Source: Paenibacillus sp. JNUCC32
Lineage (GTDB): Bacteria > Bacillota > Bacilli > Paenibacillales > Paenibacillaceae
Assembly: GCF_014863545.1 (NCBI RefSeq)
Contig: NZ_CP062260.1
Coordinates: 1,860,001-1,924,000 of the forward strand
DNA: 64,000 nt
Reading direction: 5' to 3'
The translations under genes were made by a program, and so were the position numbers. The notes under the pieces were generated by a model. It made no database searches, was not told the DNA's origin, and saw only the letters and a program-made list of their open reading frames with translations. Positions 1 to 64,000 of the stretch are shown here, piece by piece; the stretch's first letter is position 1; every line of letters begins with the position of its first letter.

Positions 1-2
1 AG

Positions 3-1043
3 TTGATCATGGGGCCTTTAAGCGACATGTATGGAAGGCGTCCGCCTTTGCTGACCTCCATGATCTTGTACATCCTTTCCTCGATTGGATGCGCTTTTGC
101 GCCAAGCATCGAGTGGTTCATATGTTTAAGATTCATTCAAGGGGTTGCAGCGTCGGCCGGACTCGTGATTTCGCGAGCGATTGTCCGAGACCGGTTCCAT
201 GGTGTTGAAATGACGAAGTTTATCGCGCTCTTAACGATGATCAGCAATGTGGCACCGTTAATTTCGCCAACGCTCGGAAGCGCGGTAATGTCATACAGCT
301 CATGGGGAAGTGTATTTCTGTTCTTGGGGGCGCTAGGCATAGCACTGACCGCGATAACCTTAGGAGGGTTAAAGGAAAGCTTACCTGTACAGCAGCGTGT
401 TCCAAGCAGTTTCAGCACATTGATAAAAAATTATAACAGCTTGTTCCGGGAGCGGTCGTTTATGGGATATGCACTAGTTAACGGCATACTGTTCGCAGGC
501 GTTTTCGCCTATGTGGCGGGTACCCCGTTTATCTATCAGAACATGTACGGCGTGTCGCCGCAAATGTTCTCGATCCTCTTTGCGTTGAACGGCCTTGCGA
601 TCATTGCGGGATCTCAAATCGTCAAATTGTTTGCAGGCCGGGTAACGGAAAGCCGGCTATTCAGGATTGGATTAATCATTGCGTTCATATCTTCTGCAGC
701 GGTCTTGTTCGTCGTAGTGGTACATGGCGCATTGTCTGCCATGTTTATTTCGATTTTCTTATTCGCTTTTTCCATTGGGATCATCGGGCCGATCTCTTTT
801 ACGCTAGCTATGGAGTCGCAGGGGCATATTGCAGGCAGCGCTTCAGCCGTGCTCGGCTCCTTACAATTCGCATTAGGCGCCGTTACGTCTCCGCTTGTAG
901 GAATTGCGGGCGAAAATTCCGCGATTCCTTTCGGAGTTGTCATCTTTTCCACCAGTGTATTATCTATTGCTGCCTATCTCATCCTGATTCAAGGGGGACA
1001 AAGTTTAACCAGCGGTAAAACCAGCTCTGATTCCAGCATGTGA
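3..1043 (+). CDS. MFS drug-resistance exporter, Bcr/CflA type (5' end outside window)
   Basis: Multi-pass membrane exporter of the major facilitator superfamily. The visible part opens in the loop between the first membrane segments with the MFS signature GPLSDMYGRRPP, followed by a second motif around RFIQGVAASAGLVISRAIVRD that is typical of the Bcr/CflA branch of proton-driven drug exporters. About ten hydrophobic segments follow and the C-terminus is short and polar. The family is usually near 400 residues, so roughly 50 N-terminal residues lie before the window; the in-frame TTG at position 3 is not the real start. The substrate cannot be told from sequence. A terminator follows directly. 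Confidence 0.85.
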   Translation: MIMGPLSDMYGRRPPLLTSMILYILSSIGCAFAPSIEWFICLRFIQGVAASAGLVISRAIVRDRFHGVEMTKFIALLTMISNVAPLISPTLGSAVMSYSSWGSVFLFLGALGIALTAITLGGLKESLPVQQRVPSSFSTLIKNYNSLFRERSFMGYALVNGILFAGVFAYVAGTPFIYQNMYGVSPQMFSILFALNGLAIIAGSQIVKLFAGRVTESRLFRIGLIIAFISSAAVLFVVVVHGALSAMFISIFLFAFSIGIIGPISFTLAMESQGHIAGSASAVLGSLQFALGAVTSPLVGIAGENSAIPFGVVIFSTSVLSIAAYLILIQGGQSLTSGKTSSDSSM

Positions 1044-1067
1044 ATGTATAGGTAAACGATTTAATAA

Positions 1068-1093
1068 GGCAGCTGATGCAGCTGCCTTTTCTT
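1068..1093 (+). terminator. Rho-independent terminator after the MFS gene
   Basis: A 7-bp stem (GGCAGCT / AGCTGCC) with a GATGC loop is followed by TTTTCTT. It lies 25 bases after the MFS stop codon and just before the 3' end of the convergent serine hydrolase gene. Confidence 0.8.
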
Positions 1094-1119
1094 CATTTAG
1101 TTGTGTTGAACTTGTGGCA

Positions 1120-2601
1120 TTATGGGTTGTTAGCCATCGATTGACTATTCTTAGCGTAACGAGCATAGACGATATAATAGCAAGCCACATGCACGAAATT
1201 GACGAGCGACCATACAACGAGCCAGATGATCGGTGACGATAGGGTAGTCCAAAGACCGGACCATGGCAGCACGCGCCCTCCGCCGATAAACGTCAGCAAT
1301 GGGGGGAGAGACAAGAGGATGAGGACCGGAATCAGCCTAATGACCGATATGAGAATGAACATGCCGATCGTAAGGCGTTTTTTCTTCCGACGAATACGAA
1401 TAGAAGCATAGCCGCCCCATACAAGCGTTGCGAGAATCAACGCCATCATGATCATAGACATGTTTCGATCGTTAAGAAATGAGATGTTGGGCTGTTCTCC
1501 CCTCATCATAGCCGCGACCCCATCGATGATTCCCGAGTAATTCACAAATGCGTTCAATCCTGAATTAAACATCACCGCGATCCCCATTTGCTCGTCCAAA
1601 AAAACCGTTTCTTCCGACTTGTACGTCCAGAAAATGCCGCTGTGGGAGATCGTTCGGCCTCCCGATGGATCATGGTCTGCGAGCCAACCCATGCCGTACG
1701 GCGAAGCTTCTCCGGCTGAATGAAATTGCTTCATCAACGCCGGGGGAAGAAGGTCGCCGCTATATTGGGCAATCATCCACCTGGACATGTCTTCCGCGGT
1801 TGAAACGATCCCTGCGGGACCGTCAATAAACCACAGCGGCTCTGAGCGATTCACGGAGCGGCCCAGAATCGAGTAATGACCCGGCGGGATCGCTTCATTC
1901 CCATTGATTTGATGCGTCGTGCTGACGCTGTACGTATGGTTCATACCCAGGGGTTTAAAAATATGACGATTCAGGTAATCCGAAAACCGCTCTCCACTGA
2001 TGCTTTCCACGAGGTTCGCCAACAGCACGTAATTGGGATTGTGGTAGCTGTAAGTTGTTCCAGGTTTATGGGCGAGTTCAACCTCATTTAATAACCGGTT
2101 CGCCTCGTGCAGTGCTTGGAATTGCGGAGTCCTCGTCATATCGGGATTGGAGCCATCCGTCAGGCCGCTGGTCTGATTCAATAAATGCCGGACCGTTATG
2201 TCATGAACTCGGGGATCCTGAGGAGTCAGTTTGGGAAAATAGGAAACGTAAGCCTCATCCAGATCAATCCGGCCTTTATCCACCAACTGCAGAACGGCTA
2301 ATGCGGTAAAGGACTTGCTAAGCGAAGCAATGGGTAGAGGGGTTTCGTCCGTTATGCTTTGGTTTTCACCAAACGTACCATAACCTTTGGCATAGAAGGT
2401 CTTATCGTTTAAGGAGATCGACAAGGACGCTCCTTCGATATGGTTGGCCTTCATGCTCCGGCTCATGTATTCGTCAATGTCCCGCCAAAGTTCCGTGCGG
2501 TCCCCGTCCTCCAATGCAGATACGGACTCCGCCATCACGGTCCAAGTTAGCAGCAGGCAGGTAATTACGGTAAACATTCTTTGTATTGTTTTCGGCATCA
2601 T
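1120..2601 (-). CDS. Membrane-anchored serine hydrolase, beta-lactamase / PBP4*-like family
   Basis: Exported class C beta-lactamase-fold serine hydrolase (penicillin-binding-protein-like or peptidase/esterase). Residues 1-30 form a signal peptide. SLSK at 93-96 supplies the nucleophile Ser93 and Lys96, YHN at 186-188 is the second catalytic motif, and an HSG triad in the SHSGIFW stretch takes the KTG position. The C-terminal ~110 residues contain three or four hydrophobic segments, giving the 493-residue protein a membrane anchor absent from plain beta-lactamases. The ATG at 2601 has AGGAG 5 bases upstream; a second ATG follows directly. It is the last gene of a minus-strand operon with a response regulator and kinase, which suggests envelope-stress or peptide-sensing control. 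The substrate is not predictable. Confidence 0.85.
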   Translation of the reverse strand: MMPKTIQRMFTVITCLLLTWTVMAESVSALEDGDRTELWRDIDEYMSRSMKANHIEGASLSISLNDKTFYAKGYGTFGENQSITDETPLPIASLSKSFTALAVLQLVDKGRIDLDEAYVSYFPKLTPQDPRVHDITVRHLLNQTSGLTDGSNPDMTRTPQFQALHEANRLLNEVELAHKPGTTYSYHNPNYVLLANLVESISGERFSDYLNRHIFKPLGMNHTYSVSTTHQINGNEAIPPGHYSILGRSVNRSEPLWFIDGPAGIVSTAEDMSRWMIAQYSGDLLPPALMKQFHSAGEASPYGMGWLADHDPSGGRTISHSGIFWTYKSEETVFLDEQMGIAVMFNSGLNAFVNYSGIIDGVAAMMRGEQPNISFLNDRNMSMIMMALILATLVWGGYASIRIRRKKKRLTIGMFILISVIRLIPVLILLSLPPLLTFIGGGRVLPWSGLWTTLSSPIIWLVVWSLVNFVHVACYYIVYARYAKNSQSMANNP

Positions 2602-2659
2602 AGCACTCCTTCAATCAAGATAAGGATATGCTATCGGATAATTTTCAACTATTTATCAA

Positions 2660-3742
2660 CTACGATCCAAAACTTGCGGTTACGCACCCGCCGCCTTGAG
2701 GTCCGTTTTCGACCTGCAAGCTCCCGCCATGTATTTCGCAAAGCACCTTGCAAACATACAGTCCTAGCCCACGATGTTCGGTTGCATCCCACATATCCCC
2801 GCGGTAAAAAGGAAGAGCAGCCTTGTTTAGGGCTTCGTTCGAGAAACCGGGTCCGTCGTCCGTGACGGCAATATCCATAGAGGCTTCCCGAATGATAAAA
2901 CGAGCGTTCACCTGACTGGTTGCGTAACGCGCCGCATTGGCTACCAGGTTCTCGAATACCTGCATGACGACATGGGCATCCAGGCTGATTTCAGAATCAG
3001 CGTTATCAATGGATGAGGCAAAGTTTATGCCGAATTGACTAGCTATTTGATTGGCACTGTCGTTCAACAAAGCCGTGAATGGGATGATATCCACGGGATC
3101 GCGATGCACCGGGGTATCCTCCAGTTTCTGAATCGAGCTCATGGCCTCCGCATAGTTCTCCAGGCGAACGATGTGAAGGTTCATGGTATGGATCAGGTCC
3201 AGAATCTTCTCTTCCGACAATTTCTTCTCGGGAACATAGGTGGCGAGAAACTCGGCGTACCCTTTCAGCACAGACAGCGGCGTCCTTAGATCATGGGCAA
3301 AAATTGCATTGAGCTGCTTGCGCTCCTCCACCGAACGCCAGAGTGCCTTTAAATTGATTTCCAATTGTGACCGCATGTTTTCAAATACGGCGATGAGCTC
3401 GCCCATCTCGTCCCGGCTGTCATAGGAGATGCTGAAGCCTAGATCGTTGGCCGAGATCTTCTTGGATGCTTGCATCAGAATCGTCAGCGGTCGTTTTAGC
3501 TTCCATCTGTAAAATAGAACGGCCATGGCGACAATTCCTGCGGCTACCGTCAACAGCACCGCCGCGACGAGGGAGGGCAGCAACCAATCGGCCTCTTCAA
3601 AACGCTCCCGCAGGATCTCCGCCCAGGCAAATTCCAAAGTGATCATGGCCAGTACAGCAAAAAGCGTAAGAATGCATAACAGGATGAACGATTGCAGCAA
3701 ATTAAGTCTTTCTAGCAGCAGCCTATTTACGAGTTTAGCCAT
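2660..3742 (-). CDS. Sensor histidine kinase (HAMP, HisKA, HATPase)
   Basis: Membrane kinase partner of the adjacent response regulator. Two hydrophobic segments near the N-terminus enclose only a short extracellular stretch, so it probably senses a signal at or in the membrane. A HAMP linker follows, then the phosphoacceptor FAHDLRTPLS (His150 from this start), an N-box ENLVANAARYA, VTDDGPGF and a GLGLYVCK glycine-rich box. I chose the ATG at 3742 because AGGA lies 5 bases upstream; a GTG at 3760 is in frame but sits within the region that would serve as its ribosome site. The gene overlaps the regulator's 3' end by 16 bases, so the two are translationally coupled. The short sensor loop resembles kinases of antimicrobial-peptide response systems, but no dedicated ABC transporter lies beside it. 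Confidence 0.88.
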   Translation of the reverse strand: MAKLVNRLLLERLNLLQSFILLCILTLFAVLAMITLEFAWAEILRERFEEADWLLPSLVAAVLLTVAAGIVAMAVLFYRWKLKRPLTILMQASKKISANDLGFSISYDSRDEMGELIAVFENMRSQLEINLKALWRSVEERKQLNAIFAHDLRTPLSVLKGYAEFLATYVPEKKLSEEKILDLIHTMNLHIVRLENYAEAMSSIQKLEDTPVHRDPVDIIPFTALLNDSANQIASQFGINFASSIDNADSEISLDAHVVMQVFENLVANAARYATSQVNARFIIREASMDIAVTDDGPGFSNEALNKAALPFYRGDMWDATEHRGLGLYVCKVLCEIHGGSLQVENGPQGGGCVTASFGS

Positions 3743-4401
3743 TTGTATCCTACTCCCCACACCGTCTCGATTCGATCGCTGCAGCCGTATTCCTTGAATT
3801 TGTTGCGAATTCGCCGAATATGCTCCGCGATGACGCTGCTATCGCCTTCTTCGTCCAGGCCCCAAATTTTCTCGTAAATGCGCTCCTTCTCGAATACCAT
3901 GCCGGGATTCATGGACAGTAATTCGATAATGTCGAACTCTTTTTTGGCCAGAGGTATTCGTTTATCCTGGAAATAGAGCTCCCGGGCCGTATAATTAATG
4001 ACCAAATCATGGTTAAACCTCACCGAGGCTTTGGTTAGGACTCGCTGTTCCCTGCGCAAATGCGCTTCTACTCTGGCGCCAAGCTCGCGAATACTGAAAG
4101 GTTTCAGGATATAGTCATCACCTCCTGCCCGAAAGCCGGCTATTTTATCGGCATCTTCGATTCGAGCGGTCAAAAATAAGATGGGGCACGAGACAAAGCC
4201 TCTAATTCTTTCGCATACTTCAAGGCCGTTCTCCTCAGGCATGTTGATATCGAGCAATACGAGATCGGGTCCTAGTTCCACTTTTCGCATAGCTTCCCGG
4301 CTGTCCTTGGCCGTCATGACAAAATATCCATTGATTTCAAAGTAATCGGTCAGCAGCTTTCGAAGATCCGCCTCATCGTCCACGATTAGTATCTTATGCA
4401 T
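3727..4401 (-). CDS. OmpR/PhoB-family response regulator
   Basis: Cytoplasmic transcription factor of 224 residues. The N-terminal receiver domain shows the acidic pair at Asp8-Asp9, the phosphorylation site Asp51 in LLDINMP, and the conserved Lys in ILKPFS. The C-terminal winged helix ends with the usual VWGVGYKW signature. It is the first gene of a three-gene minus-strand unit (regulator, kinase, serine hydrolase), so the hydrolase is the likely output. The ATG at 4401 has GGAG about 11 bases upstream. The divergent 4402-4639 region must hold its promoter; I could not define clear -35/-10 boxes there. Confidence 0.9.
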   Translation of the reverse strand: MHKILIVDDEADLRKLLTDYFEINGYFVMTAKDSREAMRKVELGPDLVLLDINMPEENGLEVCERIRGFVSCPILFLTARIEDADKIAGFRAGGDDYILKPFSIRELGARVEAHLRREQRVLTKASVRFNHDLVINYTARELYFQDKRIPLAKKEFDIIELLSMNPGMVFEKERIYEKIWGLDEEGDSSVIAEHIRRIRNKFKEYGCSDRIETVWGVGYKWLNS

Positions 4402-4639
4402 ACATGCTTCATCTCCAGTTCCATATGTTTGATTTCAGCATATCAAAGAAATTTTCGCATACCAATCGGATTTTAATTGAACGGCATGGAAAGTCTAAGG
4501 CAGTGTAGACGAGGTTCACCAATCGTGGTATGAATAGTATTGGCTGAGTCGGTGGCGCTTCGACACCACCACCGTTAGAGAAGGGCTGGTTAACGAAAGT
4601 AATTGGAGATACAAGTTATTTTATTTTGGAGGATCAATA

Positions 4640-4948
4640 ATGAATCAACGTTTTCGGATCACGAGATCCATGCAACCCGACGCTGGCGATCAGGAGATTT
4701 CATTGGAAGAATGCCAACAATATTTTTCAACCAAAGCTGATTTTATTTATCAGACGGAGCTCACTGTGAGAGGGGAAGAGAGCACCATGTCGGTAGAAGG
4801 CGATTTCTTTATGTGGAAACATGGGGAAGCCTTGATTCCATTCAGGCACTACATGGGAGAGCTGTATGTCGCCGTTTCCCATCAAGAGCTTGTGCCTCTC
4901 ATGATCGAAATTGCAACTGATTTGCGGGCGGATATCGTAGAAGGGTAA
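4640..4948 (+). CDS. Small uncharacterised protein
   Basis: A 102-residue soluble protein that I do not recognise. It has no signal peptide, no membrane segment and no cysteines. It is acidic, with a run of beta-strand-like stretches (FIYQTELTVRG, STMSVEGDFFMW, ELYVAVSH) and a C-terminal helix. The start is well supported: GGAGG lies 8 bases before the ATG. It stands alone, divergent from the response-regulator operon and followed by a strong terminator, so it is a monocistronic gene. Confidence 0.7.
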   Translation: MNQRFRITRSMQPDAGDQEISLEECQQYFSTKADFIYQTELTVRGEESTMSVEGDFFMWKHGEALIPFRHYMGELYVAVSHQELVPLMIEIATDLRADIVEG

Positions 4949-5026
4949 CCGAATGGATCCTGTAAGAGCTTCGTAAGATCATCCGTATTAGATATGTTAG
5001 GCTGTCGAGATAAGCAGCGAAATGAG

Positions 5027-5082
5027 AAGCGCCGATGAGCTTGGTTAGAGGATCTTACCGAGTCCATCGGCGCTTTTTTTTG
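5027..5082 (+). terminator. Rho-independent terminator
   Basis: An 11-bp perfect stem (AAGCGCCGATG at 5027-5037, CATCGGCGCTT at 5065-5075) with a 27-base loop runs into eight T residues. It ends the transcript of the small gene at 4640-4948. Confidence 0.85.
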
Positions 5083-5542
5083 CGAAGTCCATTTTAAATG
5101 GCGCAGGATGGTTTGGTGTAGGATGCCTGCGACTATCCGCGAATTATTGCCCCAATCCACAAAGTTGATGGCGGCCGTTAAAGCAAACGCAAGCGGGCAT
5201 CGGCGATGCCCAAACGGATAGGGAAGGGCTGAAAGAGAGGGTTGATATTAACCATGTTGACCCTCTCTCATGAATAGTATTTGTTTTTCGGCCAGAAAGT
5301 TATGCCAGAACATGTAAAGTACGGAAACCCGATGATTTCTGACTGCCGGTCATTACAGGAGAATATAACCATATGATCGTTCCATTTGTTTGCCTTATCC
5401 TTGGTTGATGGTTATCCTGCAGGGCTTGGTGTTTGATCGGGACCTACGAGCGCTTATTTTATGTTGTAAATGCAACAAAAATAATGTACTATTCTCTTAC
5501 TGCTTCATTTGAATAAATTCGAGAAGAGCGTGAGTTGCATAT
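5083..5542. other. Gene-free stretch with two unexplained hairpins
   Basis: No convincing reading frame on either strand. It contains a short perfect inverted repeat (GGGCAT / ATGCCC, 5195-5211) and a 9-bp stem (AGAGAGGGT 5234-5242 with ACCCTCTCT 5260-5268), neither followed by a T-run. Near 5464 the sequence TTGTAAATGCAACAA is an imperfect TTGT...ACAA inverted repeat 65 bases before the MarR gene and is a possible MarR operator. Confidence 0.4.
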
Positions 5543-6566
<1,024 letters not shown>

Positions 6567-6629
6567 ATAGCAACAATATGGCCGTAGCGTTTCCATTTCT
6601 GACCACACGTAAGACCCACATTACAAAAA

Positions 6630-6672
6630 AACAGCGAGGACCGCTCGAAGTGAGTGGACTCGTTGTTTTTTT
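6630..6672 (+). terminator. Rho-independent terminator after paiA
   Basis: Stem AACAGCGAG / CTCGTTGTT (one G-T pair) with a 20-base loop, followed by a run of seven T. Confidence 0.8.
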
Positions 6673-6733
6673 ATTTTCACTCGTTATCTTCCGATTCCAA
6701 GGTTATCATCATCATTTTCGATTCAATATCTGA

Positions 6734-6763
6734 TTGGCATAGTGAGAGCTAGGCTCACAATAT
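6734..6763 (+). promoter_or_regulatory. Possible promoter with inverted repeat for the permease-adaptor operon
   Basis: TTGGCA at 6734 and a weak CAATAT at 6758 are spaced like a sigma-A promoter. Between them GTGAG-N7-CTCAC (6743-6759) is an inverted repeat with a partly symmetric core, in a position where a repressor could block RNA polymerase. The -10 match is poor, so this is tentative. Confidence 0.3.
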
Positions 6764-6834
6764 TATACGAATATTTTAGATATTTTTAATACTTTCCCCC
6801 TTTTTTCTTAAGCAATCTTATCTAATCTGAATGC

Positions 6835-7773
6835 ATGGGGATGCGCGACAGGAGTCAGCAGCATGGGAGACTTAAATTAACAGTGAAGGGATGGATCAAG
6901 ATAATCATGAATAAATGGCTCCGCAAGGATGCTTCGGCGGCCATATTCTTTCTCGTGCCAAGCGGTATCGGATTTGCACTCTTTTACCTTATTCCATTTG
7001 CCATGGGTGTGTACTATTCCTTTATGAGCCAATCGGTAGACGGCCATTTTGCGGGTCTCGATAATTACGTGGAGCTGTTTGGGAGTGCTTCCTTCCGCAA
7101 GGCGGCATCCAACACGTTTTTCTTCAGCGCGGTCAGTGTTCCGCTTATGGTCATGCTGTCGCTCGGGTTAGCGATCCTGCTCCATAAAAATACATATTTT
7201 CAAAAATGGCTTCGGACTGCTTACGTTATGCCGCTTGTTGTGCCCGTCGCCTCCATTATCATGATCTGGCAGATGCTATTTGACTGGAACGGCTCCCTGA
7301 ACGCATGGCTGAACAGCTTTGGATATGGACGCGTGGACTGGATGAAGACGGAATCGGCACGTTTGGTCGTGATCATGGTGTATCTATGGAAGAACATCGG
7401 TTACAACGTCATTTTATTCTTGGCCGGGCTGCAGCAAATTCCGAAGGATTACTACGAAACGGCCCGGATTGAAGGGGCTGGCCGCGTGAGGCAATTCCGA
7501 AGCGTTACGCTGGTCTATCTGACTTCTTCCATGTTCTTTGTTGTGATTATGTCCATTATCAACTCATTCAAAGTGTTCCGGGAAACGTATCTCATCGCAG
7601 GTGACTATCCCCACGACAGCATTTATATGATGCAGCACTATATGAATAATATGTTCATTTCACTCGACATTCAGAAGCTGACCGCAGCGGCATCCTTGAT
7701 GTTTGCCTGTATTCTGCTAATCGTCCTGGTGCTGTTTGCTATTGAGCGCCGACATCGGCAGTACATGGAATAG
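6835..7773 (+). CDS. Carbohydrate-type ABC importer permease 1 (MalF/UgpA-like)
   Basis: Integral membrane subunit with six hydrophobic segments and the cytoplasmic EAA loop (ETARIEGAGRVRQF, near residue 215) that contacts the ATPase. The loop is slightly divergent: the usual proline after the T-L strand is replaced (VTLVYL). The first 24 residues are hydrophilic and the start is uncertain: the ATG at 6835 has no good ribosome site, a GTG at 6883 follows GGGAGA, and an ATG at 6907 gives 288 residues, the usual family length. It heads a five-gene run whose other members are a second permease, an RND-type adaptor, a solute-binding lipoprotein and a large secreted protein. No ATP-binding subunit is encoded nearby, as is common when a shared MsmX-type ATPase serves several importers. 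Confidence 0.85.
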   Translation: MGMRDRSQQHGRLKLTVKGWIKIIMNKWLRKDASAAIFFLVPSGIGFALFYLIPFAMGVYYSFMSQSVDGHFAGLDNYVELFGSASFRKAASNTFFFSAVSVPLMVMLSLGLAILLHKNTYFQKWLRTAYVMPLVVPVASIIMIWQMLFDWNGSLNAWLNSFGYGRVDWMKTESARLVVIMVYLWKNIGYNVILFLAGLQQIPKDYYETARIEGAGRVRQFRSVTLVYLTSSMFFVVIMSIINSFKVFRETYLIAGDYPHDSIYMMQHYMNNMFISLDIQKLTAAASLMFACILLIVLVLFAIERRHRQYME

Positions 7774-7791
7774 GAGGTGGAGCGAAGCTTC

Positions 7792-8670
7792 GTGCGAATC
7801 GTCCATATATTGAAAAAAAGTGTATTAACATTCGTCTTGGGTGTTATCGCCCTGATCTTACTATCACCAATTGTGATTACATTCACAAATTCATTAATGA
7901 CAGAACTGGAGATTCAGATCAATTACGGTCTCATCGGTCAAATGAATGAAGTTATTCCAGGTAAAGACGGCTCTTTTGCAAACCTGAAATTAATTCCCGA
8001 CAAGGTGTCTTTTGCACAGTATGGGAAGGTGTTCATCGACAACCCGAAGTATCTGACGATGTTCTGGAACTCCGTGTTCATGGTGGTGCCGATCATTGTG
8101 GGTCAGACGATCGTGGCAGCACTGGCTGCTTATGCATTCTCCAAGTTGAAATTCCGCGGCCGGGATTCGATGTTTTTGGTATATGTCATGACGATGCTCA
8201 TGCCGTTCCAAGTCACGCTGGTTCCCAACTATATTATGGTCGATAAGCTTGGCATGCTGAATAGTACGGGCGCCATCATTGTTCCCGGCATTTTCGCAGC
8301 TTTCGGCGTGTTCATGCTCAGACAGTTCATGCTGGACATTCCCTATGCCTATATTGAAGCTGCCAAAATAGACGGTGCCGGACATTTGCGGATTTTTATG
8401 ACGATGATTGTCCCGATGATCAAGCCGGGGTTGGCCGCACTTGTGATCTTGCTGTTCGTTGATTATTGGAACATGGTGGAGCAGCCGCTTATTTTTTTGG
8501 ATGACCCCTTCAAGCAGCCGCTGTCTGTCTTTCTATCCAGGATTAATGATACTGACCGGGGGATTGCCTTTGCTGCATCCATGCTCTATATGGCCCCGAT
8601 GGTGATGTTATTTCTGTATGCGGAGTCGTATTTCATCGAGGGCATTCAATTGTCAGGTGTTAAGGGGTAA
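7792..8670 (+). CDS. Carbohydrate-type ABC importer permease 2 (MalG/UgpE-like)
   Basis: Second membrane subunit of the importer-like complex, 292 residues, six hydrophobic segments, with the EAA loop EAAKIDGAGHLRIFM followed by the conserved IVPMIKPG. Between the first membrane segment and the usual L-P-x-x-x-S-F-x-x-Y motif it has a loop about 25 residues longer than typical MalG-like proteins (around INYGLIGQMNEV and DGSFANL), which would face outward. I chose the GTG at 7792, with GGAG 9 bases upstream; the GTG at 7777 overlaps the AGGAGGTGG ribosome site itself. It begins 18 bases after permease 1 ends and is followed 36 bases later by the adaptor gene, so the three form one transcript. 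Confidence 0.88.
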   Translation: MRIVHILKKSVLTFVLGVIALILLSPIVITFTNSLMTELEIQINYGLIGQMNEVIPGKDGSFANLKLIPDKVSFAQYGKVFIDNPKYLTMFWNSVFMVVPIIVGQTIVAALAAYAFSKLKFRGRDSMFLVYVMTMLMPFQVTLVPNYIMVDKLGMLNSTGAIIVPGIFAAFGVFMLRQFMLDIPYAYIEAAKIDGAGHLRIFMTMIVPMIKPGLAALVILLFVDYWNMVEQPLIFLDDPFKQPLSVFLSRINDTDRGIAFAASMLYMAPMVMLFLYAESYFIEGIQLSGVKG

Positions 8671-8706
8671 CTTTTCAAGGCGGTTTTTAGGAGGAGAAGA
8701 AAGGAT

Positions 8707-9861
8707 ATGGAGCTTGGAAAAGGGTTAGCTGACCAAAGACGAAAGCGAATCCTTCAATTCGTGTTCATGGTTTTTATGGGAATGCTGCTGCTGTTTACCT
8801 TGTTCAGTAACACGCTGCAGTCGTTGACCTTGCCCAAGGTGACCACGGAACAGCCGAAACAGGGAGGCATTGCGCTATCGATCGAGGGAAGCGGAATACT
8901 TCAACCGATCGCCGAAGCTAAGCTATCCGGTTCAAACGACTGGAAGGTTCAGCAGATTCACGTAAAAGAAGGTGAACGTGTGAAGAAGGGACAGAAGCTT
9001 ATCGCTTATGACAACGTAGCGGCAAGACAAGAAATCGAACTTGAGGTAACGAATCTGGAAAAGCAAAGAATTGAGCAGCAAAATCTTCAGGATCAGTTTG
9101 TTCAATCTTCTATTGAAGAGGATGAACTTAAGCTGCGAAGCGCAAAACGCGAAATTGAAAAAGGGAAACTTGATATTGCTGCGCAGGAACGCAAGATCAA
9201 CGAGATGAAAGAACGACTGGCAAAAGATCAGATGCTTACCGCTCCCTTCGACGGTATTGTAACGAAGCTGAATGCGGTAGAAGGACTGGCATCTGCGGGC
9301 GAGCCGGATGTCATTGTCTCGAATAGCAGTCAAGGCTACAGGTTTGACGTTGGTGCTGATGCAAAACGCTTGTCCAGCATCGGGATATCCGTTGGTGAGC
9401 GGATCGAGGTAGAGGTGCAGACAGATGAAGAGCAGCAAGCCAGTGTCATTGAAGGCATCATTGAAGAAATCACCAATGCGGAGCCGATGATTGAGGGGGC
9501 AACCGAAGGAGCGGAGACGGTAACCGTCCCTCAAAAGAGGATTCGTATTAAACTCATCAACGCCAAGCTGAAGGGAGGTGAGCAGGCTCGGATTAACATC
9601 GAGAAAAACTCTCTCGATCAAGGGCTGCTTGTTTCTAATGAAGCTGTTCATCAGGACCGGGAAGGCATGTACGTTTTTGTAGTCGAGGAGCAGCCGGGTG
9701 CACTCGGTAATGTTTTTGTTGCCCGGAAAGTCAACATCAAGTTCAGCGAGCGGAATGACAAAGAAACGATGATCCAAACGGATAGCATCTATGAACAAGA
9801 TAAAATCATTCTGAAAAGCAGCGAGCCTCTGCAGGATGGCAACCGGGTTCGCTTGGAATAG
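8707..9861 (+). CDS. RND/HlyD-type membrane fusion (adaptor) protein
   Basis: A 384-residue single-pass membrane protein facing outward. One hydrophobic segment (residues ~18-40) is followed by a split lipoyl domain (GSGILQPI...VKEGERVKKGQKLIAYDN, then LTAPFDGIVTKLNAVEG), which encloses a coiled-coil hairpin of ~90 charged residues. Beta-barrel and membrane-proximal domains end in a VFVARKVNI...NRVRLE stretch. In Gram-positives such adaptors normally accompany MacB-type or ABC-2 exporters; here it sits between two MalFG-type permeases and their binding protein, with AGGAGG 11-16 bases upstream of its ATG. An adaptor inside an importer-like operon is unexpected and suggests that the complex delivers or senses something at the cell surface rather than simply taking up sugar. 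Confidence 0.88.
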   Translation: MELGKGLADQRRKRILQFVFMVFMGMLLLFTLFSNTLQSLTLPKVTTEQPKQGGIALSIEGSGILQPIAEAKLSGSNDWKVQQIHVKEGERVKKGQKLIAYDNVAARQEIELEVTNLEKQRIEQQNLQDQFVQSSIEEDELKLRSAKREIEKGKLDIAAQERKINEMKERLAKDQMLTAPFDGIVTKLNAVEGLASAGEPDVIVSNSSQGYRFDVGADAKRLSSIGISVGERIEVEVQTDEEQQASVIEGIIEEITNAEPMIEGATEGAETVTVPQKRIRIKLINAKLKGGEQARINIEKNSLDQGLLVSNEAVHQDREGMYVFVVEEQPGALGNVFVARKVNIKFSERNDKETMIQTDSIYEQDKIILKSSEPLQDGNRVRLE

Positions 9862-9905
9862 TGAGGCGGCATTGTAATCAGAACATATCAGGAGGAAATC
9901 ATACG

Positions 9906-11246
9906 ATGAAAAAATGGCTTTTACTTATTTCTATGGGGGCTTTAATCGCGAGTTTAACCGCTTGCGGCCCAGGAGAAGGCGGGAACGTAAATAAGCCCGC
10001 AACGAAAGAGGGGAAAACGTTGCTTACCCTGTCACTGACAGAGTCGAGTCCGTTCTATGAAACGCTCGAAAAAAAGTTCGAAGAAAAATACCCGGATATC
10101 GACCTGCAGATCCATGCATATAAAAGCATGGGTGAACTATGGGGACCTGGAGAATTCGAGAAGTATCGTACTGCAACGAATACAGCCATGTTATCGGGCA
10201 AAGGCATGGATATCATTGAAGTTGGCGGCTTGCCTGTTAAAGAATATGTGAGCAAAGGTTTCATGCTCAATATGAATGATTTGCTGGAGCAAGACCAGAC
10301 GCTCCATAAAGACGATTTGCAAATGAATATTGTGGACGGTCTGAAACTGAATGACGGGGTGTATACCATCCCTTTGGGATACTCCCTGAGAGTATTGGTT
10401 GGTAATGGGGACATGCTGGGCAACGCTAATGTGGCGTTCGATGATAAAACCTGGGATTGGAAGGAGTTCGAGAAGGTTTCAAAGGAAGTTATCCAAAAGG
10501 CAAAGGAGAGCGGTACCGATGAGATTTATGCATTAGCGTCCTACCCGCCGGAATACCTCTTTCAGGAGATGCTATATGAAAACTACGCTGCATTTGTTGA
10601 TACGACAGCCAAAAAGGCAACGTTCGATTCTCCGGAATTTGTGGATTTGCTTCAGCAAGCCATGAAAATGAATGATGACAAGATCATTACATCCGACGAG
10701 GCAAAGCCGGGCAATCAATTGTTCAGCTCTACCCCAATATTGTCGCCGCTTCAATTTATCGAAGGCCCTTATATGCTATTTGATCATCCCAAGATCATGC
10801 TGTTACCCCGAGCGGGAGAAACCGCGGGTCAAAAAGGCGCGAGGGTTTTTACATCATCCGGGTTCGCGATCCATGCCAAATCGCCAGCACAAGAAGAAGC
10901 TTGGAAGTTCATTTCCTTCCTATTGTCTGAAGAAGCACAATTACTGCAGGAAAGAGAAGGGTTCTCGATGCTTAAATCCGTGAATGAAAAGCTGATCAAT
11001 GACCTCCAGGAAAAGGTGGGGAGCGGCGATTATACACTTCCGAACGGGCAGCCGGCCAAAGTATCTGACGAACAATTCAACGTGTTTAAACAAATTGTTC
11101 AGTCCGCGGATCAATACGTCGATCTGGACAGTAAAGTGATATCGATTGCCGGTGAAGAGTCTATGGCGTACTTCAGCGGACAGAAAACGGCAGAAGAAGT
11201 GGCGAAGCTGATCCAGAACCGGGTCACCACCTATTTAAACGAATAG
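9906..11246 (+). CDS. Extracellular solute-binding lipoprotein (family 1)
   Basis: A 446-residue lipoprotein with a type II signal peptide (MKKWLLLISMGALIASLTAC, lipobox LTAC). The mature protein follows the family 1 binding-protein plan: an N-terminal lobe with FEEKYPDIDLQIH, a membrane-proximal hinge, and the PAQEEAWKFISFLLSEEAQ helix typical of maltose-type binding proteins. The ATG at 9906 has AGGAGG 9 bases upstream; earlier in-frame codons lack a ribosome site and would bury the signal peptide. It lies 45 bases after the adaptor gene and probably supplies ligand specificity to the permease pair. The ligand is not predictable. Confidence 0.88.
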   Translation: MKKWLLLISMGALIASLTACGPGEGGNVNKPATKEGKTLLTLSLTESSPFYETLEKKFEEKYPDIDLQIHAYKSMGELWGPGEFEKYRTATNTAMLSGKGMDIIEVGGLPVKEYVSKGFMLNMNDLLEQDQTLHKDDLQMNIVDGLKLNDGVYTIPLGYSLRVLVGNGDMLGNANVAFDDKTWDWKEFEKVSKEVIQKAKESGTDEIYALASYPPEYLFQEMLYENYAAFVDTTAKKATFDSPEFVDLLQQAMKMNDDKIITSDEAKPGNQLFSSTPILSPLQFIEGPYMLFDHPKIMLLPRAGETAGQKGARVFTSSGFAIHAKSPAQEEAWKFISFLLSEEAQLLQEREGFSMLKSVNEKLINDLQEKVGSGDYTLPNGQPAKVSDEQFNVFKQIVQSADQYVDLDSKVISIAGEESMAYFSGQKTAEEVAKLIQNRVTTYLNE

Positions 11247-11354
11247 GAGGATCATCCAGGAAACAGCCCACATTTGTGCGCTGCTCCCTATTTCACAGAA
11301 GAGAGACAACGGAGAATAGGCTTTTTGATTTTCTTTTTATACAGGAGGTACATT

Positions 11355-14273
11355 ATGCACGGACCAAAAAAGACATGCGCGGTCATCATGCTTGGTGCGC
11401 TGATGTTAAGTCATGGGTTTGCCCTTGATGCGTATGGGGCATCCGCAACAGGCTACTCTGTTTCTAAATCAGCAGCTGCAGTCGCGTCCAGCATGGCATT
11501 AGATAAACTGGGCTCTGTTCCATTGAAGCAGAACGTCAGCGTGAAGCTGACGGGGATGGATATTTTAACTCAGCCAGACGGGAATATTTTGGTCTATACG
11601 CTTCGTTATCGTAACAGCAGCGGCAGTAGAGTAGATCTTATCGATTATTTTTCCAAAGTTTCTATGCCTAGTGGGGCAACGGGAAAAGGCAAGAACGTTA
11701 CGAGTGACGCTATTAAACGAACGGTGCCGGCGAACAGCAGCCTCTCCGTGACGTATTATGTAAACGTTGGAAAATCAACTAAGGTCAACGGAGCCAAGGT
11801 TTCCCTGTACGGATGGAATTTTGACAGCGCGAACTATCAGAAAAAACTGGGGCAGATCACCGTTCCGGCCGATTACTCTTCGGTAGTTCCGACAGGAAAG
11901 AGCAAGAAGATCACGATGAATCATCTTCCGGTTACGGCCAAGGCGGATACCTTGCAGAGGTATACCATCAATGGAAAAGTATTTATAAAATTAGGACTCA
12001 GGCTCACGAATGGAGGGACAAAGGCATTAAGCGACCCCGGGTATAAGGCATATTTGAAGTCGGCCGGCGGCTCGGTATTTGAGCTCACCTCCGATTCAGC
12101 CAGCACCGGATACAAGCTGCAGCCTCAGGAGAGCAGCATCATCTTCTATTGGGCGGAGATCCCATCCACGATAAAGACGAACGGCATGACACTGCAGCTG
12201 GCGCAGGAGGACGAAGCATTGAAGATCAGTATTCCTGTGCAAACGTTCAAGCTTCCGGCGGCAGCGACGGATTTCGCCGTGGCCAAGGGCAAAAGCGCAA
12301 AGCTGATTATGAAACAACAGCCTGTTACGGTCAAGGCGGAAAGTGTGAAGCGAATGAAGCATAATGGAAAAGTGTATTTGAGAGTGGGGGTTCATTTTGC
12401 AAACGGAGGCAAGAAGGTGCTGAGTGATCCCGGATATACAGTACAACTGAAGTCGGCCGGCGGCTCGGTATTCGATCTTACGCCTGAGGATGTCACAGGG
12501 GGCAGCTTCAGGATCCAGCCAGGACAAAAACGAACGGTGTTTTATCTGGCAGAGGTTCCGTCCCAACTTAAAACAGACCAAATGACGATGCAATTCACGC
12601 AGAAAGACGAGGCTATGAACAAGCTGCTTCCGGTCAAAACCTTCAAACTTCCGGGTGTTACCGCTGATGTGCCTGCGGCGAATTATGCCATCCGAAACAT
12701 ATCGGTGAACCATCAAACGATAGAGACGCAGCTGAAACATGCTTCGGTATTTGCAGAGAACGATACCGGCAAATGGAACCTTCAATTCCGCGTTAAAAAT
12801 CTCGGTGATAAATCCTTGAAGCTGCCGGCTTATGAGCTTTCCATCCTCACGGATGAAGGCTACAGCATCCCGGTGAATACGAAGGCGCTTGACCATGTAA
12901 CGCTGAAGCCGCTGGAAGAGAAGCTTATCGACCTCAGTGCAGATGTGCCGTTGCACATGAAACAGAATCAATTGCAGCTGCAATTGACAGAGCCGGCTGT
13001 GGAGGGGAGGATCAGCTTCCCGGCTGCCCACTATAAAATTCCTTATGCCCCTGAGGGGAAAAGTCATCTGGGTGTAGAAAACATCGTCGAAAATGCTCAT
13101 GGAACATTCGGCGTCAAACTAAGCTCATATCAGCGTGTGCCGCTGGGAGATGTGGATCAAATTGTAGCCCAAATCAGCATTCGCAATACCCAATCGACGA
13201 CCGTATCGCTGCCTGAGTTTAAAGCTGCAGTTAAGGCAGGCATGCGCAATCTCAGCAATACGTCCCAAATGGTAGTGCCGAATGATCAAACAACTCTGGC
13301 GCCGAATGAAACCATGGAGCTGTATGTGCTTGCCAATGTACCGTATTCCTATTCATTCAATCAGCTCAGAGTCGATCTGCAGGAAACTTCAGGTGAGGAT
13401 GTTCACAAATTTCTGTCGCTGAATACCCATTCGCTCAACAATGTCATGAAACAGGTGGCTGCCGGCGAATCTTATCTTATCCATACGACAGGCAAGAAAG
13501 CGGAAGTCCGGGAACGCTTGACGACCGTATACCAAGACAACGGCTCCAATCTAATATATACGGAACTGGTGATGACGAGTCAGGAAACACGCCAATCCAA
13601 ACAGGCGCAGCTGGTTGCTTACTATAAAACACCGGACAACGAGTTTTTTGAGGCAAAGATTAGTCAATCATCCGAAAAGACAAGTGCCAATGGAAAGAAT
13701 CTTGTGACCATTTGGAGCAAGCTTCCGCAGAATGTGAATGCTTCCCAGCTTGTTTTATTTGTCGGGGAAGGCGTAGCGAACGGAAAAATGACAAATTTAG
13801 GGGAAGAATCAACGGGATCTATCAATACGGTGGGTTTAGCGCTTAACCCTAAAGTTACGCATCCGGCAACGAATCTGCAAAATGTGGAATTGTTTCCGTA
13901 CTTCCTCACCATCACGAGAGGAGAAGGTACGCTTAGCGCAGGGAAAGATATGCTCACTACCGTTATTCATTATAATCTCTCTAGGAATGGGGATTACGAG
14001 ACAGGTCCTTATGACCATAAACTCATCATGGAGCTGATTGACCCAACCGGGCAGTCGACAGAGAAGACGTTAACACTCGGTACCGATTTGACCATCGGCA
14101 ACAATCAATCCTACTCCATTAGCTTGAATAGCAACTTCAGTAAAATCGTGAGTGGAGGGGCGGTTCGAATCAATCTGTATGACGAGTTCCAAGGACGTAG
14201 AATGCTGCTAGGAAGTCAAAGCTATCCAATCATGTATGAAGAGAATCAGGCCAACAGGCCAGGTACCGATTAA
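11355..14273 (+). CDS. Large secreted multi-domain protein of tandem beta-sandwich modules
   Basis: A 972-residue exported protein with a signal peptide over residues 1-29 (cleavage near DAYGASA). I do not recognise a named family. The rest divides into about seven modules of ~115 residues that share a pattern: a strand pair with a polar start, a central L-x-NGG/NLG turn, an L-x-P(N/G)E/Q element, and a closing NQL/NGM-x-L-x-L strand. Modules 2 and 3 are clearly related (both contain LSDPGY and SAGGSVF) and share a near-identical 24-base DNA stretch at ~12057 and ~12449, so they arose by recent duplication. There is no LPxTG anchor or C-terminal membrane segment. The ATG at 11355 follows AGGAGG by 6 bases. 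Last gene of the permease-adaptor-binding protein run; a terminator follows. Likely a surface scaffold or partner of that complex. Confidence 0.75.
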   Translation: MHGPKKTCAVIMLGALMLSHGFALDAYGASATGYSVSKSAAAVASSMALDKLGSVPLKQNVSVKLTGMDILTQPDGNILVYTLRYRNSSGSRVDLIDYFSKVSMPSGATGKGKNVTSDAIKRTVPANSSLSVTYYVNVGKSTKVNGAKVSLYGWNFDSANYQKKLGQITVPADYSSVVPTGKSKKITMNHLPVTAKADTLQRYTINGKVFIKLGLRLTNGGTKALSDPGYKAYLKSAGGSVFELTSDSASTGYKLQPQESSIIFYWAEIPSTIKTNGMTLQLAQEDEALKISIPVQTFKLPAAATDFAVAKGKSAKLIMKQQPVTVKAESVKRMKHNGKVYLRVGVHFANGGKKVLSDPGYTVQLKSAGGSVFDLTPEDVTGGSFRIQPGQKRTVFYLAEVPSQLKTDQMTMQFTQKDEAMNKLLPVKTFKLPGVTADVPAANYAIRNISVNHQTIETQLKHASVFAENDTGKWNLQFRVKNLGDKSLKLPAYELSILTDEGYSIPVNTKALDHVTLKPLEEKLIDLSADVPLHMKQNQLQLQLTEPAVEGRISFPAAHYKIPYAPEGKSHLGVENIVENAHGTFGVKLSSYQRVPLGDVDQIVAQISIRNTQSTTVSLPEFKAAVKAGMRNLSNTSQMVVPNDQTTLAPNETMELYVLANVPYSYSFNQLRVDLQETSGEDVHKFLSLNTHSLNNVMKQVAAGESYLIHTTGKKAEVRERLTTVYQDNGSNLIYTELVMTSQETRQSKQAQLVAYYKTPDNEFFEAKISQSSEKTSANGKNLVTIWSKLPQNVNASQLVLFVGEGVANGKMTNLGEESTGSINTVGLALNPKVTHPATNLQNVELFPYFLTITRGEGTLSAGKDMLTTVIHYNLSRNGDYETGPYDHKLIMELIDPTGQSTEKTLTLGTDLTIGNNQSYSISLNSNFSKIVSGGAVRINLYDEFQGRRMLLGSQSYPIMYEENQANRPGTD

Positions 14274-14303
14274 AAGAATCACCAATACACTGGCAGTGAA
14301 GAC

Positions 14304-14341
14304 AACACCCCTGAAGAATGAGGAGGTTCGGGGGTGTTTTT
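14304..14341 (+). terminator. Rho-independent terminator after the permease-adaptor operon
   Basis: Stem AACACCCC / GGGGTGTT, extendable by four pairs with one mismatch, followed by TTTTT. It separates the transport operon from the downstream two-component genes. Confidence 0.8.
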
Positions 14342-14370
14342 GATATACTTCTTTCCGTTTGGTTTGTCAA

Positions 14371-14429
14371 TTTAATAACTCTTTAATTATTCTAAAAGAA
14401 TTTTTAAGATTTTCCACGTAAGCTATAGT
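14371..14429 (+). promoter_or_regulatory. Candidate OmpR-type direct repeat and promoter
   Basis: TTTAAT occurs at 14371 and again at 14382, an 11-base period matching the one-turn direct repeats bound by OmpR/PhoB regulators. A TATAGT -10-like box lies at 14424. This suggests that the response regulator encoded just downstream activates its own transcription. Motif read by eye only. Confidence 0.35.
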
Positions 14430-14536
14430 CGGAAGGTTCTTACAAGCATAATGGAGTGTTAACGAACCTCCTTCTTATTGTCCTAAATTTCAATCATGTT
14501 CCTACGTTAACGATATGCAAAGGATGGATACATACC

Positions 14537-15232
14537 ATGAAGCGGATTACTATTCTCATTGCGGACGATGAGGCGGAAATAGCGGACCTGATCGAGCTGC
14601 ACCTGATAAAAGAAGGTTATGATGTCCTGAAAGCGGCTGACGGGCAGGAGGCGGTGCAAGCCGTTCGAGCGCATTCCGTCGATTTAGCGATATTGGACAT
14701 TATGATGCCGAAGCTGGACGGTTATGAAGTGATCCAGCACATTCGGGAACGCAATCATATGCCGATCATTTTTCTGAGCGCGAAAACGTCCGATCTTGAT
14801 AAAATTGCCGGGCTGGTGAGAGGCGCAGACGACTATATGACCAAGCCCTTTAACCCGATGGAGTTGATCGCTCGCGTGAATGCGCACCTTCGCCGTTATA
14901 TGCAGATGAACCAGCCGGCGACTTCCGGCAAACCCGCCCTGGAAGCAGGAGGAGTGGTCATATACCCCGATCAGCGAGTTGTTACCCTATACGGCGAAAC
15001 GATCGAGCTGACGCCTAAGGAATTTGACATTCTGTACTTATTGGCCAGTTACCCGAAGAAGGTGTTTAGTACGGAAAATATCTTTCAACACGTATGGGGC
15101 GAGGCCTACTTTGAAACAAGCAATACGGTTATGGTCCATATTCGAACATTGCGAAAGAAGATGTGCGATGATACGAACAAAAATAAGCTGATCAAAACGG
15201 TTTGGGGGGTAGGCTATACGTTCAATGGCTAA
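14537..15232 (+). CDS. OmpR/PhoB-family response regulator (VanR-like)
   Basis: A 231-residue regulator. Receiver domain with acidic DD-E at 10-12, phosphorylation site Asp54 in ILDIMMP, and Lys in MTKPFNP; then a winged helix with LTPKEFDILYLL, NTVMVHIRTLRKK and the closing VWGVGYTF. The ATG at 14537 was chosen because AAAGGATGG lies upstream and the protein begins directly with the first receiver strand. It overlaps the kinase gene by 8 bases. Its closest look is to the VanR/VanS class of pairs common in Bacillales. Position right after the permease-adaptor operon suggests it could control that operon. Confidence 0.9.
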   Translation: MKRITILIADDEAEIADLIELHLIKEGYDVLKAADGQEAVQAVRAHSVDLAILDIMMPKLDGYEVIQHIRERNHMPIIFLSAKTSDLDKIAGLVRGADDYMTKPFNPMELIARVNAHLRRYMQMNQPATSGKPALEAGGVVIYPDQRVVTLYGETIELTPKEFDILYLLASYPKKVFSTENIFQHVWGEAYFETSNTVMVHIRTLRKKMCDDTNKNKLIKTVWGVGYTFNG

Positions 15233-16313
15233 CTTGATACGAAGCTTCCGCTCCAAAATGATCGTGCTGTTCGGCTTCAGCATGATCATATCCGGCATCA
15301 TCATGTACGCACTATATAAAATCCTGCAATATTATTACCGAACACAGGTCAAATTCGAGGATCCGCTGGCTTATGTCCGCTTGTTCATAAGAACGGTCGG
15401 GGATATTAATTTTTTTCTGATATTTTTTATCCCGTTGGCGGTTTTGTTTTTCTTCCTGCTTACGAAGCCTTATGTGGCATATTTTCGTGAAATTTCTGCG
15501 GGGATTCGTCATCTCGCCAGCGGCGATTTCGACAAGCGGGTTTCGGTTTCGTCCCGGGACGAGTTCGGTGATATCGCGGCGGATATTAATCTGACGGGAG
15601 AGATGCTGAAGCAAGCGGTGGCGAGAGGAGATTTTGCTGAGAGCAGCAAAGATCAGCTGATATTGAATTTGGCTCATGATTTGCGAACGCCGCTCACTTC
15701 CGTCATCGGTTATTTGGATTTCATTCTTAGGGACGAATTATTGACCAAAGAACAGGTACGGCATTACACGGGCATTGCTTTCGCGAAGTCTAAGCGCCTG
15801 GAGAGGCTGATAGACGAATTGTTCGAAATCACTAGAATGAATTACGGTATGCTGCCTGTCGATAAACAGCCGATCAATTTAAGCGAGCTGCTGACACAGT
15901 TAAGTGAAGAATTGCTTCCGGCTCTTGAGAAAAATAAACTGGAAGCTCGATTGCACGTTACGCCTAATCTGATCATTTCGGGAGATGGCGACTTGCTGGC
16001 ACGCGTATTTGAAAATTTAATGACCAATGCGATACGGTACGGCAGCGACGGCCAGTTTGTAGATATCCGCGCTTTCCTTGAAGCAGACGAAACGGTGGTC
16101 CAGGTAATCAATTATGGGGATCGCATCCATCCGAACGAGCTGCCGCATCTATTCGACATGTTTTATACCGGCGATGCGTCCCGGGTTCATCGGGAGGGCA
16201 GCACAGGCCTCGGTTTATTTATATCGAAAAATATCATGATGCAGCATAATGGCACGATCACGGCCGACAGCAGCTTGCTTCGTACAGTTTTTGAAGTAAG
16301 GCTGCCGCGATGA
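15225..16313 (+). CDS. Sensor histidine kinase (VanS-like)
   Basis: A 362-residue membrane kinase. Two hydrophobic segments (~12-34 and ~60-80) flank a short ~25-residue extracellular loop; HAMP follows (ISAGIRHLASGDFDKRVSV). The phosphoacceptor is His151 in LAHDLRTPLTSVIGY, the N-box is ENLMTNAIRYG, and a GLGLFISKNI box ends the ATPase domain. It overlaps the response-regulator gene by 8 bases, so the pair is translationally coupled. The small sensor loop again points to detection within or at the membrane, perhaps through contact with a transporter such as the one encoded upstream. Confidence 0.9.
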   Translation: MANLIRSFRSKMIVLFGFSMIISGIIMYALYKILQYYYRTQVKFEDPLAYVRLFIRTVGDINFFLIFFIPLAVLFFFLLTKPYVAYFREISAGIRHLASGDFDKRVSVSSRDEFGDIAADINLTGEMLKQAVARGDFAESSKDQLILNLAHDLRTPLTSVIGYLDFILRDELLTKEQVRHYTGIAFAKSKRLERLIDELFEITRMNYGMLPVDKQPINLSELLTQLSEELLPALEKNKLEARLHVTPNLIISGDGDLLARVFENLMTNAIRYGSDGQFVDIRAFLEADETVVQVINYGDRIHPNELPHLFDMFYTGDASRVHREGSTGLGLFISKNIMMQHNGTITADSSLLRTVFEVRLPR

Positions 16314-16373
16314 ATGCCAATATCTGAATAAATAACTGATATGACTGACTAAGGAAAGGAGCGTAGATGCTTT

Positions 16374-17048
16374 TTGCGGAAATATGTTTTGGTATGGTTA
16401 TGGTTCGGTTTGTTAGCCGTTATCGGTCTGGTGGCTTATGGCGCAAGCTCCTCGATCGACTTCCTGACATCCGGAAAATTTGTGATCAATGGCATATCAG
16501 CAAGACTGCCCGTCATTAACTACAACGGAAACGTCTACGTTCCTCTTCGCCTTGTAGGGGAAGAAATGCATGCTGAAGTTCATTACGATGAGGAGAAGGA
16601 ATTAATCACGATCAAACAGCAAAGCTTAGCATTCGATGAACAGGTAGAGGCACCCGTTCCATCCATTGCTTATGAGAACACATACAAGGATGGTAGCGTT
16701 TGGATGCAGGAGATTCCGCTGCTACAGGGAAGCTCTTGCTGGAATGGATGCCTGGAAGTAAAAGACTCTGTAGGGCAATGGGTAACCGAAGCCCGGTATC
16801 CGCCGGTCAGGGTGAAGCCGGACTCTAATCTTGTAATAACCTATCCGGCTGGATTGGAGCCTGACAGATTGACGGTATTTAACGTCATGGATACGGGCAA
16901 TGAAACCGAGCAGTTTGTTGACATGATGGTGGTGAATCGGCGCTTACAGCTGCCAACGGAACCGGGAGTTTATACGATTTTAGTGAATTCGGATTGGAAG
17001 GCAGGATTCACCTCGTATGCTTTTGTTGTACATATTACTGACGGCTAG
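16374..17048 (+). CDS. Membrane-anchored protein with copper-amine-oxidase-N-like domain
   Basis: A 224-residue protein with an N-terminal hydrophobic segment (residues 4-24) acting as signal or anchor. Residues ~30-80 form the short repeat domain known as copper amine oxidase N-terminal-like (FVINGISARLPVI...YVPLRLVGEEMHAEVHYDEEKELITI), common in Paenibacillus cell-surface proteins and thought to bind the wall; no oxidase is implied. The remaining ~140 residues carry a Cys pair (SSCWNGCLEV) and an immunoglobulin-like strand pattern ending in GVYTILVNSDWKAG. The start is a TTG at 16374 behind AAGGAG with 12-base spacing. It follows the kinase by 60 bases and is probably co-transcribed, making it a candidate output or accessory sensor. 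Confidence 0.7.
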   Translation: MRKYVLVWLWFGLLAVIGLVAYGASSSIDFLTSGKFVINGISARLPVINYNGNVYVPLRLVGEEMHAEVHYDEEKELITIKQQSLAFDEQVEAPVPSIAYENTYKDGSVWMQEIPLLQGSSCWNGCLEVKDSVGQWVTEARYPPVRVKPDSNLVITYPAGLEPDRLTVFNVMDTGNETEQFVDMMVVNRRLQLPTEPGVYTILVNSDWKAGFTSYAFVVHITDG

Positions 17049-17120
17049 GGTATAAGCGATTAAAGATTAGTTTAGAACTCTATCAAATTAGACTTTACGC
17101 CTTTATGATCGCATAGTCCG

Positions 17121-17152
17121 ACCGCATTCCATTCGTGGTATGCGGTTTTTTC
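17121..17152 (+). terminator. Rho-independent terminator
   Basis: Stem ACCGCAT / ATGCGGT with a 12-base loop followed by six T and CTTT; it ends the two-component/anchored-protein transcript before the zinc operon. Confidence 0.8.
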
Positions 17153-17200
17153 TTTATGCCCAAGAGTAATGAAACGATTTTTTCAGTATGGAGCCGAGAG

Positions 17201-17229
17201 TTGACAGAAATGATTTTATATTTTAATAT
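17201..17229 (+). promoter_or_regulatory. Sigma-A promoter of the zinc-starvation operon
   Basis: TTGACA at 17201-17206 and TAATAT at 17224-17229, separated by exactly 17 bases. This near-perfect promoter predicts transcription starting near 17236, immediately before the Zur box. Confidence 0.75.
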
Positions 17230-17245
17230 TCATCCATGACGTTAA

Positions 17246-17260
17246 TCGTAAATATTACGA
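17246..17260 (+). promoter_or_regulatory. Zur operator
   Basis: TCGTAAATATTACGA differs at one position from the Bacillus Zur consensus TCGTAATnATTACGA and is an almost perfect inverted repeat. It lies about 10 bases downstream of the predicted transcription start, where a zinc-loaded Zur dimer would block transcription. The downstream genes (zinc-free L31 and S14 paralogues, znuCBA) are classic Zur targets. Confidence 0.85.
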
Positions 17261-17309
17261 ATAACAAATAATACAGAGTCGATCGGCTCGGAAAGAAGAG
17301 AACATTACC

Positions 17310-17558
17310 ATGCAAAAAGGGATACATCCAACATTTCAAAAAGTCATATTCCTAGACGCGAGCGTGGGCTATTCATTTCTCAGTGCCTCCACCAAGACTT
17401 CGACAGAAACGATGGAGTGGGAAGACGGTCAAACCTATCCCGTGATTCGCGTAGATTCCAGTTCGGCTTCACACCCTTTCTTTACGGGCAAGCAGAAAAA
17501 TACCGAAATCGGCGGGCGTGTCGATAAGTTCAAGAAACGATTAAGTTATAAACGGTAG
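17310..17558 (+). CDS. rpmE2: 50S ribosomal protein L31 type B (zinc-independent)
   Basis: An 82-residue ribosomal protein recognised from MQKGIHPTFQKVIFLDAS, TKTSTETMEWEDG, YPVIRVDSSSASHPFFTG and VDKFKKR. It has no cysteines, whereas the zinc-binding A-type L31 carries a CxxC pair. Under zinc starvation the B type replaces the zinc form on ribosomes, freeing zinc for other uses. It is the first gene behind the promoter and Zur box. Its ribosome site is weak (AAAGAAGAG). Confidence 0.95.
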   Translation: MQKGIHPTFQKVIFLDASVGYSFLSASTKTSTETMEWEDGQTYPVIRVDSSSASHPFFTGKQKNTEIGGRVDKFKKRLSYKR

Positions 17559-17638
17559 AGAGGTTAACGTACCGAATCAGAGAAAGAACGGTCACGTCAT
17601 GATACTCGATTTATGCAGTGAAGGAGCAGCAGTTGATC

Positions 17639-18451
17639 ATGAGCAAAAGCAATGCAAGCCAGCGTATTCCGCGTGCCAAAGGGATCGATATGGCAACCGT
17701 GTATTCACCTAAGGAGTGCGGCAAAAAAGCGAGGCACCTGATTTTGCCGGATTTCAATCAGAGAATTGTGGATGAGTTTATAGCCATTTTGGGGATGAGG
17801 GAGGAATTCGAGGAGCATCACGTACCGATACCTAACAAGATCGTCATGTACGGTCCTCCGGGAACAGGTAAAACCTTAACGGCCTTTTATATGGCCAACC
17901 TACTGGAGCTTCCACTCGTTCTGACTCGACTGGATGCTATCATCCATAGTCATCTGGGCGAAACGGGGAGCAATATTCGCAAAATCTTCGATTATGCAGA
18001 CACATTTCCCTGCGTTCTTTTCCTTGATGAGTTCGATGCCATTGCCAGGACGAGGGACAGCAACGATGAAGTGAAGGAGATGGCCCGTGCCGTAAATACA
18101 TTGCTGCAGTGTCTGGATGATTTTGGGGACAAAAGCATCATGATGGCGGCGACCAATTTGGAGAAGGAATTGGATCAGGCAATATGGCGCAGGTTCGACA
18201 CGAAGATGACGTATTCCCTGCCGGACTTTGGCAGAAGGCAGCATTATATCGAAATTCTTCTCGGAGATTTCCGGTGTGAGGCGTCAGCGTTGACGGAGGC
18301 ATGCGACCTGCTTGAAGGGTGCAGCTTTGCCGACATGGAGCAAATTGTATTGAAAGCAAAGCGAAAAGCCATTATTGAACGGCAGCCGCTGCTAAGAAGC
18401 CATATAAAAGATTCCTATGATGAATATAACCCTGATCTGGCAAAGGTTTAA
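17639..18451 (+). CDS. AAA+ ATPase in the zinc-starvation operon
   Basis: A 270-residue protein with a single AAA module: Walker A GPPGTGKT (72-79), Walker B VLFLDEFD (Asp130, Glu131), an AATN sensor-1 and an arginine-finger region IWRRFDTK, followed by a small helical lid domain. It lacks membrane segments, a protease domain or zinc ligands, so it resembles stand-alone AAA remodelling ATPases rather than FtsH. I preferred ATG 17639, with AAGGAG 12 bases upstream, over the GTG at 17618, which overlaps that site. It sits 80 bases after rpmE2 and 111 before znuC, with no terminator or second Zur box seen in either gap, so it should be transcribed under Zur. Its job is unknown: a zinc-dependent protein remodeller or ribosome/metallochaperone factor is a guess. 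Confidence 0.8.
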   Translation: MSKSNASQRIPRAKGIDMATVYSPKECGKKARHLILPDFNQRIVDEFIAILGMREEFEEHHVPIPNKIVMYGPPGTGKTLTAFYMANLLELPLVLTRLDAIIHSHLGETGSNIRKIFDYADTFPCVLFLDEFDAIARTRDSNDEVKEMARAVNTLLQCLDDFGDKSIMMAATNLEKELDQAIWRRFDTKMTYSLPDFGRRQHYIEILLGDFRCEASALTEACDLLEGCSFADMEQIVLKAKRKAIIERQPLLRSHIKDSYDEYNPDLAKV

Positions 18452-18562
18452 GTGGGACGGCTGTCATGCTGCCGAGTTGGAAAAGGGATTAGACTTAGGA
18501 TACACCGGGTTTCATGCTGAATAAAACAGTTTTTCTGTCACAAGGAAGGAAGAGATGGGGAT

Positions 18563-19270
18563 ATGTTATTGTCTTCCATGCGCGACGTTATGTTTGGATA
18601 CGGGGATCAAGCTGTCGTTGAGAATTTGTCGCTCGACATTCATGGCGGACAATTCATCGGTATATCCGGTCCAAATGGCGCCGCAAAATCAACTTTGCTG
18701 AAATTGATGCTTGGTTTGATAAAGCCCTGGAGCGGGTCCATCGTTTTCAAGCGAGTATTGGAGGACGGATCCAGGATATCTGTTGGATATGTTCCGCAGC
18801 AAGTGGCCTCGTTCAACGCTGGCTTTCCCAGTAAAGTGATTGAGCTTGTACGATCGGGCCGCTACGGACGACTTGGATTGTTCAAGCGTTTCACATCCGC
18901 AGATCATGAGATCGTTGAGCGAAGCCTGAAGGAAGTGGGGATGTGGGAATATCGTTATCGGAGGATCGGCGAGTTATCGGGAGGGCAGAAGCAGCGAATT
19001 TGCGTTGCCAGAGCGTTGGCCCAGGAGCCGCAGGTGTTGATTCTAGACGAGCCTACGACAGGGATGGATGTGTCGAGTCGTACGGATCTGTACCGACTAT
19101 TAAACGATTATGTCAAGGACAAAGGCAGCACGGTCATTATGGTCACCCATTCGCTTGATGAAATCGGTCCATATATGGACCAGGTCGTCCAATTGGAGCG
19201 AAAGGAGAATGAGGGATGGCGATGCTCGGTTACGAATTTATGCAGCGCGCGTTTTGGGCAGGAGGCCTGA
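18563..19270 (+). CDS. znuC: Zinc ABC importer ATP-binding protein
   Basis: A 235-residue ABC ATPase that drives zinc uptake through ZnuB. Features are Walker A GPNGAAKST, Q-loop YVPQQ, signature LSGGQKQR, Walker B VLILDEPT and H-loop VTHS. The Walker A residue before Lys is Ala rather than the usual Gly; as I recall, zinc-type ABC ATPases often carry Ala or Ser there, so this is probably not inactivating. The ATG at 18563 has AAGGAAGGAAGAG upstream. The 3' end overlaps znuB by 55 bases, which is long and suggests the C-terminal tail of ~18 residues is dispensable. Confidence 0.9.
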   Translation: MLLSSMRDVMFGYGDQAVVENLSLDIHGGQFIGISGPNGAAKSTLLKLMLGLIKPWSGSIVFKRVLEDGSRISVGYVPQQVASFNAGFPSKVIELVRSGRYGRLGLFKRFTSADHEIVERSLKEVGMWEYRYRRIGELSGGQKQRICVARALAQEPQVLILDEPTTGMDVSSRTDLYRLLNDYVKDKGSTVIMVTHSLDEIGPYMDQVVQLERKENEGWRCSVTNLCSARFGQEA

Positions 19271-20082
19271 TCGGCGTGATCGGTCCCGTTCTGGGCGTGT
19301 TTTTAATGCTCCGGCGCCAGGTTCTCATGGCGGACACACTCTCTCATGTATCCTTGGCGGGAGTCGCATTGGGTTCTTTCTTGAAACTGAATCCCGCACT
19401 CAGCGGTTTTGCAATGGCTATGATCGGGGCACTTGTGATTGAACAGCTTAGAAGAGTGTATCGTACATACACCGAGGTTCCGGTTGCCATTATTATGACC
19501 TCTGGGCTTGCTCTATCGGTGGTCCTGATGAGCTTGAATCAAAATCTGAGCAAGAGCTTCAGCTCCTATTTGTTCGGATCGATTGTTGCGGTTAGCGATA
19601 CGCAGCTTCGGCTTATTGCGGTGGTAGCAGCAGTGGGAATGATCTTTTTTGTTGGACTGCGCCGGCCGCTTTATAACTTTGCTTTTGATGAGGAGACCGC
19701 TGCGGCATCCGGTATGCGTGTCTCTCTCCTGTCTTTTTTATTCGCCGTGTTTACGGGAATGACGGTTGCCGCCGCCATGCCGGTAGTCGGCGTGCTGTTG
19801 GTTTCGGCGTTAATTGTGCTGCCGGCCTCGATCGCACTGCGGATGGCAACAGGTTTTTTAGCAGCCATGGGGATCGCCGTCGTTGTTGGGTTGAGTGGTG
19901 TTTTTTCGGGCCTTGCAGCTTCATACTATCTCAATACGCCGCCAGGAGGTACCATTGCCCTGATTCTATTAGGATTTCTAATCATGGCCGTAATCTTTCA
20001 AAAATTACTTCGGTTACAAAATCGAAGGTCGATACAAAAAATAAATAGAAATAGGAGTCATAAGAATTATGAAGAGATTTAA
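19216..20082 (+). CDS. znuB: Zinc ABC importer permease
   Basis: A 288-residue membrane protein of the ABC-3 family with eight or nine hydrophobic segments. The family motif region ADTLSHVSLAGVALG appears near residue 37, and LFGSIVAVSD and VSALIVLPASIALRMA are further conserved blocks. It forms the channel for zinc delivered by ZnuA, powered by ZnuC. The start at 19216 is supported by AAGGAG 12 bases upstream. It overlaps both neighbours (55 bases with znuC, 14 with znuA), so the three are translationally coupled. Confidence 0.92.
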   Translation: MAMLGYEFMQRAFWAGGLIGVIGPVLGVFLMLRRQVLMADTLSHVSLAGVALGSFLKLNPALSGFAMAMIGALVIEQLRRVYRTYTEVPVAIIMTSGLALSVVLMSLNQNLSKSFSSYLFGSIVAVSDTQLRLIAVVAAVGMIFFVGLRRPLYNFAFDEETAAASGMRVSLLSFLFAVFTGMTVAAAMPVVGVLLVSALIVLPASIALRMATGFLAAMGIAVVVGLSGVFSGLAASYYLNTPPGGTIALILLGFLIMAVIFQKLLRLQNRRSIQKINRNRSHKNYEEI

Positions 20083-21205
20083 GCGAGTATTAACCCTACT
20101 ATCCCTATCCGCAGTATTGGCTATTGCAGGCTGCGGCTCGGGAAAATCGACGGTTACTCATGAGGGAAACGTTTCCTCCGCCAATAACCAAGCGACAGAT
20201 GCCTCCACAACGGAAACTACAAAGCTGAAAGTTAAAACCAGCTTCTATCCCATGTATGAATTTACTAGACAGGTAGCGGGCGATCTGGCAGATGTGGAGA
20301 ATTTAATTCCTCCGGGTATTGAAGCGCATGATTGGGAGCCGACACCCCAGGACATGGCGGGAATTTCCGATGCCGATGTGCTGGTGTATAATGGCGCCGG
20401 CATGGAAGGCTGGGTGGATCAGGTTCTGGAGAGCATCCAAGGCACCGGGGTATCGGCAATTGAGGCCAGTAAGGGAATAGAGATCATGGAAGGTACCGGT
20501 CATTCTCATGATCATGGTGAAGAGGGCGATCACGGCCACGATGAGCATGCCCATGATCATGGTGAAGAGGGTGATCACGGCCACGATGAGCATGCCCATG
20601 ATCATGGTGAAGAGGGCGATCACAGCCATGATGAGCATGCCCATGATCATGAGGATGAGGGGCATCACCATGACCACGGTGGACTGGATCCGCATGTATG
20701 GCTCTCGCCGGCCATGGCTGTCAAACAAGTGCGCAACATCGAGGCAGGTTTGGCCAAAGCTGCTCCGGAACATCAAGAGGCATTCAAAGCAAACGCAGAT
20801 GCTTATGTTAGTAAACTGGAGGCATTGGACAAGGAGTTTCGAGACGGGCTGAAAAATACCAAACGAAAAGACTTCATTACGCAGCATGCTGCGTTCGGGT
20901 ATTTAGCCAGAGAATACGGTTTGACTCAAGTGCCGATTGCAGGCTTGTCTCCGGATCAAGAGCCCTCGGCTTCTCAAATGGCTGAAGTGATCGAATTTGC
21001 CAAGGAGCACAATGTAAAAACGATATTCTTTGAAACGCTTGTGTCGTCAAACGTTGCAGAGACGATAGCCTCTGAGATCGGGGCTTCGACTTCCGTCCTT
21101 AATCCGATCGAAGGGTTAACCGAGGAAGATATCGCGGATAACCATGATTACATTGCCATTATGCGACAAAATCTCGACGCTTTAGCACAGGCTTTGAATG
21201 AATAA
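20069..21205 (+). CDS. znuA: Zinc-binding lipoprotein ZnuA/AdcA-like
   Basis: A 378-residue zinc-binding lipoprotein. Type II signal peptide ends at LAIAGC. The cluster 9 binding-protein fold is marked by [18 protein letters not shown], the ligand His in [39 protein letters not shown] and [16 protein letters not shown]. Between the first and second ligand regions lies a long His/Asp/Glu/Gly-rich loop built of three near-identical 15-residue repeats, a zinc-sequestering element typical of ZnuA proteins but unusually regular here. The gene begins inside the end of znuB, with AGGAG 10 bases before the ATG. It is exported and anchored on the outer face of the membrane. Confidence 0.93.
20507..20641 (+). 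repeat. Three 45-bp tandem repeats encoding the ZnuA His-rich loop
   Basis: Units start at 20507, 20552 and 20597, each encoding [15 protein letters not shown] or a one-residue variant; a degenerate fourth unit begins at 20642 ([10 protein letters not shown]). The units differ at very few bases, including synonymous sites, so the array expanded recently and may vary in copy number between strains. Confidence 0.95.
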
Positions 21206-21234
21206 TCGCGAATAGGAAGGGAGGTGTGTTCCAA

Positions 21235-21504
21235 GTGGCACAAAAATCGAAAGTCGTGAAAGAACGGAAAAGACAACAGATGGTTGCTAAATACGCGCAG
21301 AAGCGTAAGGAACTGAAAGAGAAGGGCGACTATGCAGCGCTCCAAAAACTGCCCCGCGACTCTTCCGCGACCAGGCTTCATCATCGCTGTGCGGTCAGCG
21401 GTCGGCCAAGAGGTTATATCAGTAAATTTGGCGTTTCACGCATTGTTTTTCGGGAGTTGGCCCATAAGGGGCAAATTCCTGGTATAACGAAGTCCAGCTG
21501 GTAA
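21235..21504 (+). CDS. rpsN2: 30S ribosomal protein S14, zinc-free paralogue
   Basis: An 89-residue S14 recognised from [39 protein letters not shown] and [22 protein letters not shown]. It contains a single cysteine and lacks the two CxxC pairs of the zinc-binding form, so it is the C-minus paralogue (like B. subtilis YhzA) that replaces the zinc form during starvation. The start is a GTG at 21235 behind AAGGGAGGTG. It follows znuA by 29 bases and closes the operon before a terminator. Confidence 0.95.
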
Positions 21505-21554
21505 CTACCTTGTCAACTGCTATTGTTGGACGACAAGAACAGATAAACATGGAT

Positions 21555-21580
21555 AAGCCGCATAAACTGCGGCTTTTTTC
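21555..21580 (+). terminator. Rho-independent terminator of the zinc operon
   Basis: Stem AAGCCGCA / TGCGGCTT, loop TAAAC, followed by TTTTTT. Confidence 0.85.
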
Positions 21581-21682
21581 ATATTTCGCAAATTGGATTT
21601 CATTTGATTGACACGCGCATTGCTTCAATGTTACTTTTTAATAATACCCATTTTATGGGTCATCATTTAAGGAGTGTTTTGT

Positions 21683-22471
21683 ATGAGGTTACCCGTGCAT
21701 GAACGATTCATTGAACAGGCAATAGCGCATTTTCGCCAAGATCAACGATTTGCAGGTTTGCTCGCAGGCGGTTCTATGGTGCACGGCGCTATGGATGAGT
21801 ACAGTGATTTAGATTTAATTGTGGTTTATCGTAATGAATTCCGAAGTGAGATCATGGAACAACGGCTTCAAATTGCGGAAGGGCTGGGTAACCTGCTGTC
21901 GGCATTCACCGGGGAGCATGTTGGTGAGCCTCGTTTGGTTATTTGCCTATACGGCCCCGATCCGCTTCATGTCGACCTCAAATTTGTACAGCCGCAAGAG
22001 CTCGAATCTCGAATCGAAGATCCGAGAATTCTATGGGAGAGAGGTTCTGACATTACAACGATACTGAACAAAACGACGATGTCTTTTCCTAACCCTGATC
22101 CGCAATGGATTGAAGACCGCTTTTGGGTATGGGTTCATTACGGTGCAACAAAACTAGGGAGAGGCGAGTTGTTTGAAGTAATAGATCTTTTAACATTTAT
22201 GCGAAGCGCCGTCTTGGGGCCGCTCGTTCTCATGAGTAACGGCCAGCAACCGCGAGGGGTTCGAAAATTAGAGAAATACGGTGTCCAGGAATTAGAGGAG
22301 CTTAAAGGAACGATTTCCCTCCACAACTTTGAAAGTTGCTACCAGGCTTTAAAGAATACGATAGCGTTGTACCAAAATTTACGCCAGGCATCGGAAATTG
22401 TAACCAAAAAGGAAGCAGAACGCATCTCTATCGAGTTTCTAGACCATGTCTATTCAGCCAAACTTCAATAA
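21683..22471 (+). CDS. Nucleotidyltransferase-domain protein
   Basis: A 262-residue cytoplasmic protein of the polymerase-beta-like nucleotidyltransferase fold, marked by GGSMVHGAMDEYSDLDLIVV: the GGS loop followed by the D-x-D pair that binds metal, with a third acidic strand in HVDLKFV. The remainder is helical and resembles streptomycin/ANT(6)-type adenylyltransferases, but it lacks enough similarity by eye to assign antibiotic resistance. ATG 21683 has AAGGAG 8 bases upstream. It is a single gene with no clear partner. Confidence 0.75.
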   Translation: MRLPVHERFIEQAIAHFRQDQRFAGLLAGGSMVHGAMDEYSDLDLIVVYRNEFRSEIMEQRLQIAEGLGNLLSAFTGEHVGEPRLVICLYGPDPLHVDLKFVQPQELESRIEDPRILWERGSDITTILNKTTMSFPNPDPQWIEDRFWVWVHYGATKLGRGELFEVIDLLTFMRSAVLGPLVLMSNGQQPRGVRKLEKYGVQELEELKGTISLHNFESCYQALKNTIALYQNLRQASEIVTKKEAERISIEFLDHVYSAKLQ

Positions 22472-22532
22472 AAAAGGTCGGACGACAATAAAGGTAAACT
22501 CATTTTACTAGGAGTTACATAAATTTTAACAG

Positions 22533-23078
22533 ATGGGATATGGTGTAATGTCGAACTCCGTTGAGTTGGTGAAACCTTCAGCTGCATATAAGAAGGAGTA
22601 TCTGTCTTTTTACGAAGATTGGATGTCGGATGAACAGGATATTACCCCGTGGGTAGTGAGGAAAGATCCTTCTGATTTTGATTGCATGATCGAATTTTTA
22701 TATGCGGAGGATACAGAGGAGAAATTACAGAACAAGAGCTTTGTCCCACATTCTACGTACTGGCTTATCGACAGCTATTCAAAAAAAGTAATGGGTGCAG
22801 TCAATATTAGACACAGACTTAATGAAAAACTTTTGAACAGCGGCGGGCATATCGGTTACGGAATACGTCCATCGGAAAGAAGAAAGGGCTATGCTTCCGT
22901 ACTCTTAGCATTAACCCTTGAAATCACGAGAGATATGGGACTAAACAAAGTGCTGCTGGTTTGTGATAAAGGAAATGTGGCATCGGAAAAAACGATTCTG
23001 AAGAATGGTGGTCAGTTTGAGTCGGAGTATGTGGAGGAGAATGGGAACGTTGTAAGACGATTCTGGATATTCTTATAG
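22533..23078 (+). CDS. GNAT-family N-acetyltransferase
   Basis: A 181-residue acetyltransferase. The acetyl-CoA-binding motif appears as IGYGIRPSERRKGYASVLLALTL, followed by the strand LNKVLLVCDKGNVASEKTILKNGGQFE and a terminal RRFWIFL, as in the B. subtilis YjcK/YkkB-like group that acetylates unknown small molecules or protein ends. The start is uncertain: ATG 22533 has its nearest ribosome site (AGGAG) too far upstream, while ATG 22548 has GGGAT 8 bases before it. Convergent with the MetX-like gene. Confidence 0.8.
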   Translation: MGYGVMSNSVELVKPSAAYKKEYLSFYEDWMSDEQDITPWVVRKDPSDFDCMIEFLYAEDTEEKLQNKSFVPHSTYWLIDSYSKKVMGAVNIRHRLNEKLLNSGGHIGYGIRPSERRKGYASVLLALTLEITRDMGLNKVLLVCDKGNVASEKTILKNGGQFESEYVEENGNVVRRFWIFL

Positions 23079-23132
23079 ACTCTTTGCATTGAGAGATTTT
23101 ACTCATCCTATCCGGGCTTGAGGGCGATGGAT

Positions 23133-23166
23133 AAAAAGAGGTCGACCAGCAAGCTCTGGTGACCTC
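23133..23166 (-). terminator. Terminator for the MetX-like gene
   Basis: Read on the minus strand, a hairpin of ~11 bp with one bulge (GAGGTC-ACCAG paired with CTGGTCGACCTC) is followed by CTTTTTAT. It lies 14 bases beyond the minus-strand stop codon. Confidence 0.65.
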
Positions 23167-23179
23167 AGCTATTGATGTT

Positions 23180-24202
23180 CTATTCGTTTGTACGAAGCGC
23201 TAACAAGCGTTTTAAGTTATCATCTATAAATTGATTATCGGCGCTGTTGATTCCGCGTCCGGCAAAATGACCCCAGATCGACTCAATGGGCTTAAATAGA
23301 GCATGAGGTATAAGATTGGCCTCGTATTCATTGTCGTCGGCCGGGCAGAAGAGATCCGTGCTACCCGGCATGATGCAGGCAAGCGCCGAAATGCTTTTGA
23401 GCGCTTTATCGAAATCTCCTTCATAGGAGGGGTTCGCACTTATGTCTGCATGTTGACCAGTCCATAACATGGCCAGGACATTGTGCGGATCCATCTTCAT
23501 AAAGCTGTCTTCCCAGACGCCCTCCATAAATTCTGCCAAAGAGTCAAAACCCATCTCACGATAAAGTCCCTCTCTATAAAACGCCTGCGATACGCCCCAC
23601 CCGGCATAGACGCGGCCGACGGCGCGCATGTCTGCGGAAGTCAACTTGTTTAGTTTGCTTGAATCGAAGCCGACTGCAGCCATGAGCGGAGCTTTCATTC
23701 CTTCCAGGACCACGTACGTTTGGGGCCAAGTCTTGGCAACGCCGGCAAAAGGGGCGATTCGCTCCACCATGTCGGGATAACTCGCACCCCATTGGAATGC
23801 TTGAATGCCTCCCATGGACCACCCAACGACAAGAGCGATCTTGTGAATGCCGAATTTTTCGGTCACCAGCCGATGCTGAAATTTAACGTTGTCATAGATG
23901 GTTACCTGCGGAAAATGAGCCCGGTCGAATGGGGGAGGCGTGTTGCTGGGGGAGGAAGATAATCCGTTACCCAACAGGTTTGGAACGATAATGAAATATT
24001 CACGCGGATCTAAGGCCTTTCCGTTTCCAATCAACCATTCATTCTGTATATGCTGATCTCCAAAAGCAGTTGGATAGACGATGACATTATCTTTCTTCTC
24101 ATTTAATCGTCCATATGTCTTATAAGCAAGAAAAGCGTCCGGTAACGTCACTCCGGATTGCAAGGTTACGTCACCCAAATCAAAAATTTCATAATCCATC
24201 AT
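23180..24202 (-). CDS. MetX-like alpha/beta hydrolase (homoserine O-acetyltransferase family)
   Basis: A 340-residue alpha/beta-fold protein of the MetX family. The nucleophile elbow is GWSMGG (Ser129), the acid is in PGSTDLFCPADDN, and the His is in WGHFAGRG. True MetX enzymes acetylate homoserine for methionine synthesis; this copy has no methionine genes nearby and lacks an S-box leader, so it may act as a hydrolase or acyltransferase on another substrate. ATG 24202 is chosen, with a GGGAG ribosome site 8 bases upstream. It is transcribed divergently from a LysR regulator that very probably controls it. Confidence 0.75.
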   Translation of the reverse strand: MMDYEIFDLGDVTLQSGVTLPDAFLAYKTYGRLNEKKDNVIVYPTAFGDQHIQNEWLIGNGKALDPREYFIIVPNLLGNGLSSSPSNTPPPFDRAHFPQVTIYDNVKFQHRLVTEKFGIHKIALVVGWSMGGIQAFQWGASYPDMVERIAPFAGVAKTWPQTYVVLEGMKAPLMAAVGFDSSKLNKLTSADMRAVGRVYAGWGVSQAFYREGLYREMGFDSLAEFMEGVWEDSFMKMDPHNVLAMLWTGQHADISANPSYEGDFDKALKSISALACIMPGSTDLFCPADDNEYEANLIPHALFKPIESIWGHFAGRGINSADNQFIDDNLKRLLALRTNE

Positions 24203-24276
24203 ATCGTTTGCTCCCTTCAAAATGAATCCATATATTTAGATTGTCGTTCTTGTACTCAGTATAGAGTCATGGTACT

Positions 24277-24323
24277 CTCAATAAAAGTGAATAGAATTCA
24301 AAACAGTATTCAATAAAATTGAA
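24277..24323 (+). promoter_or_regulatory. Candidate LysR operators between metX-like gene and lysR
   Basis: TTCAATAAAATTGAA (24309-24323) is a perfect inverted repeat with a 3-base centre. A related 15-mer, CTCAATAAAAGTGAA, lies at 24277-24291, exactly 32 bases or three helical turns earlier. Two phased copies in a divergent intergenic region fit the recognition-site and activation-site pattern of LysR regulators. Confidence 0.55.
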
Positions 24324-24342
24324 AGTAAAAGGGGCATCGTAT

Positions 24343-25248
24343 ATGGAATTACGCCAACTGATTACGTTCCGCACGGTGGCGTCCACATTAAATTTCAGTC
24401 GTGCTGCGGAAGTGCTGAGTTACGTCCCTTCCAACGTCACGATGCAAATGAAGGCATTGGAGGATGAGCTGGGGGTTCGCCTGTTTGACCGTTTGGGCAA
24501 GCAGCTCGTACTCACGACGGCGGGTAAACGATTTTTAACACATGTCCAGAGTGTTCTTGACCAATTGGAAGAAGCTAAAACCGTCGTTCATGACAACGAG
24601 GTTCTAAGCGGCACCCTAACGATCAGTGCCAACGAGGTGATTTGCGCCTATCGGCTTCCGGCCGTCTTTCAGTTATTTCGTTCGCGTCATCCGGGCGTGC
24701 GTCTCATCTTCCGCTCCGTTCCCAATCAAGAGCTCAAACAAACACTATTTGAAGGAAGCGCGGACGTTGTCTTTATGTTGGACGAACCCATTCGCTCAAG
24801 CGGACTTGCCGTGGAACCCTTGCTGGAAGAAACGTTCCGCTTATTCGCCGCTCCAGACCACCCGCTCGCAAAACGGACTGTGCTGCGGCTCGAAGATTTT
24901 CACGAAGAAGTGTTCTTGACGAATGAAAAGGGGTGTCCCTATCGAACCATGTTTGACCGGTCCTTTGAAAAAGAGGGCATTGACAGTATTACGTATTTAG
25001 AGTTTCAAAGTGCCGAAGCCATTAAACAATGTGCCATTTCGGGAATCGGCATTGCCTTTCTTCCTGAAATCGTAGCGGAAGCCGAAGTGGAACGAGGGGA
25101 ACTGGTTGCCCTTCCATGGCAAATTCCGGATTTGCACGTGTATACACAAATGTTGTGGCATAAGGACAAGTGGCTTTCACCAATCATGATGTCGTTCATA
25201 GAAGCGGCAAGGGAACTTCTTGCAACAGAGGAGGATAATAGGCCGTAG
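24343..25248 (+). CDS. LysR-family transcriptional regulator
   Basis: A 301-residue regulator. N-terminal winged helix (residues 1-62) with MELRQLITFRTVASTLNFSRAAEVL and a recognition helix in PSNVTMQMKALEDELGVRLFDR, then a two-lobed effector domain starting at SGTLTISANEVICAYRLP. The ATG at 24343 has AAGGGG upstream; an in-frame ATG at 24319 is longer than the family norm. It is divergent from the MetX-like hydrolase gene with two operator-like repeats between them, so it most likely regulates that gene and itself. Confidence 0.88.
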   Translation: MELRQLITFRTVASTLNFSRAAEVLSYVPSNVTMQMKALEDELGVRLFDRLGKQLVLTTAGKRFLTHVQSVLDQLEEAKTVVHDNEVLSGTLTISANEVICAYRLPAVFQLFRSRHPGVRLIFRSVPNQELKQTLFEGSADVVFMLDEPIRSSGLAVEPLLEETFRLFAAPDHPLAKRTVLRLEDFHEEVFLTNEKGCPYRTMFDRSFEKEGIDSITYLEFQSAEAIKQCAISGIGIAFLPEIVAEAEVERGELVALPWQIPDLHVYTQMLWHKDKWLSPIMMSFIEAARELLATEEDNRP

Positions 25249-25321
25249 GAACAAGGTGAAGAATGTCCTCTGCGCCGGTAAGAGGCCGCTCTTCACCTGT
25301 AAATGTACTCACCCACTTTAT

Positions 25322-25358
25322 AAAAAAATCCCAACATGTTGAGGTTGGGATTTTTTTT
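25322..25358. terminator. Bidirectional terminator between lysR and the hybrid kinase
   Basis: A 14-bp perfect stem (AAAAAAATCCCAAC / GTTGGGATTTTTTT, loop ATGTTGAG) has A-runs and T-runs on both sides, so it can terminate both convergent genes. Confidence 0.9.
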
Positions 25359-25378
25359 AATAAAGAATGTAATGGGAG

Positions 25379-28300
25379 CTATATCGGAATTTTAAAAGAA
25401 ACCGTAGTGCCTTGATTCATCGTGCTCTTGATGACCAGCCCGCTGCCGAAGGTTTGGAGCAGACGACGATTCGTGTTGTAGAGACCGATGCCGCCTTTAC
25501 GATGGTCGGGTGCATTCAGCAGCTGGGCAACCTGGTCGGGTTCCATGCCAAGCCCGTTATCCGTCACTTCAACAACGATAAAGTCCTCTTGCATCGCAAT
25601 TCTGACCCGTATCGTGCCTCCAAGGGCCCTCTTCATAATGCCGTGCCGAACCGCATTCTCCAATAATGGCTGGATCGCCAGCGGCGGGATGAGGATATTG
25701 ATATTCCAATCAACTTCCCAGGTCACGTTAAGGCGTTCCCCGTATCGTTCCTTCTCTACGTATAAATAGGCTTGGATAAGCTCAAGCTCCTGCTGCAGCG
25801 GTACCAATCGATCCTGATTCCGATAATGGAAGCTGATCTGCAGATAGGAGCTGAAAGCCTCGCCAAGGCTTCGCATGCGATCGATGTCCATTTCGCTAAG
25901 CGCCATAATCGAATTCAAGGTGTTGAACAAAAAGTGAGGGTGGATCTGTGCCTGCAAATACGCTGCTTCCATGCGCATGCGATCATCCACCGTATGCTTC
26001 AGCGTGATCAGGGAATGGATGCGATATCTCAATTCTACAGGATCAACCGGCTTCGTCACATAATCATTTGCGCCGGATTGGAAGCCGGCATACACATCGG
26101 CCGATTCGCCTCGAGCCGTCAGCAGCAGTACGGGCAGCTCCGAGGCGTTAAAGCGCTCCCTTACGGTGCGGGTGAGCTCGTAGCCGGACATCTCCGGCAT
26201 CATGACATCCGCTATGAGGAGATCCCACGGCTGCGAGCCGAGAAGCTCGAGCGCTTCGGCTGCCGAGGCAACGACATTCAGGTTGTACGGCTCTGCTGAA
26301 AGAATGCCGGCAAGGATGCGCAGGTTTACAGGATCGTCATCCACGGCCAGGATACTGACGGGATGCTCTTTCGACAATAACCTAGTTGGTACCTGCATAG
26401 GGGTACCTTCTGTTGCAACTTCCCAGCTGGCTGCGAGTTCTTTGTAGACAGCTGGGTCTACAGCGGGTACGGGAACCTGCTGCGAAGCAGAGTACTCTGC
26501 GTTTGTGTCCGCAAGCGGGAGTGTGAATGCAAAAGTCGTTCCTTTCCCTAATTCCGATTCGACCGTCAGCTCGCCGTCATGCAGCTCAACGAGCTCCTTG
26601 CTGATGCTAAGCCCTAGACCGATCCCCTTCGCGTCATTTAACCCTTGATTCCCCTGTTCGTACGGAAGAAAAATACGGTTTAGCGTTTGAGGGTCCATCC
26701 CGATCCCCGTATCCGTTACCGTGATCGTCATTTTACTGCCCTTGGTAAAGGCGGAGACGGTAACGGAGCCTTTCTCCGTGTACTTGATGGCGTTGTGAAT
26801 CAGATTGAGCAAAATTTGAACGAGCCGCTTTTCATCCGCCTGTACGGCAGGAATGGTATTGGGAATATTCATCTTGAGCTGAACGGGCGCGCCATCCGTC
26901 ATAAATTTTACGATATCGAATACCCCGTTCACGACGGAAACCAGGGAAACCCGGCTCGGCTGCAGCTGAATTTGCTTCTCCTGAAGACGGACGGCATCCA
27001 GCAGATCATTTAATAAATGCGACATCCGACGGCTGACCGTAATCAACAGGTTCAAATCCTCGCTGCTCTGTTTGCCGAGGGTTTCTTTCTCCCGTTCAGC
27101 AAGGATTATGGCGATATTCATGATTCCGTGCAGCGGCGTGCGCAGCTCGTGAGACGTGTTGGCCAAGAACCGGTCCTTCATTTGATCCGCGAGCTTCAAC
27201 TTATCGTTGAGTTTGCTGATTTGATGAAGGTTGCGGAAGTATCGCTTAAACCAATAGGCCGAAAACCCGATGATGGCCGCGAGCACGTCCACCGGATAAT
27301 ACACGGCTGGGAGCTCCCAATATTTATTAAGCGCCCCCCATACGGCGCTTGCCAGCACGCCGCTGGCCGACAGCAGCAGGAATATGGAATCATCCTGGCT
27401 GTTAAAGACCATTCGGGTAAACAGGAACAGCGACATCAGCATCGGCAGCAGGTAAAAGGCGCCGAACACCCGGTATTCTACGAGCCAGTGAACCCAAGAC
27501 ACAGGAGCGGCAAATACCACGACCGTATATAGGGCTAGAAGCGTGCTGAATGTGATAAACCACACGTTACGTTTTCGGGCGGTAAAGGTGCGGCTCAGCT
27601 TCCATATGAAATACGACAGCCACGAATAGGAGAGAAAGGTTGCTTTGACCTCCCATTCATAGTTTAAAGGCACCCATTTCAACAGGAGACTATCGTGTGA
27701 TGTTACAACGGTTAAAGCGGCCGATACTAGCAGCAGGAAAAAATCGAGCAGCGACCTTTCCCGCGGATTGAATATGTATAGAATGAAAGCGTACAGTCCG
27801 TGCAGCATCAGGACGACAAACATAACCAGCTGAAGATCAACGGAAACGCCGTGCTCATCCTGGATCGCCTGGTGCGATCCCAGCTTGATCGGCTTTGCGA
27901 TTCCGCCTAGGTAAGGATGCTCATAATTCGCCACGCGGATGATCAGTTCGAGCTCGAGAGCATCCCGGTCGGGAACATAATCGACAACGAAAGAGGTGCG
28001 GTTCGGCAGATAGGAGGCTTGGCCGGGCTCGCCCGTCCTTCCCATGGAAGCTACCGTTTCGCCGTTGACGTCCACGGTAGCGGCGGATTGAATCTCCTGG
28101 ATCCAGAACGAGATAGGGGCCGAAAGCGGGCGATCCAGCAATATGCGAAGCCTGTATGTTCCGCTGCCAAACGAAGTGTTTGCCTTATTCGTACGATTGT
28201 TATTCCAGTCTCCAGGTACATTTACGTAGGAAAACTCATGGGACGGCTTCATTTCCTGTTCTTTAGCCAGGATGTCGGCGTAGAACTGCCACTCTCCGTC

Positions 28301-28513
28301 CAGATTGATGGATTTTGAGCCCAACAGATCCCAGCCTCTCAAATCGAGTATGCCATTGGAGACTTTCGGTTGATCTGCAGGAGGGGCATAGGTTTCAAGC
28401 CAGAGCCAACGGATCCCCAGTAGCATGCTCAAAAAAACGACAAATGCCGCAATATGCGGGAGTATTTTGATGATTCGAAATCGTTTGTGGTTCTTTGCGA
28501 GTATGGTTGTCAC
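25379..28513 (-). CDS. Hybrid sensor kinase: 7TMR-DISM sensor, two transmitter modules, receiver
   Basis: A 1044-residue membrane kinase. Order: one N-terminal membrane segment; an extracellular galactose-binding-like sensor (~55-220, including LDGEWQFYAD and YRLRILLD); seven membrane segments of the 7TMR-DISM type (~230-430); a HisKA with NTSHELRTPLHGIMN; an HATPase with GIGLGLSISKELVELH; a receiver with AVDDDPVN and phosphoacceptor Asp in IADVMMPEMSGYELT; then a second, LytS/YesM-like transmitter with QIHPHFLFNTLNSIM, a second HATPase with ENAVRHGI, and GGIGLYNTNRRL. Two complete kinase units in one chain is unusual. No response regulator is adjacent; the divergent GH43 gene suggests a glycan signal. 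The start GTG/ATG at 28513 precedes a strongly basic N-terminus. Confidence 0.85.
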   Translation of the reverse strand: MTTILAKNHKRFRIIKILPHIAAFVVFLSMLLGIRWLWLETYAPPADQPKVSNGILDLRGWDLLGSKSINLDGEWQFYADILAKEQEMKPSHEFSYVNVPGDWNNNRTNKANTSFGSGTYRLRILLDRPLSAPISFWIQEIQSAATVDVNGETVASMGRTGEPGQASYLPNRTSFVVDYVPDRDALELELIIRVANYEHPYLGGIAKPIKLGSHQAIQDEHGVSVDLQLVMFVVLMLHGLYAFILYIFNPRERSLLDFFLLLVSAALTVVTSHDSLLLKWVPLNYEWEVKATFLSYSWLSYFIWKLSRTFTARKRNVWFITFSTLLALYTVVVFAAPVSWVHWLVEYRVFGAFYLLPMLMSLFLFTRMVFNSQDDSIFLLLSASGVLASAVWGALNKYWELPAVYYPVDVLAAIIGFSAYWFKRYFRNLHQISKLNDKLKLADQMKDRFLANTSHELRTPLHGIMNIAIILAEREKETLGKQSSEDLNLLITVSRRMSHLLNDLLDAVRLQEKQIQLQPSRVSLVSVVNGVFDIVKFMTDGAPVQLKMNIPNTIPAVQADEKRLVQILLNLIHNAIKYTEKGSVTVSAFTKGSKMTITVTDTGIGMDPQTLNRIFLPYEQGNQGLNDAKGIGLGLSISKELVELHDGELTVESELGKGTTFAFTLPLADTNAEYSASQQVPVPAVDPAVYKELAASWEVATEGTPMQVPTRLLSKEHPVSILAVDDDPVNLRILAGILSAEPYNLNVVASAAEALELLGSQPWDLLIADVMMPEMSGYELTRTVRERFNASELPVLLLTARGESADVYAGFQSGANDYVTKPVDPVELRYRIHSLITLKHTVDDRMRMEAAYLQAQIHPHFLFNTLNSIMALSEMDIDRMRSLGEAFSSYLQISFHYRNQDRLVPLQQELELIQAYLYVEKERYGERLNVTWEVDWNINILIPPLAIQPLLENAVRHGIMKRALGGTIRVRIAMQEDFIVVEVTDNGLGMEPDQVAQLLNAPDHRKGGIGLYNTNRRLLQTFGSGLVIKSTMNQGTTVSFKIPI

Positions 28514-28781
28514 CGTTCACGTTCCTTTATAAAAGTCTTACTTCCCAATATACGCAAAAATAGGATAGCCGTACAGCACTATATGTTAGGTTGATAAGGC
28601 CTCGGACTTATATCCTTTGCCGAAAAATGATTTGTAATAATGAACTCGGAAGAGCACTCGCAGCTAGCAAGGTCTCAATCATGCTAATCCATGACAGAAT
28701 AATCAAGGTCCGGTCATTTCGATCTCCTTATAATTGTATTTTGGACAGTTCATAACATCATGGAATGTGAGGAGTTTGATC

Positions 28782-30215
28782 ATGCAAGCAAGCGGAGATT
28801 TGGGAACCGGCACGTATAGAAACCCGATTTTGGCCGGTGATTATGCGGATCCTAGCGTGGTCAGAGTCGGAGACGATTATTATATGACGCACTCCAGTTT
28901 TAAGTTTGCGCCGGGGTTATTGATTTGGTACTCCAAAGACTTGGTGAACTGGGAACCCATCGCCAAAGCGTTAACCGATTATGCCGGAGATGTTTGGGCG
29001 CCTGATTTGACATACTATGAAGACCGGTTTTATATCTATGCTCCCATCAATGAAGAGATCATGGTGCTGACGGCGACGCATCCGCACGGACCTTGGAGTG
29101 ATCCGCAAAAGGTGGGGGTGCAAGGAATTGACCCGGGACATGTCGCGGATTCCAATGGTAACCGGTATTTGTTTTTTAGCGATGGTTATATGGTAGAACT
29201 GGCTGGGGACGGTTTGTCGGCTGTGGGCACTCCGCGCAAAGTGTACGATGGCTGGCCTTTTCCGAAGGAATGGGTCGTGGAAGGAAACTTTATGGAGTCT
29301 CCCAAACTAACGTTTCATAACGGATATTTCTATCTTACCGTGGCGCAAGGAGGAACATCGGGGCCTTCGACTAGCCATATGGTCGCTTCTGCGCGCTCCA
29401 AAGAGCCATGGGGGCCATATGAACATTCTCCCCTCAATCCGATTATTCGAACGCAAAGCCGGAATGAACGATGGTGCTCCAAAGGTCACGGCTCATTGGT
29501 TGACACCCCGGACGGCGGCTGGTGGATCGTTTATCATGCGTACGAAAAAGGGTACTACACACTCGGCAGGCAAAAGCTGCTCGAACCGCTGGAATGGACG
29601 GAGGACGGATGGTTCCGCGTCCCGCTTCATTGCAATACAGATGAAGCTATTCCAAAACCGCCGGGAGATGCCGTTCCGCATGGCATGACTTACGGTGAAT
29701 TTCAAGAAGCGTCCGGCGGGCTGGGCTATCCGTGGAGCTGGTACCAATCCAGCAATCATATTCAATATACTCTGCAGAAGCAAGCGATAACGATCCAAGC
29801 TGCTCCCGAGCCGGCGCCCCTGGTTATGATGCCGGAAGACCATTCGTACGCGGCACAGGTGGAGATTGAGCTCTCGGAAGAATCGGAAGCCCAGTTGTTA
29901 TTGTTCTATAATGGATCGACGTATAGCGGATTCGGCATATCCCAAGAGGGGCTTTATGGGATTATTCGCGGCTGGGAGACGCCATCAAGGCCTTTTCCGC
30001 ATCGGCGTGTCATCGTTCGTCTTGAAAATAACGAGCATGAAGTCGTCTTCTATTACAGTGCGGATGGATCGGTATGGCATAAATTTGAGCATTCATTCGA
30101 AACCTCAGGCTGGCATCATAACACATTGGGCGGATTTCTTGCATTGCGAATCGCTCTCAGGGCGAAAGGTTCCGGCGAAGTTACGTTTAAAAACTTTATC
30201 TATCAGAAGCTGTAA
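28782..30215 (+). CDS. Glycoside hydrolase family 43 (beta-xylosidase/arabinofuranosidase-like)
   Basis: A 477-residue cytoplasmic enzyme without signal peptide. The five-bladed propeller holds the GH43 triad: general base Asp23 in YADPS, Asp117 in GIDPG, and general acid Glu172 in MESPKL. A second beta-sandwich domain (residues ~310-477, YPWSWYQSS...LGGFLALRIALRAKG) resembles the C-terminal domain of beta-xylosidases. ATG 28782 has GGAG 7 bases upstream. The enzyme would cleave short xylo- or arabino-oligosaccharides after import. No transporter is adjacent; the neighbours are the divergent hybrid kinase and the remnant of an AraC regulator on the other side. Confidence 0.88.
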   Translation: MQASGDLGTGTYRNPILAGDYADPSVVRVGDDYYMTHSSFKFAPGLLIWYSKDLVNWEPIAKALTDYAGDVWAPDLTYYEDRFYIYAPINEEIMVLTATHPHGPWSDPQKVGVQGIDPGHVADSNGNRYLFFSDGYMVELAGDGLSAVGTPRKVYDGWPFPKEWVVEGNFMESPKLTFHNGYFYLTVAQGGTSGPSTSHMVASARSKEPWGPYEHSPLNPIIRTQSRNERWCSKGHGSLVDTPDGGWWIVYHAYEKGYYTLGRQKLLEPLEWTEDGWFRVPLHCNTDEAIPKPPGDAVPHGMTYGEFQEASGGLGYPWSWYQSSNHIQYTLQKQAITIQAAPEPAPLVMMPEDHSYAAQVEIELSEESEAQLLLFYNGSTYSGFGISQEGLYGIIRGWETPSRPFPHRRVIVRLENNEHEVVFYYSADGSVWHKFEHSFETSGWHHNTLGGFLALRIALRAKGSGEVTFKNFIYQKL

Positions 30216-30219
30216 ATAT

Positions 30220-30256
30220 GAAGCGACGCGCCTTTTACATGGGTGCGTCGCTTCTT
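30220..30256 (+). terminator. Probable terminator after GH43
   Basis: A perfect 10-bp stem (GAAGCGACGC / GCGTCGCTTC) starts 5 bases after the stop codon. The following T-tract is weak (TTCC), so termination may be inefficient. Confidence 0.5.
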
Positions 30257-30263
30257 CCATTGG

Positions 30264-30440
30264 CGAGGCGACGAGCTCCATAAATCGCGAACGCAGGATG
30301 GTCTGGTAGCCCTGCAGCTTGCTCGCGTATTCCTCAATCATGAAGTCAACAACGGAGGATACGTAATCCAGACTTGAGATCGGCAGGCTCATCATTCGGA
30401 CTCCCTCCAAAAGCATGGCTTGCAGTGACCTGATTGTCCT
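30264..30440 (-). pseudogene. Remnant of an AraC-family regulator
   Basis: A minus-strand open stretch encodes ISSLDYVSSVVDFMIEEY followed by GYQTILRSRFMELVAS. This matches the conserved linker region of AraC-type sugar regulators in Paenibacillus, in which a cupin sensor precedes this segment and the two-helix DNA-binding domain follows it. Here both are missing: similarity stops just after MELVAS, where the sequence merges into the GH43 terminator, and nothing recognisable lies upstream. It is therefore a decayed fragment, probably of the regulator that once accompanied the GH43 gene. Confidence 0.5.
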
Positions 30441-30587
30441 TGTCATGCTATGTAAAGAATCTAAAATCAAGGATGGAGGACTAAAGTGTGAATAATTGGG
30501 GAAGCGTCAGGTTGATCCTGCTTTACAAGGAAAAAGCCAATCAAGTTGAAAAACCAGCTACCTTGTGTTACGATATACCGGTAATAT

Positions 30588-30769
30588 GTCACACTAAATA
30601 CCGAACCGCGGAATGTGGAGAATAATTTTAGTAAAACAGTTGACACTCCATCTACTCTGTAATACAATGTACCTGTAGTAAGTAATACTAAATAGTTCGA
30701 TTTATAAAAGCTGTTAGGTAAAACATTCCCTTAGTACTATGTTGTACTGAATATTGGTCAGACTAAATA
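30588..30769 (+). promoter_or_regulatory. Three direct repeats upstream of padR (candidate operators)
   Basis: A 13-base element with consensus GTNANACTAAATA occurs at 30588-30600, 30682-30694 and 30757-30769, all in the same orientation, flanking and following the promoter at 30640-30668. The middle copy overlaps GTAGTAAGTAATAC, a 14-base element (10 of 14 bases are self-complementary) that reappears exactly upstream of the ABC genes at 31614. These are likely PadR binding sites. Confidence 0.5.
30640..30668 (+). promoter_or_regulatory. Sigma-A promoter of padR
   Basis: TTGACA at 30640-30645, a 17-base spacer, and TACAAT at 30663-30668; a second operator-like repeat lies just downstream at the expected transcription start. 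Confidence 0.65.
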
Positions 30770-30800
30770 GAGGAGGGACGAAAAAGAGGAGGCTTTGAAC

Positions 30801-31121
30801 ATGGAAAATTTAACTGAAATGCTGAAAGGTTCGCTGGAAGGCTGCGTGCTTGAAATTATCAGCCGCCATGAAACCTATGGCTACGAGATTACCCGCCGAT
30901 TGAACGAGCTTGGGTTTACCGAAGTCGTGGAAGGGACGGTCTACACCATTCTCGTGCGATTAGAGAAGAAGAAACTGGTGAACATCGAAAAAAAACCGTC
31001 AGACATGGGACCGCCCCGCAAGTTTTACACGCTTAATGAAGCGGGCCGCCAGGAACTTGAGTTGTTTTGGGAAAAGTGGGATTTTGTATCATCAAAAATC
31101 AACGTCTTGAAGTCGACGTAG
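30801..31121 (+). CDS. PadR-family transcriptional regulator
   Basis: A 106-residue repressor of the small PadR type: winged helix across residues 5-80 (LEGCVLEIISRHETYGYEITRRLNELG, then VEGTVYTILVRLEKKKLV, and a wing around GPPRKFYTL) and a C-terminal helix for dimerisation. ATG 30801 is preceded by AGGAGG at 8-base spacing. Such PadR genes commonly precede a DUF1048 gene and an ABC-2 exporter, as here, and repress the exporter until a toxic compound binds. Confidence 0.92.
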   Translation: MENLTEMLKGSLEGCVLEIISRHETYGYEITRRLNELGFTEVVEGTVYTILVRLEKKKLVNIEKKPSDMGPPRKFYTLNEAGRQELELFWEKWDFVSSKINVLKST

Positions 31122-31190
31122 CATCATAAGATATTCCGTCCGATAAATGGAGTGTCGGGTTCGGTTTTATAAAAAAGGAGGAACCATAAC

Positions 31191-31532
31191 ATGATGGAAA
31201 TATTCAAAAAAATGATCGGCGATAAAAAAGAATACAAGATGATGATGGCGCGCGTTGAAGCCCTGCCAGAAGACTACCAGTATGTATTTAAGAAGATTCA
31301 AAATTACATGTGGAATTTCTCCTCAGGCAACGGGATGGATATGCTGCATATGCAGTATGAATTAATTGAGTTGTTCGAAGCCGGTGCGGCGGAAGGCAGA
31401 CAAGTGCTGGAAATCACGGGGGACGACGTGGCATCCTTTGCCGACGAGCTGGTTGCTAACGCTAAAACCTATGTCACGAAGTATCGTGAAGATTTGAATC
31501 AGAGCATCATGAAACGATTGGGTAAGAAATAA
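31191..31532 (+). CDS. DUF1048-family protein
   Basis: A 113-residue, all-helical soluble protein recognised as DUF1048 by the pattern KKMIGDKKEYK...ALPEDYQYVFKKIQNYMWNF...GDDVASFADELV. The family is found between PadR regulators and ABC-2 exporters; its function is unknown. Two adjacent ATGs at 31191 and 31194 follow AAAGGAGG. It lies 69 bases after padR in the same direction. Confidence 0.88.
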   Translation: MMEIFKKMIGDKKEYKMMMARVEALPEDYQYVFKKIQNYMWNFSSGNGMDMLHMQYELIELFEAGAAEGRQVLEITGDDVASFADELVANAKTYVTKYREDLNQSIMKRLGKK

Positions 31533-31613
31533 ATTCATTACAATAATACCGACTGATTAGCTGGTTACGCGTGTGAATTGCCACCGTCGCTATTCAGTTA
31601 TATTTTTAGTCCA

Positions 31614-31649
31614 GTAGTAAGTAATACAGATTATCAGTCTGACTAACTA
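31614..31649 (+). promoter_or_regulatory. Repeat of the padR operator elements before the ABC genes
   Basis: GTAGTAAGTAATAC (31614-31627) is identical to 30675-30688, and GTCTGACTAACTA (31637-31649) is close to the three GTNANACTAAATA repeats upstream of padR. This indicates a second regulated promoter between the DUF1048 gene and the exporter genes. Confidence 0.5.
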
Positions 31650-31740
31650 GTTGCGTTAATTTAGCCCTCAAGGCAATTAACCGTAAGTTTCGGAATTCTC
31701 AAGTGCAGCCTAATCGAGCTTATTATAAGGAGGAAAAAAT

Positions 31741-32502
31741 ATGAGCAATGCAGCGATTTCAGTAAAAGGGTTAAAAAAATCCTTTAAAGACAAGGAAGTC
31801 TTAAAAGGGGTGGATTTTGAAGTGCGGCGCGGCGAAATTTTCGCGCTGCTGGGCTCCAATGGAGCGGGCAAGACGACGACGGTCAACATCCTCTCGACGC
31901 TGATGAAGCCCGATGGCGGCGAAGCGAGCATTTGCGGCTCTGACGTCCAACGTCAACCGGATCATGTTCGCCAGAGCATCAGCTTGACAGGTCAGTTTGC
32001 AGCTATAGACGGCATGAACACAGGAAGGGAAAACCTCATTATGATCGCCAAGCTGAGGGGAGTTCCCAATCCTGCGCAAGTCGCTGACAATCTGCTTGCC
32101 AAATTCAGCCTGACCGATGCGGCGGGCCGCCGGGCGGACCAATATTCAGGCGGGATGAAGCGTCGGCTTGACATCGCCATGAGCCTGATCGGGAGTCCAG
32201 CCGTCATTTTTCTCGACGAACCGACCACAGGACTTGACCCTGAAGCACGAATTGAAGTCTGGAATACCGTCAAGGAGCTTGCCGGCAGCGGCACGACCAT
32301 CTTGCTGACGACCCAGTACCTGGAGGAAGCCGAGCAACTGGCGGACCGTATCGCCATCCTGCATGGCGGAAAAATCATCACGACCGGTACCCTAGCCGAA
32401 CTCAAAGAGATGTTCCCGCCGGCAAAAGTAGAGTATATCGAGAAGCAGCCGACATTGGAGGAAATTTTCCTTGCCATCATCGGCAAAAAGGAGGAAATGT
32501 AA
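31741..32502 (+). CDS. ABC-2 exporter ATP-binding protein (daunorubicin-resistance type)
   Basis: A 253-residue ATPase with Walker A GSNGAGKTT, signature YSGGMKRRLDIA, Walker B VIFLDEPTTGLDP and an H-loop in TTQYLEEAEQLADRI, which together are typical of DrrA-like exporter ATPases. The C-terminus (VEYIEKQPTLEEIFLAI) is a shortened accessory domain. ATG 31741 follows AGGAGG. It stops directly before the ATG of the permease, so the two subunits are translationally coupled. The likely role is drug or peptide efflux controlled by the upstream PadR. Confidence 0.92.
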   Translation: MSNAAISVKGLKKSFKDKEVLKGVDFEVRRGEIFALLGSNGAGKTTTVNILSTLMKPDGGEASICGSDVQRQPDHVRQSISLTGQFAAIDGMNTGRENLIMIAKLRGVPNPAQVADNLLAKFSLTDAAGRRADQYSGGMKRRLDIAMSLIGSPAVIFLDEPTTGLDPEARIEVWNTVKELAGSGTTILLTTQYLEEAEQLADRIAILHGGKIITTGTLAELKEMFPPAKVEYIEKQPTLEEIFLAIIGKKEEM

Positions 32503-33252
32503 ATGAAAAGCAAAACAGGGGTATTATTGGGGCGTTTAATGCGCAACATCATGCGCAGCCCGGATACGATTATCACGGTGGCGATTACGCCGATAATGAT
32601 GATGCTGTTGTTTGTCTACGTATTTGGCGGCGCCATAGAGACAGGCACGGCCAACTACGTCAATTATTTATTGCCGGGAATCTTGCTGATGGCTATCGCA
32701 TCCGGCGTTTCTTATACTGCCTTCCGGCTGTTCGGAGATGTAAAGAGCGGACTGATGGCGCGTTTCATTACCATGCCGATCAAGCGCTCGTCGGTATTGT
32801 GGGCTCATGTGTTGACATCGCTTGTTTCCAATGCGCTTACGGTCGTGGTGGTTTTCCTCGTCGCTCTATTGATGGGCTTCCGTTCCGGCGCTAATATCCT
32901 GGATTGGCTCGCGGTAACAGGGATACTCGGGTTGTTTACGCTGGCGCTGACATGGCTGGCGGTCATTCCCGGCTTGACAGCAAAGACGATGGAAGGGGCG
33001 ACGGCCTTCTCGTACCCGCTGATATTCTTGCCGTTTATCAGTTCGGCCTTTGTCCCTACCGAAACCATGCCTAAAATTGTGCGTGCGTTCGCTGAGAACC
33101 AGCCCGTGACTTCCATCGTGAATGCGATTCGTGCCCTCTTGCATGAAGGATCTGTCGGCAACGATATCTGGATCGCGCTTGCCTGGTGCGTCGGCATCAT
33201 GGTCATCGCTTACTTTTTCGCTAATAAAGCCTTTAAACGCCAGTTAGGTTAA
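32503..33252 (+). CDS. ABC-2 exporter permease (DrrB-like)
   Basis: A 249-residue membrane protein with six hydrophobic segments and the ABC-2 pattern: SPDTIITVAITPIMMMLLFVYVFGG near the N-terminus, FITMPIKRSSVLWAH in the middle, and ISSAFVPTETMP...ENQPVTSIVNAIRALL before the last segment. The last motif is diagnostic of the daunorubicin-type exporter permeases. Its start codon abuts the ATPase stop codon, with AGGAGG placed inside the end of the ATPase gene. Confidence 0.9.
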   Translation: MKSKTGVLLGRLMRNIMRSPDTIITVAITPIMMMLLFVYVFGGAIETGTANYVNYLLPGILLMAIASGVSYTAFRLFGDVKSGLMARFITMPIKRSSVLWAHVLTSLVSNALTVVVVFLVALLMGFRSGANILDWLAVTGILGLFTLALTWLAVIPGLTAKTMEGATAFSYPLIFLPFISSAFVPTETMPKIVRAFAENQPVTSIVNAIRALLHEGSVGNDIWIALAWCVGIMVIAYFFANKAFKRQLG

Positions 33253-33325
33253 ATACACCTAGCCTCCTTAGATGATCGGAGAACAGGTAACATCTTTCAT
33301 CGAACAGAATGGCCATGGATACTGT

Positions 33326-33353
33326 AAAAGCCGCGTGAAATGCGGCTTTTTTT
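33326..33353 (+). terminator. Rho-independent terminator of the ABC-2 unit
   Basis: Stem AAAAGCCGC / GCGGCTTTT, loop GTGAAAT, then further T residues. It lies between the exporter and the convergent MerR gene; the A-run upstream could also serve the minus strand. Confidence 0.85.
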
Positions 33354-33370
33354 GTTTGAAGTAAATGCCT

Positions 33371-34072
33371 TCACTTGAAAAATTGTATATATCTCATCAT
33401 TTCGGATATGCCGTTCATTTGCTTTTCCAGTTGCTCATTCAGCTTCTGAAGAGCCACTTTGAAGGAGCGTTCAATCGTAGTTAGATCATGTGTCTCTAAA
33501 GCTTCAAGCAGCTGTTTCATGCTTTCAATGAAAAAGACGGTTTTCCTTAAACTGCTTAGCACTATAATCTTTTTTAATTCCTGGGACGTAAAGACTCGAT
33601 ATCCGTTTTCCGCGTTTCGCTTAGCGCGAATAAGTCCTTCCTTTTCCCAATGTCGAATAGCGGAGGGGTTAACGCCAGCGATCACGGCGACCTCCCCGAT
33701 TTTCATTTCATCCGTGACCTGAATATTTCTATACTTGGAGAAATCCGTTTGATGGATGAGCCTCATAACCTCCTCGACTCGCTGCTTCTCTACCTGGATG
33801 TTGTACTGTTGCACATTGATCATCCAAAGTGCTTGTTCAACATGACCTTTCTTTAATAAACTCATGACCTCGTAGGCGATAGGCAGATCGAATCCTTGGA
33901 CCAAGGATCGTAAGGCAAGGAAAGCTTGATCATGGAGCGGCGTGTAATATCTTCTGTTGCTTGAAGTCCGAGGTACGTCAGGCACCAAGCCGAGAGTTTC
34001 ATATCTTCGCAAGGTAGTGGTGCTGACCTGAAGTTTCTTGGCCATCTGTTTCGGTGTAAAGGTTCTGTCCAT
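33371..34072 (-). CDS. MerR-type regulator with two tandem DNA-binding domains
   Basis: A 233-residue protein containing two MerR-like winged helices: residues ~4-45 (FTPKQMAKKLQVSTTTLRRYE, GLVPDVPRTSSNRRYYT) and ~121-165 (MKIGEVAVIAGVNPSAIRHWE, GLIRAKRNAENGYRVFT). Each is followed by a coiled-coil-like helix. Ordinary MerR proteins have one such domain and dimerise to bind a palindrome; two per chain would let a monomer or dimer recognise an extended site. There are no Cys ligands, so metal sensing is unlikely. The ATG at 34072 has AAGGAAGGTG upstream. It is divergent from the DUF6273/RCC1 pair, its most likely target. Confidence 0.82.
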   Translation of the reverse strand: MDRTFTPKQMAKKLQVSTTTLRRYETLGLVPDVPRTSSNRRYYTPLHDQAFLALRSLVQGFDLPIAYEVMSLLKKGHVEQALWMINVQQYNIQVEKQRVEEVMRLIHQTDFSKYRNIQVTDEMKIGEVAVIAGVNPSAIRHWEKEGLIRAKRNAENGYRVFTSQELKKIIVLSSLRKTVFFIESMKQLLEALETHDLTTIERSFKVALQKLNEQLEKQMNGISEMMRYIQFFK

Positions 34073-34228
34073 TTGCGTGCACCTTCCTTAAAGTCAAACT
34101 CTAAAGTACGGCAACAATATTATAAGAGACAATGACCCTCCCCACAAGGATTCCCGGTATATCAAGCGAAATCTTGCATGAATGTTATATGATCGAAGCA
34201 GGAACGCAACATGGAGGAGGTAAAGGTC

Positions 34229-34915
34229 ATGGAAAAAGGGAATTATGCTTTAGCGTCATATCGCAACCTAAAGGCCGGCGAATTCATTACGTTCGGCACG
34301 TATCCGCAGTCTATGGACGGCAAAGAACGGGCGATTACTTGGCGTGTTCTTCAAAACTCAGGGAGCGAGCTGTTGGTATTGAGCGAATATATTTTGGACT
34401 GCAAAAGGTATCAGGGCAAGCGTGCGGATCTGACGTGGCGTGATTGCATGGATATATCTTGGCATGACTGCGACTTGCGCGAGTGGCTGAATCATGAATT
34501 CTATAACGTCGCATTCAATGCTTCGGAGAAAGAACTCATCAAGACGACGCATTGCACGGACAACGGAAAGGGCTGCCCGGATACGGAGGATAAGGTTTTT
34601 CTGCTCAGCGTTGCCGAACTAAACGATGTATCTGAGACTCACGGCAAGGATTGGAGACGCGCTGTCGGAACCGATTATGCCAAAACGATTAAGCCCGATG
34701 GATGCAGCTTATATGTATATGATAAAACGAACAAAGACAACTATATGATCATAGACGGCAAAGAAGCCGGCTGTTCCTGGTGGTGGCTGCGGACGCAAGG
34801 AAACAAGCCTTCGCGTGCGTATTTTGTAGGGACAGGCTGCAGTGCTCGCAGCTACGGAAATAACAGTATTGACGGTTATGGCGTACGCCCTGCTTTAAAT
34901 TTGGATCTATCATAA
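34229..34915 (+). CDS. DUF6273-family protein (C-type-lectin/FGE-like fold)
   Basis: A 228-residue protein without signal peptide. It carries the pattern I associate with DUF6273: FITFGTYPQS near the start, ITWRVLQNSGSELLVLSEYILDCK, SDLREWLNHEFYNVAF-like segment, a WWWLRTQG block and the closing GVRPALNLDL. These regions resemble the C-type-lectin/sulfatase-modifying-factor fold. Seven cysteines are present. ATG 34229 is selected because GAGGAGG ends 8 bases upstream; the ATG at 34211 overlaps that site. It is 66 bases ahead of the RCC1-like gene and probably co-transcribed. Function unknown. Confidence 0.75.
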   Translation: MEKGNYALASYRNLKAGEFITFGTYPQSMDGKERAITWRVLQNSGSELLVLSEYILDCKRYQGKRADLTWRDCMDISWHDCDLREWLNHEFYNVAFNASEKELIKTTHCTDNGKGCPDTEDKVFLLSVAELNDVSETHGKDWRRAVGTDYAKTIKPDGCSLYVYDKTNKDNYMIIDGKEAGCSWWWLRTQGNKPSRAYFVGTGCSARSYGNNSIDGYGVRPALNLDLS

Positions 34916-34981
34916 TCGAAATGGAATAGGAGAACTTTCCGGAAGAAATATCGAAACTCACACTTTTCGAGGAGGTAAGAC

Positions 34982-35884
34982 ATGGATTGCACTTCCCAAC
35001 TAGAAGCGGCGTTCAAAGTAAAACGGTGGCCCAAACATACTATAGCGGCGGGTCGACGTCATTCCGTGGCTCTTACATCGGACGGCACGGTCACGGCCGC
35101 AGGAGATAATCATTATGGCCAATGCGATGTCAGCGGCTGGCGCGATATCGTAGCGGTCGCGGCCGGGAATGTCCATATGGCAACGAATACGGGGAATGCT
35201 CATACCATCGGTCTTAGATCGGACGGTACGGTGGCGGCCGTGGGTTGGAATAAGCATAATCAATGCGATGTCAGCGGGTGGCGCGATATGGTTGCGGTAG
35301 CGGCAGGCTGGCGTCGCACCGTCGGTCTTCAATCCGACGGCGCAGTGGTGGCTGCGGGACGAAATAATGAAGGTCAATGCAGTGTAGGCGGCTGGCTCGA
35401 CATCGTGGCGGTCGCCGCAGGTGACTGGCATACGGTCGGTCTAAAAGCGGACGGGACGGTAACGATCGTGGGGAATAATCGGTACGGCCAATGCAATGTA
35501 AGCAGCTGGCGCAACATCGTGGAAGCATCGGCGGGCTACCTTCATACCGTCGGGCTTCAATCGGACGGCACGGTGGCCGCCGTGGGTTTAAATAAGCACG
35601 GCCAGTGCGATGTAATCGGTTGGAGCGGCATAGTGGCGGTAGCGGCGGGGAGTTATCATACCATCGGTCTTAAATCCGACGGTACGGTCATTGCCGCGGG
35701 CTGGAATCAGCATGGCCAATGCAATGTAAGCGGCTGGCGCGATATTGTAGCGGTAGCGGCGGGATGCGCTCATACGCTCGGCCTTCAATCGGACGGCACG
35801 GTCGTAGCCGTGGGTGATAATGAATATGGCCAATGCGATGTAAGCGAATGGCGCGGCATCAAGCTTCCCGGCAGGCAGTTTTAA
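34982..35884 (+). CDS. RCC1-like seven-repeat beta-propeller protein
   Basis: A 300-residue protein consisting almost entirely of seven RCC1-type repeats of 38 residues with consensus GWRDIVAVAAGxxHTVGL and SDGTVxAVGxNxxGQC(D/N)VS. Repeats start at residues 16, 52, 99, 137, 175, 213 and 251. The first is a 36-residue half-capped copy, and the second has a 9-residue insertion (MATNTGNAH region), giving a seven-bladed ring. It lacks a signal peptide and membrane segments and should be cytoplasmic, whereas many bacterial RCC1 proteins are secreted. AGGAGG precedes the ATG by 7 bases. RCC1 propellers act as protein-binding platforms; the adjacent DUF6273 protein is a candidate partner. Confidence 0.88.
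   Translation: MDCTSQLEAAFKVKRWPKHTIAAGRRHSVALTSDGTVTAAGDNHYGQCDVSGWRDIVAVAAGNVHMATNTGNAHTIGLRSDGTVAAVGWNKHNQCDVSGWRDMVAVAAGWRRTVGLQSDGAVVAAGRNNEGQCSVGGWLDIVAVAAGDWHTVGLKADGTVTIVGNNRYGQCNVSSWRNIVEASAGYLHTVGLQSDGTVAAVGLNKHGQCDVIGWSGIVAVAAGSYHTIGLKSDGTVIAAGWNQHGQCNVSGWRDIVAVAAGCAHTLGLQSDGTVVAVGDNEYGQCDVSEWRGIKLPGRQF
35027..35845 (+). repeat. Seven tandem ~114-bp repeats encoding RCC1 blades
   Basis: Units begin at 35027, 35135, 35276, 35390, 35504, 35618 and 35732; the last five are exactly 114 bases. Unit 2 carries a 27-base insertion. Blocks such as CAATGCGATGTAAGCGG and TCGGACGGCACGGT recur almost unchanged, which points to recent internal duplication and possible recombination. Confidence 0.9.
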
Positions 35885-35990
35885 TGTTAATTGCTTAACT
35901 TTTAGGAATGGATCATAGACTTTTGGCAAAAATTCGATGCAGCAAGAAGTCGGAATGTGTAGTCACGGTTAAATAGCAAGGCAAAAAGAG

Positions 35991-36022
35991 GCGGCACCAA
36001 ATGGAATGTTTGGTGCCGCTTT
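35991..36022. terminator. Terminator after the RCC1-like gene
   Basis: An 11-bp perfect stem (GCGGCACCAAA / TTTGGTGCCGC) with a 7-base loop. The T-tract is short on the plus strand (TTTA) but CTCTTTTTG on the minus strand. The rest of 35885-36214 holds nothing I can assign. Confidence 0.65.
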
Positions 36023-36214
36023 ACATTTGGATTTCTCCTGAACGGACGCCGCAAGTGAAGGATTGAGATTAACAACAAGGATTTAAAGTCGGAAATAAAT
36101 ATGGTTGCAGCCAAACGCTTTGGAACGGGCAAGTTTCCTTATAGCAGGCCGTATACGGGGGATTTCCTCCCGATTGATCATGTTGCAGTTGAACGAAAGC
36201 AACAAAAATTTGAA

Positions 36215-36244
36215 TTGACAGATCACAAAACATACAAGTAATAT
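36215..36244 (+). promoter_or_regulatory. Promoter of the heparinase-like glycan operon
   Basis: TTGACA at 36215-36220, an 18-base spacer and TAATAT at 36239-36244. The -10 box lies inside a perfect palindrome (36240-36255), so a bound repressor would block polymerase. Confidence 0.65.
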
Positions 36245-36255
36245 ACATGTATATT
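36240..36255 (+). promoter_or_regulatory. Perfect 16-bp palindrome, candidate GntR operator
   Basis: AATATACATGTATATT is fully self-complementary and overlaps the -10 box of the operon promoter. Its ACATGTATA core recurs at 48518-48526, just upstream of the GntR-solute-binding fusion gene that ends the operon, which is the likely repressor. Confidence 0.5.
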
Positions 36256-36277
36256 TAAAAGGAGATTCAATTGAAGC

Positions 36278-36364
36278 ATGACAACCAGAAGTTACGTAAC
36301 GGCGGACGGCTTCAATCGGTGCTTTGTTGCAAAAACTTTTGACAGCGTTTTCTTGATCGATTGA
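36278..36364 (+). CDS. Possible 28-residue leader peptide
   Basis: A short ATG-initiated frame (MTTRSYVTADGF...SVFLID) between the operon promoter and the first enzyme gene, with GGAG 13 bases upstream. An alternative TTG start at 36271, better spaced (6 bases), would give a different 23-residue peptide. There is no recognisable homology; it may be chance. Confidence 0.2.
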   Translation: MTTRSYVTADGFNRCFVAKTFDSVFLID

Positions 36365-36403
36365 AAAGAAAGATACTCACTTATTAAAAGGAGGAGCTTG
36401 CGA

Positions 36404-38911
36404 TTGTTGTTGCGGATGGAATTTATTAAGCCCTCGCTCCTGGAGACCGGGGAGGAACATCGGCTTAACTTCATGCTTGTGCACCCCTGCGGAAGAATGG
36501 AGCCGCAATCGGATACGACCTTCAGCATGACTTGCAGCGACCCGGAGATCGTTGAGGTGAACGGCAGCGCGATCACCGGGCTGAAGCCGGGCGAGACCGA
36601 AATTGCCGTAGACTTTCTGGACGATAGATTTTCAGTGTTTAAATGGAAGGTTCTTGTAAGGCCGGCTGGTCAACCCGCGAAATTGAAGCTGAAGGACCGC
36701 CCGAGGATTTTGTTTTCGATCGATGAGCTCGCGGATTTTCGGGGTCGGATTAAGCGGGATGACGGCAGTTCTGCGAGGGCAATCGATGCATCCGTGCTAT
36801 GGGCCGGATACTTGGCGAAAGCGGACGACTATGTGGAGGAAGATAGCTTCGAGGTGCTGTATCCGTCCATATCGGATCAGTGGAAGGTTGCGCTGCCCCT
36901 AACGGAGCCGAAGCGGGTACGAGAACCGCAAGGCCATACCTTCTTCCCGTTCTGGACGATGTACGCCAGAGCGATAGAGGATCGGCTGGTCGTCATGTCC
37001 ACGGCCTTCCTAGTGACGGAAGAGAGAAAGTATGCGGTTCGAGTGAAGCAGCATCTGTTGTCCCTGGCCGCCTTCGGCAAATGGTATGAGTTCGACGAGC
37101 GGGGCGCGGAAGGAAATCTGAGCAACGCCCATCTGCTGCTAGGCGCTTCCTGCGCCTATGACGCCATTCACAGCTTGCTGACGGAAGAAGAGCGGCGATC
37201 CATTCGCCAAGCCATTCTGGAAAAAGGGCTGCATCCGCTGGCCATCGATATCGGAAGCCGTGATATGCACAACATCGTGGCAGCCAAGCAGGTGGCGATG
37301 GTGTACGGCGCGTCGGCCATTATGGATGAGAACCCGTTTGCCGCCAAATATTTGCAAGCCGGACTTACTTATCTTCAAAGCTATCTGGACCGAAAAGGGG
37401 TGTCTGGAGAAACAGAGGGGCTGCTGTACGACAATGTGGCTGCGCGCCATGCCTGGATGGCTGCGGATCTTTATCGGAGAATCAGCGGCGATGACGGCCT
37501 GGTTCAGCATCCGTATTTGCGGGAAGAGCTTCCTGAACGTTTTTTTCGGCTCCTGGCACCGGGAAAGGAAAGCTCGTTTCCGAATCTGTCGGATTCGTTT
37601 TACAAGCTCGATATCGCTTACCTCATGGCCATGACAGCTACCCATTACGACCATCCGGCAGCGGTTTGGTACCTGCACAAGCATGCTGCAACGCATCACG
37701 CATCGCTTCTTTATTTACGGAAAGAGACCTCACCTGCAAGTCCAACGGAGCTGTACGGGAAGCGTGCTTCCGCAGTATTCCGGAGCGTAGGCTGGGCCGC
37801 CCTGCGGTCGGGATGGGGCGATGAGGATCATCTGCTGTGCTTCACCTCAAGCAGCTCGGCGAAGGACCATAATCACAAGGACCAGAACAATTTGGTGATC
37901 AATGTCGGCGGAGAGTGGCTGTTGACCAATCCCGGCTACCAGGATTATGTACCCGGTCCGAAGGCGGATTACACTACCGGCACGGTGGGCCATAATTCGC
38001 TGCTCGTCAATGGTCAGGGGCAAATCCGCCTGGGTGGCGGGGGTCTCCGGGAGGAGTTGCTACTCCCGGCATTTGAGGCGGTTGTCGGGGACGCTGCCGA
38101 AAGCTATGGCGGGCTGCTGAAACGCTACCGGCGATCTGTCCTACATATCGATTCGGCATATTACTTCATCGTGGATGACGTGGAGCTTCATCAGGAATCG
38201 GATGAGGCCGAGCTGCTGTTTCATACGACTTCGGCGGTTCTGGATGGAGAAGAGCCCAAGGCTCCGGGCGAGATTCTGGGAAGTGAATCCGTTGTATTCC
38301 AAGGAGAAAGCGCCGCACTGCAGCTCATGTTTCCTTTTCCCAAGGAGAAGGTGCTCACCCTCCGCGAGTACCCCGGGGCTGAAACCTACGGTCCTTATGT
38401 AGTTGTCGGTGGCACGAAAGGCAAAAGACGGCGGTTCATCACGCTGATCAATCCGCGGGTCCATTACGGCGAGAGATTGGCCATCCATCAGGAGGAGCAG
38501 GATACCGGAAGCCTGGCTTCCGGTTTAACGATGGAAAGGCCCGGCGGGGCGGAGGATATCTGGCTGTTTTGCGCTGACGCTGTGGAAGCCCGCTACCGGG
38601 GCATAACTTTCCTGGGAGAAGCCGCCCGTTTATCGGGTAACGGCATGCTTAATTTGTGGAAGGCTGAACGGTTGTCCGGCGGAGACATCGCTTTTGAGGC
38701 GGAGCTGCCTCTGAGTATATACAGCGATGACCGCCGCTTAACCTGCATTGTGCATAACCCCCACCCTGTGGAGGTCTCCTTCAAGCTGAGGCAGATAACT
38801 GCTGGCGTGGAAGTCAAACAAACCGCACCACCCGGCTATTATGAATGGAATCTTATGAATACCGGCAGAGGTGGTCAGGCGGAAGGGAGAGAAGCTGTGT
38901 GGAAACCGTGA
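36404..38911 (+). CDS. Heparinase II/III-like polysaccharide lyase
   Basis: An ~835-residue lyase-like enzyme. Residues ~1-90 look like a bacterial Ig-like domain (DTTFSMTCSDPEIVEVNG, GLKPGETEIAVDF). An alpha/alpha toroid domain follows (~100-430; YAVRVKQHLLSLAAFGKWYEFDERG, NIVAAKQVAMVYGASA). The C-terminal beta-sandwich holds the heparinase II/III motif SAKDHNHKDQNNLVINVGG, with His and Asn residues likely in metal or substrate contact. No signal peptide is seen, so it would act on imported, already shortened uronic-acid oligosaccharides. I chose the TTG at 36404, 7 bases after GAGGAG; the ATG at 36416 is too far from it. First enzyme of a nine-gene run; the 3' end overlaps the first permease by 13 bases. 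Confidence 0.82.
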   Translation: MLLRMEFIKPSLLETGEEHRLNFMLVHPCGRMEPQSDTTFSMTCSDPEIVEVNGSAITGLKPGETEIAVDFLDDRFSVFKWKVLVRPAGQPAKLKLKDRPRILFSIDELADFRGRIKRDDGSSARAIDASVLWAGYLAKADDYVEEDSFEVLYPSISDQWKVALPLTEPKRVREPQGHTFFPFWTMYARAIEDRLVVMSTAFLVTEERKYAVRVKQHLLSLAAFGKWYEFDERGAEGNLSNAHLLLGASCAYDAIHSLLTEEERRSIRQAILEKGLHPLAIDIGSRDMHNIVAAKQVAMVYGASAIMDENPFAAKYLQAGLTYLQSYLDRKGVSGETEGLLYDNVAARHAWMAADLYRRISGDDGLVQHPYLREELPERFFRLLAPGKESSFPNLSDSFYKLDIAYLMAMTATHYDHPAAVWYLHKHAATHHASLLYLRKETSPASPTELYGKRASAVFRSVGWAALRSGWGDEDHLLCFTSSSSAKDHNHKDQNNLVINVGGEWLLTNPGYQDYVPGPKADYTTGTVGHNSLLVNGQGQIRLGGGGLREELLLPAFEAVVGDAAESYGGLLKRYRRSVLHIDSAYYFIVDDVELHQESDEAELLFHTTSAVLDGEEPKAPGEILGSESVVFQGESAALQLMFPFPKEKVLTLREYPGAETYGPYVVVGGTKGKRRRFITLINPRVHYGERLAIHQEEQDTGSLASGLTMERPGGAEDIWLFCADAVEARYRGITFLGEAARLSGNGMLNLWKAERLSGGDIAFEAELPLSIYSDDRRLTCIVHNPHPVEVSFKLRQITAGVEVKQTAPPGYYEWNLMNTGRGGQAEGREAVWKP

Positions 38912-39861
38912 TTTCGGAGGTCAATCCATCCGCTCCCGTCAAGAAGAGCGCTTGGAAGCGAATCCGGACCCGAATGTGGAGGGATCGTTATCTATACCTG
39001 CTGCTGCTGCCGGGCCTGCTTTACTTTATCGTGTACCGGTATATGCCCATGCTGGGCATATCCCTAGCCTTTAAAGAATACAGCCCGTTCCGGGGGTTCG
39101 CGGAGAGTCCTTGGGTCGGTTTTGCGAACTTTGCCCGAATTTTCGAAAGCCCGGAGGTTATCCAGGTTATCTGGAATACGCTTATCATTTCATTTCTGCA
39201 GATCGCGTTCGCATTTCCGGCGCCGATCCTTCTGGCCATCATGCTGAACGAGGTGGCAAATCCGCTCTTGAAAAGAGGGCTGCAGTCCATCGTTTACATG
39301 CCGCATTTTCTGTCTTGGGTCGTGGTGGTCGGCATCGTGACGATCTTTTTCCGCAACGAGGGCTTGATCAACGACGTGCTGCGCGAATGGTTCGGCTTGC
39401 AGCAGACGATCCCTTTTCTCACCGAGCCCGATTATTTCCGAGCTTTTCTGGTGTTGGAGGTCATCTGGAAGGAAGCCGGCTGGGGAACGATTATTTTCCT
39501 GGCGGCGCTGGCAGGCGTCAACCCGGCTCTTTACGAAGCGGCCGTCATGGACGGCGCAGGGCGCTTCCGTCAAATCTGGCATATTACGCTGCCCGCTATC
39601 CGCAGCACGATCATAATCATGCTGATCATACGTCTGGGCGACGTGCTGGAGGTCGGCTTCGAGCAGGTGTTCCTTCAACTGAACGCCTTTAACATGCACA
39701 TCGGCAATACGCTCGATACCTTCGTGTATTACAAGGGGATCCAGCAGTCGGACTACAGCTTCTCGACCGCGGTCGGCGTATTCAAGGGTCTGGTAGGTCT
39801 CGTGCTGGTTATGGCCGCCAACAAGCTGTCCAAGCGATTCGGCGAACAGGGCGTATATTAG
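38899..39861 (+). CDS. Sugar ABC importer permease, LplB-like
   Basis: A 320-residue permease with six hydrophobic segments. The start of the membrane region (LLLLPGLLYFIVYRYMPMLGISLAFKEYSPFRG) is characteristic of the LplB subgroup that works with LplC and YtcQ-like binding proteins on complex oligosaccharides. The EAA loop is EAAVMDGAGRFRQIWHITLPAI. The GTG at 38899 has GGAAGGGAG upstream and overlaps the lyase gene by 13 bases; an in-frame ATG at 38845 would extend it inside that gene. Confidence 0.9.
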   Translation: METVISEVNPSAPVKKSAWKRIRTRMWRDRYLYLLLLPGLLYFIVYRYMPMLGISLAFKEYSPFRGFAESPWVGFANFARIFESPEVIQVIWNTLIISFLQIAFAFPAPILLAIMLNEVANPLLKRGLQSIVYMPHFLSWVVVVGIVTIFFRNEGLINDVLREWFGLQQTIPFLTEPDYFRAFLVLEVIWKEAGWGTIIFLAALAGVNPALYEAAVMDGAGRFRQIWHITLPAIRSTIIIMLIIRLGDVLEVGFEQVFLQLNAFNMHIGNTLDTFVYYKGIQQSDYSFSTAVGVFKGLVGLVLVMAANKLSKRFGEQGVY

Positions 39862-39893
39862 GGCTTCGATTCTTTCTGGGAGGAGAACGACAT

Positions 39894-40769
39894 ATGAAGC
39901 AAAAATCCATCGCGGAACGCTTGTTCAGCGGCGTGAATATCAGTCTGCTGCTTGTCATATCCGCAGTCATGCTGTTTCCGTTTTTATATTTGTTCTCGGT
40001 TTCATTTTCCTCGTTCGAGGATTTTCTGGGCAGCAAACTGCTGCTCTGGCCGTCCAAATGGACGACCGACGCCTATGAATATATCTGGGCCTCCAGGACG
40101 TTCCGGCAGGCGCTGCTAAACACGTCGCTGGTTACCGTGCTCGGTACCATCGTCAATCTGTTTTTTACGGCGACGATGGCATACGCCTTGTCAAGACCGA
40201 TCGTCGGCCAGCGTACCGTCATGTTTATGGTCGTATTTGCGCTATTGTTCTCGGCCGGCATGATTCCGACCTATCTGGTCGTCCAGGAAACGGGGCTGCT
40301 TGATTCCATCTGGTCGCTTATTTTGCCGGTGGCCATCGCGCCTTTCAACCTGATTGTCATCCGCCAATTCTTCATGAACATCCCAAGCGATATGATCGAG
40401 GCGGGCATCGTGGACGGCGCGAATGACCTGCAGATTTTCGGGCGCATCATCCTGCCGCTCTCGAAGCCTGCGCTGGCAGCATTCAGCCTGTTTTATGCGG
40501 TCACGCACTGGAACAACTATTTTGCGCCGATTCTGTACATCAATGATCCGGCCAAATGGACGATACAGGTCGTGCTGAGACAGATTGTGGTGGTGGGGGA
40601 AACGACGGGCACGCTCGGAGGAGATAACATGTTCATGGATAATCCGCCGCCCCCGGAAACGATCCAGATGGCCGCGATTCTCATGGCGACGCTGCCGATT
40701 CTGATCGTGTATCCGTTCTTGCAAAAGCACTTCGCGAAAGGCGTCATGCTGGGCGCCGTCAAAGGTTGA
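39894..40769 (+). CDS. Sugar ABC importer permease, LplC/YtcP-like
   Basis: A 291-residue permease with six membrane segments. The first loop (PFLYLFSVSFSSFEDFL), the EAA loop EAGIVDGANDLQIFGRIILPLSKPALA, and the C-terminal FLQKHFAKGVMLGAVKG are diagnostic of the LplC branch. AGGAGAACGACAT places a ribosome site 9 bases before the ATG. It forms the channel with the LplB-like gene 32 bases upstream; neither gene set includes an ATPase. Confidence 0.92.
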   Translation: MKQKSIAERLFSGVNISLLLVISAVMLFPFLYLFSVSFSSFEDFLGSKLLLWPSKWTTDAYEYIWASRTFRQALLNTSLVTVLGTIVNLFFTATMAYALSRPIVGQRTVMFMVVFALLFSAGMIPTYLVVQETGLLDSIWSLILPVAIAPFNLIVIRQFFMNIPSDMIEAGIVDGANDLQIFGRIILPLSKPALAAFSLFYAVTHWNNYFAPILYINDPAKWTIQVVLRQIVVVGETTGTLGGDNMFMDNPPPPETIQMAAILMATLPILIVYPFLQKHFAKGVMLGAVKG

Positions 40770-40857
40770 TGACTTCGAACGGCCGAATAACGGAGCTGTT
40801 CGAATGAATCATAAACGGAGGTCACACTCCAACATTGATAAGAATGGGGGAAAGCTC

Positions 40858-42453
40858 ATGTTAAAGAAACGCAGACTTACCGCAGTGATGGCGGCCTTGC
40901 TCTCCATCAGCGTGGCAGCATGCGGCGGCCAGCCGAAGGCGGAGGAGAAACCTGGAACGACCACTCGGGGGGAGGAAAAACCGGCACCGACAGAGCAGAC
41001 GTATGAAATCTCTACGATTGATTTTCGCTATGGTGATCCGCCACCGACTTCAAGTCCGGGACTTGATATGATCAACGAGAAATTTAAAGTCGACTACAAG
41101 CCGGTTTTTGTGCCGAATACCGCCTTTGATGAGAAGATCAACGCCGTGTTCGCCTCAGGTAAAATACCCGATATGATCGGACTTATGTCGGCTGACATCA
41201 AGAACCGTTACAATAAATTTGCGAAGCAAGGGGCTTTCCTGGACATCGAGCCTTATATCCAGGAGTATCCGTCGCTTAAAGTGGTGCCTGATTTTATCTG
41301 GGATGCCATGCGGGTGAACGGCAAGATTTATGCCATCCCGCAGTATTCTCCGAAATATCAGGTCGTCACGGTGCTCCGCAAGGACTGGCTCGATAAGCTT
41401 GGCCTGAAACCGCCGACAAATTACGAGGAGCTGAAAGAGGTAGCGCTGGCATTCACGAACGGAGATCCGGACGGCAACAGCAAGAAGGACACCTACGGAA
41501 TCGCCATTGGTCAGGACATTAACCCGAACTTCAACCAGGGACCGTATTGGGACCCGGATGCCTGGTACCACCAAGATGCGCAGGGCAACTACATCCCGGG
41601 CATTATCGGTGAAGGCCGCCGGGAGTTCATTACGATGCTGTCTGAGCTTTATAAGCAGGGAGCGATGACGAAGGACTACGCCATCCTGAACTGGGGAGAC
41701 ACCAACAAGGAGTTCTATTCCGGCAAAGCAGGCATCTTTATTGGAACGCCGCGCGGCATGTCGCAGGATTACATGAACGGCCTGCTCAGTATACATCCGG
41801 ATGCCCAGTTTATCAGTCTTGGTCCTTTCGAGGACAATTACGGCAACAAAGGGCTTACGTCCGGGGCGGGCTACAACGGAATTACCGTGCTGAGCGCCAA
41901 ACTTGCCGATGAGCCGGAAAAGCTGAAGAAGATTTTCGAAATGATTGATTTCGGCCGCCAGTTCTATCCTCAGGATCAGCGGAATGATACAAACGCCGAT
42001 TTTGATTGGTGGTCGGGCAAAGTCGGTGTGGGTTATGACATGCAGGACGGCGTGCAGGTCAACAAGGAGAATTTCGCATCCGACGGACTTGCGCCTTCCA
42101 CTTATTTTGTTGATAACACTTCGTGGGCGCCGCAGGATTTCGATAATGATTACTCCATTACGTATCAGACCAAGCAGCTGGCCGATCTGGTTGAGGAGAT
42201 CGAATCCATGTATAAGGAAATCAAGCTTTATGCAAACCCGATCAATGGACTGGAGTCGCCGACCGACAACTCGAAGGGCGCCGAGCTGAGAAAGTATGTC
42301 ATGGATGAGCAGGTAAAAATGATTGCGGGGACCCGTCCGGTTTCGGATTGGGATAAACTGGTACAGGAGTATCTGGACAAAGGCGGTGCCCAGATCATCC
42401 AGGAATACAACGCGAATATCAAAGAGAAGGATCCGAAGGCACTGTTTAAGTGA
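40858..42453 (+). CDS. Extracellular solute-binding lipoprotein, YtcQ/LipO-like
   Basis: A 531-residue lipoprotein with a type II signal peptide ending at SVAAC. The long form (over 500 residues) with YRYGDPPPTSSPGLDMINEKFKVDYKPV-like opening, KIYAIPQYSPKYQVVTVLRKDWLDKLGLKPPTNYEE, and DGNSKKDTYGIAIG is typical of the YtcQ-type binding proteins that partner LplB/LplC permeases. ATG 40858 has GGGGGAAAG upstream; an earlier in-frame ATG at 40804 would bury the signal peptide behind 18 polar residues. It would capture the oligosaccharide that the heparinase-like lyase later degrades. Confidence 0.9.
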   Translation: MLKKRRLTAVMAALLSISVAACGGQPKAEEKPGTTTRGEEKPAPTEQTYEISTIDFRYGDPPPTSSPGLDMINEKFKVDYKPVFVPNTAFDEKINAVFASGKIPDMIGLMSADIKNRYNKFAKQGAFLDIEPYIQEYPSLKVVPDFIWDAMRVNGKIYAIPQYSPKYQVVTVLRKDWLDKLGLKPPTNYEELKEVALAFTNGDPDGNSKKDTYGIAIGQDINPNFNQGPYWDPDAWYHQDAQGNYIPGIIGEGRREFITMLSELYKQGAMTKDYAILNWGDTNKEFYSGKAGIFIGTPRGMSQDYMNGLLSIHPDAQFISLGPFEDNYGNKGLTSGAGYNGITVLSAKLADEPEKLKKIFEMIDFGRQFYPQDQRNDTNADFDWWSGKVGVGYDMQDGVQVNKENFASDGLAPSTYFVDNTSWAPQDFDNDYSITYQTKQLADLVEEIESMYKEIKLYANPINGLESPTDNSKGAELRKYVMDEQVKMIAGTRPVSDWDKLVQEYLDKGGAQIIQEYNANIKEKDPKALFK

Positions 42454-42489
42454 GACTTTGGAAATAACGCTTTAAACATGATCCGTAGG

Positions 42490-42516
42490 ACAGCGGGGCA
42501 AATCTTTTGCCCCTGT
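42490..42516 (+). terminator. Intercistronic stem-loop
   Basis: GGGGCAAA-TCT-TTTGCCCC (42495-42513), extended by ACAG/CTGT with one mismatch, lies between the binding protein and the deacetylase-like gene. The T-tract is weak (TGTTCTG), so it may partly terminate or protect the 3' end of the binding-protein mRNA. Confidence 0.45.
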
Positions 42517-42577
42517 TCTGCTTTGGAGTAACTAGCGCCTATGGGAATGCGAGCTGTGGAGGAGGGAGACCTGTATC

Positions 42578-44281
42578 ATGAAAAAGACAGCAAAAATCGG
42601 TCTGTGGTTTAACAGGCAGTCGGCGGAATACTTCTGGGGGCACGGCCAGGACCTGTTTCAGCTATATGTGGAGGAGGTGCTTGGTCATGCTGGCATTCCT
42701 TATGCAAGGTTTGATGACGCCGAAACCCTTGAGTCATATGAACCCGATATCATCGTCGTACTGCACCCGGGAGAGAAGGAAGAGGACCTGAATTGTCTGG
42801 AGCAGTGGGTCCGCCGAGGAGCGACGCTCATCAGTTACGGCGGATTGAACCGCATGGCCGGCCGGCTGGGCTGTACCCGGTTTGCCATCCGGGATGCGGT
42901 GTATGGGGACCTGTCAGGGCTAAGCTATGCGCAAGGCATACCGGTTTTAAGGGCGGTAAGCAGCGATCCGTGGATGGTGTCAGAGAAATCCGACATCCCG
43001 GTTCAAGCGGATGGCGTTCTGCGCCGGCTCCGTAAAGCTGGTGCCGAGGCAGCCGCAGCCGTTCTGGAGTTTCCGCTAGGTGCAGGCCGGCTGATCCGCT
43101 GGAATGTGGACATCCCCGCGAATATCGTTATGCTTCAGCAGGGCGGCGGGCCTGTCGTCCAGGACGGCATCCCCGCACCGGACGGTACGGGAGGGGTGGA
43201 CGAAGGCATTTTGAAGGCCGATGACCGGTGTGAGATGGACTGGGATGAGGACCGCTCGGTGACGGAGACCGGGATGCCATACTTTGATACGCCGCATGCA
43301 GACTGGTGGCGCGAGGTGATTGTCCGTCAGCTGATGGAGGAAGCAGATGCGCTGGGAATGACGCTTCCGTTTCTGGACTATTGGCCGGAAGGCGTCAATC
43401 AGGTGGCCATGATCTCGCACGACAGCGACTTCAACATAGAGGAGGCGGCCCAAACGACCCTGAGCGTGCTTCAGGATAACGGCGTCCGCTCGACCTGGTG
43501 CATGATCGAACCGGGTTATTCCCCGTCGCTCTACAAAGAAATTCAGGCTGCCGGGCATGAGCTGGCATTTCACTACAATGCTTTGGAGCAGGAGAAGGGG
43601 ATATGGAGCGCCGAGGAATTTGCCCGTCAACTGAACGTAATCCGGAGCACCAGCGGCGCGCCGATCATTTCGAACAAGAACCACTATACCCGCTTTGAGG
43701 GCTGGGGAGAGCTCTATGAATGGTGCGAGCAGAACGGCATCGAAGCGGATCAAACTAGAGGGCCGAGCAAAAAAGGAAATGTCGGCTTTCCGTTCGGTAC
43801 CAGCCATCCGTATTACCCGATCGCTCGTTCGGATGACCGCAACCGGCTATACCGGGTGCTGCAGATCGGCTTTCTGACCCAGGACCTGGAGCATCCCACG
43901 CTTTCGGATGCGTCGGTGATTGCCCCGTTTCTCGAAAAGGTGGCGGAAGTCCGCGGCGTCGCCCATTTTCTGTTTCACCAGCAGCACATCCATCATCTAG
44001 GGAACGTCCGGCATGCGTTTTCGCTAGCGGTCGAAACCGCGAAGCGGCTCGGTTATGCGTTCTGGACGAGCGAGGAGATCACCCGCTGGGAGCAGGCCAG
44101 ACGAGCTGCGGTGCTCCGGGTAGGCGCAGACGGCACCCTCATCACCGAGAATCTTCCGCAGGGAGCGGTCGTGCGCCAGCCGTTGGCTGCGGAGGCGGAC
44201 CCGTCAGCTTCGCAGACGGACATTCGCTTTGGGCGGCCATGTGCTGAAGTTGCGAGCATGATGAAAGCAGCAGCCGAATAA
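42578..44281 (+). CDS. Polysaccharide-deacetylase-like protein with N-terminal amidotransferase-like domain
   Basis: A 567-residue cytoplasmic protein. Residues ~1-220 resemble a class I glutamine-amidotransferase-like/ThuA-like fold (IGLWFNRQSAEYFWG, IIVVLHPGEKEEDLNCLEQWVRRGATLISYGG) without an obvious catalytic Cys. Residues ~265-510 resemble a NodB-type carbohydrate deacetylase: metal-binding region MISHDSDFN, HELAFHYNA, and a late HFLFHQQHIHHLGN block. The usual signal peptide of secreted deacetylases is missing, so it should act on imported sugars. A ribosome site GGAGGAGGGAG precedes the ATG. It probably removes acetyl groups from the operon's oligosaccharide. Confidence 0.7.
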   Translation: MKKTAKIGLWFNRQSAEYFWGHGQDLFQLYVEEVLGHAGIPYARFDDAETLESYEPDIIVVLHPGEKEEDLNCLEQWVRRGATLISYGGLNRMAGRLGCTRFAIRDAVYGDLSGLSYAQGIPVLRAVSSDPWMVSEKSDIPVQADGVLRRLRKAGAEAAAAVLEFPLGAGRLIRWNVDIPANIVMLQQGGGPVVQDGIPAPDGTGGVDEGILKADDRCEMDWDEDRSVTETGMPYFDTPHADWWREVIVRQLMEEADALGMTLPFLDYWPEGVNQVAMISHDSDFNIEEAAQTTLSVLQDNGVRSTWCMIEPGYSPSLYKEIQAAGHELAFHYNALEQEKGIWSAEEFARQLNVIRSTSGAPIISNKNHYTRFEGWGELYEWCEQNGIEADQTRGPSKKGNVGFPFGTSHPYYPIARSDDRNRLYRVLQIGFLTQDLEHPTLSDASVIAPFLEKVAEVRGVAHFLFHQQHIHHLGNVRHAFSLAVETAKRLGYAFWTSEEITRWEQARRAAVLRVGADGTLITENLPQGAVVRQPLAAEADPSASQTDIRFGRPCAEVASMMKAAAE

Positions 44282-44304
44282 CGGCAATGAGGAGGAATCA
44301 GACA

Positions 44305-45543
44305 GTGGAAGCGTTAGCGATTCATGGGGGAGAGCCGGTCAAGACCGGTCCTTTTGGCACAGGCAAAAGATTCGGGGAAGAGGAGGCCGCGCATCTGCTC
44401 GAAGCGCTGGAGCAGAACACGTTGTTTTATCATTTCGGCACCAAGGTTAAACAGTTTTTGACCGATTTCAATGCGATGTACGGCCGGGAATACAGTGTAG
44501 CGACATCCTCCGGCACCGCGGCGATTCATGTGGCGCTGGGTGCGGCAGGGGTCTCCGTAGGGGACGAGGTCATTACAAGCCCGATTACGGACCAGGGAAC
44601 GCTGATCGGCATTCTGTACCAGAATGCGGTCCCCGTGTTTGCCGATCTGGAGCCGTACACTTATAATCTGAATCCGGCCTCGGTCGAGGCCTGTATAACG
44701 CCGAGAACGAAAGCGATCCTTGTCGTCCATCTGGCGGGATATCCGTGCGATATGGACCCGATCATGGAAATCGCGGAAAAGCATGGCATCAAGGTCATTG
44801 AGGATTGCGCACAGGCTTATCTGACCCGGTATAAGGGGAGGCTGGCCGGCACCATTGGCGATTATGGCTGTTTCAGCACGAACGATTTTAAGCATATATC
44901 CACCGGGGACGGGGGCATGGTGCTGATCAATTCGGGAGTGCGCGAGGATTACGAAACCGCTCACGCCTTCGCGGACAAAAACTACCGCCGACTCGGCACC
45001 ACGGTTGACCGGGGAACCAGCTATATTGCGCCGAATTACCGGATGACCGAGCTGCAGGGAGCCGTCGGTATCGCCCAGCTCAAGAAGCTGCCCTGGATTT
45101 GCGGGCGGCGTCAGCAATACGGCGACCGACTCAATGAAGGATTGCAGGGAATCCAGGGCGTCATTCCGCCGCAGGTCGACCCGGAGCATGACTGTACATA
45201 CTGGTTCTACATGCTGCGCCTTGATCTGGGCAAGCTGACGTGCAGCCGCGAAGAGTTTTGCAGGGCGCTGGAGGCTGAGGGGATCCCCAACCGTGCCGGC
45301 TATATCCCGCAGGTATGCTATTTGCAGCCGCTGTTCCAGAACCGGCAGGCTTATCCGGGGAGCCATTTTCCGTTTGACGGCAGCAGCGTCTCTTATGAGC
45401 AAGGCCGTTGTCCTGTCGCGGAGGCGATATTAGACACGGCGGTGCAGATTCCGATGAACGAATTCTACTCGCCCGAGGATATTGAGCATATCATTCAGGC
45501 GGTTGCCAAGGTGGGCGCCTATTATGCGAAAAGCCATGAATAA
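44305..45543 (+). CDS. DegT/DnrJ/EryC1-family sugar aminotransferase
   Basis: A 412-residue PLP enzyme of the DegT family. The SSGTAAIHVAL phosphate-binding region, VIEDCAQAY aspartate, and the PLP lysine Lys196 in STNDFKHIST are present, followed by PNYRMTELQGAVGIAQLKKL. These enzymes transfer an amino group to keto-sugars or catalyse related dehydration. The GTG at 44305 follows GAGGAGG by 9 bases; an upstream ATG at 44287 overlaps that site. An aminotransferase of this kind in a degradative operon is unusual and may convert an amino sugar to its keto form. Confidence 0.88.
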   Translation: MEALAIHGGEPVKTGPFGTGKRFGEEEAAHLLEALEQNTLFYHFGTKVKQFLTDFNAMYGREYSVATSSGTAAIHVALGAAGVSVGDEVITSPITDQGTLIGILYQNAVPVFADLEPYTYNLNPASVEACITPRTKAILVVHLAGYPCDMDPIMEIAEKHGIKVIEDCAQAYLTRYKGRLAGTIGDYGCFSTNDFKHISTGDGGMVLINSGVREDYETAHAFADKNYRRLGTTVDRGTSYIAPNYRMTELQGAVGIAQLKKLPWICGRRQQYGDRLNEGLQGIQGVIPPQVDPEHDCTYWFYMLRLDLGKLTCSREEFCRALEAEGIPNRAGYIPQVCYLQPLFQNRQAYPGSHFPFDGSSVSYEQGRCPVAEAILDTAVQIPMNEFYSPEDIEHIIQAVAKVGAYYAKSHE

Positions 45544-47431
45544 TACGGAAGAAGTGAACGTCAGCAAGGCAACGGGGACGATGGGGGCTTTTGAGCGGAT
45601 CGGCGTACCCGTTGATGTCGACGAGAGCAGATCCGCGGCGGTGTGCCGGAGAGCCGACGGGACCGAGCGCATCGTAATCGCAGCCCGGGGATATGTGCTG
45701 ATCGCGGATCCGGGAACAGGAAGCAGCACCCAGCTTTATTTTCCAGAAGGCGAGGGCCAGTATCCGTTTGCGTCGATCAGTGATTCCCGGGGATGGTTCT
45801 ATACGGGAGCAGGCCGTTATTTTTACGTTATCGATCCGTTCACCCCGGCTTTTGTGGGGCAGCACCGGGTACCTGAAGGGGAAGAGGGAGCCGGTTTTGC
45901 ATTTGCCTTGAATGAAAATGGTCGGGTCTACGCAACAACTTATCCGGGAAGCTATCTGATTGAGTTCGATGCTTCGTCAAACTCCTCGCGTACCTTATGC
46001 AGGCTGGATGCCGAGAGGAAGTATGCCATGACGCTCGCCTGCGGAAGCGGGGGGAAGGTCTATGCCGGACTGGGCACGACGTCGCCGGCCATCGCCTGCT
46101 TTCATAAGGAAACCGGAGTGTTGGAGATCGTACTGGAGGGGCCGCCGGATACGACGGGCAGCGGTGCCGTTCACCAAGGCTGGGACGGCGCCGTTTACGG
46201 CTGGCTGCCATCCGGGGAGAACGGAGCCGGCATATGGTACCTGCTGGGCGAGCAGGGGGCAGAGCAGGTGGCGGCAGAGGAGGTTAACCCGTCCCTGTAT
46301 AAGGGGGCAGGATACAACAAGCTGCACCGGGACCTTGACGCCGGTCGAGTGCTGCTGAAATGGCAGCTGTCCGACAGGCAGATCGAAATCACGGAAGCGG
46401 ACGGAAGCCTGAGCCGGCTTCCGCTTGCCTACAAGGGAGGCGGAACGTCACTCTCCCCGCTGTTCGGAGGTCCGGACGGCATTCTATACGGCACTTCCAA
46501 TCACCCGCTTCATCTGTTCACGTACGATACCGCAGCCGAGCGTCTGACCGATTGGGGCGGCGATATCGTGGAGCGGGGAGGCGGCGGCAATATTGCCGCT
46601 TATGCGGCTCAAGGCAGCATCATCGTGGGTGCGGCTTATGCCGGCGGCCTGGTCCATTTGCTGGATACGACGAAAGAATGGTGCACGGAACAAGGACCTC
46701 ATCGGAATCCCCGGCTGATCTATGAAAATGCCGCTGTCCACAGGCCGAGATGCGCAGTCGCGCATCCGGACGGCCGCCATGTGTTGTACGGCGGCTTTCC
46801 CGGTTATGGTGCGGCCGGCGGCGGGCTCGGCATCGTGGATGTGCTGACCGGGCAAGTGGAGATGCTGGAGAACCGGGAAATGGTCAGCGGGCAGAGTACG
46901 ATTTCGCTTGCCGTGCTGCCGGATGGCAGGGTATTCGGCGGCACCAGCATCGAGACGCCCGGCGGCGGGATCAGCATAGCCGAGGAAGCGGTGATGTATG
47001 AGTTGAATTGGCCTGCCCGTCAAGTGATTCGGCGCTGGGTACCGGTTCCGGGAGCCAGGGAAATCGCTCAGCTGATTTCCGGCGCTAACGGTCTTCTCTA
47101 TGGCATGACCTCGGAATCGGTGTTCTTTGTTTACGATGCAGGACTGCAAAAGATCATTCATTGCTGCGATCTATCCTCCTGGGGCGGTATTGTCCGGCAG
47201 GGACTGCTCATGATCGAGCGCAAGGGGCATCCATTCCTTCTGGGTCTGCTGAGCGGGGCGTTGTTCACCGTAAATACAGTAAGTATGCAGCCGGAGCTGC
47301 TGGAAGTGCTTCCGGTCGAAGCGACCAGCGGAATCGCCTGCCTGAACGGAGACGTGTATTTCGGTTCCGGTGCTGAGCTGTGGCGGTATCGGATGGAAGA
47401 GGAGGGTGATTACTTATATGACTCGCTTTAA
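45536..47431 (+). CDS. Intracellular beta-propeller protein of unknown function
   Basis: A ~631-residue protein that I read as one or two beta-propellers: many blades repeat a strand pattern of the type G-x-VYA/LYG-x-x-x-x-x-x-x-L-x-x-(Y/F)D (for example GRVYATTYPGSYLIEFD, GKVYAGLGTTSPAIACF, GILYGTSNHPLHLFTYD, GLLYGMTSESVFFVYD). There is no signal peptide. It may be a lactonase, lyase or binding subunit; no catalytic residues are obvious. The start is uncertain: ATG 45536 overlaps the aminotransferase by 8 bases but has a poor ribosome site, and ATG 45581 behind GGGGACG is an alternative. Confidence 0.6.
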   Translation: MNNTEEVNVSKATGTMGAFERIGVPVDVDESRSAAVCRRADGTERIVIAARGYVLIADPGTGSSTQLYFPEGEGQYPFASISDSRGWFYTGAGRYFYVIDPFTPAFVGQHRVPEGEEGAGFAFALNENGRVYATTYPGSYLIEFDASSNSSRTLCRLDAERKYAMTLACGSGGKVYAGLGTTSPAIACFHKETGVLEIVLEGPPDTTGSGAVHQGWDGAVYGWLPSGENGAGIWYLLGEQGAEQVAAEEVNPSLYKGAGYNKLHRDLDAGRVLLKWQLSDRQIEITEADGSLSRLPLAYKGGGTSLSPLFGGPDGILYGTSNHPLHLFTYDTAAERLTDWGGDIVERGGGGNIAAYAAQGSIIVGAAYAGGLVHLLDTTKEWCTEQGPHRNPRLIYENAAVHRPRCAVAHPDGRHVLYGGFPGYGAAGGGLGIVDVLTGQVEMLENREMVSGQSTISLAVLPDGRVFGGTSIETPGGGISIAEEAVMYELNWPARQVIRRWVPVPGAREIAQLISGANGLLYGMTSESVFFVYDAGLQKIIHCCDLSSWGGIVRQGLLMIERKGHPFLLGLLSGALFTVNTVSMQPELLEVLPVEATSGIACLNGDVYFGSGAELWRYRMEEEGDYLYDSL

Positions 47432-48446
47432 TGGGGAAATTGTGCCGCTGTTAGAGGGAATCCATACTCTTGAGGCCTGGATGGAGAAGGAGTCCAGGCT
47501 GAAAGCACGCTGGCTGCAGCTGCTGGGGGAGCCCCCGGAGCCGGTTGATTATAAGCCGAGAGCCGTCGCAGACAGCGGGGGCTTTCGGGTGCTTTCCGTG
47601 CATGAGGAAGAAGATCACACTAGACAGGCGATTATGTACGAATCACCGGACGGGGATTCGATCCCGGCTTATCTGTTGCTCCCTTCAGGAAAGCCTGCTG
47701 CAGGAGGATTCCCCGCTGTACTTGCCCTTCACCCGACAACCGAGAATGGAAAAGACGATGTATGTCTGGCTTCCGGACGGGCGAACCGGCAGTATGGTCT
47801 AGAGCTGGTACAGCGCGGCTTTGCCGTGCTGGCTCCGGATTCCATCACGTTCGGTGACCGAATCTATGAAGGGGAAGCGCCGTTTCAAACGGCTCCATTC
47901 TATCAACGGCACCAGGCCTGGACCGCAGTCGGCAAAATGATCTCCGATCATATGGCGGGGGTCGACGTGCTGTCCTCGCTGCCACAGGTAAATCCACGCC
48001 GGATCGGCGTCATCGGCCACTCGCTTGGCGGCTATAACGGCTGGTTTCTGGCGGGAATGGATAAACGCATCAAGGCCGTCGTCTCGAGCTGCGGATTTAC
48101 GATGTTCCGCGGCGATCCGGAGCCGAACCGCTGGGGCCTTCGGGAATGGTTTTCCCATATCCCATCCATTACGGACACCCTGAGGAGCGGCTCCCTTCCG
48201 TTTGAGTGGCATGAAATCGCGGCGCTTGCAGCTCCGGTGCCGATGTTGATGTGGTCCGGAACGCGAGACCCGATTTTTCCGAACTGGAGAGAGATTGTCA
48301 CGGGACTGGGGGAGCTGGATGGTTTGTATGATTTTCTGGGCGCTTCATCTGCTTTCGAGTGCTGGACCGGTCATGAAGGGCACGATTTTCCGCCGGATAT
48401 CCGGCAGCGTGCCTATGCTTTTCTTGAAAAACAGCTTGCCGAGTAA
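47418..48446 (+). CDS. Alpha/beta hydrolase (acetyl-esterase/dienelactone-hydrolase-like)
   Basis: A 342-residue hydrolase with nucleophile elbow GHSLGGYNGW (Ser202), acid in SGTRDPIFPN and His in GHEGHDFPPD. The sequence resembles carbohydrate esterases or dienelactone-hydrolase-like enzymes. No signal peptide, so cytoplasmic. ATG 47418 has GGAGGG 11 bases upstream and overlaps the propeller gene by 14 bases; a GTG at 47370 in frame would overlap further. It is likely to remove an ester group from the imported glycan. Confidence 0.82.
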   Translation: MTRFNGEIVPLLEGIHTLEAWMEKESRLKARWLQLLGEPPEPVDYKPRAVADSGGFRVLSVHEEEDHTRQAIMYESPDGDSIPAYLLLPSGKPAAGGFPAVLALHPTTENGKDDVCLASGRANRQYGLELVQRGFAVLAPDSITFGDRIYEGEAPFQTAPFYQRHQAWTAVGKMISDHMAGVDVLSSLPQVNPRRIGVIGHSLGGYNGWFLAGMDKRIKAVVSSCGFTMFRGDPEPNRWGLREWFSHIPSITDTLRSGSLPFEWHEIAALAAPVPMLMWSGTRDPIFPNWREIVTGLGELDGLYDFLGASSAFECWTGHEGHDFPPDIRQRAYAFLEKQLAE

Positions 48447-48517
48447 AATATATACGCGTTCTTTATCCGGAGTGCATGGAATCCTGATGTCCCTCATGAT
48501 ATACTGATTTTTATAGA

Positions 48518-48526
48518 CATGTATAG
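48518..48526 (+). promoter_or_regulatory. Second copy of the ACATGTATA operator core
   Basis: The 9-base core of the 36240-36255 palindrome recurs 12 bases before the GntR-fusion start codon, partly overlapping its ribosome site. Only one half of the site is well conserved, so support is weak. Confidence 0.25.
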
Positions 48527-48538
48527 GAGCGGTATATA

Positions 48539-49990
48539 TTGTTGCGTAGAAGAAATGAATTTCATGAGCGTTATGAACGCTTTGTCCAGGAATTGAGGAA
48601 TGAAATCGTTGCCGGTGTTCTTCAGCCGGGTGAATTTATTTTGCCGGAAAACACGCTTAGCCAAAAATACGAAATGAGCCGGGTATCAATCCGGAAGGCG
48701 CTGGATGAGCTGGTGAACGAAGGATTGATCGAGAAAATCGCGGGCAAGGGCAACCGGGTGAAGGTGCCGGATGAGGACAGAACGCCTGTCGTGCTGAGAC
48801 TCGCCTGGTTCTCTTCTTCCTATGAGATTCCGATTATCGAAAAAATGATCGAGGCGTTCGAGCGGAAGCATCCGTTCGTTCAGGTGGAGATGGTGCTGTA
48901 TTCCGAGGATTTCTACACCGAAACCATCATCCGGTCCATTGAGGACGGTCAAGGGCCTGATCTGTTTATTATGTCGGATCAGCATTTCCGGGAATGGACC
49001 GAAAGCGGGCGCACGAATCTGCTGACAGGGTATGTTCCTCCCCGTCTGATGGAGGAAGGGGTCAGCTATCCGCGGGTCTTCGAGCTGTTCAATCATGAAG
49101 GCGGCATGCTCGCGGCGCCGTTTGTGTTCTCGCCGGTAGTCATCTGTTATAACCGATCGATCTTCCGTCAGCACGGCCTGTCTCACCCCGTCAGTCTTGG
49201 CGACTGGCAGCAGTTGCTGGAGGCGGCCAAAGCCAGCACATCGGCCCCGAACGAAGACGGTATGACCGATCATTACGGGTTCTGCTTCTCTTCGTCCCCC
49301 AACCGCTGGCCGGTCTTCCTGCTTCAAAATGACGGCAGCATCATGGCTGCAGACCGCAGCCGGAGCACGATGGCGGACGAACGGAACATCGAAGCGCTGG
49401 AGTTTTGCGTATCGCTGATGTACAAGGAACATGTGTCGCCGATCTTTTCCCATGGCAGCAGCCATTTAGCCGAAAGCTTGTTTATGAAGGAACGGGTTGC
49501 GATGATCATGTCCACTTATTATTTCATGAATGAATTCCGCGACCATTCCATCGACTGGGATGTGATGACCTTGCCGAAAGGGACCAAGCCCGCCACTATA
49601 CTGCTAGGCGGGGGTCTGTCGATCAACGCTGCGAGCAGTCATCGGAACATCGCCGAAAAACTCGTGGATTTTATGACGGGCGAGGAAGCACAGAAACTGC
49701 TGAAACAGTACGGGTGCACCATTCCGGTGTTACGGTCTGTTGCCGAGGATGACAGCCTGCTGAATCCGGACATTCATCCGCAGCACTATAACCGTTATCT
49801 CGAGGTGCTGCCGCATGCTTACCCGCTGCATATCCTCAACATGAACCAATCTGAGATATTGACGCTGCTGGATGAACTGAATCTGCTGTGGGCCGGCATG
49901 GAAACCCCGGCGGATACCTGCACCCGGATCGAGCAACTCTTCAACTCCCGGCTGGGCTTGAAGGGCGCCGGTACCGGGATGGAGAAGTGA
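48539..49990 (+). CDS. GntR DNA-binding domain fused to a solute-binding-protein domain
   Basis: A 483-residue cytoplasmic regulator. Residues ~10-80 form a GntR-type winged helix (GEFILPENTLSQKYEMSR, then VSIRKALDELVNEGLIEKI). From ~87 onward the chain is a family 1 extracellular-binding-protein fold (MIEAFERKHPFVQVEMVLYSEDF, GQGPDLFIMSDQHF, APFVFSPVVICYNRSIFRQHGL, EKLVDFMTGEEAQKLLKQYG) with no signal peptide. A transporter's binding domain has thus been recruited as the ligand sensor of a repressor. The start is a TTG at 48539 with AGGAG 9 bases upstream. It closes the glycan operon and is its likely regulator, inactivated by the imported sugar. Confidence 0.88.
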   Translation: MLRRRNEFHERYERFVQELRNEIVAGVLQPGEFILPENTLSQKYEMSRVSIRKALDELVNEGLIEKIAGKGNRVKVPDEDRTPVVLRLAWFSSSYEIPIIEKMIEAFERKHPFVQVEMVLYSEDFYTETIIRSIEDGQGPDLFIMSDQHFREWTESGRTNLLTGYVPPRLMEEGVSYPRVFELFNHEGGMLAAPFVFSPVVICYNRSIFRQHGLSHPVSLGDWQQLLEAAKASTSAPNEDGMTDHYGFCFSSSPNRWPVFLLQNDGSIMAADRSRSTMADERNIEALEFCVSLMYKEHVSPIFSHGSSHLAESLFMKERVAMIMSTYYFMNEFRDHSIDWDVMTLPKGTKPATILLGGGLSINAASSHRNIAEKLVDFMTGEEAQKLLKQYGCTIPVLRSVAEDDSLLNPDIHPQHYNRYLEVLPHAYPLHILNMNQSEILTLLDELNLLWAGMETPADTCTRIEQLFNSRLGLKGAGTGMEK

Positions 49991-50009
49991 CGAATCGGTA
50001 AAAAAAGAG

Positions 50010-50068
50010 CACCTTCAGGAGAACGAAGCCATGTCGTAAGAGATGGAGACGGTCTTGAAGGTGTTTTT
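50010..50068 (+). terminator. Terminator after the GntR-fusion gene
   Basis: CACCTTCA (50010-50017) pairs with TGAAGGTG (50056-50063) around a 38-base loop, followed by TTTTT. The reverse strand has a long A-run before it and may also end the convergent WYL gene. Confidence 0.65.
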
Positions 50069-50132
50069 ATGTTGGCAGCAAGATGCATCTATCCGTTAGA
50101 AATTGCCGACATGTTCATTTGAAAGAACCTTT

Positions 50133-51041
50133 TCAAGAATATTTATCGACCATTTTAAGCAAATAATTGCGAAACTCCTCCACGTATGATTTCGGTTCTA
50201 CGATTTCTAGATTTGTACCGAAACTTGCTAAAAATTGAAATCCAATAGGGTTCTGAGGAATTTGGATGGTAGCCAGGTAATATTCAGAACTGTGGCTTTC
50301 AATACTCTTTCGACCGTACCTTTCAATAAACTGATCTTTTATGCCGGGCGCAATCAACGCTTTAATGGCGACTAGTTGCGGCTGATAACTGGCAGCGTCT
50401 TGTTCTAATGCATAATCTCTCGGGTTAAAGGCTTCTTCATTCATATTGAGATTATCGATCCTGGATAATTTAAATGTTCTATAGCTCTGGCGATGTAAAC
50501 AGAATCCCTTCAAATACCAACTCGTTTCGCTAAAATGAAGCTGATACGGCTCGACGATTCGATTCGTTATCATGCCATTTTTATCTATATAATCAAATGA
50601 AATCAACTTTTTCCCTATGATCGATTCTTGGCATGTCTTCAAGGTTTGAAGAATTTCGGACCGACCCTCCCAATCATAAAATGATAAACGGACTGAACCT
50701 TTCAGTGACATGGGGTGAACCATGGCCTCCATTTTTTTAATCGTGATTTCAACTTCCTCGCTAATTAGAATTTGTTCCAATCCGCCGAGCGCAGTCAATA
50801 TATTTTCTAGGTCGGAGCTGTTTAAAAGTCGCTTATCCACCTTGTATTCGTCCATAATACCGTATCCGCCATGAATTCCATGAACAGAATAGATGGGAAT
50901 GTTGGATAAACTCAGTGTTTCCATATCGCGAAGAATCGTTCTTTTGGAAACGTTAAATAATTGTGCGAATTCTTTTGTTGAAACAATATCTTTTTTCAGC
51001 AAAATCATGATTATAGATATTAATCTCTCAACCTTCTCCAT
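50133..51041 (-). CDS. WYL-domain regulator, YafY/DeoR-type
   Basis: A 302-residue regulator. The N-terminal winged helix (VSTKEFAQLFNVSKRTILRDMETLSLSNIPIYSVHGIHGGYGI) is of the HTH-11/DeoR type, followed by a WYL domain with SFDYIDKNG...VEPYQLHFSETSWYLKGFCLHRQSYRTFKLSRID, and a WCX-like C-terminus. WYL domains sense nucleic-acid-related or other small ligands. The ATG at 51041 is preceded by GAGGGACGGCT; the in-frame ATG at 51113 would add 24 residues without a ribosome site. It is divergent from the VOC-family gene, 98 bases away, which it likely controls. Confidence 0.88.
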   Translation of the reverse strand: MEKVERLISIIMILLKKDIVSTKEFAQLFNVSKRTILRDMETLSLSNIPIYSVHGIHGGYGIMDEYKVDKRLLNSSDLENILTALGGLEQILISEEVEITIKKMEAMVHPMSLKGSVRLSFYDWEGRSEILQTLKTCQESIIGKKLISFDYIDKNGMITNRIVEPYQLHFSETSWYLKGFCLHRQSYRTFKLSRIDNLNMNEEAFNPRDYALEQDAASYQPQLVAIKALIAPGIKDQFIERYGRKSIESHSSEYYLATIQIPQNPIGFQFLASFGTNLEIVEPKSYVEEFRNYLLKMVDKYS

Positions 51042-51139
51042 AGCCGTCCCTCGTTCGGTATAAAATTTTAAATGGTGACATACGTCTGTCACCACTAATA
51101 AATTATACTTCATTTATCAAAAGAAGGAGGTACAACTTT

Positions 51140-51604
51140 ATGTCAGCTATTGCATATTTGAACTTTGATGGAATCGCCGAAGAAGCGATTGAATTTTATT
51201 CGGAGGCTTTACAGGCGAACGAGGTAAAAAAAGTGAAATTTAAGGATTTTCCGCAGGATCCAAACTATCCATTGCCAGACAATGAACTCAATATGATCAT
51301 GGAGTCCTCGGTTGAATTTGCAGGCGGAAAAATCATGATGTCGGATATTTTGCCTTCCATGAAGCAGGTAACGGGTGAGTTGGTGAAAGGAAACAGCATA
51401 CTTATTAGTCTAGTCATGGAGGATCAACAAGCATTGGAAGAATACTTTAACCAATTGTCTGTTGGCGGCCATGTTGTGATGCCGTTATCCAATACTCCTT
51501 GGTCTTCGTGCTTTGGATTGCTGGTTGATAAATTCGGAGTTGCCTGGAAATTTAATCGTGACGCAGATCGCTTCCTGGATAAAGTCATTTCAAACAAACA
51601 GTAA
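51140..51604 (+). CDS. VOC/PhnB-like glyoxalase-superfamily protein
   Basis: A 154-residue protein of the glyoxalase/bleomycin-resistance superfamily, PhnB-like branch: YLNFDGIAEEAIEFYSEAL near the start, GGKIMMSD, LISLVMEDQQALEEYFNQL and PWSSCFGLLVDKFGVAWKFN at the end. The enzyme activity of this branch is undefined. It is divergent from a WYL-family regulator, a very common arrangement in Bacillales. AAGGAGG precedes the ATG by 8 bases. Confidence 0.88.
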   Translation: MSAIAYLNFDGIAEEAIEFYSEALQANEVKKVKFKDFPQDPNYPLPDNELNMIMESSVEFAGGKIMMSDILPSMKQVTGELVKGNSILISLVMEDQQALEEYFNQLSVGGHVVMPLSNTPWSSCFGLLVDKFGVAWKFNRDADRFLDKVISNKQ

Positions 51605-51612
51605 CGCATTTT

Positions 51613-51648
51613 AAAACATGGCCTTCCAATGAAAGGCCATGTTTTGAT
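51613..51648 (+). terminator. Terminator after the VOC gene
   Basis: A 13-bp perfect stem AAAACATGGCCTT / AAGGCCATGTTTT with a 7-base loop; the stem's own T-run ends the hairpin. Confidence 0.8.
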
Positions 51649-51683
51649 ACTCTCATTAGAAAGGAGGAGGATGGGTATTAGCT

Positions 51684-52253
51684 ATGAAAATTGAGCATGT
51701 CATTCCAGCAGAATCGAGAGAGGATTTAAGGATTTGGCTGCAGAACCATGGCAAGACCGAGAAGTCTTGCTGGGTATTGGTTAGTATGACGCCAACCCCT
51801 GATATGTTGTTATATTTGGACGTCGTTGAGGAAGCTTTATGCTTTGGATGGATTGACGGCATTAAAAAGAAAATGTCCGAAACCGAGCTGGCCCAGAGAC
51901 TGTCTCCTAGAAGCAAAAAAAGCTCATGGACCGAATTGAATAAAGAACGTGTCCGCCGCCTCGAAAAGTTGGGCTTCATGAGTGACGAAGGCAGAAGAGT
52001 TCTTCCTGACATGGATCCCGGTTCTTTCAGAATAGAGGGGGTCATAGAACAAAGGCTAAAGGAGGAAAAACTAGTATTTGAGAATTTCGTGGCATTTCCG
52101 GATCTTTATAAAAGAGTTCGGATTGATACAATACAAAGCTATAAGAATCAGCCGGAATTATTCAAGAGCAGATTAGACAAATTCATATCCAACACAAGAG
52201 AAAACAAAATGTACGGTCAATGGAACGATCATGGCCGTCTGCTAGAGTATTAA
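51684..52253 (+). CDS. YdeI/OmpD-associated-family protein
   Basis: A 189-residue soluble protein of the YdeI/OmdA-like family, recognised by TEKSCWVLVSMTP, EEALCFGWIDGIKKKM, RLSPRSKKSSWTELNKERVRRLEKLGFM and the C-terminal helical region. The family occurs in many bacteria and its function is poorly defined. A strong AAAGGAGGAGG site lies upstream, though at a 14-base spacing. The 3' end abuts a truncated SMI1/KNR4-like gene on the other strand. Confidence 0.82.
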   Translation: MKIEHVIPAESREDLRIWLQNHGKTEKSCWVLVSMTPTPDMLLYLDVVEEALCFGWIDGIKKKMSETELAQRLSPRSKKSSWTELNKERVRRLEKLGFMSDEGRRVLPDMDPGSFRIEGVIEQRLKEEKLVFENFVAFPDLYKRVRIDTIQSYKNQPELFKSRLDKFISNTRENKMYGQWNDHGRLLEY

Positions 52254-52257
52254 TATT

Positions 52258-52524
52258 TTCTTCCAAACTGAGCATTTCAAATTCATTCCATTTAAAATCA
52301 GTATCGGAGCGATTATTGTATTCATCCTCGCAAAGAAACCAGGTCTTCTCATCAGGTGTGATGCATCGTTTTACAACACTTAAAAATTCCAAATAATCAT
52401 TAGGGATTTCCTTATATCTTGATAACAAGCTGCCAGCTAAATGTAACTGATGATCCTGATTTGTGGTTATCGTCCAACCGTTGTCTTCAGCCCAAATCAT
52501 AAATTCATTTATTTTGTCATTCAT
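52258..52524 (-). pseudogene. 3'-truncated SMI1/KNR4-like gene
   Basis: The first ~88 codons read as the N-terminal half of an SMI1/KNR4-family protein (MNDKINEFMIWAEDNGW, IPNDYLEFLSVVKRC, TWFLCEDEYNN, FKWNEFEMLSLEE). The family is normally 140-190 residues. Beyond SLEE the frame runs into the antisense of the YdeI-like gene and loses all similarity, so the C-terminal half has been deleted at about position 52258. Such proteins often act as immunity proteins for contact-dependent toxins; this copy is probably non-functional. Confidence 0.5.
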
Positions 52525-52708
52525 GGTCCACCTTCTCCCAACGTATTCACTCCAATTTCTTATAGGTTCTGATTAATATTCTAGTCAGACTTTTCATATC
52601 CTTCTGGAACTCAAAGTGCATTCCATATTTCGATGAGTATCGAATAGAACTCGGTTTATACTATATACAAAAGTACGCCAGTCGATAATAGATGGGGAGA
52701 GGTATGGT

Positions 52709-53539
52709 ATGGACATGACAAAACAGCTTGAAAAGCTTACCGCCTTTAAAAAGCTTCACTCTAATTTCTTTATTTTGCCCAATGCATGGGATGCTGCAAG
52801 CGCGAAGACTTTCGAGAAGTGCGGCTTCAAGGCCATTGGCACGACAAGTGCCGGCATAGCGGTCTCCCATGGGTACGCGGATCGGAATATGCCCTTCGAC
52901 AGGATGCTGAATACGGTCCGCAGGATTGTGCAAACGGTGGATATTCCGGTTACCGTGGATATGGAAGACGGGTATGGACAGACGCCTGATGAAGTCGCAG
53001 AATCGGTTAAGCAGGTGATCAAGGCAGGCGCGACGGGGATTAACATAGAAGACAGCAGCATGGATCGACAAGCGCCGCTGCATGATATTTTGCTCCAGCA
53101 AAACAAATTAGCCGTGATCCGAGGGCTGGGGAATGCCATGGGGTATCCTCTCTTTATCAATGCACGTATCGATGCTTACTGGATCAAGTCTATGCCGCCT
53201 GCAGGGAGGCTTGGAGAGACGATCAAGCGGGCCCATGCCTACCTGGAAGCCGGGGCAGATTGTATTTTTGTCCCCGGAATCCAGGAAATCTCCGACATCC
53301 AAACACTGCGCCATGAAATAAGCTGTCCGATAAATGTATTGGCCGGGCCGGGAATGCCTTCTGCAAATGAACTTGAAGCGCTAGGAATTCAGCGTATCAG
53401 CACCGGCTCAGGACCTTTTCGCGCCGCAATATCGCTTCTGCATCGCATGGGCCATGAAATTTTGGAGGAGGGAACTTTTGAGCACATGACTTTGGGAGTC
53501 CTTTCTTACGACGATTTATCGGAAAAGCAGCCTTGGTAG
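52709..53539 (+). CDS. Isocitrate lyase / PEP mutase superfamily protein
   Basis: A 276-residue TIM-barrel enzyme of the isocitrate lyase/PEP-mutase superfamily: FILPNAWDAASAKTFEKCGFKAIGTTSAG, metal-binding VTVDMEDGYG (Asp84, Glu86), ATGINIEDSS, and LFINARIDAYW. The signature KKCGH of true isocitrate lyase is absent. Related proteins cleave carboxyphosphonopyruvate or oxaloacetate-like compounds, so the substrate cannot be given. Ribosome site GGGGAGAGG precedes the ATG. Single gene with a terminator after it. Confidence 0.88.
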   Translation: MDMTKQLEKLTAFKKLHSNFFILPNAWDAASAKTFEKCGFKAIGTTSAGIAVSHGYADRNMPFDRMLNTVRRIVQTVDIPVTVDMEDGYGQTPDEVAESVKQVIKAGATGINIEDSSMDRQAPLHDILLQQNKLAVIRGLGNAMGYPLFINARIDAYWIKSMPPAGRLGETIKRAHAYLEAGADCIFVPGIQEISDIQTLRHEISCPINVLAGPGMPSANELEALGIQRISTGSGPFRAAISLLHRMGHEILEEGTFEHMTLGVLSYDDLSEKQPW

Positions 53540-53638
53540 CAATCAACGGAGATAGCGTCTGCGCAGATCCTCATTCCCGCAACGCTATGCTGCCGGTGAA
53601 TTGGTGGCGATGGAGAACAGTTAAAATGTATCCCTAGA

Positions 53639-53665
53639 GAGTGGGCTTGCCCCACTCCTTTTTTT
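53639..53665 (+). terminator. Rho-independent terminator
   Basis: GAGTGGG / CCCACTC stem, CTTGC loop, then a run of seven T. The rest of 53540-53860 shows no gene; a TATAAT at 53679 may be a -10 box for the following enzyme, but no good -35 precedes it. Confidence 0.85.
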
Positions 53666-53860
53666 ATGGGCAGGGATTATAATCCATCGTGACAGTGAAA
53701 AGTTTGGATGGAGGGGGGAGTGAACGTCAGAAAGCGGGCTGCTTGCTTCCGATAAAATGTTAGCGCCTTCACAAAAAACCAAGCAAGAATACAACCGGGA
53801 GAACAGAAGCTGCGGTGCCTTATTATCGTGTGGCAGATGAATAATCTTGAGGAGGTATTT

Positions 53861-56800
53861 ATGCTTACCATTACAAGAAAAGCAGTTAGTTTGTTGGTCG
53901 TGCTTGCCGTAATGATCACAGGATTCTCACCCCGAACTGCGGACGCTGTAGAAATCGATAGCTATTCAATTTCTTCAATGGATATGACGGATGCCGCTGA
54001 TCCGGCATCTTTGGCACAGACCGCCGCTGCTCCGGCCACGATACAAAATTACCCGATGCCATCCATCTATACCGCATCCAGCGTGTTTTCGTTGAAAGCG
54101 AATAACGAAGCGATTCCTGTAATCAGTTATCTGGCTGATTATGATTATGCTCAATTTTCCTTTTCCGGCACGGTCCGTATCGAAGTTACCAACAATGTGC
54201 CGATTACATCATACTCCATCAGTCCTCAGGCTAAAAATATCGAAGGCACGGTCAACGGGAACAAGCTAACGTTCTATCTTTCATCCTCTACCTATGTCAT
54301 CGTGAAAATCAATGACCAGAGGAAGAAGATTGTTATCGCAGCAGATCCCTTGGAGACGGATATTCCCCCGTCCACAGGTGCCGGGATTTATAATGTGACG
54401 CAGTCGCCATACCACGCGGATAACACGGGTACAACGCTGGCATCGGGTGCGATTCAGCAGGCGATCGATGACGCCCATCAAGCCGGCGGCGGCGTTGTAT
54501 TCATTCCGGCCGGTGTTTATAAGAGCGGGAACCTGACATTAAAAAGCAACGTAACCTTTTACCTGGCCGGCGGCGCCGTCATTGTCGGCACGGGCAAGGG
54601 GGAAGACTACGTGATTGATTTTCGCAAGGATTCACGAAACGCGGATGGAACGTATTTTATTCGTACTGCCGTAGATTCCACCAATATTACGATACGGGGA
54701 CGGGGAACCATTGATGGAAAAGGCATTGCGATGCGAGAGCGAAAGATGCCGGCGCCGAATAAGAATGAAGGGTTCCTCAATAACCTGCTCGTTCCGATCG
54801 CAACATCCAATTTTACTTTTGACGGTCTAATATTGCGGGATGGCGGTTTTTGGTCGTTTATGGTGGTACGTTCCGACAATGTGACCATAAACAATCTTAA
54901 GGGATTCCAGGATTTATACAAAATCGAGAATGACGTTATCGATATCAATGAGAGTCAGAACGTGCTTGTTCAACATTCGATTGCCATCTCGGATGATGAC
55001 ACGTATTCCACTAAAACCTGGCTGCAGACGGGGATGTCCAAAGACTGGCCGGGCGAGCTTGAACATTTGGAGAATGTGGTCTTTGATGACGCTTTTGCAT
55101 GGACAAGATGCGCGGCTTTCAAGATTGGCATGGGTGTAGCCCAGCCGCAAATCGGCGTAACCATCCGAAATTCGTATGTGTATCAAAGCGCCCGAGCATT
55201 GCTTATTGATCATGGATACCAACTGAATACCCTCCCGGAGGAAGGTTACGCCCAAAATATTACGTTTGAAAATATCGACATCGAACGCGTCGGCATCAAT
55301 CAATTCGGGAACTATTGGCTTGGAGTGTCCACCAGCACTTCCGGCGATGTAAGCAATGTTGTAGTCAAGAACATCCATGTTCGCGAGACCGGCACCCAGA
55401 AATCCAGAATTTCCGGGAATGCCACGAAAGGCGGAAGGGTTAACGGCGTCACGTTCACGGATGTTTATGTTGGAGGCAAGCTTGCAACAAACCTGGACGA
55501 CTTGAATGTTACCGTTAATAACAATGTATATGGTATCGTTTTTGCCAATTCCAAGCCGCCGCTATTCAGCGACAATTTCGAAGACGGAAATACGGCGGGG
55601 TGGACGTCGATGTCCGGCGGCTGGACCGTCCCGACAGTCGGCACGAATCACGTGCTGTCCAGCGGGAATCAGACAACCACCTCCCTGATTACCGCTAATA
55701 GCGGGGGTTCATGGACGGATTACGTTTATGAAGCCAGATTAAGAATGCCCATCACCAATGCCAACGCGGGCATGGTCTTCAGGGTGCAGGATGCAAACAA
55801 TTATTATATGTATCGCATTCATTCATCGAATCAACAGCTGGAGTTGTTCAAATCCGTAAATGGACAGCTGACGCTAGTAAACAGTACGCCGTTCACGGCC
55901 ATTGAGAAACAGTGGTATAAGGTTAAGGCGGTTATGCAAGGGAACACGATTTCCTGTTACGTGGATGGAGAATTAAAGATGGAATGGACCAATCCTGTAA
56001 CCGAATTGACGGCTGGGGGGATCGGATTCCGGACCACATCGGCGGGCGTCCATTTTGACGATGCCGTGGTTAGTCTCCTCAATAAAGCGCCTGAGGAGAT
56101 TGCTCTTTCACACAACAGTGTTATTGAAAACACGACGGCGGGAGGCATGGTCGGAAGCTTTTCCACCAGCGACCCTGATGCGGAAGAAACATTTGCTTAT
56201 ATGCTGATAGCAGGGGCAGGGGATGTGGACAACGACAGCTTCACCATTTCGGACAATAAGTTGTTTCTAGCCGTAACGCCTGATTACGAAACCAAGGATA
56301 GCTACAGCATCCGGGTCAGGAGTACAGACTCAGGCGGACTGTATGTTGAGAAGACCTTTACGATCCATGTCATGGACGTGAATGAACCTCCCGTGAATCC
56401 GGATCCTACGGTCATCCGATTCAGCGACGATTTCGAAGATGGAAATGCCGGAGGATGGACGTCTGTTTCAGGTTCCTGGGATGTAACAACTGACGGCACA
56501 AAAGCCTTGATTCAGAATCAAGCTGCTGCTGCAGTCATTGCTGCCGGCGATTCGTGGACGGATTATACGTATGAAGCCAAAGCGAAAATGCCCATTACCA
56601 ATGCCAACGCAGGCATTCTCTTTAGGGTACAGGATGCGGGTAATTTCTATATGTTCCGAATCCATTCCGCAGCCCAAAAGCTGGAGTTGTACAAATCCGT
56701 GGACAACGTCATGACTCTTGTATCCAGTACCCCGTTTACAGCTCAGGCGAACCAGTGGTATACGATGAAGGCTTCCATTGATGGGAACACAATAAAAGGT

Positions 56801-56935
56801 TATGTGGATGGAGAATTAAAAGTGGAATGGACCAATCCCGAGACGGAATTGACTGCAGGAAAAATAGGATTTCGGACCACTTCGGCAGGCGTCGCTTTTG
56901 ATGATGCCGTGGTACTGGCATCTGGTCCGATCTAA
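53861..56935 (+). CDS. Secreted right-handed beta-helix glycosidase with duplicated lectin-like domains
   Basis: A 1024-residue exported protein. Signal peptide over residues 1-29. A beta-sandwich (~35-170) precedes a pectin-lyase-type right-handed beta-helix (~175-560; SGAIQQAIDDAHQAGGGVVFIPAGVY, ITIRGRGTIDGKG, ENDVIDINES, SDDDTYSTKTW), which resembles GH28/GH49-type polygalacturonases or dextranases but lacks the exact GH28 NTD and RIK motifs. Two nearly identical concanavalin-like domains (~568-740 and ~852-1024) flank a cadherin-like module (VIENTTAGGMVG, VDVNEPP-like end). The C-terminal half is probably for glycan or wall binding. ATG 53861 follows AGGAGG. It is separated by a terminator from the YesM/YesN pair that probably regulates it. 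Confidence 0.82.
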   Translation: MLTITRKAVSLLVVLAVMITGFSPRTADAVEIDSYSISSMDMTDAADPASLAQTAAAPATIQNYPMPSIYTASSVFSLKANNEAIPVISYLADYDYAQFSFSGTVRIEVTNNVPITSYSISPQAKNIEGTVNGNKLTFYLSSSTYVIVKINDQRKKIVIAADPLETDIPPSTGAGIYNVTQSPYHADNTGTTLASGAIQQAIDDAHQAGGGVVFIPAGVYKSGNLTLKSNVTFYLAGGAVIVGTGKGEDYVIDFRKDSRNADGTYFIRTAVDSTNITIRGRGTIDGKGIAMRERKMPAPNKNEGFLNNLLVPIATSNFTFDGLILRDGGFWSFMVVRSDNVTINNLKGFQDLYKIENDVIDINESQNVLVQHSIAISDDDTYSTKTWLQTGMSKDWPGELEHLENVVFDDAFAWTRCAAFKIGMGVAQPQIGVTIRNSYVYQSARALLIDHGYQLNTLPEEGYAQNITFENIDIERVGINQFGNYWLGVSTSTSGDVSNVVVKNIHVRETGTQKSRISGNATKGGRVNGVTFTDVYVGGKLATNLDDLNVTVNNNVYGIVFANSKPPLFSDNFEDGNTAGWTSMSGGWTVPTVGTNHVLSSGNQTTTSLITANSGGSWTDYVYEARLRMPITNANAGMVFRVQDANNYYMYRIHSSNQQLELFKSVNGQLTLVNSTPFTAIEKQWYKVKAVMQGNTISCYVDGELKMEWTNPVTELTAGGIGFRTTSAGVHFDDAVVSLLNKAPEEIALSHNSVIENTTAGGMVGSFSTSDPDAEETFAYMLIAGAGDVDNDSFTISDNKLFLAVTPDYETKDSYSIRVRSTDSGGLYVEKTFTIHVMDVNEPPVNPDPTVIRFSDDFEDGNAGGWTSVSGSWDVTTDGTKALIQNQAAAAVIAAGDSWTDYTYEAKAKMPITNANAGILFRVQDAGNFYMFRIHSAAQKLELYKSVDNVMTLVSSTPFTAQANQWYTMKASIDGNTIKGYVDGELKVEWTNPETELTAGKIGFRTTSAGVAFDDAVVLASGPI
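55562..56932 (+). repeat. Duplicated lectin-like domain with an intervening cadherin-like module
   Basis: Copies at about 55562-56080 and 56416-56929 encode matching blocks: FEDGN, WTSxSGxW, SWTDYxYEA, MPITNANAG, FRVQDA, YVDGELK and FRTTSAGVxFDDAVV. The segment between them encodes a ~100-residue cadherin-like module. Confidence 0.85.
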
Positions 56936-57004
56936 CTAGTACGGCATCCCGTACCATGTCAATAAGAGCCGATCCACAGGTCGAACATCGTTAATGGGAT
57001 CATA

Positions 57005-57060
57005 CGAAGGAGCTGCCCCTAAAGCCGTGAATGGCTGCTCGGGACAGCTTCGTTTTTTTG
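57005..57060 (+). terminator. Terminator after the beta-helix enzyme
   Basis: CGAAGGAGCTGCCC pairs imperfectly with GGGACAGCTTCG across a 25-base region with an inner hairpin, followed by TTTTTTT. Confidence 0.7.
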
Positions 57061-57125
57061 CATTGTCGTACAGGGGATGCAGTGACATAATCAAAGAATA
57101 GAATTTAACGGAAGGCGTGAAAAGC

Positions 57126-58880
57126 TTGGAGTATCTCCGCAGGCAATCGTTCCGCAACAAACTCAAGGTCGCTTTTCTGGCTGTCATCGTGCTTTCTGTC
57201 CTGATGACCGGAGGATTGTCTTATTATATCTCGGCTGCCACGCTGGAAAAGAATGCGCTGAAGCTCACGCAGGACACGGTGGTCAGGTCAGCACAGATCG
57301 TGGATGAGAAGCTGAATAAACTGATGCTGATTATGATGACGTTTATGATCAGCCAGCCTTTCTACGACATGCTGAAGGATGCCGCCTCCGAGGATGCCAG
57401 CAGATATTACACGCATCTGAACGATCTTGATAACGTTTTCTCGCAGGCGCGGATTGCCGAGCCGCTTATCCAATCGATCTACGTATTTACGCCGATCGGC
57501 GAATTTTATCCTTCGTCCATGAACCGCAATCGGCTCACCGCATTCGAGGACACCGTGCTGTATTCGCGCATCGAACAGGAGAAAAAGAATCTGTGGGTGG
57601 AGGGGCATGAGGACATGCTATTCTCCGGCAAGGAACGTGTCATTTCGCTTATTCTGGAGCCGATCTTTGACACGCCGGTCAGCGGTGTCTATATTGTCGT
57701 GAATATCCGTGAGGACGGCTTCCGCAAGCTGGTGCAGGGAAACACCGCGGAAGGAGCGTCCAGCTTCTTGCTGAACGCTGATGGAGATACGGTTTACCCC
57801 GTGAAGGAACCGCTGGTCAGGCAAGCGGTGGAGACGGGAGATTTGAGCGGCATGATGAACCGCTCGGAGGGAAGTCAGCCTTTTGATCTGGACGGCCAAA
57901 CCTATCTGCTTAATTATGCCCGTCTCGGCATAGCGGATTGGACGATGACCACCATTCGTTCCCGGGCCGACGTGCTCCATGGCATGGTATACGTCAAATG
58001 GCTGATCGCCGGGGTTACGCTGGCAGCTTTTACCGTCACCACGTTGATTTCGGGCGCATTTTCACGCTATTTGCTAAAGCCGCTGCAAGGGCTTCTGAAG
58101 GTGATGAAGCGGGTCGAGAACAACGATCTGACCGCCCGTTTTGAGAGCGGCAGCGGAGATGAACTGGCTCAAGTGGGATTTCGGTTTAACCGGATGCTGG
58201 AACAGATTGTGGTGTTGATTGATGAGGTTACGGAAGCGCAGACGCATAAGCGAACTGCAGAGATCAAGGCGCTGTCGGCGCAGATGGACCCGCATTTTCT
58301 GTACAACACGCTCAATACCATCTACTGGAAATTGAAACTGAAGCAGATCGAACCGTCGCAGCAAATGGTCATGTCGCTCTCCCGCCTGTTCCAACTCGGG
58401 CTGAACAATGGTCAGGAAATTACGACAATGTCGAAAGAGCTGGAGCATGTGCGCCAGTATTTGGAACTGCAGTTAAGCTGCTATGAAGACTTATTCTCTT
58501 ATGAGATCCATGTACGCGAACCGGAGGTGTCATCGATTTCGATTCCACGCATCATTTTGCAGCCGCTGGTCGAAAACAGCATTTTGCACGGTTTTCGCGA
58601 CCTGAAGAACGGCGGCCTAATCGAAATCGAAATTAGCGGGGATGAGAAACGCTGGACGATTGCCGTACGCGATAACGGCAGGGGCATGGATGAGGCCCAA
58701 GTGCGCGCACTCTTTTGGCTAGAATCGAAAAAGGGATATGCGGTGTCTAATTTGATCCGGCGGCTCCGGCTCTATTATGGGGACGGTGCGGAATTTCACG
58801 TAGACAGTGCGCCGGAACGCGGAACCGAAATACGGATTTCTTTACCCAAGAAAGGGGAGCATTTGGATGAGCAATCCTGA
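57126..58880 (+). CDS. YesM-type sensor histidine kinase
   Basis: A ~584-residue membrane kinase. Two membrane segments (~15-38 and ~290-312) enclose a 250-residue extracellular Cache-like sensor. HAMP (SRYLLKPLQGLLKVMKRVENNDLTARFESG) follows, then the His_kinase domain with phosphoacceptor in AQMDPHFLYNTLNTIYWKL and an HATPase with ENSILHGFRDL. The TTG at 57126 has GGAAGG 10 bases upstream; the GTG at 57117 lies directly after that site and is less likely. It overlaps the YesN-type regulator by 14 bases. The pair presumably responds to the glycan degraded by the secreted beta-helix enzyme. Confidence 0.9.
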   Translation: MEYLRRQSFRNKLKVAFLAVIVLSVLMTGGLSYYISAATLEKNALKLTQDTVVRSAQIVDEKLNKLMLIMMTFMISQPFYDMLKDAASEDASRYYTHLNDLDNVFSQARIAEPLIQSIYVFTPIGEFYPSSMNRNRLTAFEDTVLYSRIEQEKKNLWVEGHEDMLFSGKERVISLILEPIFDTPVSGVYIVVNIREDGFRKLVQGNTAEGASSFLLNADGDTVYPVKEPLVRQAVETGDLSGMMNRSEGSQPFDLDGQTYLLNYARLGIADWTMTTIRSRADVLHGMVYVKWLIAGVTLAAFTVTTLISGAFSRYLLKPLQGLLKVMKRVENNDLTARFESGSGDELAQVGFRFNRMLEQIVVLIDEVTEAQTHKRTAEIKALSAQMDPHFLYNTLNTIYWKLKLKQIEPSQQMVMSLSRLFQLGLNNGQEITTMSKELEHVRQYLELQLSCYEDLFSYEIHVREPEVSSISIPRIILQPLVENSILHGFRDLKNGGLIEIEISGDEKRWTIAVRDNGRGMDEAQVRALFWLESKKGYAVSNLIRRLRLYYGDGAEFHVDSAPERGTEIRISLPKKGEHLDEQS

Positions 58881-60492
58881 AGCGATCAGTCTTTGCATTA
58901 TCGACGATATTAAGAGCGTGGTGGACGGGTTGACCGCCATGAACTGGGAAGAGCAAGGGATTCGGGTCGCAGGTGTATCGAGCAATGGAGAAGAGGGGCT
59001 GAAGCTGATCAGCGGGTTGTGTCCGGATCTGGTTATTACCGATATCCGGATGCCGATCATGGACGGGTTGAGCATGCTGCGTTTGGTTCTGGAAGAGAAT
59101 CCCGGCTGCAAGGTCATTCTGATCAGCGGCTATGCCGACTTTGAATATGCGCAGCAGGCGGTGCAGCTCGGGGCATTTGATTTTGTGGTGAAGCCCTTCA
59201 CAGAAGAAGAGATGATGTCGGCTGTGCTGCGAGCCAAAGCAGAGGTTATGGAAGAGAGGTCCAAACGGATAAGTTTGTGGGAAATGGAGAATAAGCTTCG
59301 CGAGAGCATGCCGGCGCTGCGGCAGGAATACTTTGGGCTGCTCGTAAGTCACCGCACATCATGGGAAGAGGCATCGGAACGGTGGGATTTTCTGAATATT
59401 GAATTGGAGCCGCACGGCTTCGTCGTGATGCTGATTGAAATTGATCGTTTCCGGGAGCAAGTTGCCGAGCTGGCCGTGAAGGAGATGGAGCTGATCCGGT
59501 TCTCGCTGTTGAATATTATGCAGGAGACGCTTGCCCATTATGCGCACAGCGTTCTTTTCCGTGCCCGTCATGATCAGTACCTGGCCGTACTGAACGATTC
59601 AGGACCGTCCAGTCCGATCGAAATTGCCGAGCAGTGCTGCCGGAATATTGAACGATACACCAAGTTTACGATCTCGGTCGGGGTCGGCGGCAGAGCGGAG
59701 GAGATCAGCGGGCTCCCGGATTCTTATCGCCAGGCTCATCGGGCGCTCTCCCATCACTTATTCACTGAAGGCAATGCCGCCATTATGTATGACGATATCC
59801 ATCAGAGCGGAAGCCAGGAGCCGCTGGCACTGGAGTACAAGGACGAGCTCCTGCTGGCCCTTCGTTCCGGGAATGCTGTCCGGACGGACGCGATTCTGTC
59901 CACGATTTCGGAAGCGCTGCAGAAACGGATCTCCCGGCAAAGTCCGGATTATCTCCTCAGCCTGTACGATGAGCTGGCCGCTTCAGCGATCCGCACGCTT
60001 TACGAAATGGTTTCATATTCGGAGATACAGCCGATGATTCAGAAATTCAGAACGGTACAAGGGACGGCGGGGCTGCCGCTGGCCTCTTTGCAGCGTCAAC
60101 TGCATGCCTTGTGCACGGAGGGAGCCGAGCTGGTTCGCCGAAACAGCGTATCCGAAGGGCAGAAGGTTATTTATCATGCCATAGGCTATATCAAGGGCCG
60201 CTTGTCCGAGGATATTACCGTTGGCGAATGTGCAGCGCATGTGCATCTAAGCGCCAGCTATTTTTCCAGCTTATTCAAGCAAGTGACCGGGATGACGGTC
60301 ACGCAGTTTATCACCTCGGAACGCATTCACAAAGCGAGACAGCTGTTGGTAGAGGGAGCGCAGGTGCAGGAGGTGGCTGCGGCGGTAGGGTATGAGGAGC
60401 GCAGATATTTCAGCGAGATGTTCAAGAAGATCACCGGCCAGACACCGTCGGAATTCAGGGCGGGCTATCACATGGACCGGCCGGAGGCGTGA
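58867..60492 (+). CDS. YesN-type response regulator with AraC DNA-binding domain
   Basis: A 541-residue regulator: receiver domain (IIDDIKSVVDGL, phosphorylation site Asp59 in VITDIRMP, Lys in VVKPFTE), a long central region typical of YesN proteins, and a C-terminal AraC two-helix domain (IKGRLSEDITVGECAAHVHLSASYFSSLFKQVTGMTVTQFI, then VAAAVGYEERRYFSEMFKKITGQTPSEFR). AAAGGGGAG lies 7 bases before the ATG at 58867. It should activate the downstream binding-protein/permease genes and the upstream beta-helix gene. Confidence 0.92.
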   Translation: MSNPEAISLCIIDDIKSVVDGLTAMNWEEQGIRVAGVSSNGEEGLKLISGLCPDLVITDIRMPIMDGLSMLRLVLEENPGCKVILISGYADFEYAQQAVQLGAFDFVVKPFTEEEMMSAVLRAKAEVMEERSKRISLWEMENKLRESMPALRQEYFGLLVSHRTSWEEASERWDFLNIELEPHGFVVMLIEIDRFREQVAELAVKEMELIRFSLLNIMQETLAHYAHSVLFRARHDQYLAVLNDSGPSSPIEIAEQCCRNIERYTKFTISVGVGGRAEEISGLPDSYRQAHRALSHHLFTEGNAAIMYDDIHQSGSQEPLALEYKDELLLALRSGNAVRTDAILSTISEALQKRISRQSPDYLLSLYDELAASAIRTLYEMVSYSEIQPMIQKFRTVQGTAGLPLASLQRQLHALCTEGAELVRRNSVSEGQKVIYHAIGYIKGRLSEDITVGECAAHVHLSASYFSSLFKQVTGMTVTQFITSERIHKARQLLVEGAQVQEVAAAVGYEERRYFSEMFKKITGQTPSEFRAGYHMDRPEA

Positions 60493-60622
60493 GGCGAGTG
60501 CTGCAGGAGACCATAGAATTCTATCCCTTGAGAGTGAATTTGCCTCACTCCTTTTCCGAGAACGGGATTCTATAATAAAAAACGAGCTCACAATACAAAC
60601 GTTAATCAAAGGGGTAGAATGT

Positions 60623-62029
60623 ATGCGAAAAAAATGGTTAAGCCTCGGCTTGAGCCTCATTCTGGCCGCCGGGATCGCAGGCTGCGGCGGGAGCGACAAC
60701 AACAATGGCAATGGCGGTACGACGAATGGCAAGCCTGACGGCGGAACGGCAGCACCATCAACCGAGACGGGCCAACCCGTACAGCTTAAATACTGGACTG
60801 ACGACCGTCATGACCAGGAGTATATCAAGGAATTAATCAACAAGTTCAACGAAACTAACGGCGATAACATCCAGGTGGAATTGACGGTCATGTCCGAGAA
60901 TTACGCGCAAAGCGTCGACATTGCATTTTCCAGCAACCAAGCGCCGGATGTACTGCGTCTCAAGAGCGCCAATACATCCGGATTCGTCAAAAAAGGGTAT
61001 CTCGCGCCGATTGACGAGTATTTTACCGATGACTTGAAAGCGAAGTTCGGCAGCCTGCTGATCGACGATGTCAACCGTTTTGACGGCAAGGTGTACTCGC
61101 TCGCCAATACCGGCCTCACCATGCGCCTAGTCTACAACAAGGATCTTTTTGCCAAAGCGGGCATCGAGAATCCTCCGAAGTCGCTGCAGGAAATGGTGGA
61201 GGATGCCAAGAAAATTACCGAAGTCGGCAAAGCCGAGGGCATCTATGGTTTTGCGCTGAACTTCAAAAATCCGAAGCAAGCATTTGACCGTTCCGTCCGG
61301 GAGATTCTTTCCTTGAGCGGTTATCAGGGACTTGGCTTTGATCTGAAAACAGGCCAATTCGATTTCGAGCCTTACTCGCAGGTCATTGAATATTTCAAGC
61401 AAATGCATAAAGACGGAAGCATTCTGCCTGGAGCGGAAGCGCTGGATATCGACCCGCTGCGCGCCCAGTTCGCCGCAGGCAAAATCGGGATGTATCTTTC
61501 CTTCTCGACGGAGCCGGGAGTGTACATGGATCAATTCCCGACCGAAATCAACTGGGGGGGCGCGTTGGCTCCAACGCTGGACGGTGAGATCAAGGGAACT
61601 TCCGAAATCGTGTCCGCCGGAACGTGGCTCGGCATCAGCGCCCAATCGGCCAATAAGGAAGCGGCTTGGAAATTCATGCAGTATATGTACGGCGATGAGG
61701 TTCTGAAGACCTATCATGAAAAAGGCTTCGGTATTGCCATTGTGCCAAGCATTGTAGAACAGGCTAAAGATCCGGAGATCAATGGCATGGAAGGCTTCCT
61801 GGTCGGGGAACACGACTCGCTCTGGCCTGCTTCGCCAAACGTTACTCCGGAGGGTTCCACCTATGCGGACGCTTTCTTCAAATATATCCTTACCGATGAA
61901 GACCTAAAAGCGGTTACGGAGGATTTAAACACAAGATACAACGCCGCATTGTCCAAGGCGGTGGAGAAAGGTGAGGTCACTGTAACGCCGAACCCAGCCT
62001 TTGATCCAACGAAACCGCAGGGAGAATAA
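60623..62029 (+). CDS. Extracellular solute-binding lipoprotein (family 1)
   Basis: A 468-residue lipoprotein with a type II signal peptide ending at IAGC and an N/G-rich linker (NNNGNGGTTNGK). The mature domain opens with LKYWTDDRHDQEYIKELINKFNETNGDNI and contains ANKEAAWKFMQYMYGDEV, both typical of oligosaccharide-binding proteins. ATG 60623 has AAAGGGG 8 bases upstream; earlier in-frame codons overlap YesN and lack a ribosome site. It begins 130 bases after yesN with possible own promoter or processing site. Ligand: presumably products of the beta-helix enzyme. Confidence 0.9.
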   Translation: MRKKWLSLGLSLILAAGIAGCGGSDNNNGNGGTTNGKPDGGTAAPSTETGQPVQLKYWTDDRHDQEYIKELINKFNETNGDNIQVELTVMSENYAQSVDIAFSSNQAPDVLRLKSANTSGFVKKGYLAPIDEYFTDDLKAKFGSLLIDDVNRFDGKVYSLANTGLTMRLVYNKDLFAKAGIENPPKSLQEMVEDAKKITEVGKAEGIYGFALNFKNPKQAFDRSVREILSLSGYQGLGFDLKTGQFDFEPYSQVIEYFKQMHKDGSILPGAEALDIDPLRAQFAAGKIGMYLSFSTEPGVYMDQFPTEINWGGALAPTLDGEIKGTSEIVSAGTWLGISAQSANKEAAWKFMQYMYGDEVLKTYHEKGFGIAIVPSIVEQAKDPEINGMEGFLVGEHDSLWPASPNVTPEGSTYADAFFKYILTDEDLKAVTEDLNTRYNAALSKAVEKGEVTVTPNPAFDPTKPQGE

Positions 62030-62040
62030 CAGGCAAGGAT

Positions 62041-62081
62041 GGGGCTGCCGCACACTTTTTTGGCGGATGCCCCTTTTCTTT
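62041..62081 (+). terminator. Attenuator between binding protein and permease
   Basis: GGGGC-T-GCCGC pairs with GCGG-AT-GCCCC and is followed by TTTTCTTT, starting 12 bases after the binding-protein stop. It would let more binding-protein than permease mRNA accumulate. Confidence 0.65.
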
Positions 62082-62101
62082 CCCCGAAGGAGGAACGAAT
62101 C

Positions 62102-63001
62102 GTGAGTATGAAATGGAGACGGCTGGGGGAGAATGCTCTGTTTCTGTCCCCCAGCATCATTTTGACGGTGGCTCTGGGTATCTATCCCTTGTTATGGATG
62201 CTGCGTTATATGTTTTATGACTATGCCGGGTATGGCGATGCGCTGTTCGTTGGGCTGGACAATTTCCGTCGGCTGATGCGCGATGCGTTGTTCTGGGAAT
62301 CGGTTGGCAATACCTTTATCTATGCCGGGGGCAAGCTGCTGCTAACGCTGCCGTTGTCCCTGCTGCTCGCGGTCATCCTGAACGGCAAGCTGCGGGGCGG
62401 AAATCTGCTGCGCGGGATCTATTTTATGCCGACGATCATCAGCACCGCGGTTATCTCCGTGGTGTTCTATACGATCTTCAATTCCTATAACGGGATGGTA
62501 AACACCGTATTGATGAAGCTGCATCTTGTCTCGCAGCCCATCGACTGGCTCGGCCCAAAGCATGCGATGCTTACGGTCATTCTTGTGGCGGTATGGGGCG
62601 CGGTCGGTAACTATATGCTGCTGTTTCTGGCTGGCTTGCAGAGCATTCCGCAGGATTTGTACGAAAGTGCGGCCATGGACGGCGCGAATGCAGGAAGAAG
62701 GTTCTGGAGCATTACGCTTCCGATGCTGGCTCCGGTTGCCCAGTTGGTCATTATGCTTGCGATTATCGCATCCCTGAAAGGCTATGAGAGCATTATGCTG
62801 ATCACGGAAGGCGGACCGATCGGCAAAACCGAGGTCATGTATCTCTATCTGTATAAACTGTTGTTTCCGGTTTCCACGGGTTCGCCTGTGGAGCAGCAGC
62901 TTGGATACGGCAGCGCCGTTGGCTTCGCAACCGCTGTTATTGTGGGTGCGATCACGGGTTTGTATTTCTTATTAAGCCGTAAAATGAACAAGCTTTATTA
63001 G
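62102..63001 (+). CDS. Sugar ABC importer permease (MalF/UgpA-like)
   Basis: A 299-residue membrane protein with six hydrophobic segments. The EAA loop is ESAAMDGANAGRRFWSITLPMLAPV near residue 205, and the first segment begins FLSPSIILTVALGIYPLLWM. The GTG at 62102 has AAGGAGG 8 bases upstream; an in-frame ATG at 62039 lies before the attenuator and is unlikely. It works with the lipoprotein upstream and the truncated permease downstream; no ATPase is encoded here. Confidence 0.9.
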   Translation: MSMKWRRLGENALFLSPSIILTVALGIYPLLWMLRYMFYDYAGYGDALFVGLDNFRRLMRDALFWESVGNTFIYAGGKLLLTLPLSLLLAVILNGKLRGGNLLRGIYFMPTIISTAVISVVFYTIFNSYNGMVNTVLMKLHLVSQPIDWLGPKHAMLTVILVAVWGAVGNYMLLFLAGLQSIPQDLYESAAMDGANAGRRFWSITLPMLAPVAQLVIMLAIIASLKGYESIMLITEGGPIGKTEVMYLYLYKLLFPVSTGSPVEQQLGYGSAVGFATAVIVGAITGLYFLLSRKMNKLY

Positions 63002-63151
63002 AGTTTCTTTTTAAAACCCACTTAACATGATTTTTGAACAAGCACTATATGCAACAATAGACGCCAACTTAGCGAAGGCCCTTACGATTTGACAACAACG
63101 CCGCAGACCGATTGATCATGAACGGCTGCAGGCGTGCAGGAGGATCAGCAG

Positions 63152-64000
63152 ATGAACGAACAGGAATTACCCCAACAGCCGGATGCGCGCGGCCAAATCG
63201 CCGCCCGCCCGCCTTCCGGCCACATAGGCAGAATTGCGGGCCGTACGGTGATGTGGTTGTTCTTATTGATAACGGCGATACTGACATTATTTCCCCTGTT
63301 GATGACTTTGTCCGGATCGCTCAAGACCGGCGCCGAAATGATGACCGGCGGGAGCCTGCTGCCGGCCAAGCTGCAGTTCGTCAACTATGCCGAAGCCTGG
63401 AAGCAGGCTAATTTTGCCCGCTATACCTGGAACAGCGCTTTTGTCAGCATTATGGTTACCGCAGGCACCCTGCTGGTAGCTGCCATGGCGGCTTATGTGG
63501 TGGACCGTCGCCATTTTCCCGGCAAATCCCTGTATGTTACGACGCAGGCGTCGATGATGTTTATATCCGTCGGTGCGATCGTGCTGCGCCCGCAATTCGA
63601 TTTGATGGTCGCGCTGAACCTGAATACCACGCTGTGGGGCGTGATCCTGATTCTGATCAGTGCCCATTCCAGCACATTTTTTATGCTGCTGGGTTTCTTC
63701 AAAGCGATTCCCCGCGAGCTTGACGAAGCGGCCATGGTGGACGGCTCCGGCTTTGTCCGAACCTTCTTCCGGATTATTCTCCCGCTCCTGACGCCGGGGC
63801 TTGGCGTTGCCGGGCTGTTTGCTTTCCGCCATGCCTGGAACGAATACATTCTGCCGCTGGTCTTCACGATGACGAATCCTCAGCTGCAGACCCTCACCGT
63901 CGGGCTGGCGAATCTTCGTTACGGTTCTTCCGCGGCCATGCAGATCCATTTGATGATGGCGGGAGCATGCCTGTCGATTCTGCCGATGCTTCTCGCTTAT
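63152..64000 (+). CDS. Sugar ABC importer permease (MalG/UgpE-like), 3' end outside window
   Basis: An open frame of 283 codons that runs off the window. The ATG at 63152 has AGGAGG 8 bases upstream. After a polar N-terminus of ~30 residues come membrane segments starting VMWLFLLITAILTLFPLLMTLSGSLK. The EAA loop ELDEAAMVDGSGFVRTFFRIILPLLTPGL and the NEYILPLVF segment identify the MalG-type subunit. Typical family length is 275-300 residues, so only a few residues are missing. It completes the importer with the genes upstream. Confidence 0.9.
   Translation, partial: MNEQELPQQPDARGQIAARPPSGHIGRIAGRTVMWLFLLITAILTLFPLLMTLSGSLKTGAEMMTGGSLLPAKLQFVNYAEAWKQANFARYTWNSAFVSIMVTAGTLLVAAMAAYVVDRRHFPGKSLYVTTQASMMFISVGAIVLRPQFDLMVALNLNTTLWGVILILISAHSSTFFMLLGFFKAIPRELDEAAMVDGSGFVRTFFRIILPLLTPGLGVAGLFAFRHAWNEYILPLVFTMTNPQLQTLTVGLANLRYGSSAAMQIHLMMAGACLSILPMLLAY

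Follow-up and report, generated by a model that had tools for sequence, protein, structure and literature searches.

The two sugar-importer-type permeases encoded in the Paenibacillus sp. JNUCC32 window (the whole stretch of DNA analysed, 64,000 nucleotides of contig NZ_CP062260.1) belong to a clade that is accompanied by a MexA/MacA-type adaptor (MFP) in every locus examined. This pairing is not accidental, and the transporter and the adaptor likely form one machine at the cell wall, held together in what would be a physical complex. We favor, with somewhat better than even confidence, the reading that the locus encodes an adaptor-coupled type I ABC importer of the MalFG type, in which permeases and adaptor constitute a single import machine in the cell envelope.

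The unit comprises five genes, all on the + strand (6907..14273), in the order permease 1, permease 2, adaptor, binding lipoprotein and BIG, a 972-residue protein. The initial annotation had described these as co-directional genes closed by a terminator, which is borne out by the open reading frames, Pfam/NCBIfam matches and RNA folding. Its gap range of 18–110 bases holds for the later intervals (36, 44 and 108 bases) but not for the two permease genes, which are separated by 3 bases. Considering relatives and the lipobox, the likely gene starts are 6907 for permease 1, 9906 for the binding protein and 11355 for BIG. Two terminators flank the unit, followed downstream by a VanR/VanS-like two-component system. 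The upstream element is an intrinsic-terminator-like hairpin (6625..6672, strand not assigned; RNA fold −26.4 kcal/mol, z −7.16), and the unit ends at an intrinsic terminator (about 14304..14340, + strand; −19 kcal/mol, z −3.55) with a T-run 3′ of the stem. Neither an ATPase gene nor a gene for a MacB-type core domain protein is present among the five. The open reading frame list and Pfam revealed no RND transporter in the operon, and neither a MacB permease combining FtsX with the core domain nor the accompanying ATPase was detected there by Pfam. A promoter scan was uninformative (18 sites versus 20.2 expected). The five-gene inventory of the initial annotation stands; it did not mention the two-component system, a neighboring Cu_amine_oxidN1-domain protein or the missing ATPase. 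The MacB core domain and MalK-type ATPase of deep relatives, and the peptidoglycan context described below, were likewise outside its account.

Permease 1 (6907..7773, + strand; PF00528, 62.9 bits; longest open reading frame from 6835) is of the MalF/UgpA type, and permease 2 (7777..8670, + strand; PF00528, 39.9 bits; UgpE model, 2.3e-26) is of the MalG/UgpE type. By Pfam/NCBIfam profile likeness, the former is closest to UgpA, GlcT and MalF and the latter to UgpE, GlcU and MalG. Both retain the EAA coupling loop (about 7456-7482 and about 8356-8382, + strand) that characterizes the PF00528 permeases of CUT1 type I importers. Identity between permease 1 and 32 clade members ranges from 57 to 90%. 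Permease 2 carries a clade-specific insert of 19 residues (7915..7971, + strand), which by analogy with the topology of MalG would lie in the first extracellular loop. Of the 138 clade members, 136 have 12 or more residues in the insert columns, the two exceptions being split or short reading frames; all 17 own-genome control permeases have none there. The fourth gene encodes a family 1 solute-binding lipoprotein (9906..11246, + strand; PF01547, 62.6 bits; lipobox read from the sequence), as is expected of a CUT1 importer. Its nearest solved structures by sequence are CbpC, Lmo0181 and YesO, mostly oligosaccharide binders.

Adaptors of known function work with exporters, which counts against the importer reading of a unit whose third gene (8707..9861, + strand) encodes one. 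That gene's product scores 28.9 bits against PF13437 and 89.6 bits against TIGR01730 (RND_mfp), slightly below the cut-off of 94.9. The predicted model (mean pLDDT 85.7) comprises an N-terminal helix at residues 5–40, predicted to be a transmembrane anchor, and a two-helix hairpin (104–137/140–175, about 9016-9231, + strand) flanked on both sides by beta-rich parts. The lipoyl, barrel, hairpin and membrane-proximal parts of the MFP fold are all recognizable, and the model resembles MexA, AcrA and MacA (Foldseek top match 6iok_J, E 8.2e-16; MacA 4dk0, E 3.1e-14). The RND_mfp score, the fold and these matches uphold the earlier identification of an HlyD/RND-type adaptor. A sequence search of the PDB returned no match to the adaptor, and the hairpin motif associated with contact to outer-membrane channels was not found in it. 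A review covers the association of adaptors with exporters (PMC4446572) and takes their presence in Gram-positive bacteria to imply that they do more than connect to a channel in an outer membrane.

The pairing was counted over 138 distinct genes of the permease clade from Paenibacillus and more distant relatives; 27 other sugar-permease genes served as controls. A scan of genome contigs with the permease alignment kept the best 80 of 479. Counts were taken from six-frame profile scans (both strands for the two-component count), since length-based calling of open reading frames hid genes under opposite-strand frames, as in L066, L124, L228, L242 and L285. All 138 clade genes have a same-strand adaptor no more than 9 kb away (for 137, within 3.5 kb downstream), and a binding protein lies within 9 kb of all 138. 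Among loci retrieved by the permease alone, adaptor and binding protein were both found within 9 kb in 106/106; none of the 27 controls had an adaptor nearby. Conversely, the 44 best-scoring loci retrieved by the adaptor all contained the permease. Between permease 1 and the adaptor, pairwise distances are correlated (r = 0.922, 0/500 permutations as high), to which shared species history also contributes. The initial annotation had proposed a hybrid envelope machine, while conceding that the grouping would be accidental if relatives carried the permeases and binding protein without the adaptor and the large protein, or if the adaptor always accompanied an exporter elsewhere. As regards the adaptor, this test did not refute the grouping. 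A hybrid machine is well supported because, in the loci examined, the clade permease never occurs without the adaptor, nor, among the 44 best-scoring loci retrieved by it, the adaptor without the permease; the extracellular conduit or cargo platform that the annotation also suggested is hypothetical.

The same cannot be said of BIG (11355..14273, + strand), which the initial annotation had treated as a core part of the machine. BIG occurs within 9 kb of 34 of the 138 clade permeases, and we therefore rejected it as a defining component. The description of a beta-sandwich protein of about seven modules was itself sustained by the predicted model (pLDDT 78.8) and by profile comparison: modules 2–6 are clearly related, module 1 more weakly and module 7 not detectably, the count of seven being our own division of the model. 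BIG is predicted to be secreted, with a signal peptide recognized by eye. It matched no Pfam family, its sequence matched nothing in the PDB, and a scan of genome contigs with it returned no relatives. Comparison of the model with the PDB gave nothing other than multi-module beta-sandwich proteins at TM-scores of at most 0.14, normalized by the model, which is uninformative. At nine loci BIG lies outside the system; six of these adjoin MacAB-type cassettes. Pfam verified the cassette's permease for L304 and L070, and profiles alone recognized it for L305, L306, L307 and L311. No such cassette is present in the 8.5-kb stretches around BIG in L308, L309 and L310. Candidate RND systems beside BIG in L308 and L310 were discarded, as Pfam identified S-adenosylmethionine synthetase and Big_5/SWM-repeat proteins instead. 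For these bacteria, the system points to BIG proteins as extracellular partners found repeatedly with adaptor-dependent transporters.

Deep relatives of the system contain additional components. Most deep branches, 22 of the 138 loci in all, encode a MacB-type periplasmic core domain as a protein of its own; these proteins match PF12704, and an FtsX match is absent from the seven scanned from deep relatives. Nine of the 22 loci also have an ATPase gene within the operon, and the one scanned (L224) is MalK/UgpC-type, scoring 469 bits with the UgpC model (cut-off 432) and containing OB_MalK and TOBE_2 domains. Outside the window's class, the operon reads permease–permease–adaptor–core domain–ATPase–binding protein. 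In the permease tree, the deepest branches are those with the core domain, plus L231, which was counted as lacking it (Pfam match of 20.5 bits, below the cut-off of 27). The remaining sequences without the core domain, including the window's, group together with an SH-aLRT of 95. Core domain protein and in-operon ATPase are both missing from the window's lineage. Its genome encodes other MacB-type permeases and two UgpC-type ATPases above cut-off, one of which adjoins another sugar permease pair (L181); it has no recognizable core-domain-only protein. These gaps in unit and genome, and the position of that ATPase beside another permease pair, weigh against the importer reading.

Downstream of the unit lie genes for a VanR-F/M-like response regulator (14537..15232, + strand; NF033120, 410.7 bits, below the cut-off of 460), a VanS-like histidine kinase (15225..16313, + strand; NF033091, 357.2 bits, below the cut-off of 400) and the Cu_amine_oxidN1-domain protein (16374..17048, + strand; PF07833, 28.5 bits). 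The last is a recurrent neighbor, found at 11 of the 105 closest loci and at none of the other 33. With both strands counted, 107/138 clade permeases have a regulator that matches the profile no more than 9 kb away, and a kinase is near 107/138. Both occur within 9 kb at 78/105, 8/9 and 16/20 loci in the three upper score bands, compared with at most 1/27 controls, and at 0/4 of the deepest loci. The pairs belong to different subfamilies, the regulator being a close relative of the window's (at least 350 bits) in 56 of 138. Of the 105 closest loci, 22 have a VanY, 21 a VanZ, 11 an amidase and 9 a deacetylase gene nearby, and 44 have at least one such peptidoglycan-active gene; one-sided Fisher tests gave p = 0.025, 0.005, 0.07 and 0.35, respectively, for loci that are not independent. 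The association is almost confined to these 105 loci (the other 33 add one VanY), and none of the four gene types adjoins the window's own operon. In one relative, L131, the VanY neighbor scores above the VanY-A/F/M cut-off. The link of the transporter to peptidoglycan is moderate in strength. Ten proteins encoded at 5.5–17 kb of the window were scanned with Pfam, and no ligase, vanH or vanX was among them, so that the ligase, dehydrogenase and dipeptidase of a glycopeptide-resistance operon are absent from this set. One study reports that paenibacilli commonly have vanRS, which in susceptible species is often accompanied by accessory genes, and that vanRS sits upstream of ABC transporters in some other genera (PMC11273654).

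These observations are consistent with the following scheme. The binding lipoprotein would take up an oligosaccharide, probably a glycan fragment freed from peptidoglycan, and pass it to the two permeases, with uptake powered by a shared MsmX/UgpC-type ATPase encoded elsewhere on the chromosome. A ring of the membrane-anchored adaptor may be seated on the permeases' outer face, from which it would extend as a tube into the thick wall; where present, BIG would lengthen the adaptor or anchor it there. In the ancestral form the adaptor may have docked on the MacB-type core domain protein. After loss of that protein in the window's lineage, it would contact the permeases directly, perhaps via the 19-residue loop of permease 2. 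The VanRS-like pair probably adjusts expression to wall status. A bolder version, which we offer tentatively and would not call probable, sees an adaptor-dependent ABC importer of thick-walled bacteria, the core of a sugar importer refitted with parts of an efflux pump: a tube of the MexA/MacA type would form a conduit across the wall through which glycan fragments are drawn in, with the ancestral core domain as a docking collar, later lineages having lost collar and ATPase and some having gained BIG.

BceAB reports to BceRS, and the assembly might analogously signal wall or antibiotic status to the adjoining two-component system with little net transport. The enrichment of regulator–kinase pairs over controls fits this, but the deepest loci lack such pairs, the pairs come from different subfamilies with a close regulator at 56/138 loci, and a regulatory pair is equally expected beside any regulated importer; we consider this reading unlikely. 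Somewhat less likely still is export, by permeases running outward or by a binding protein that strips a membrane or wall compound and feeds it to the adaptor. The adaptor's MexA/MacA fold, the MacB core domain of deep relatives and the VanRS-like regulators could be so interpreted; however, the EAA loops and family 1 binding protein are kept, nine deep relatives have an in-operon ATPase (MalK/UgpC-type in the one scanned), and the window's unit has neither an FtsX nor an RND transporter.

It could also be supposed that the adaptor serves an exporter encoded elsewhere and shares nothing but transcription with the importer, given the other MacB-type permeases of the genome. We regard this as improbable: the pairing is without exception in both search directions, permease and adaptor distances are congruent, control permeases lack the adaptor (0/27), and the clade's permease 2 has an extracellular insert of its own. 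An accidental cluster in one genome is refuted, for practical purposes, by 138/138 versus 0/27. We therefore retain the adaptor-coupled importer as the preferred reading. A conserved importer that comes with an adaptor of its own lets the role of Gram-positive adaptors be tested, with a clear deep form available, and gives the VanRS/VanY/VanZ-like genes of paenibacilli a native neighborhood that bears on their role outside resistance.

Searches of the literature, mainly at the level of titles and abstracts, turned up no MalFG-type importer described as having an MFP adaptor. With CUT1 type I importers (MalFGK2, UgpAEC, AraNPQ-MsmX) the system shares two PF00528 permeases with EAA loops, a family 1 binding lipoprotein and, in the deep relative L224, a MalK/UgpC-type ATPase; an operon without an ATPase gene is also a feature of MsmX-served Bacillus importers (PMC7658222). 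It differs from them in the adaptor of every copy examined, the MacB core domain of deep relatives, the permease 2 insert and the optional BIG. The window's two-component genes come near, but stay below, the VanR-F/M and VanS cut-offs, which likens them to the regulatory and accessory genes of glycopeptide resistance (vanR, vanS, vanY, vanZ). Mce/Mla-type ABC importers have extracellular tubes and would resemble the system in joining an importer to an envelope-spanning tube, but their permease, tube and binding protein families differ from those found here. MacAB/YknWXYZ-type exporters share the adaptor fold, the PF12704 core domain of deep relatives and the BIG homologues that adjoin such cassettes at six of nine loci outside the system; in contrast, the window's unit has no FtsX permease or MacB ATPase, and its transporter is of the MalFG type with a binding protein.

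The five co-directional genes listed in the initial annotation, encoding a pair of MalFG-type permeases, an MFP adaptor, a binding lipoprotein of family 1 and a large protein predicted to be secreted (BIG; 972 residues, 11355..14273, + strand), are all present, and the unit is bounded by terminator-like hairpins upstream (6625-6672) and downstream (14304-14340). No ATPase gene lies within it. The adaptor gave a structure model of good confidence with MexA, AcrA and MacA as matches, and residues T31, N35, T36, P43, K44 and V45, in the segment beside its predicted membrane helix, are invariant or nearly so. BIG, 98% identical to a Paenibacillus lautus protein, was modelled as seven beta-sandwich modules, the second and third sharing 50% identity. 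Past the downstream terminator, a regulator and kinase of VanR/VanS-like type precede a gene for a Cu_amine_oxidN1 protein. Elsewhere in the window, which spans bases 1860001-1924000 of contig 1, ORFs for a MarR-family regulator and a GNAT acetyltransferase (5543-6566) overlap, as listed, by about 50 bases; a response regulator, a kinase and a serine hydrolase of beta-lactamase fold, assigned by eye, occupy the minus strand at 1120-4401; and translation reading alone points to a zinc-uptake-like ABC operon at 18563-21205 (ATPase, permease and a binding protein with a repeated His/Asp/Glu-rich stretch).

Relatives were gathered by the adaptor and, as a reverse test, by the permease alone. The 44 adaptor-chosen loci, holding the best-scoring adaptor relatives, all carry the permease clade; the permease-chosen set comprised the best 80 of 479 contigs and part of the genomes matched in order and phylum searches. 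When 202 loci were scanned with profiles in six frames, a score of at least 280 being taken as clade membership, 154 clade permease genes emerged, 138 of them distinct. Each of the 138 has permease 2, the adaptor and the binding protein on its own strand, at most 9 kb away (by fetch route, duplicates removed: permease 106/106, adaptor 29/29, core domain 3/3), whereas an adaptor or core domain protein was found near none of 27 other MalF-like genes. These controls came from 22 of 27 comparison regions, of which the window's genome supplied 20 and outgroup loci 7. The suggestion that permeases and adaptor form a real grouping is thus borne out. A permease tree with 78 rows sets the 14 rows of controls apart from the clade (SH-aLRT 100). 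The correlation between permease distances and adaptor distances is r = 0.922, a value reached in 0 of 500 permutations and including shared species history. A 19-residue insert in the first extracellular loop of permease 2 occurs in 136/138 clade members vs 0/17 controls. Permease matches with E below 1e-60 were counted by hand in 97 of 246 genomes of the window's order and were found in 8 of 398 in a phylum-wide sample, the window's own among them.

Further components are carried by seven loci whose genomes lie outside the window's class, though under the same phylum label. In six (L224-L227, L281 and L282), permease 1 and permease 2 are followed by the adaptor, a ~470-residue protein, an ATPase and the binding protein, in that order; in L283 the last two are swapped. 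In Pfam, this additional protein hits the periplasmic core domain of MacB (PF12704, 67.9 bits in L224 and 61.3 in L226) with no FtsX match, and the L224 ATPase scores above the UgpC cut-off and has MalK OB and TOBE domains. An in-operon ATPase occurs at 9 of 22 core-domain loci. In the more divergent L229-L231, the adaptor measures 505-592 residues and is lengthened in the middle, and the binding protein, of 771-871 residues, bears additional N-terminal sequence. At some loci of the window's order (e.g. L239, L240, L288, L290 and L291), permease 1 and permease 2 are followed by adaptor, core domain (68.3 bits in L239, 75.5 in L240), binding protein, BIG, regulator and kinase. Because the deepest rows of the tree are core-domain rows, sub-threshold L231 among them, and the remaining rows, the window included, form one group without it (SH-aLRT 95), we infer that the core domain was probably lost once. 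No core-domain-only protein was recognisable in the window's 7.0-Mb genome. In the window's order, the operon appears to lack the ATPase gene; two UgpC-type ATPases over the cut-off are encoded in the genome of the window, one adjoining another permease pair (L181). It is established for Bacillus that incomplete importers share an ATPase (PMC7658222).

BIG follows another pattern. A homologue (E up to 1e-15) is encoded by 211 of the 246 genomes from the window's order, but BIG lies near only 34 of the 138 clade permeases and is not a fixed part of the system. At nine loci outside the system (eight hand-chosen homologue loci and the paralogue of the window's genome, L070), six have BIG directly beside an adaptor, an ABC ATPase and a MacB-type permease, and three do not. 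BIG is therefore an optional yet recurring neighbour of adaptor-dependent transporters. The paralogue, about 32% identical (G000:C1, contig 1 of the same genome, about 4736200-4742050; L070:8219-14046, - strand), heads a MacAB-type cassette of ABC ATPase, FtsX/core-domain permease and adaptor.

Same-strand neighbours up to 9 kb away were counted for the 105 closest permease genes and the 27 controls: regulator (77 vs 1), kinase (80 vs 1), VanY (22 vs 1), VanZ (21 vs 0), Amidase_3 (11 vs 0), polysaccharide deacetylase (9 vs 1) and Cu_amine_oxidN1 protein (11 vs 0). Of the 105, 44 have one or more of VanY, VanZ, amidase and deacetylase nearby; Pfam confirmed one representative of each of the four. 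Near the other 33 clade genes there was one VanY and no VanZ, amidase, deacetylase or Cu_amine_oxidN1; 20 arbitrary regions of related genomes held one VanZ, one regulator and no VanY, amidase or deacetylase. The regulators give a clear signal, VanY and VanZ a moderate one and amidase and deacetylase a weak one, among loci that share ancestry. None of these four wall-related genes stands beside the window's own operon.

We favour, as the probable reading, an importer with a built-in adaptor, since the parts by which importers stand out among known transporters are present (EAA loops, a binding protein and, in a deep relative, a MalK-type ATPase) and the adaptor accompanies them at every locus examined. 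The complex, an adaptor tube, inward transport and control by the adjoining two-component system are predictions of this reading. The permease 2 insert would be a candidate docking site, and the near-invariance of the membrane-adjacent adaptor segment would fit contact with an unvarying partner. The binding protein's nearest solved relatives suggest a glycan substrate, and the neighbour genes suggest that it may come from the wall. Alternatively, the transporter-like assembly might mainly report to the adjacent two-component system. With both strands included, a regulator and a kinase both lie near 78/105, 8/9, 16/20 and 0/4 clade genes in four score bands, a recount that slightly raised this sensor explanation and slightly lowered the importer reading; a primarily sensory role is nevertheless unlikely.

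The window's regulator and kinase (14537-16313) come close to the VanR-F/M and VanS cut-offs without reaching them and are, judged by their sequences, close relatives of these proteins. A neighbouring VanY in the relative L131 is over the VanY-A/F/M cut-off. At related loci, the regulator/kinase pair commonly has VanY and VanZ genes next to it. According to the available text of PMC11273654, a phylogeny, vanRS is common in paenibacilli, accessory genes are often present in susceptible species, and in some other genera vanRS lies upstream of ABC transporters; that text offers no characterisation of the transporter. In a second sublineage (L054, L058, L060, L156, L157, L160, L164 and L165), varying sets of N-acetylmuramoyl-L-alanine amidase and polysaccharide deacetylase stand beside the transporter, joined at some loci by a lipoprotein-like protein of ~250-340 residues with no Pfam match. 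This set may resemble the spore-cortex set CwlD/PdaA/GerS.
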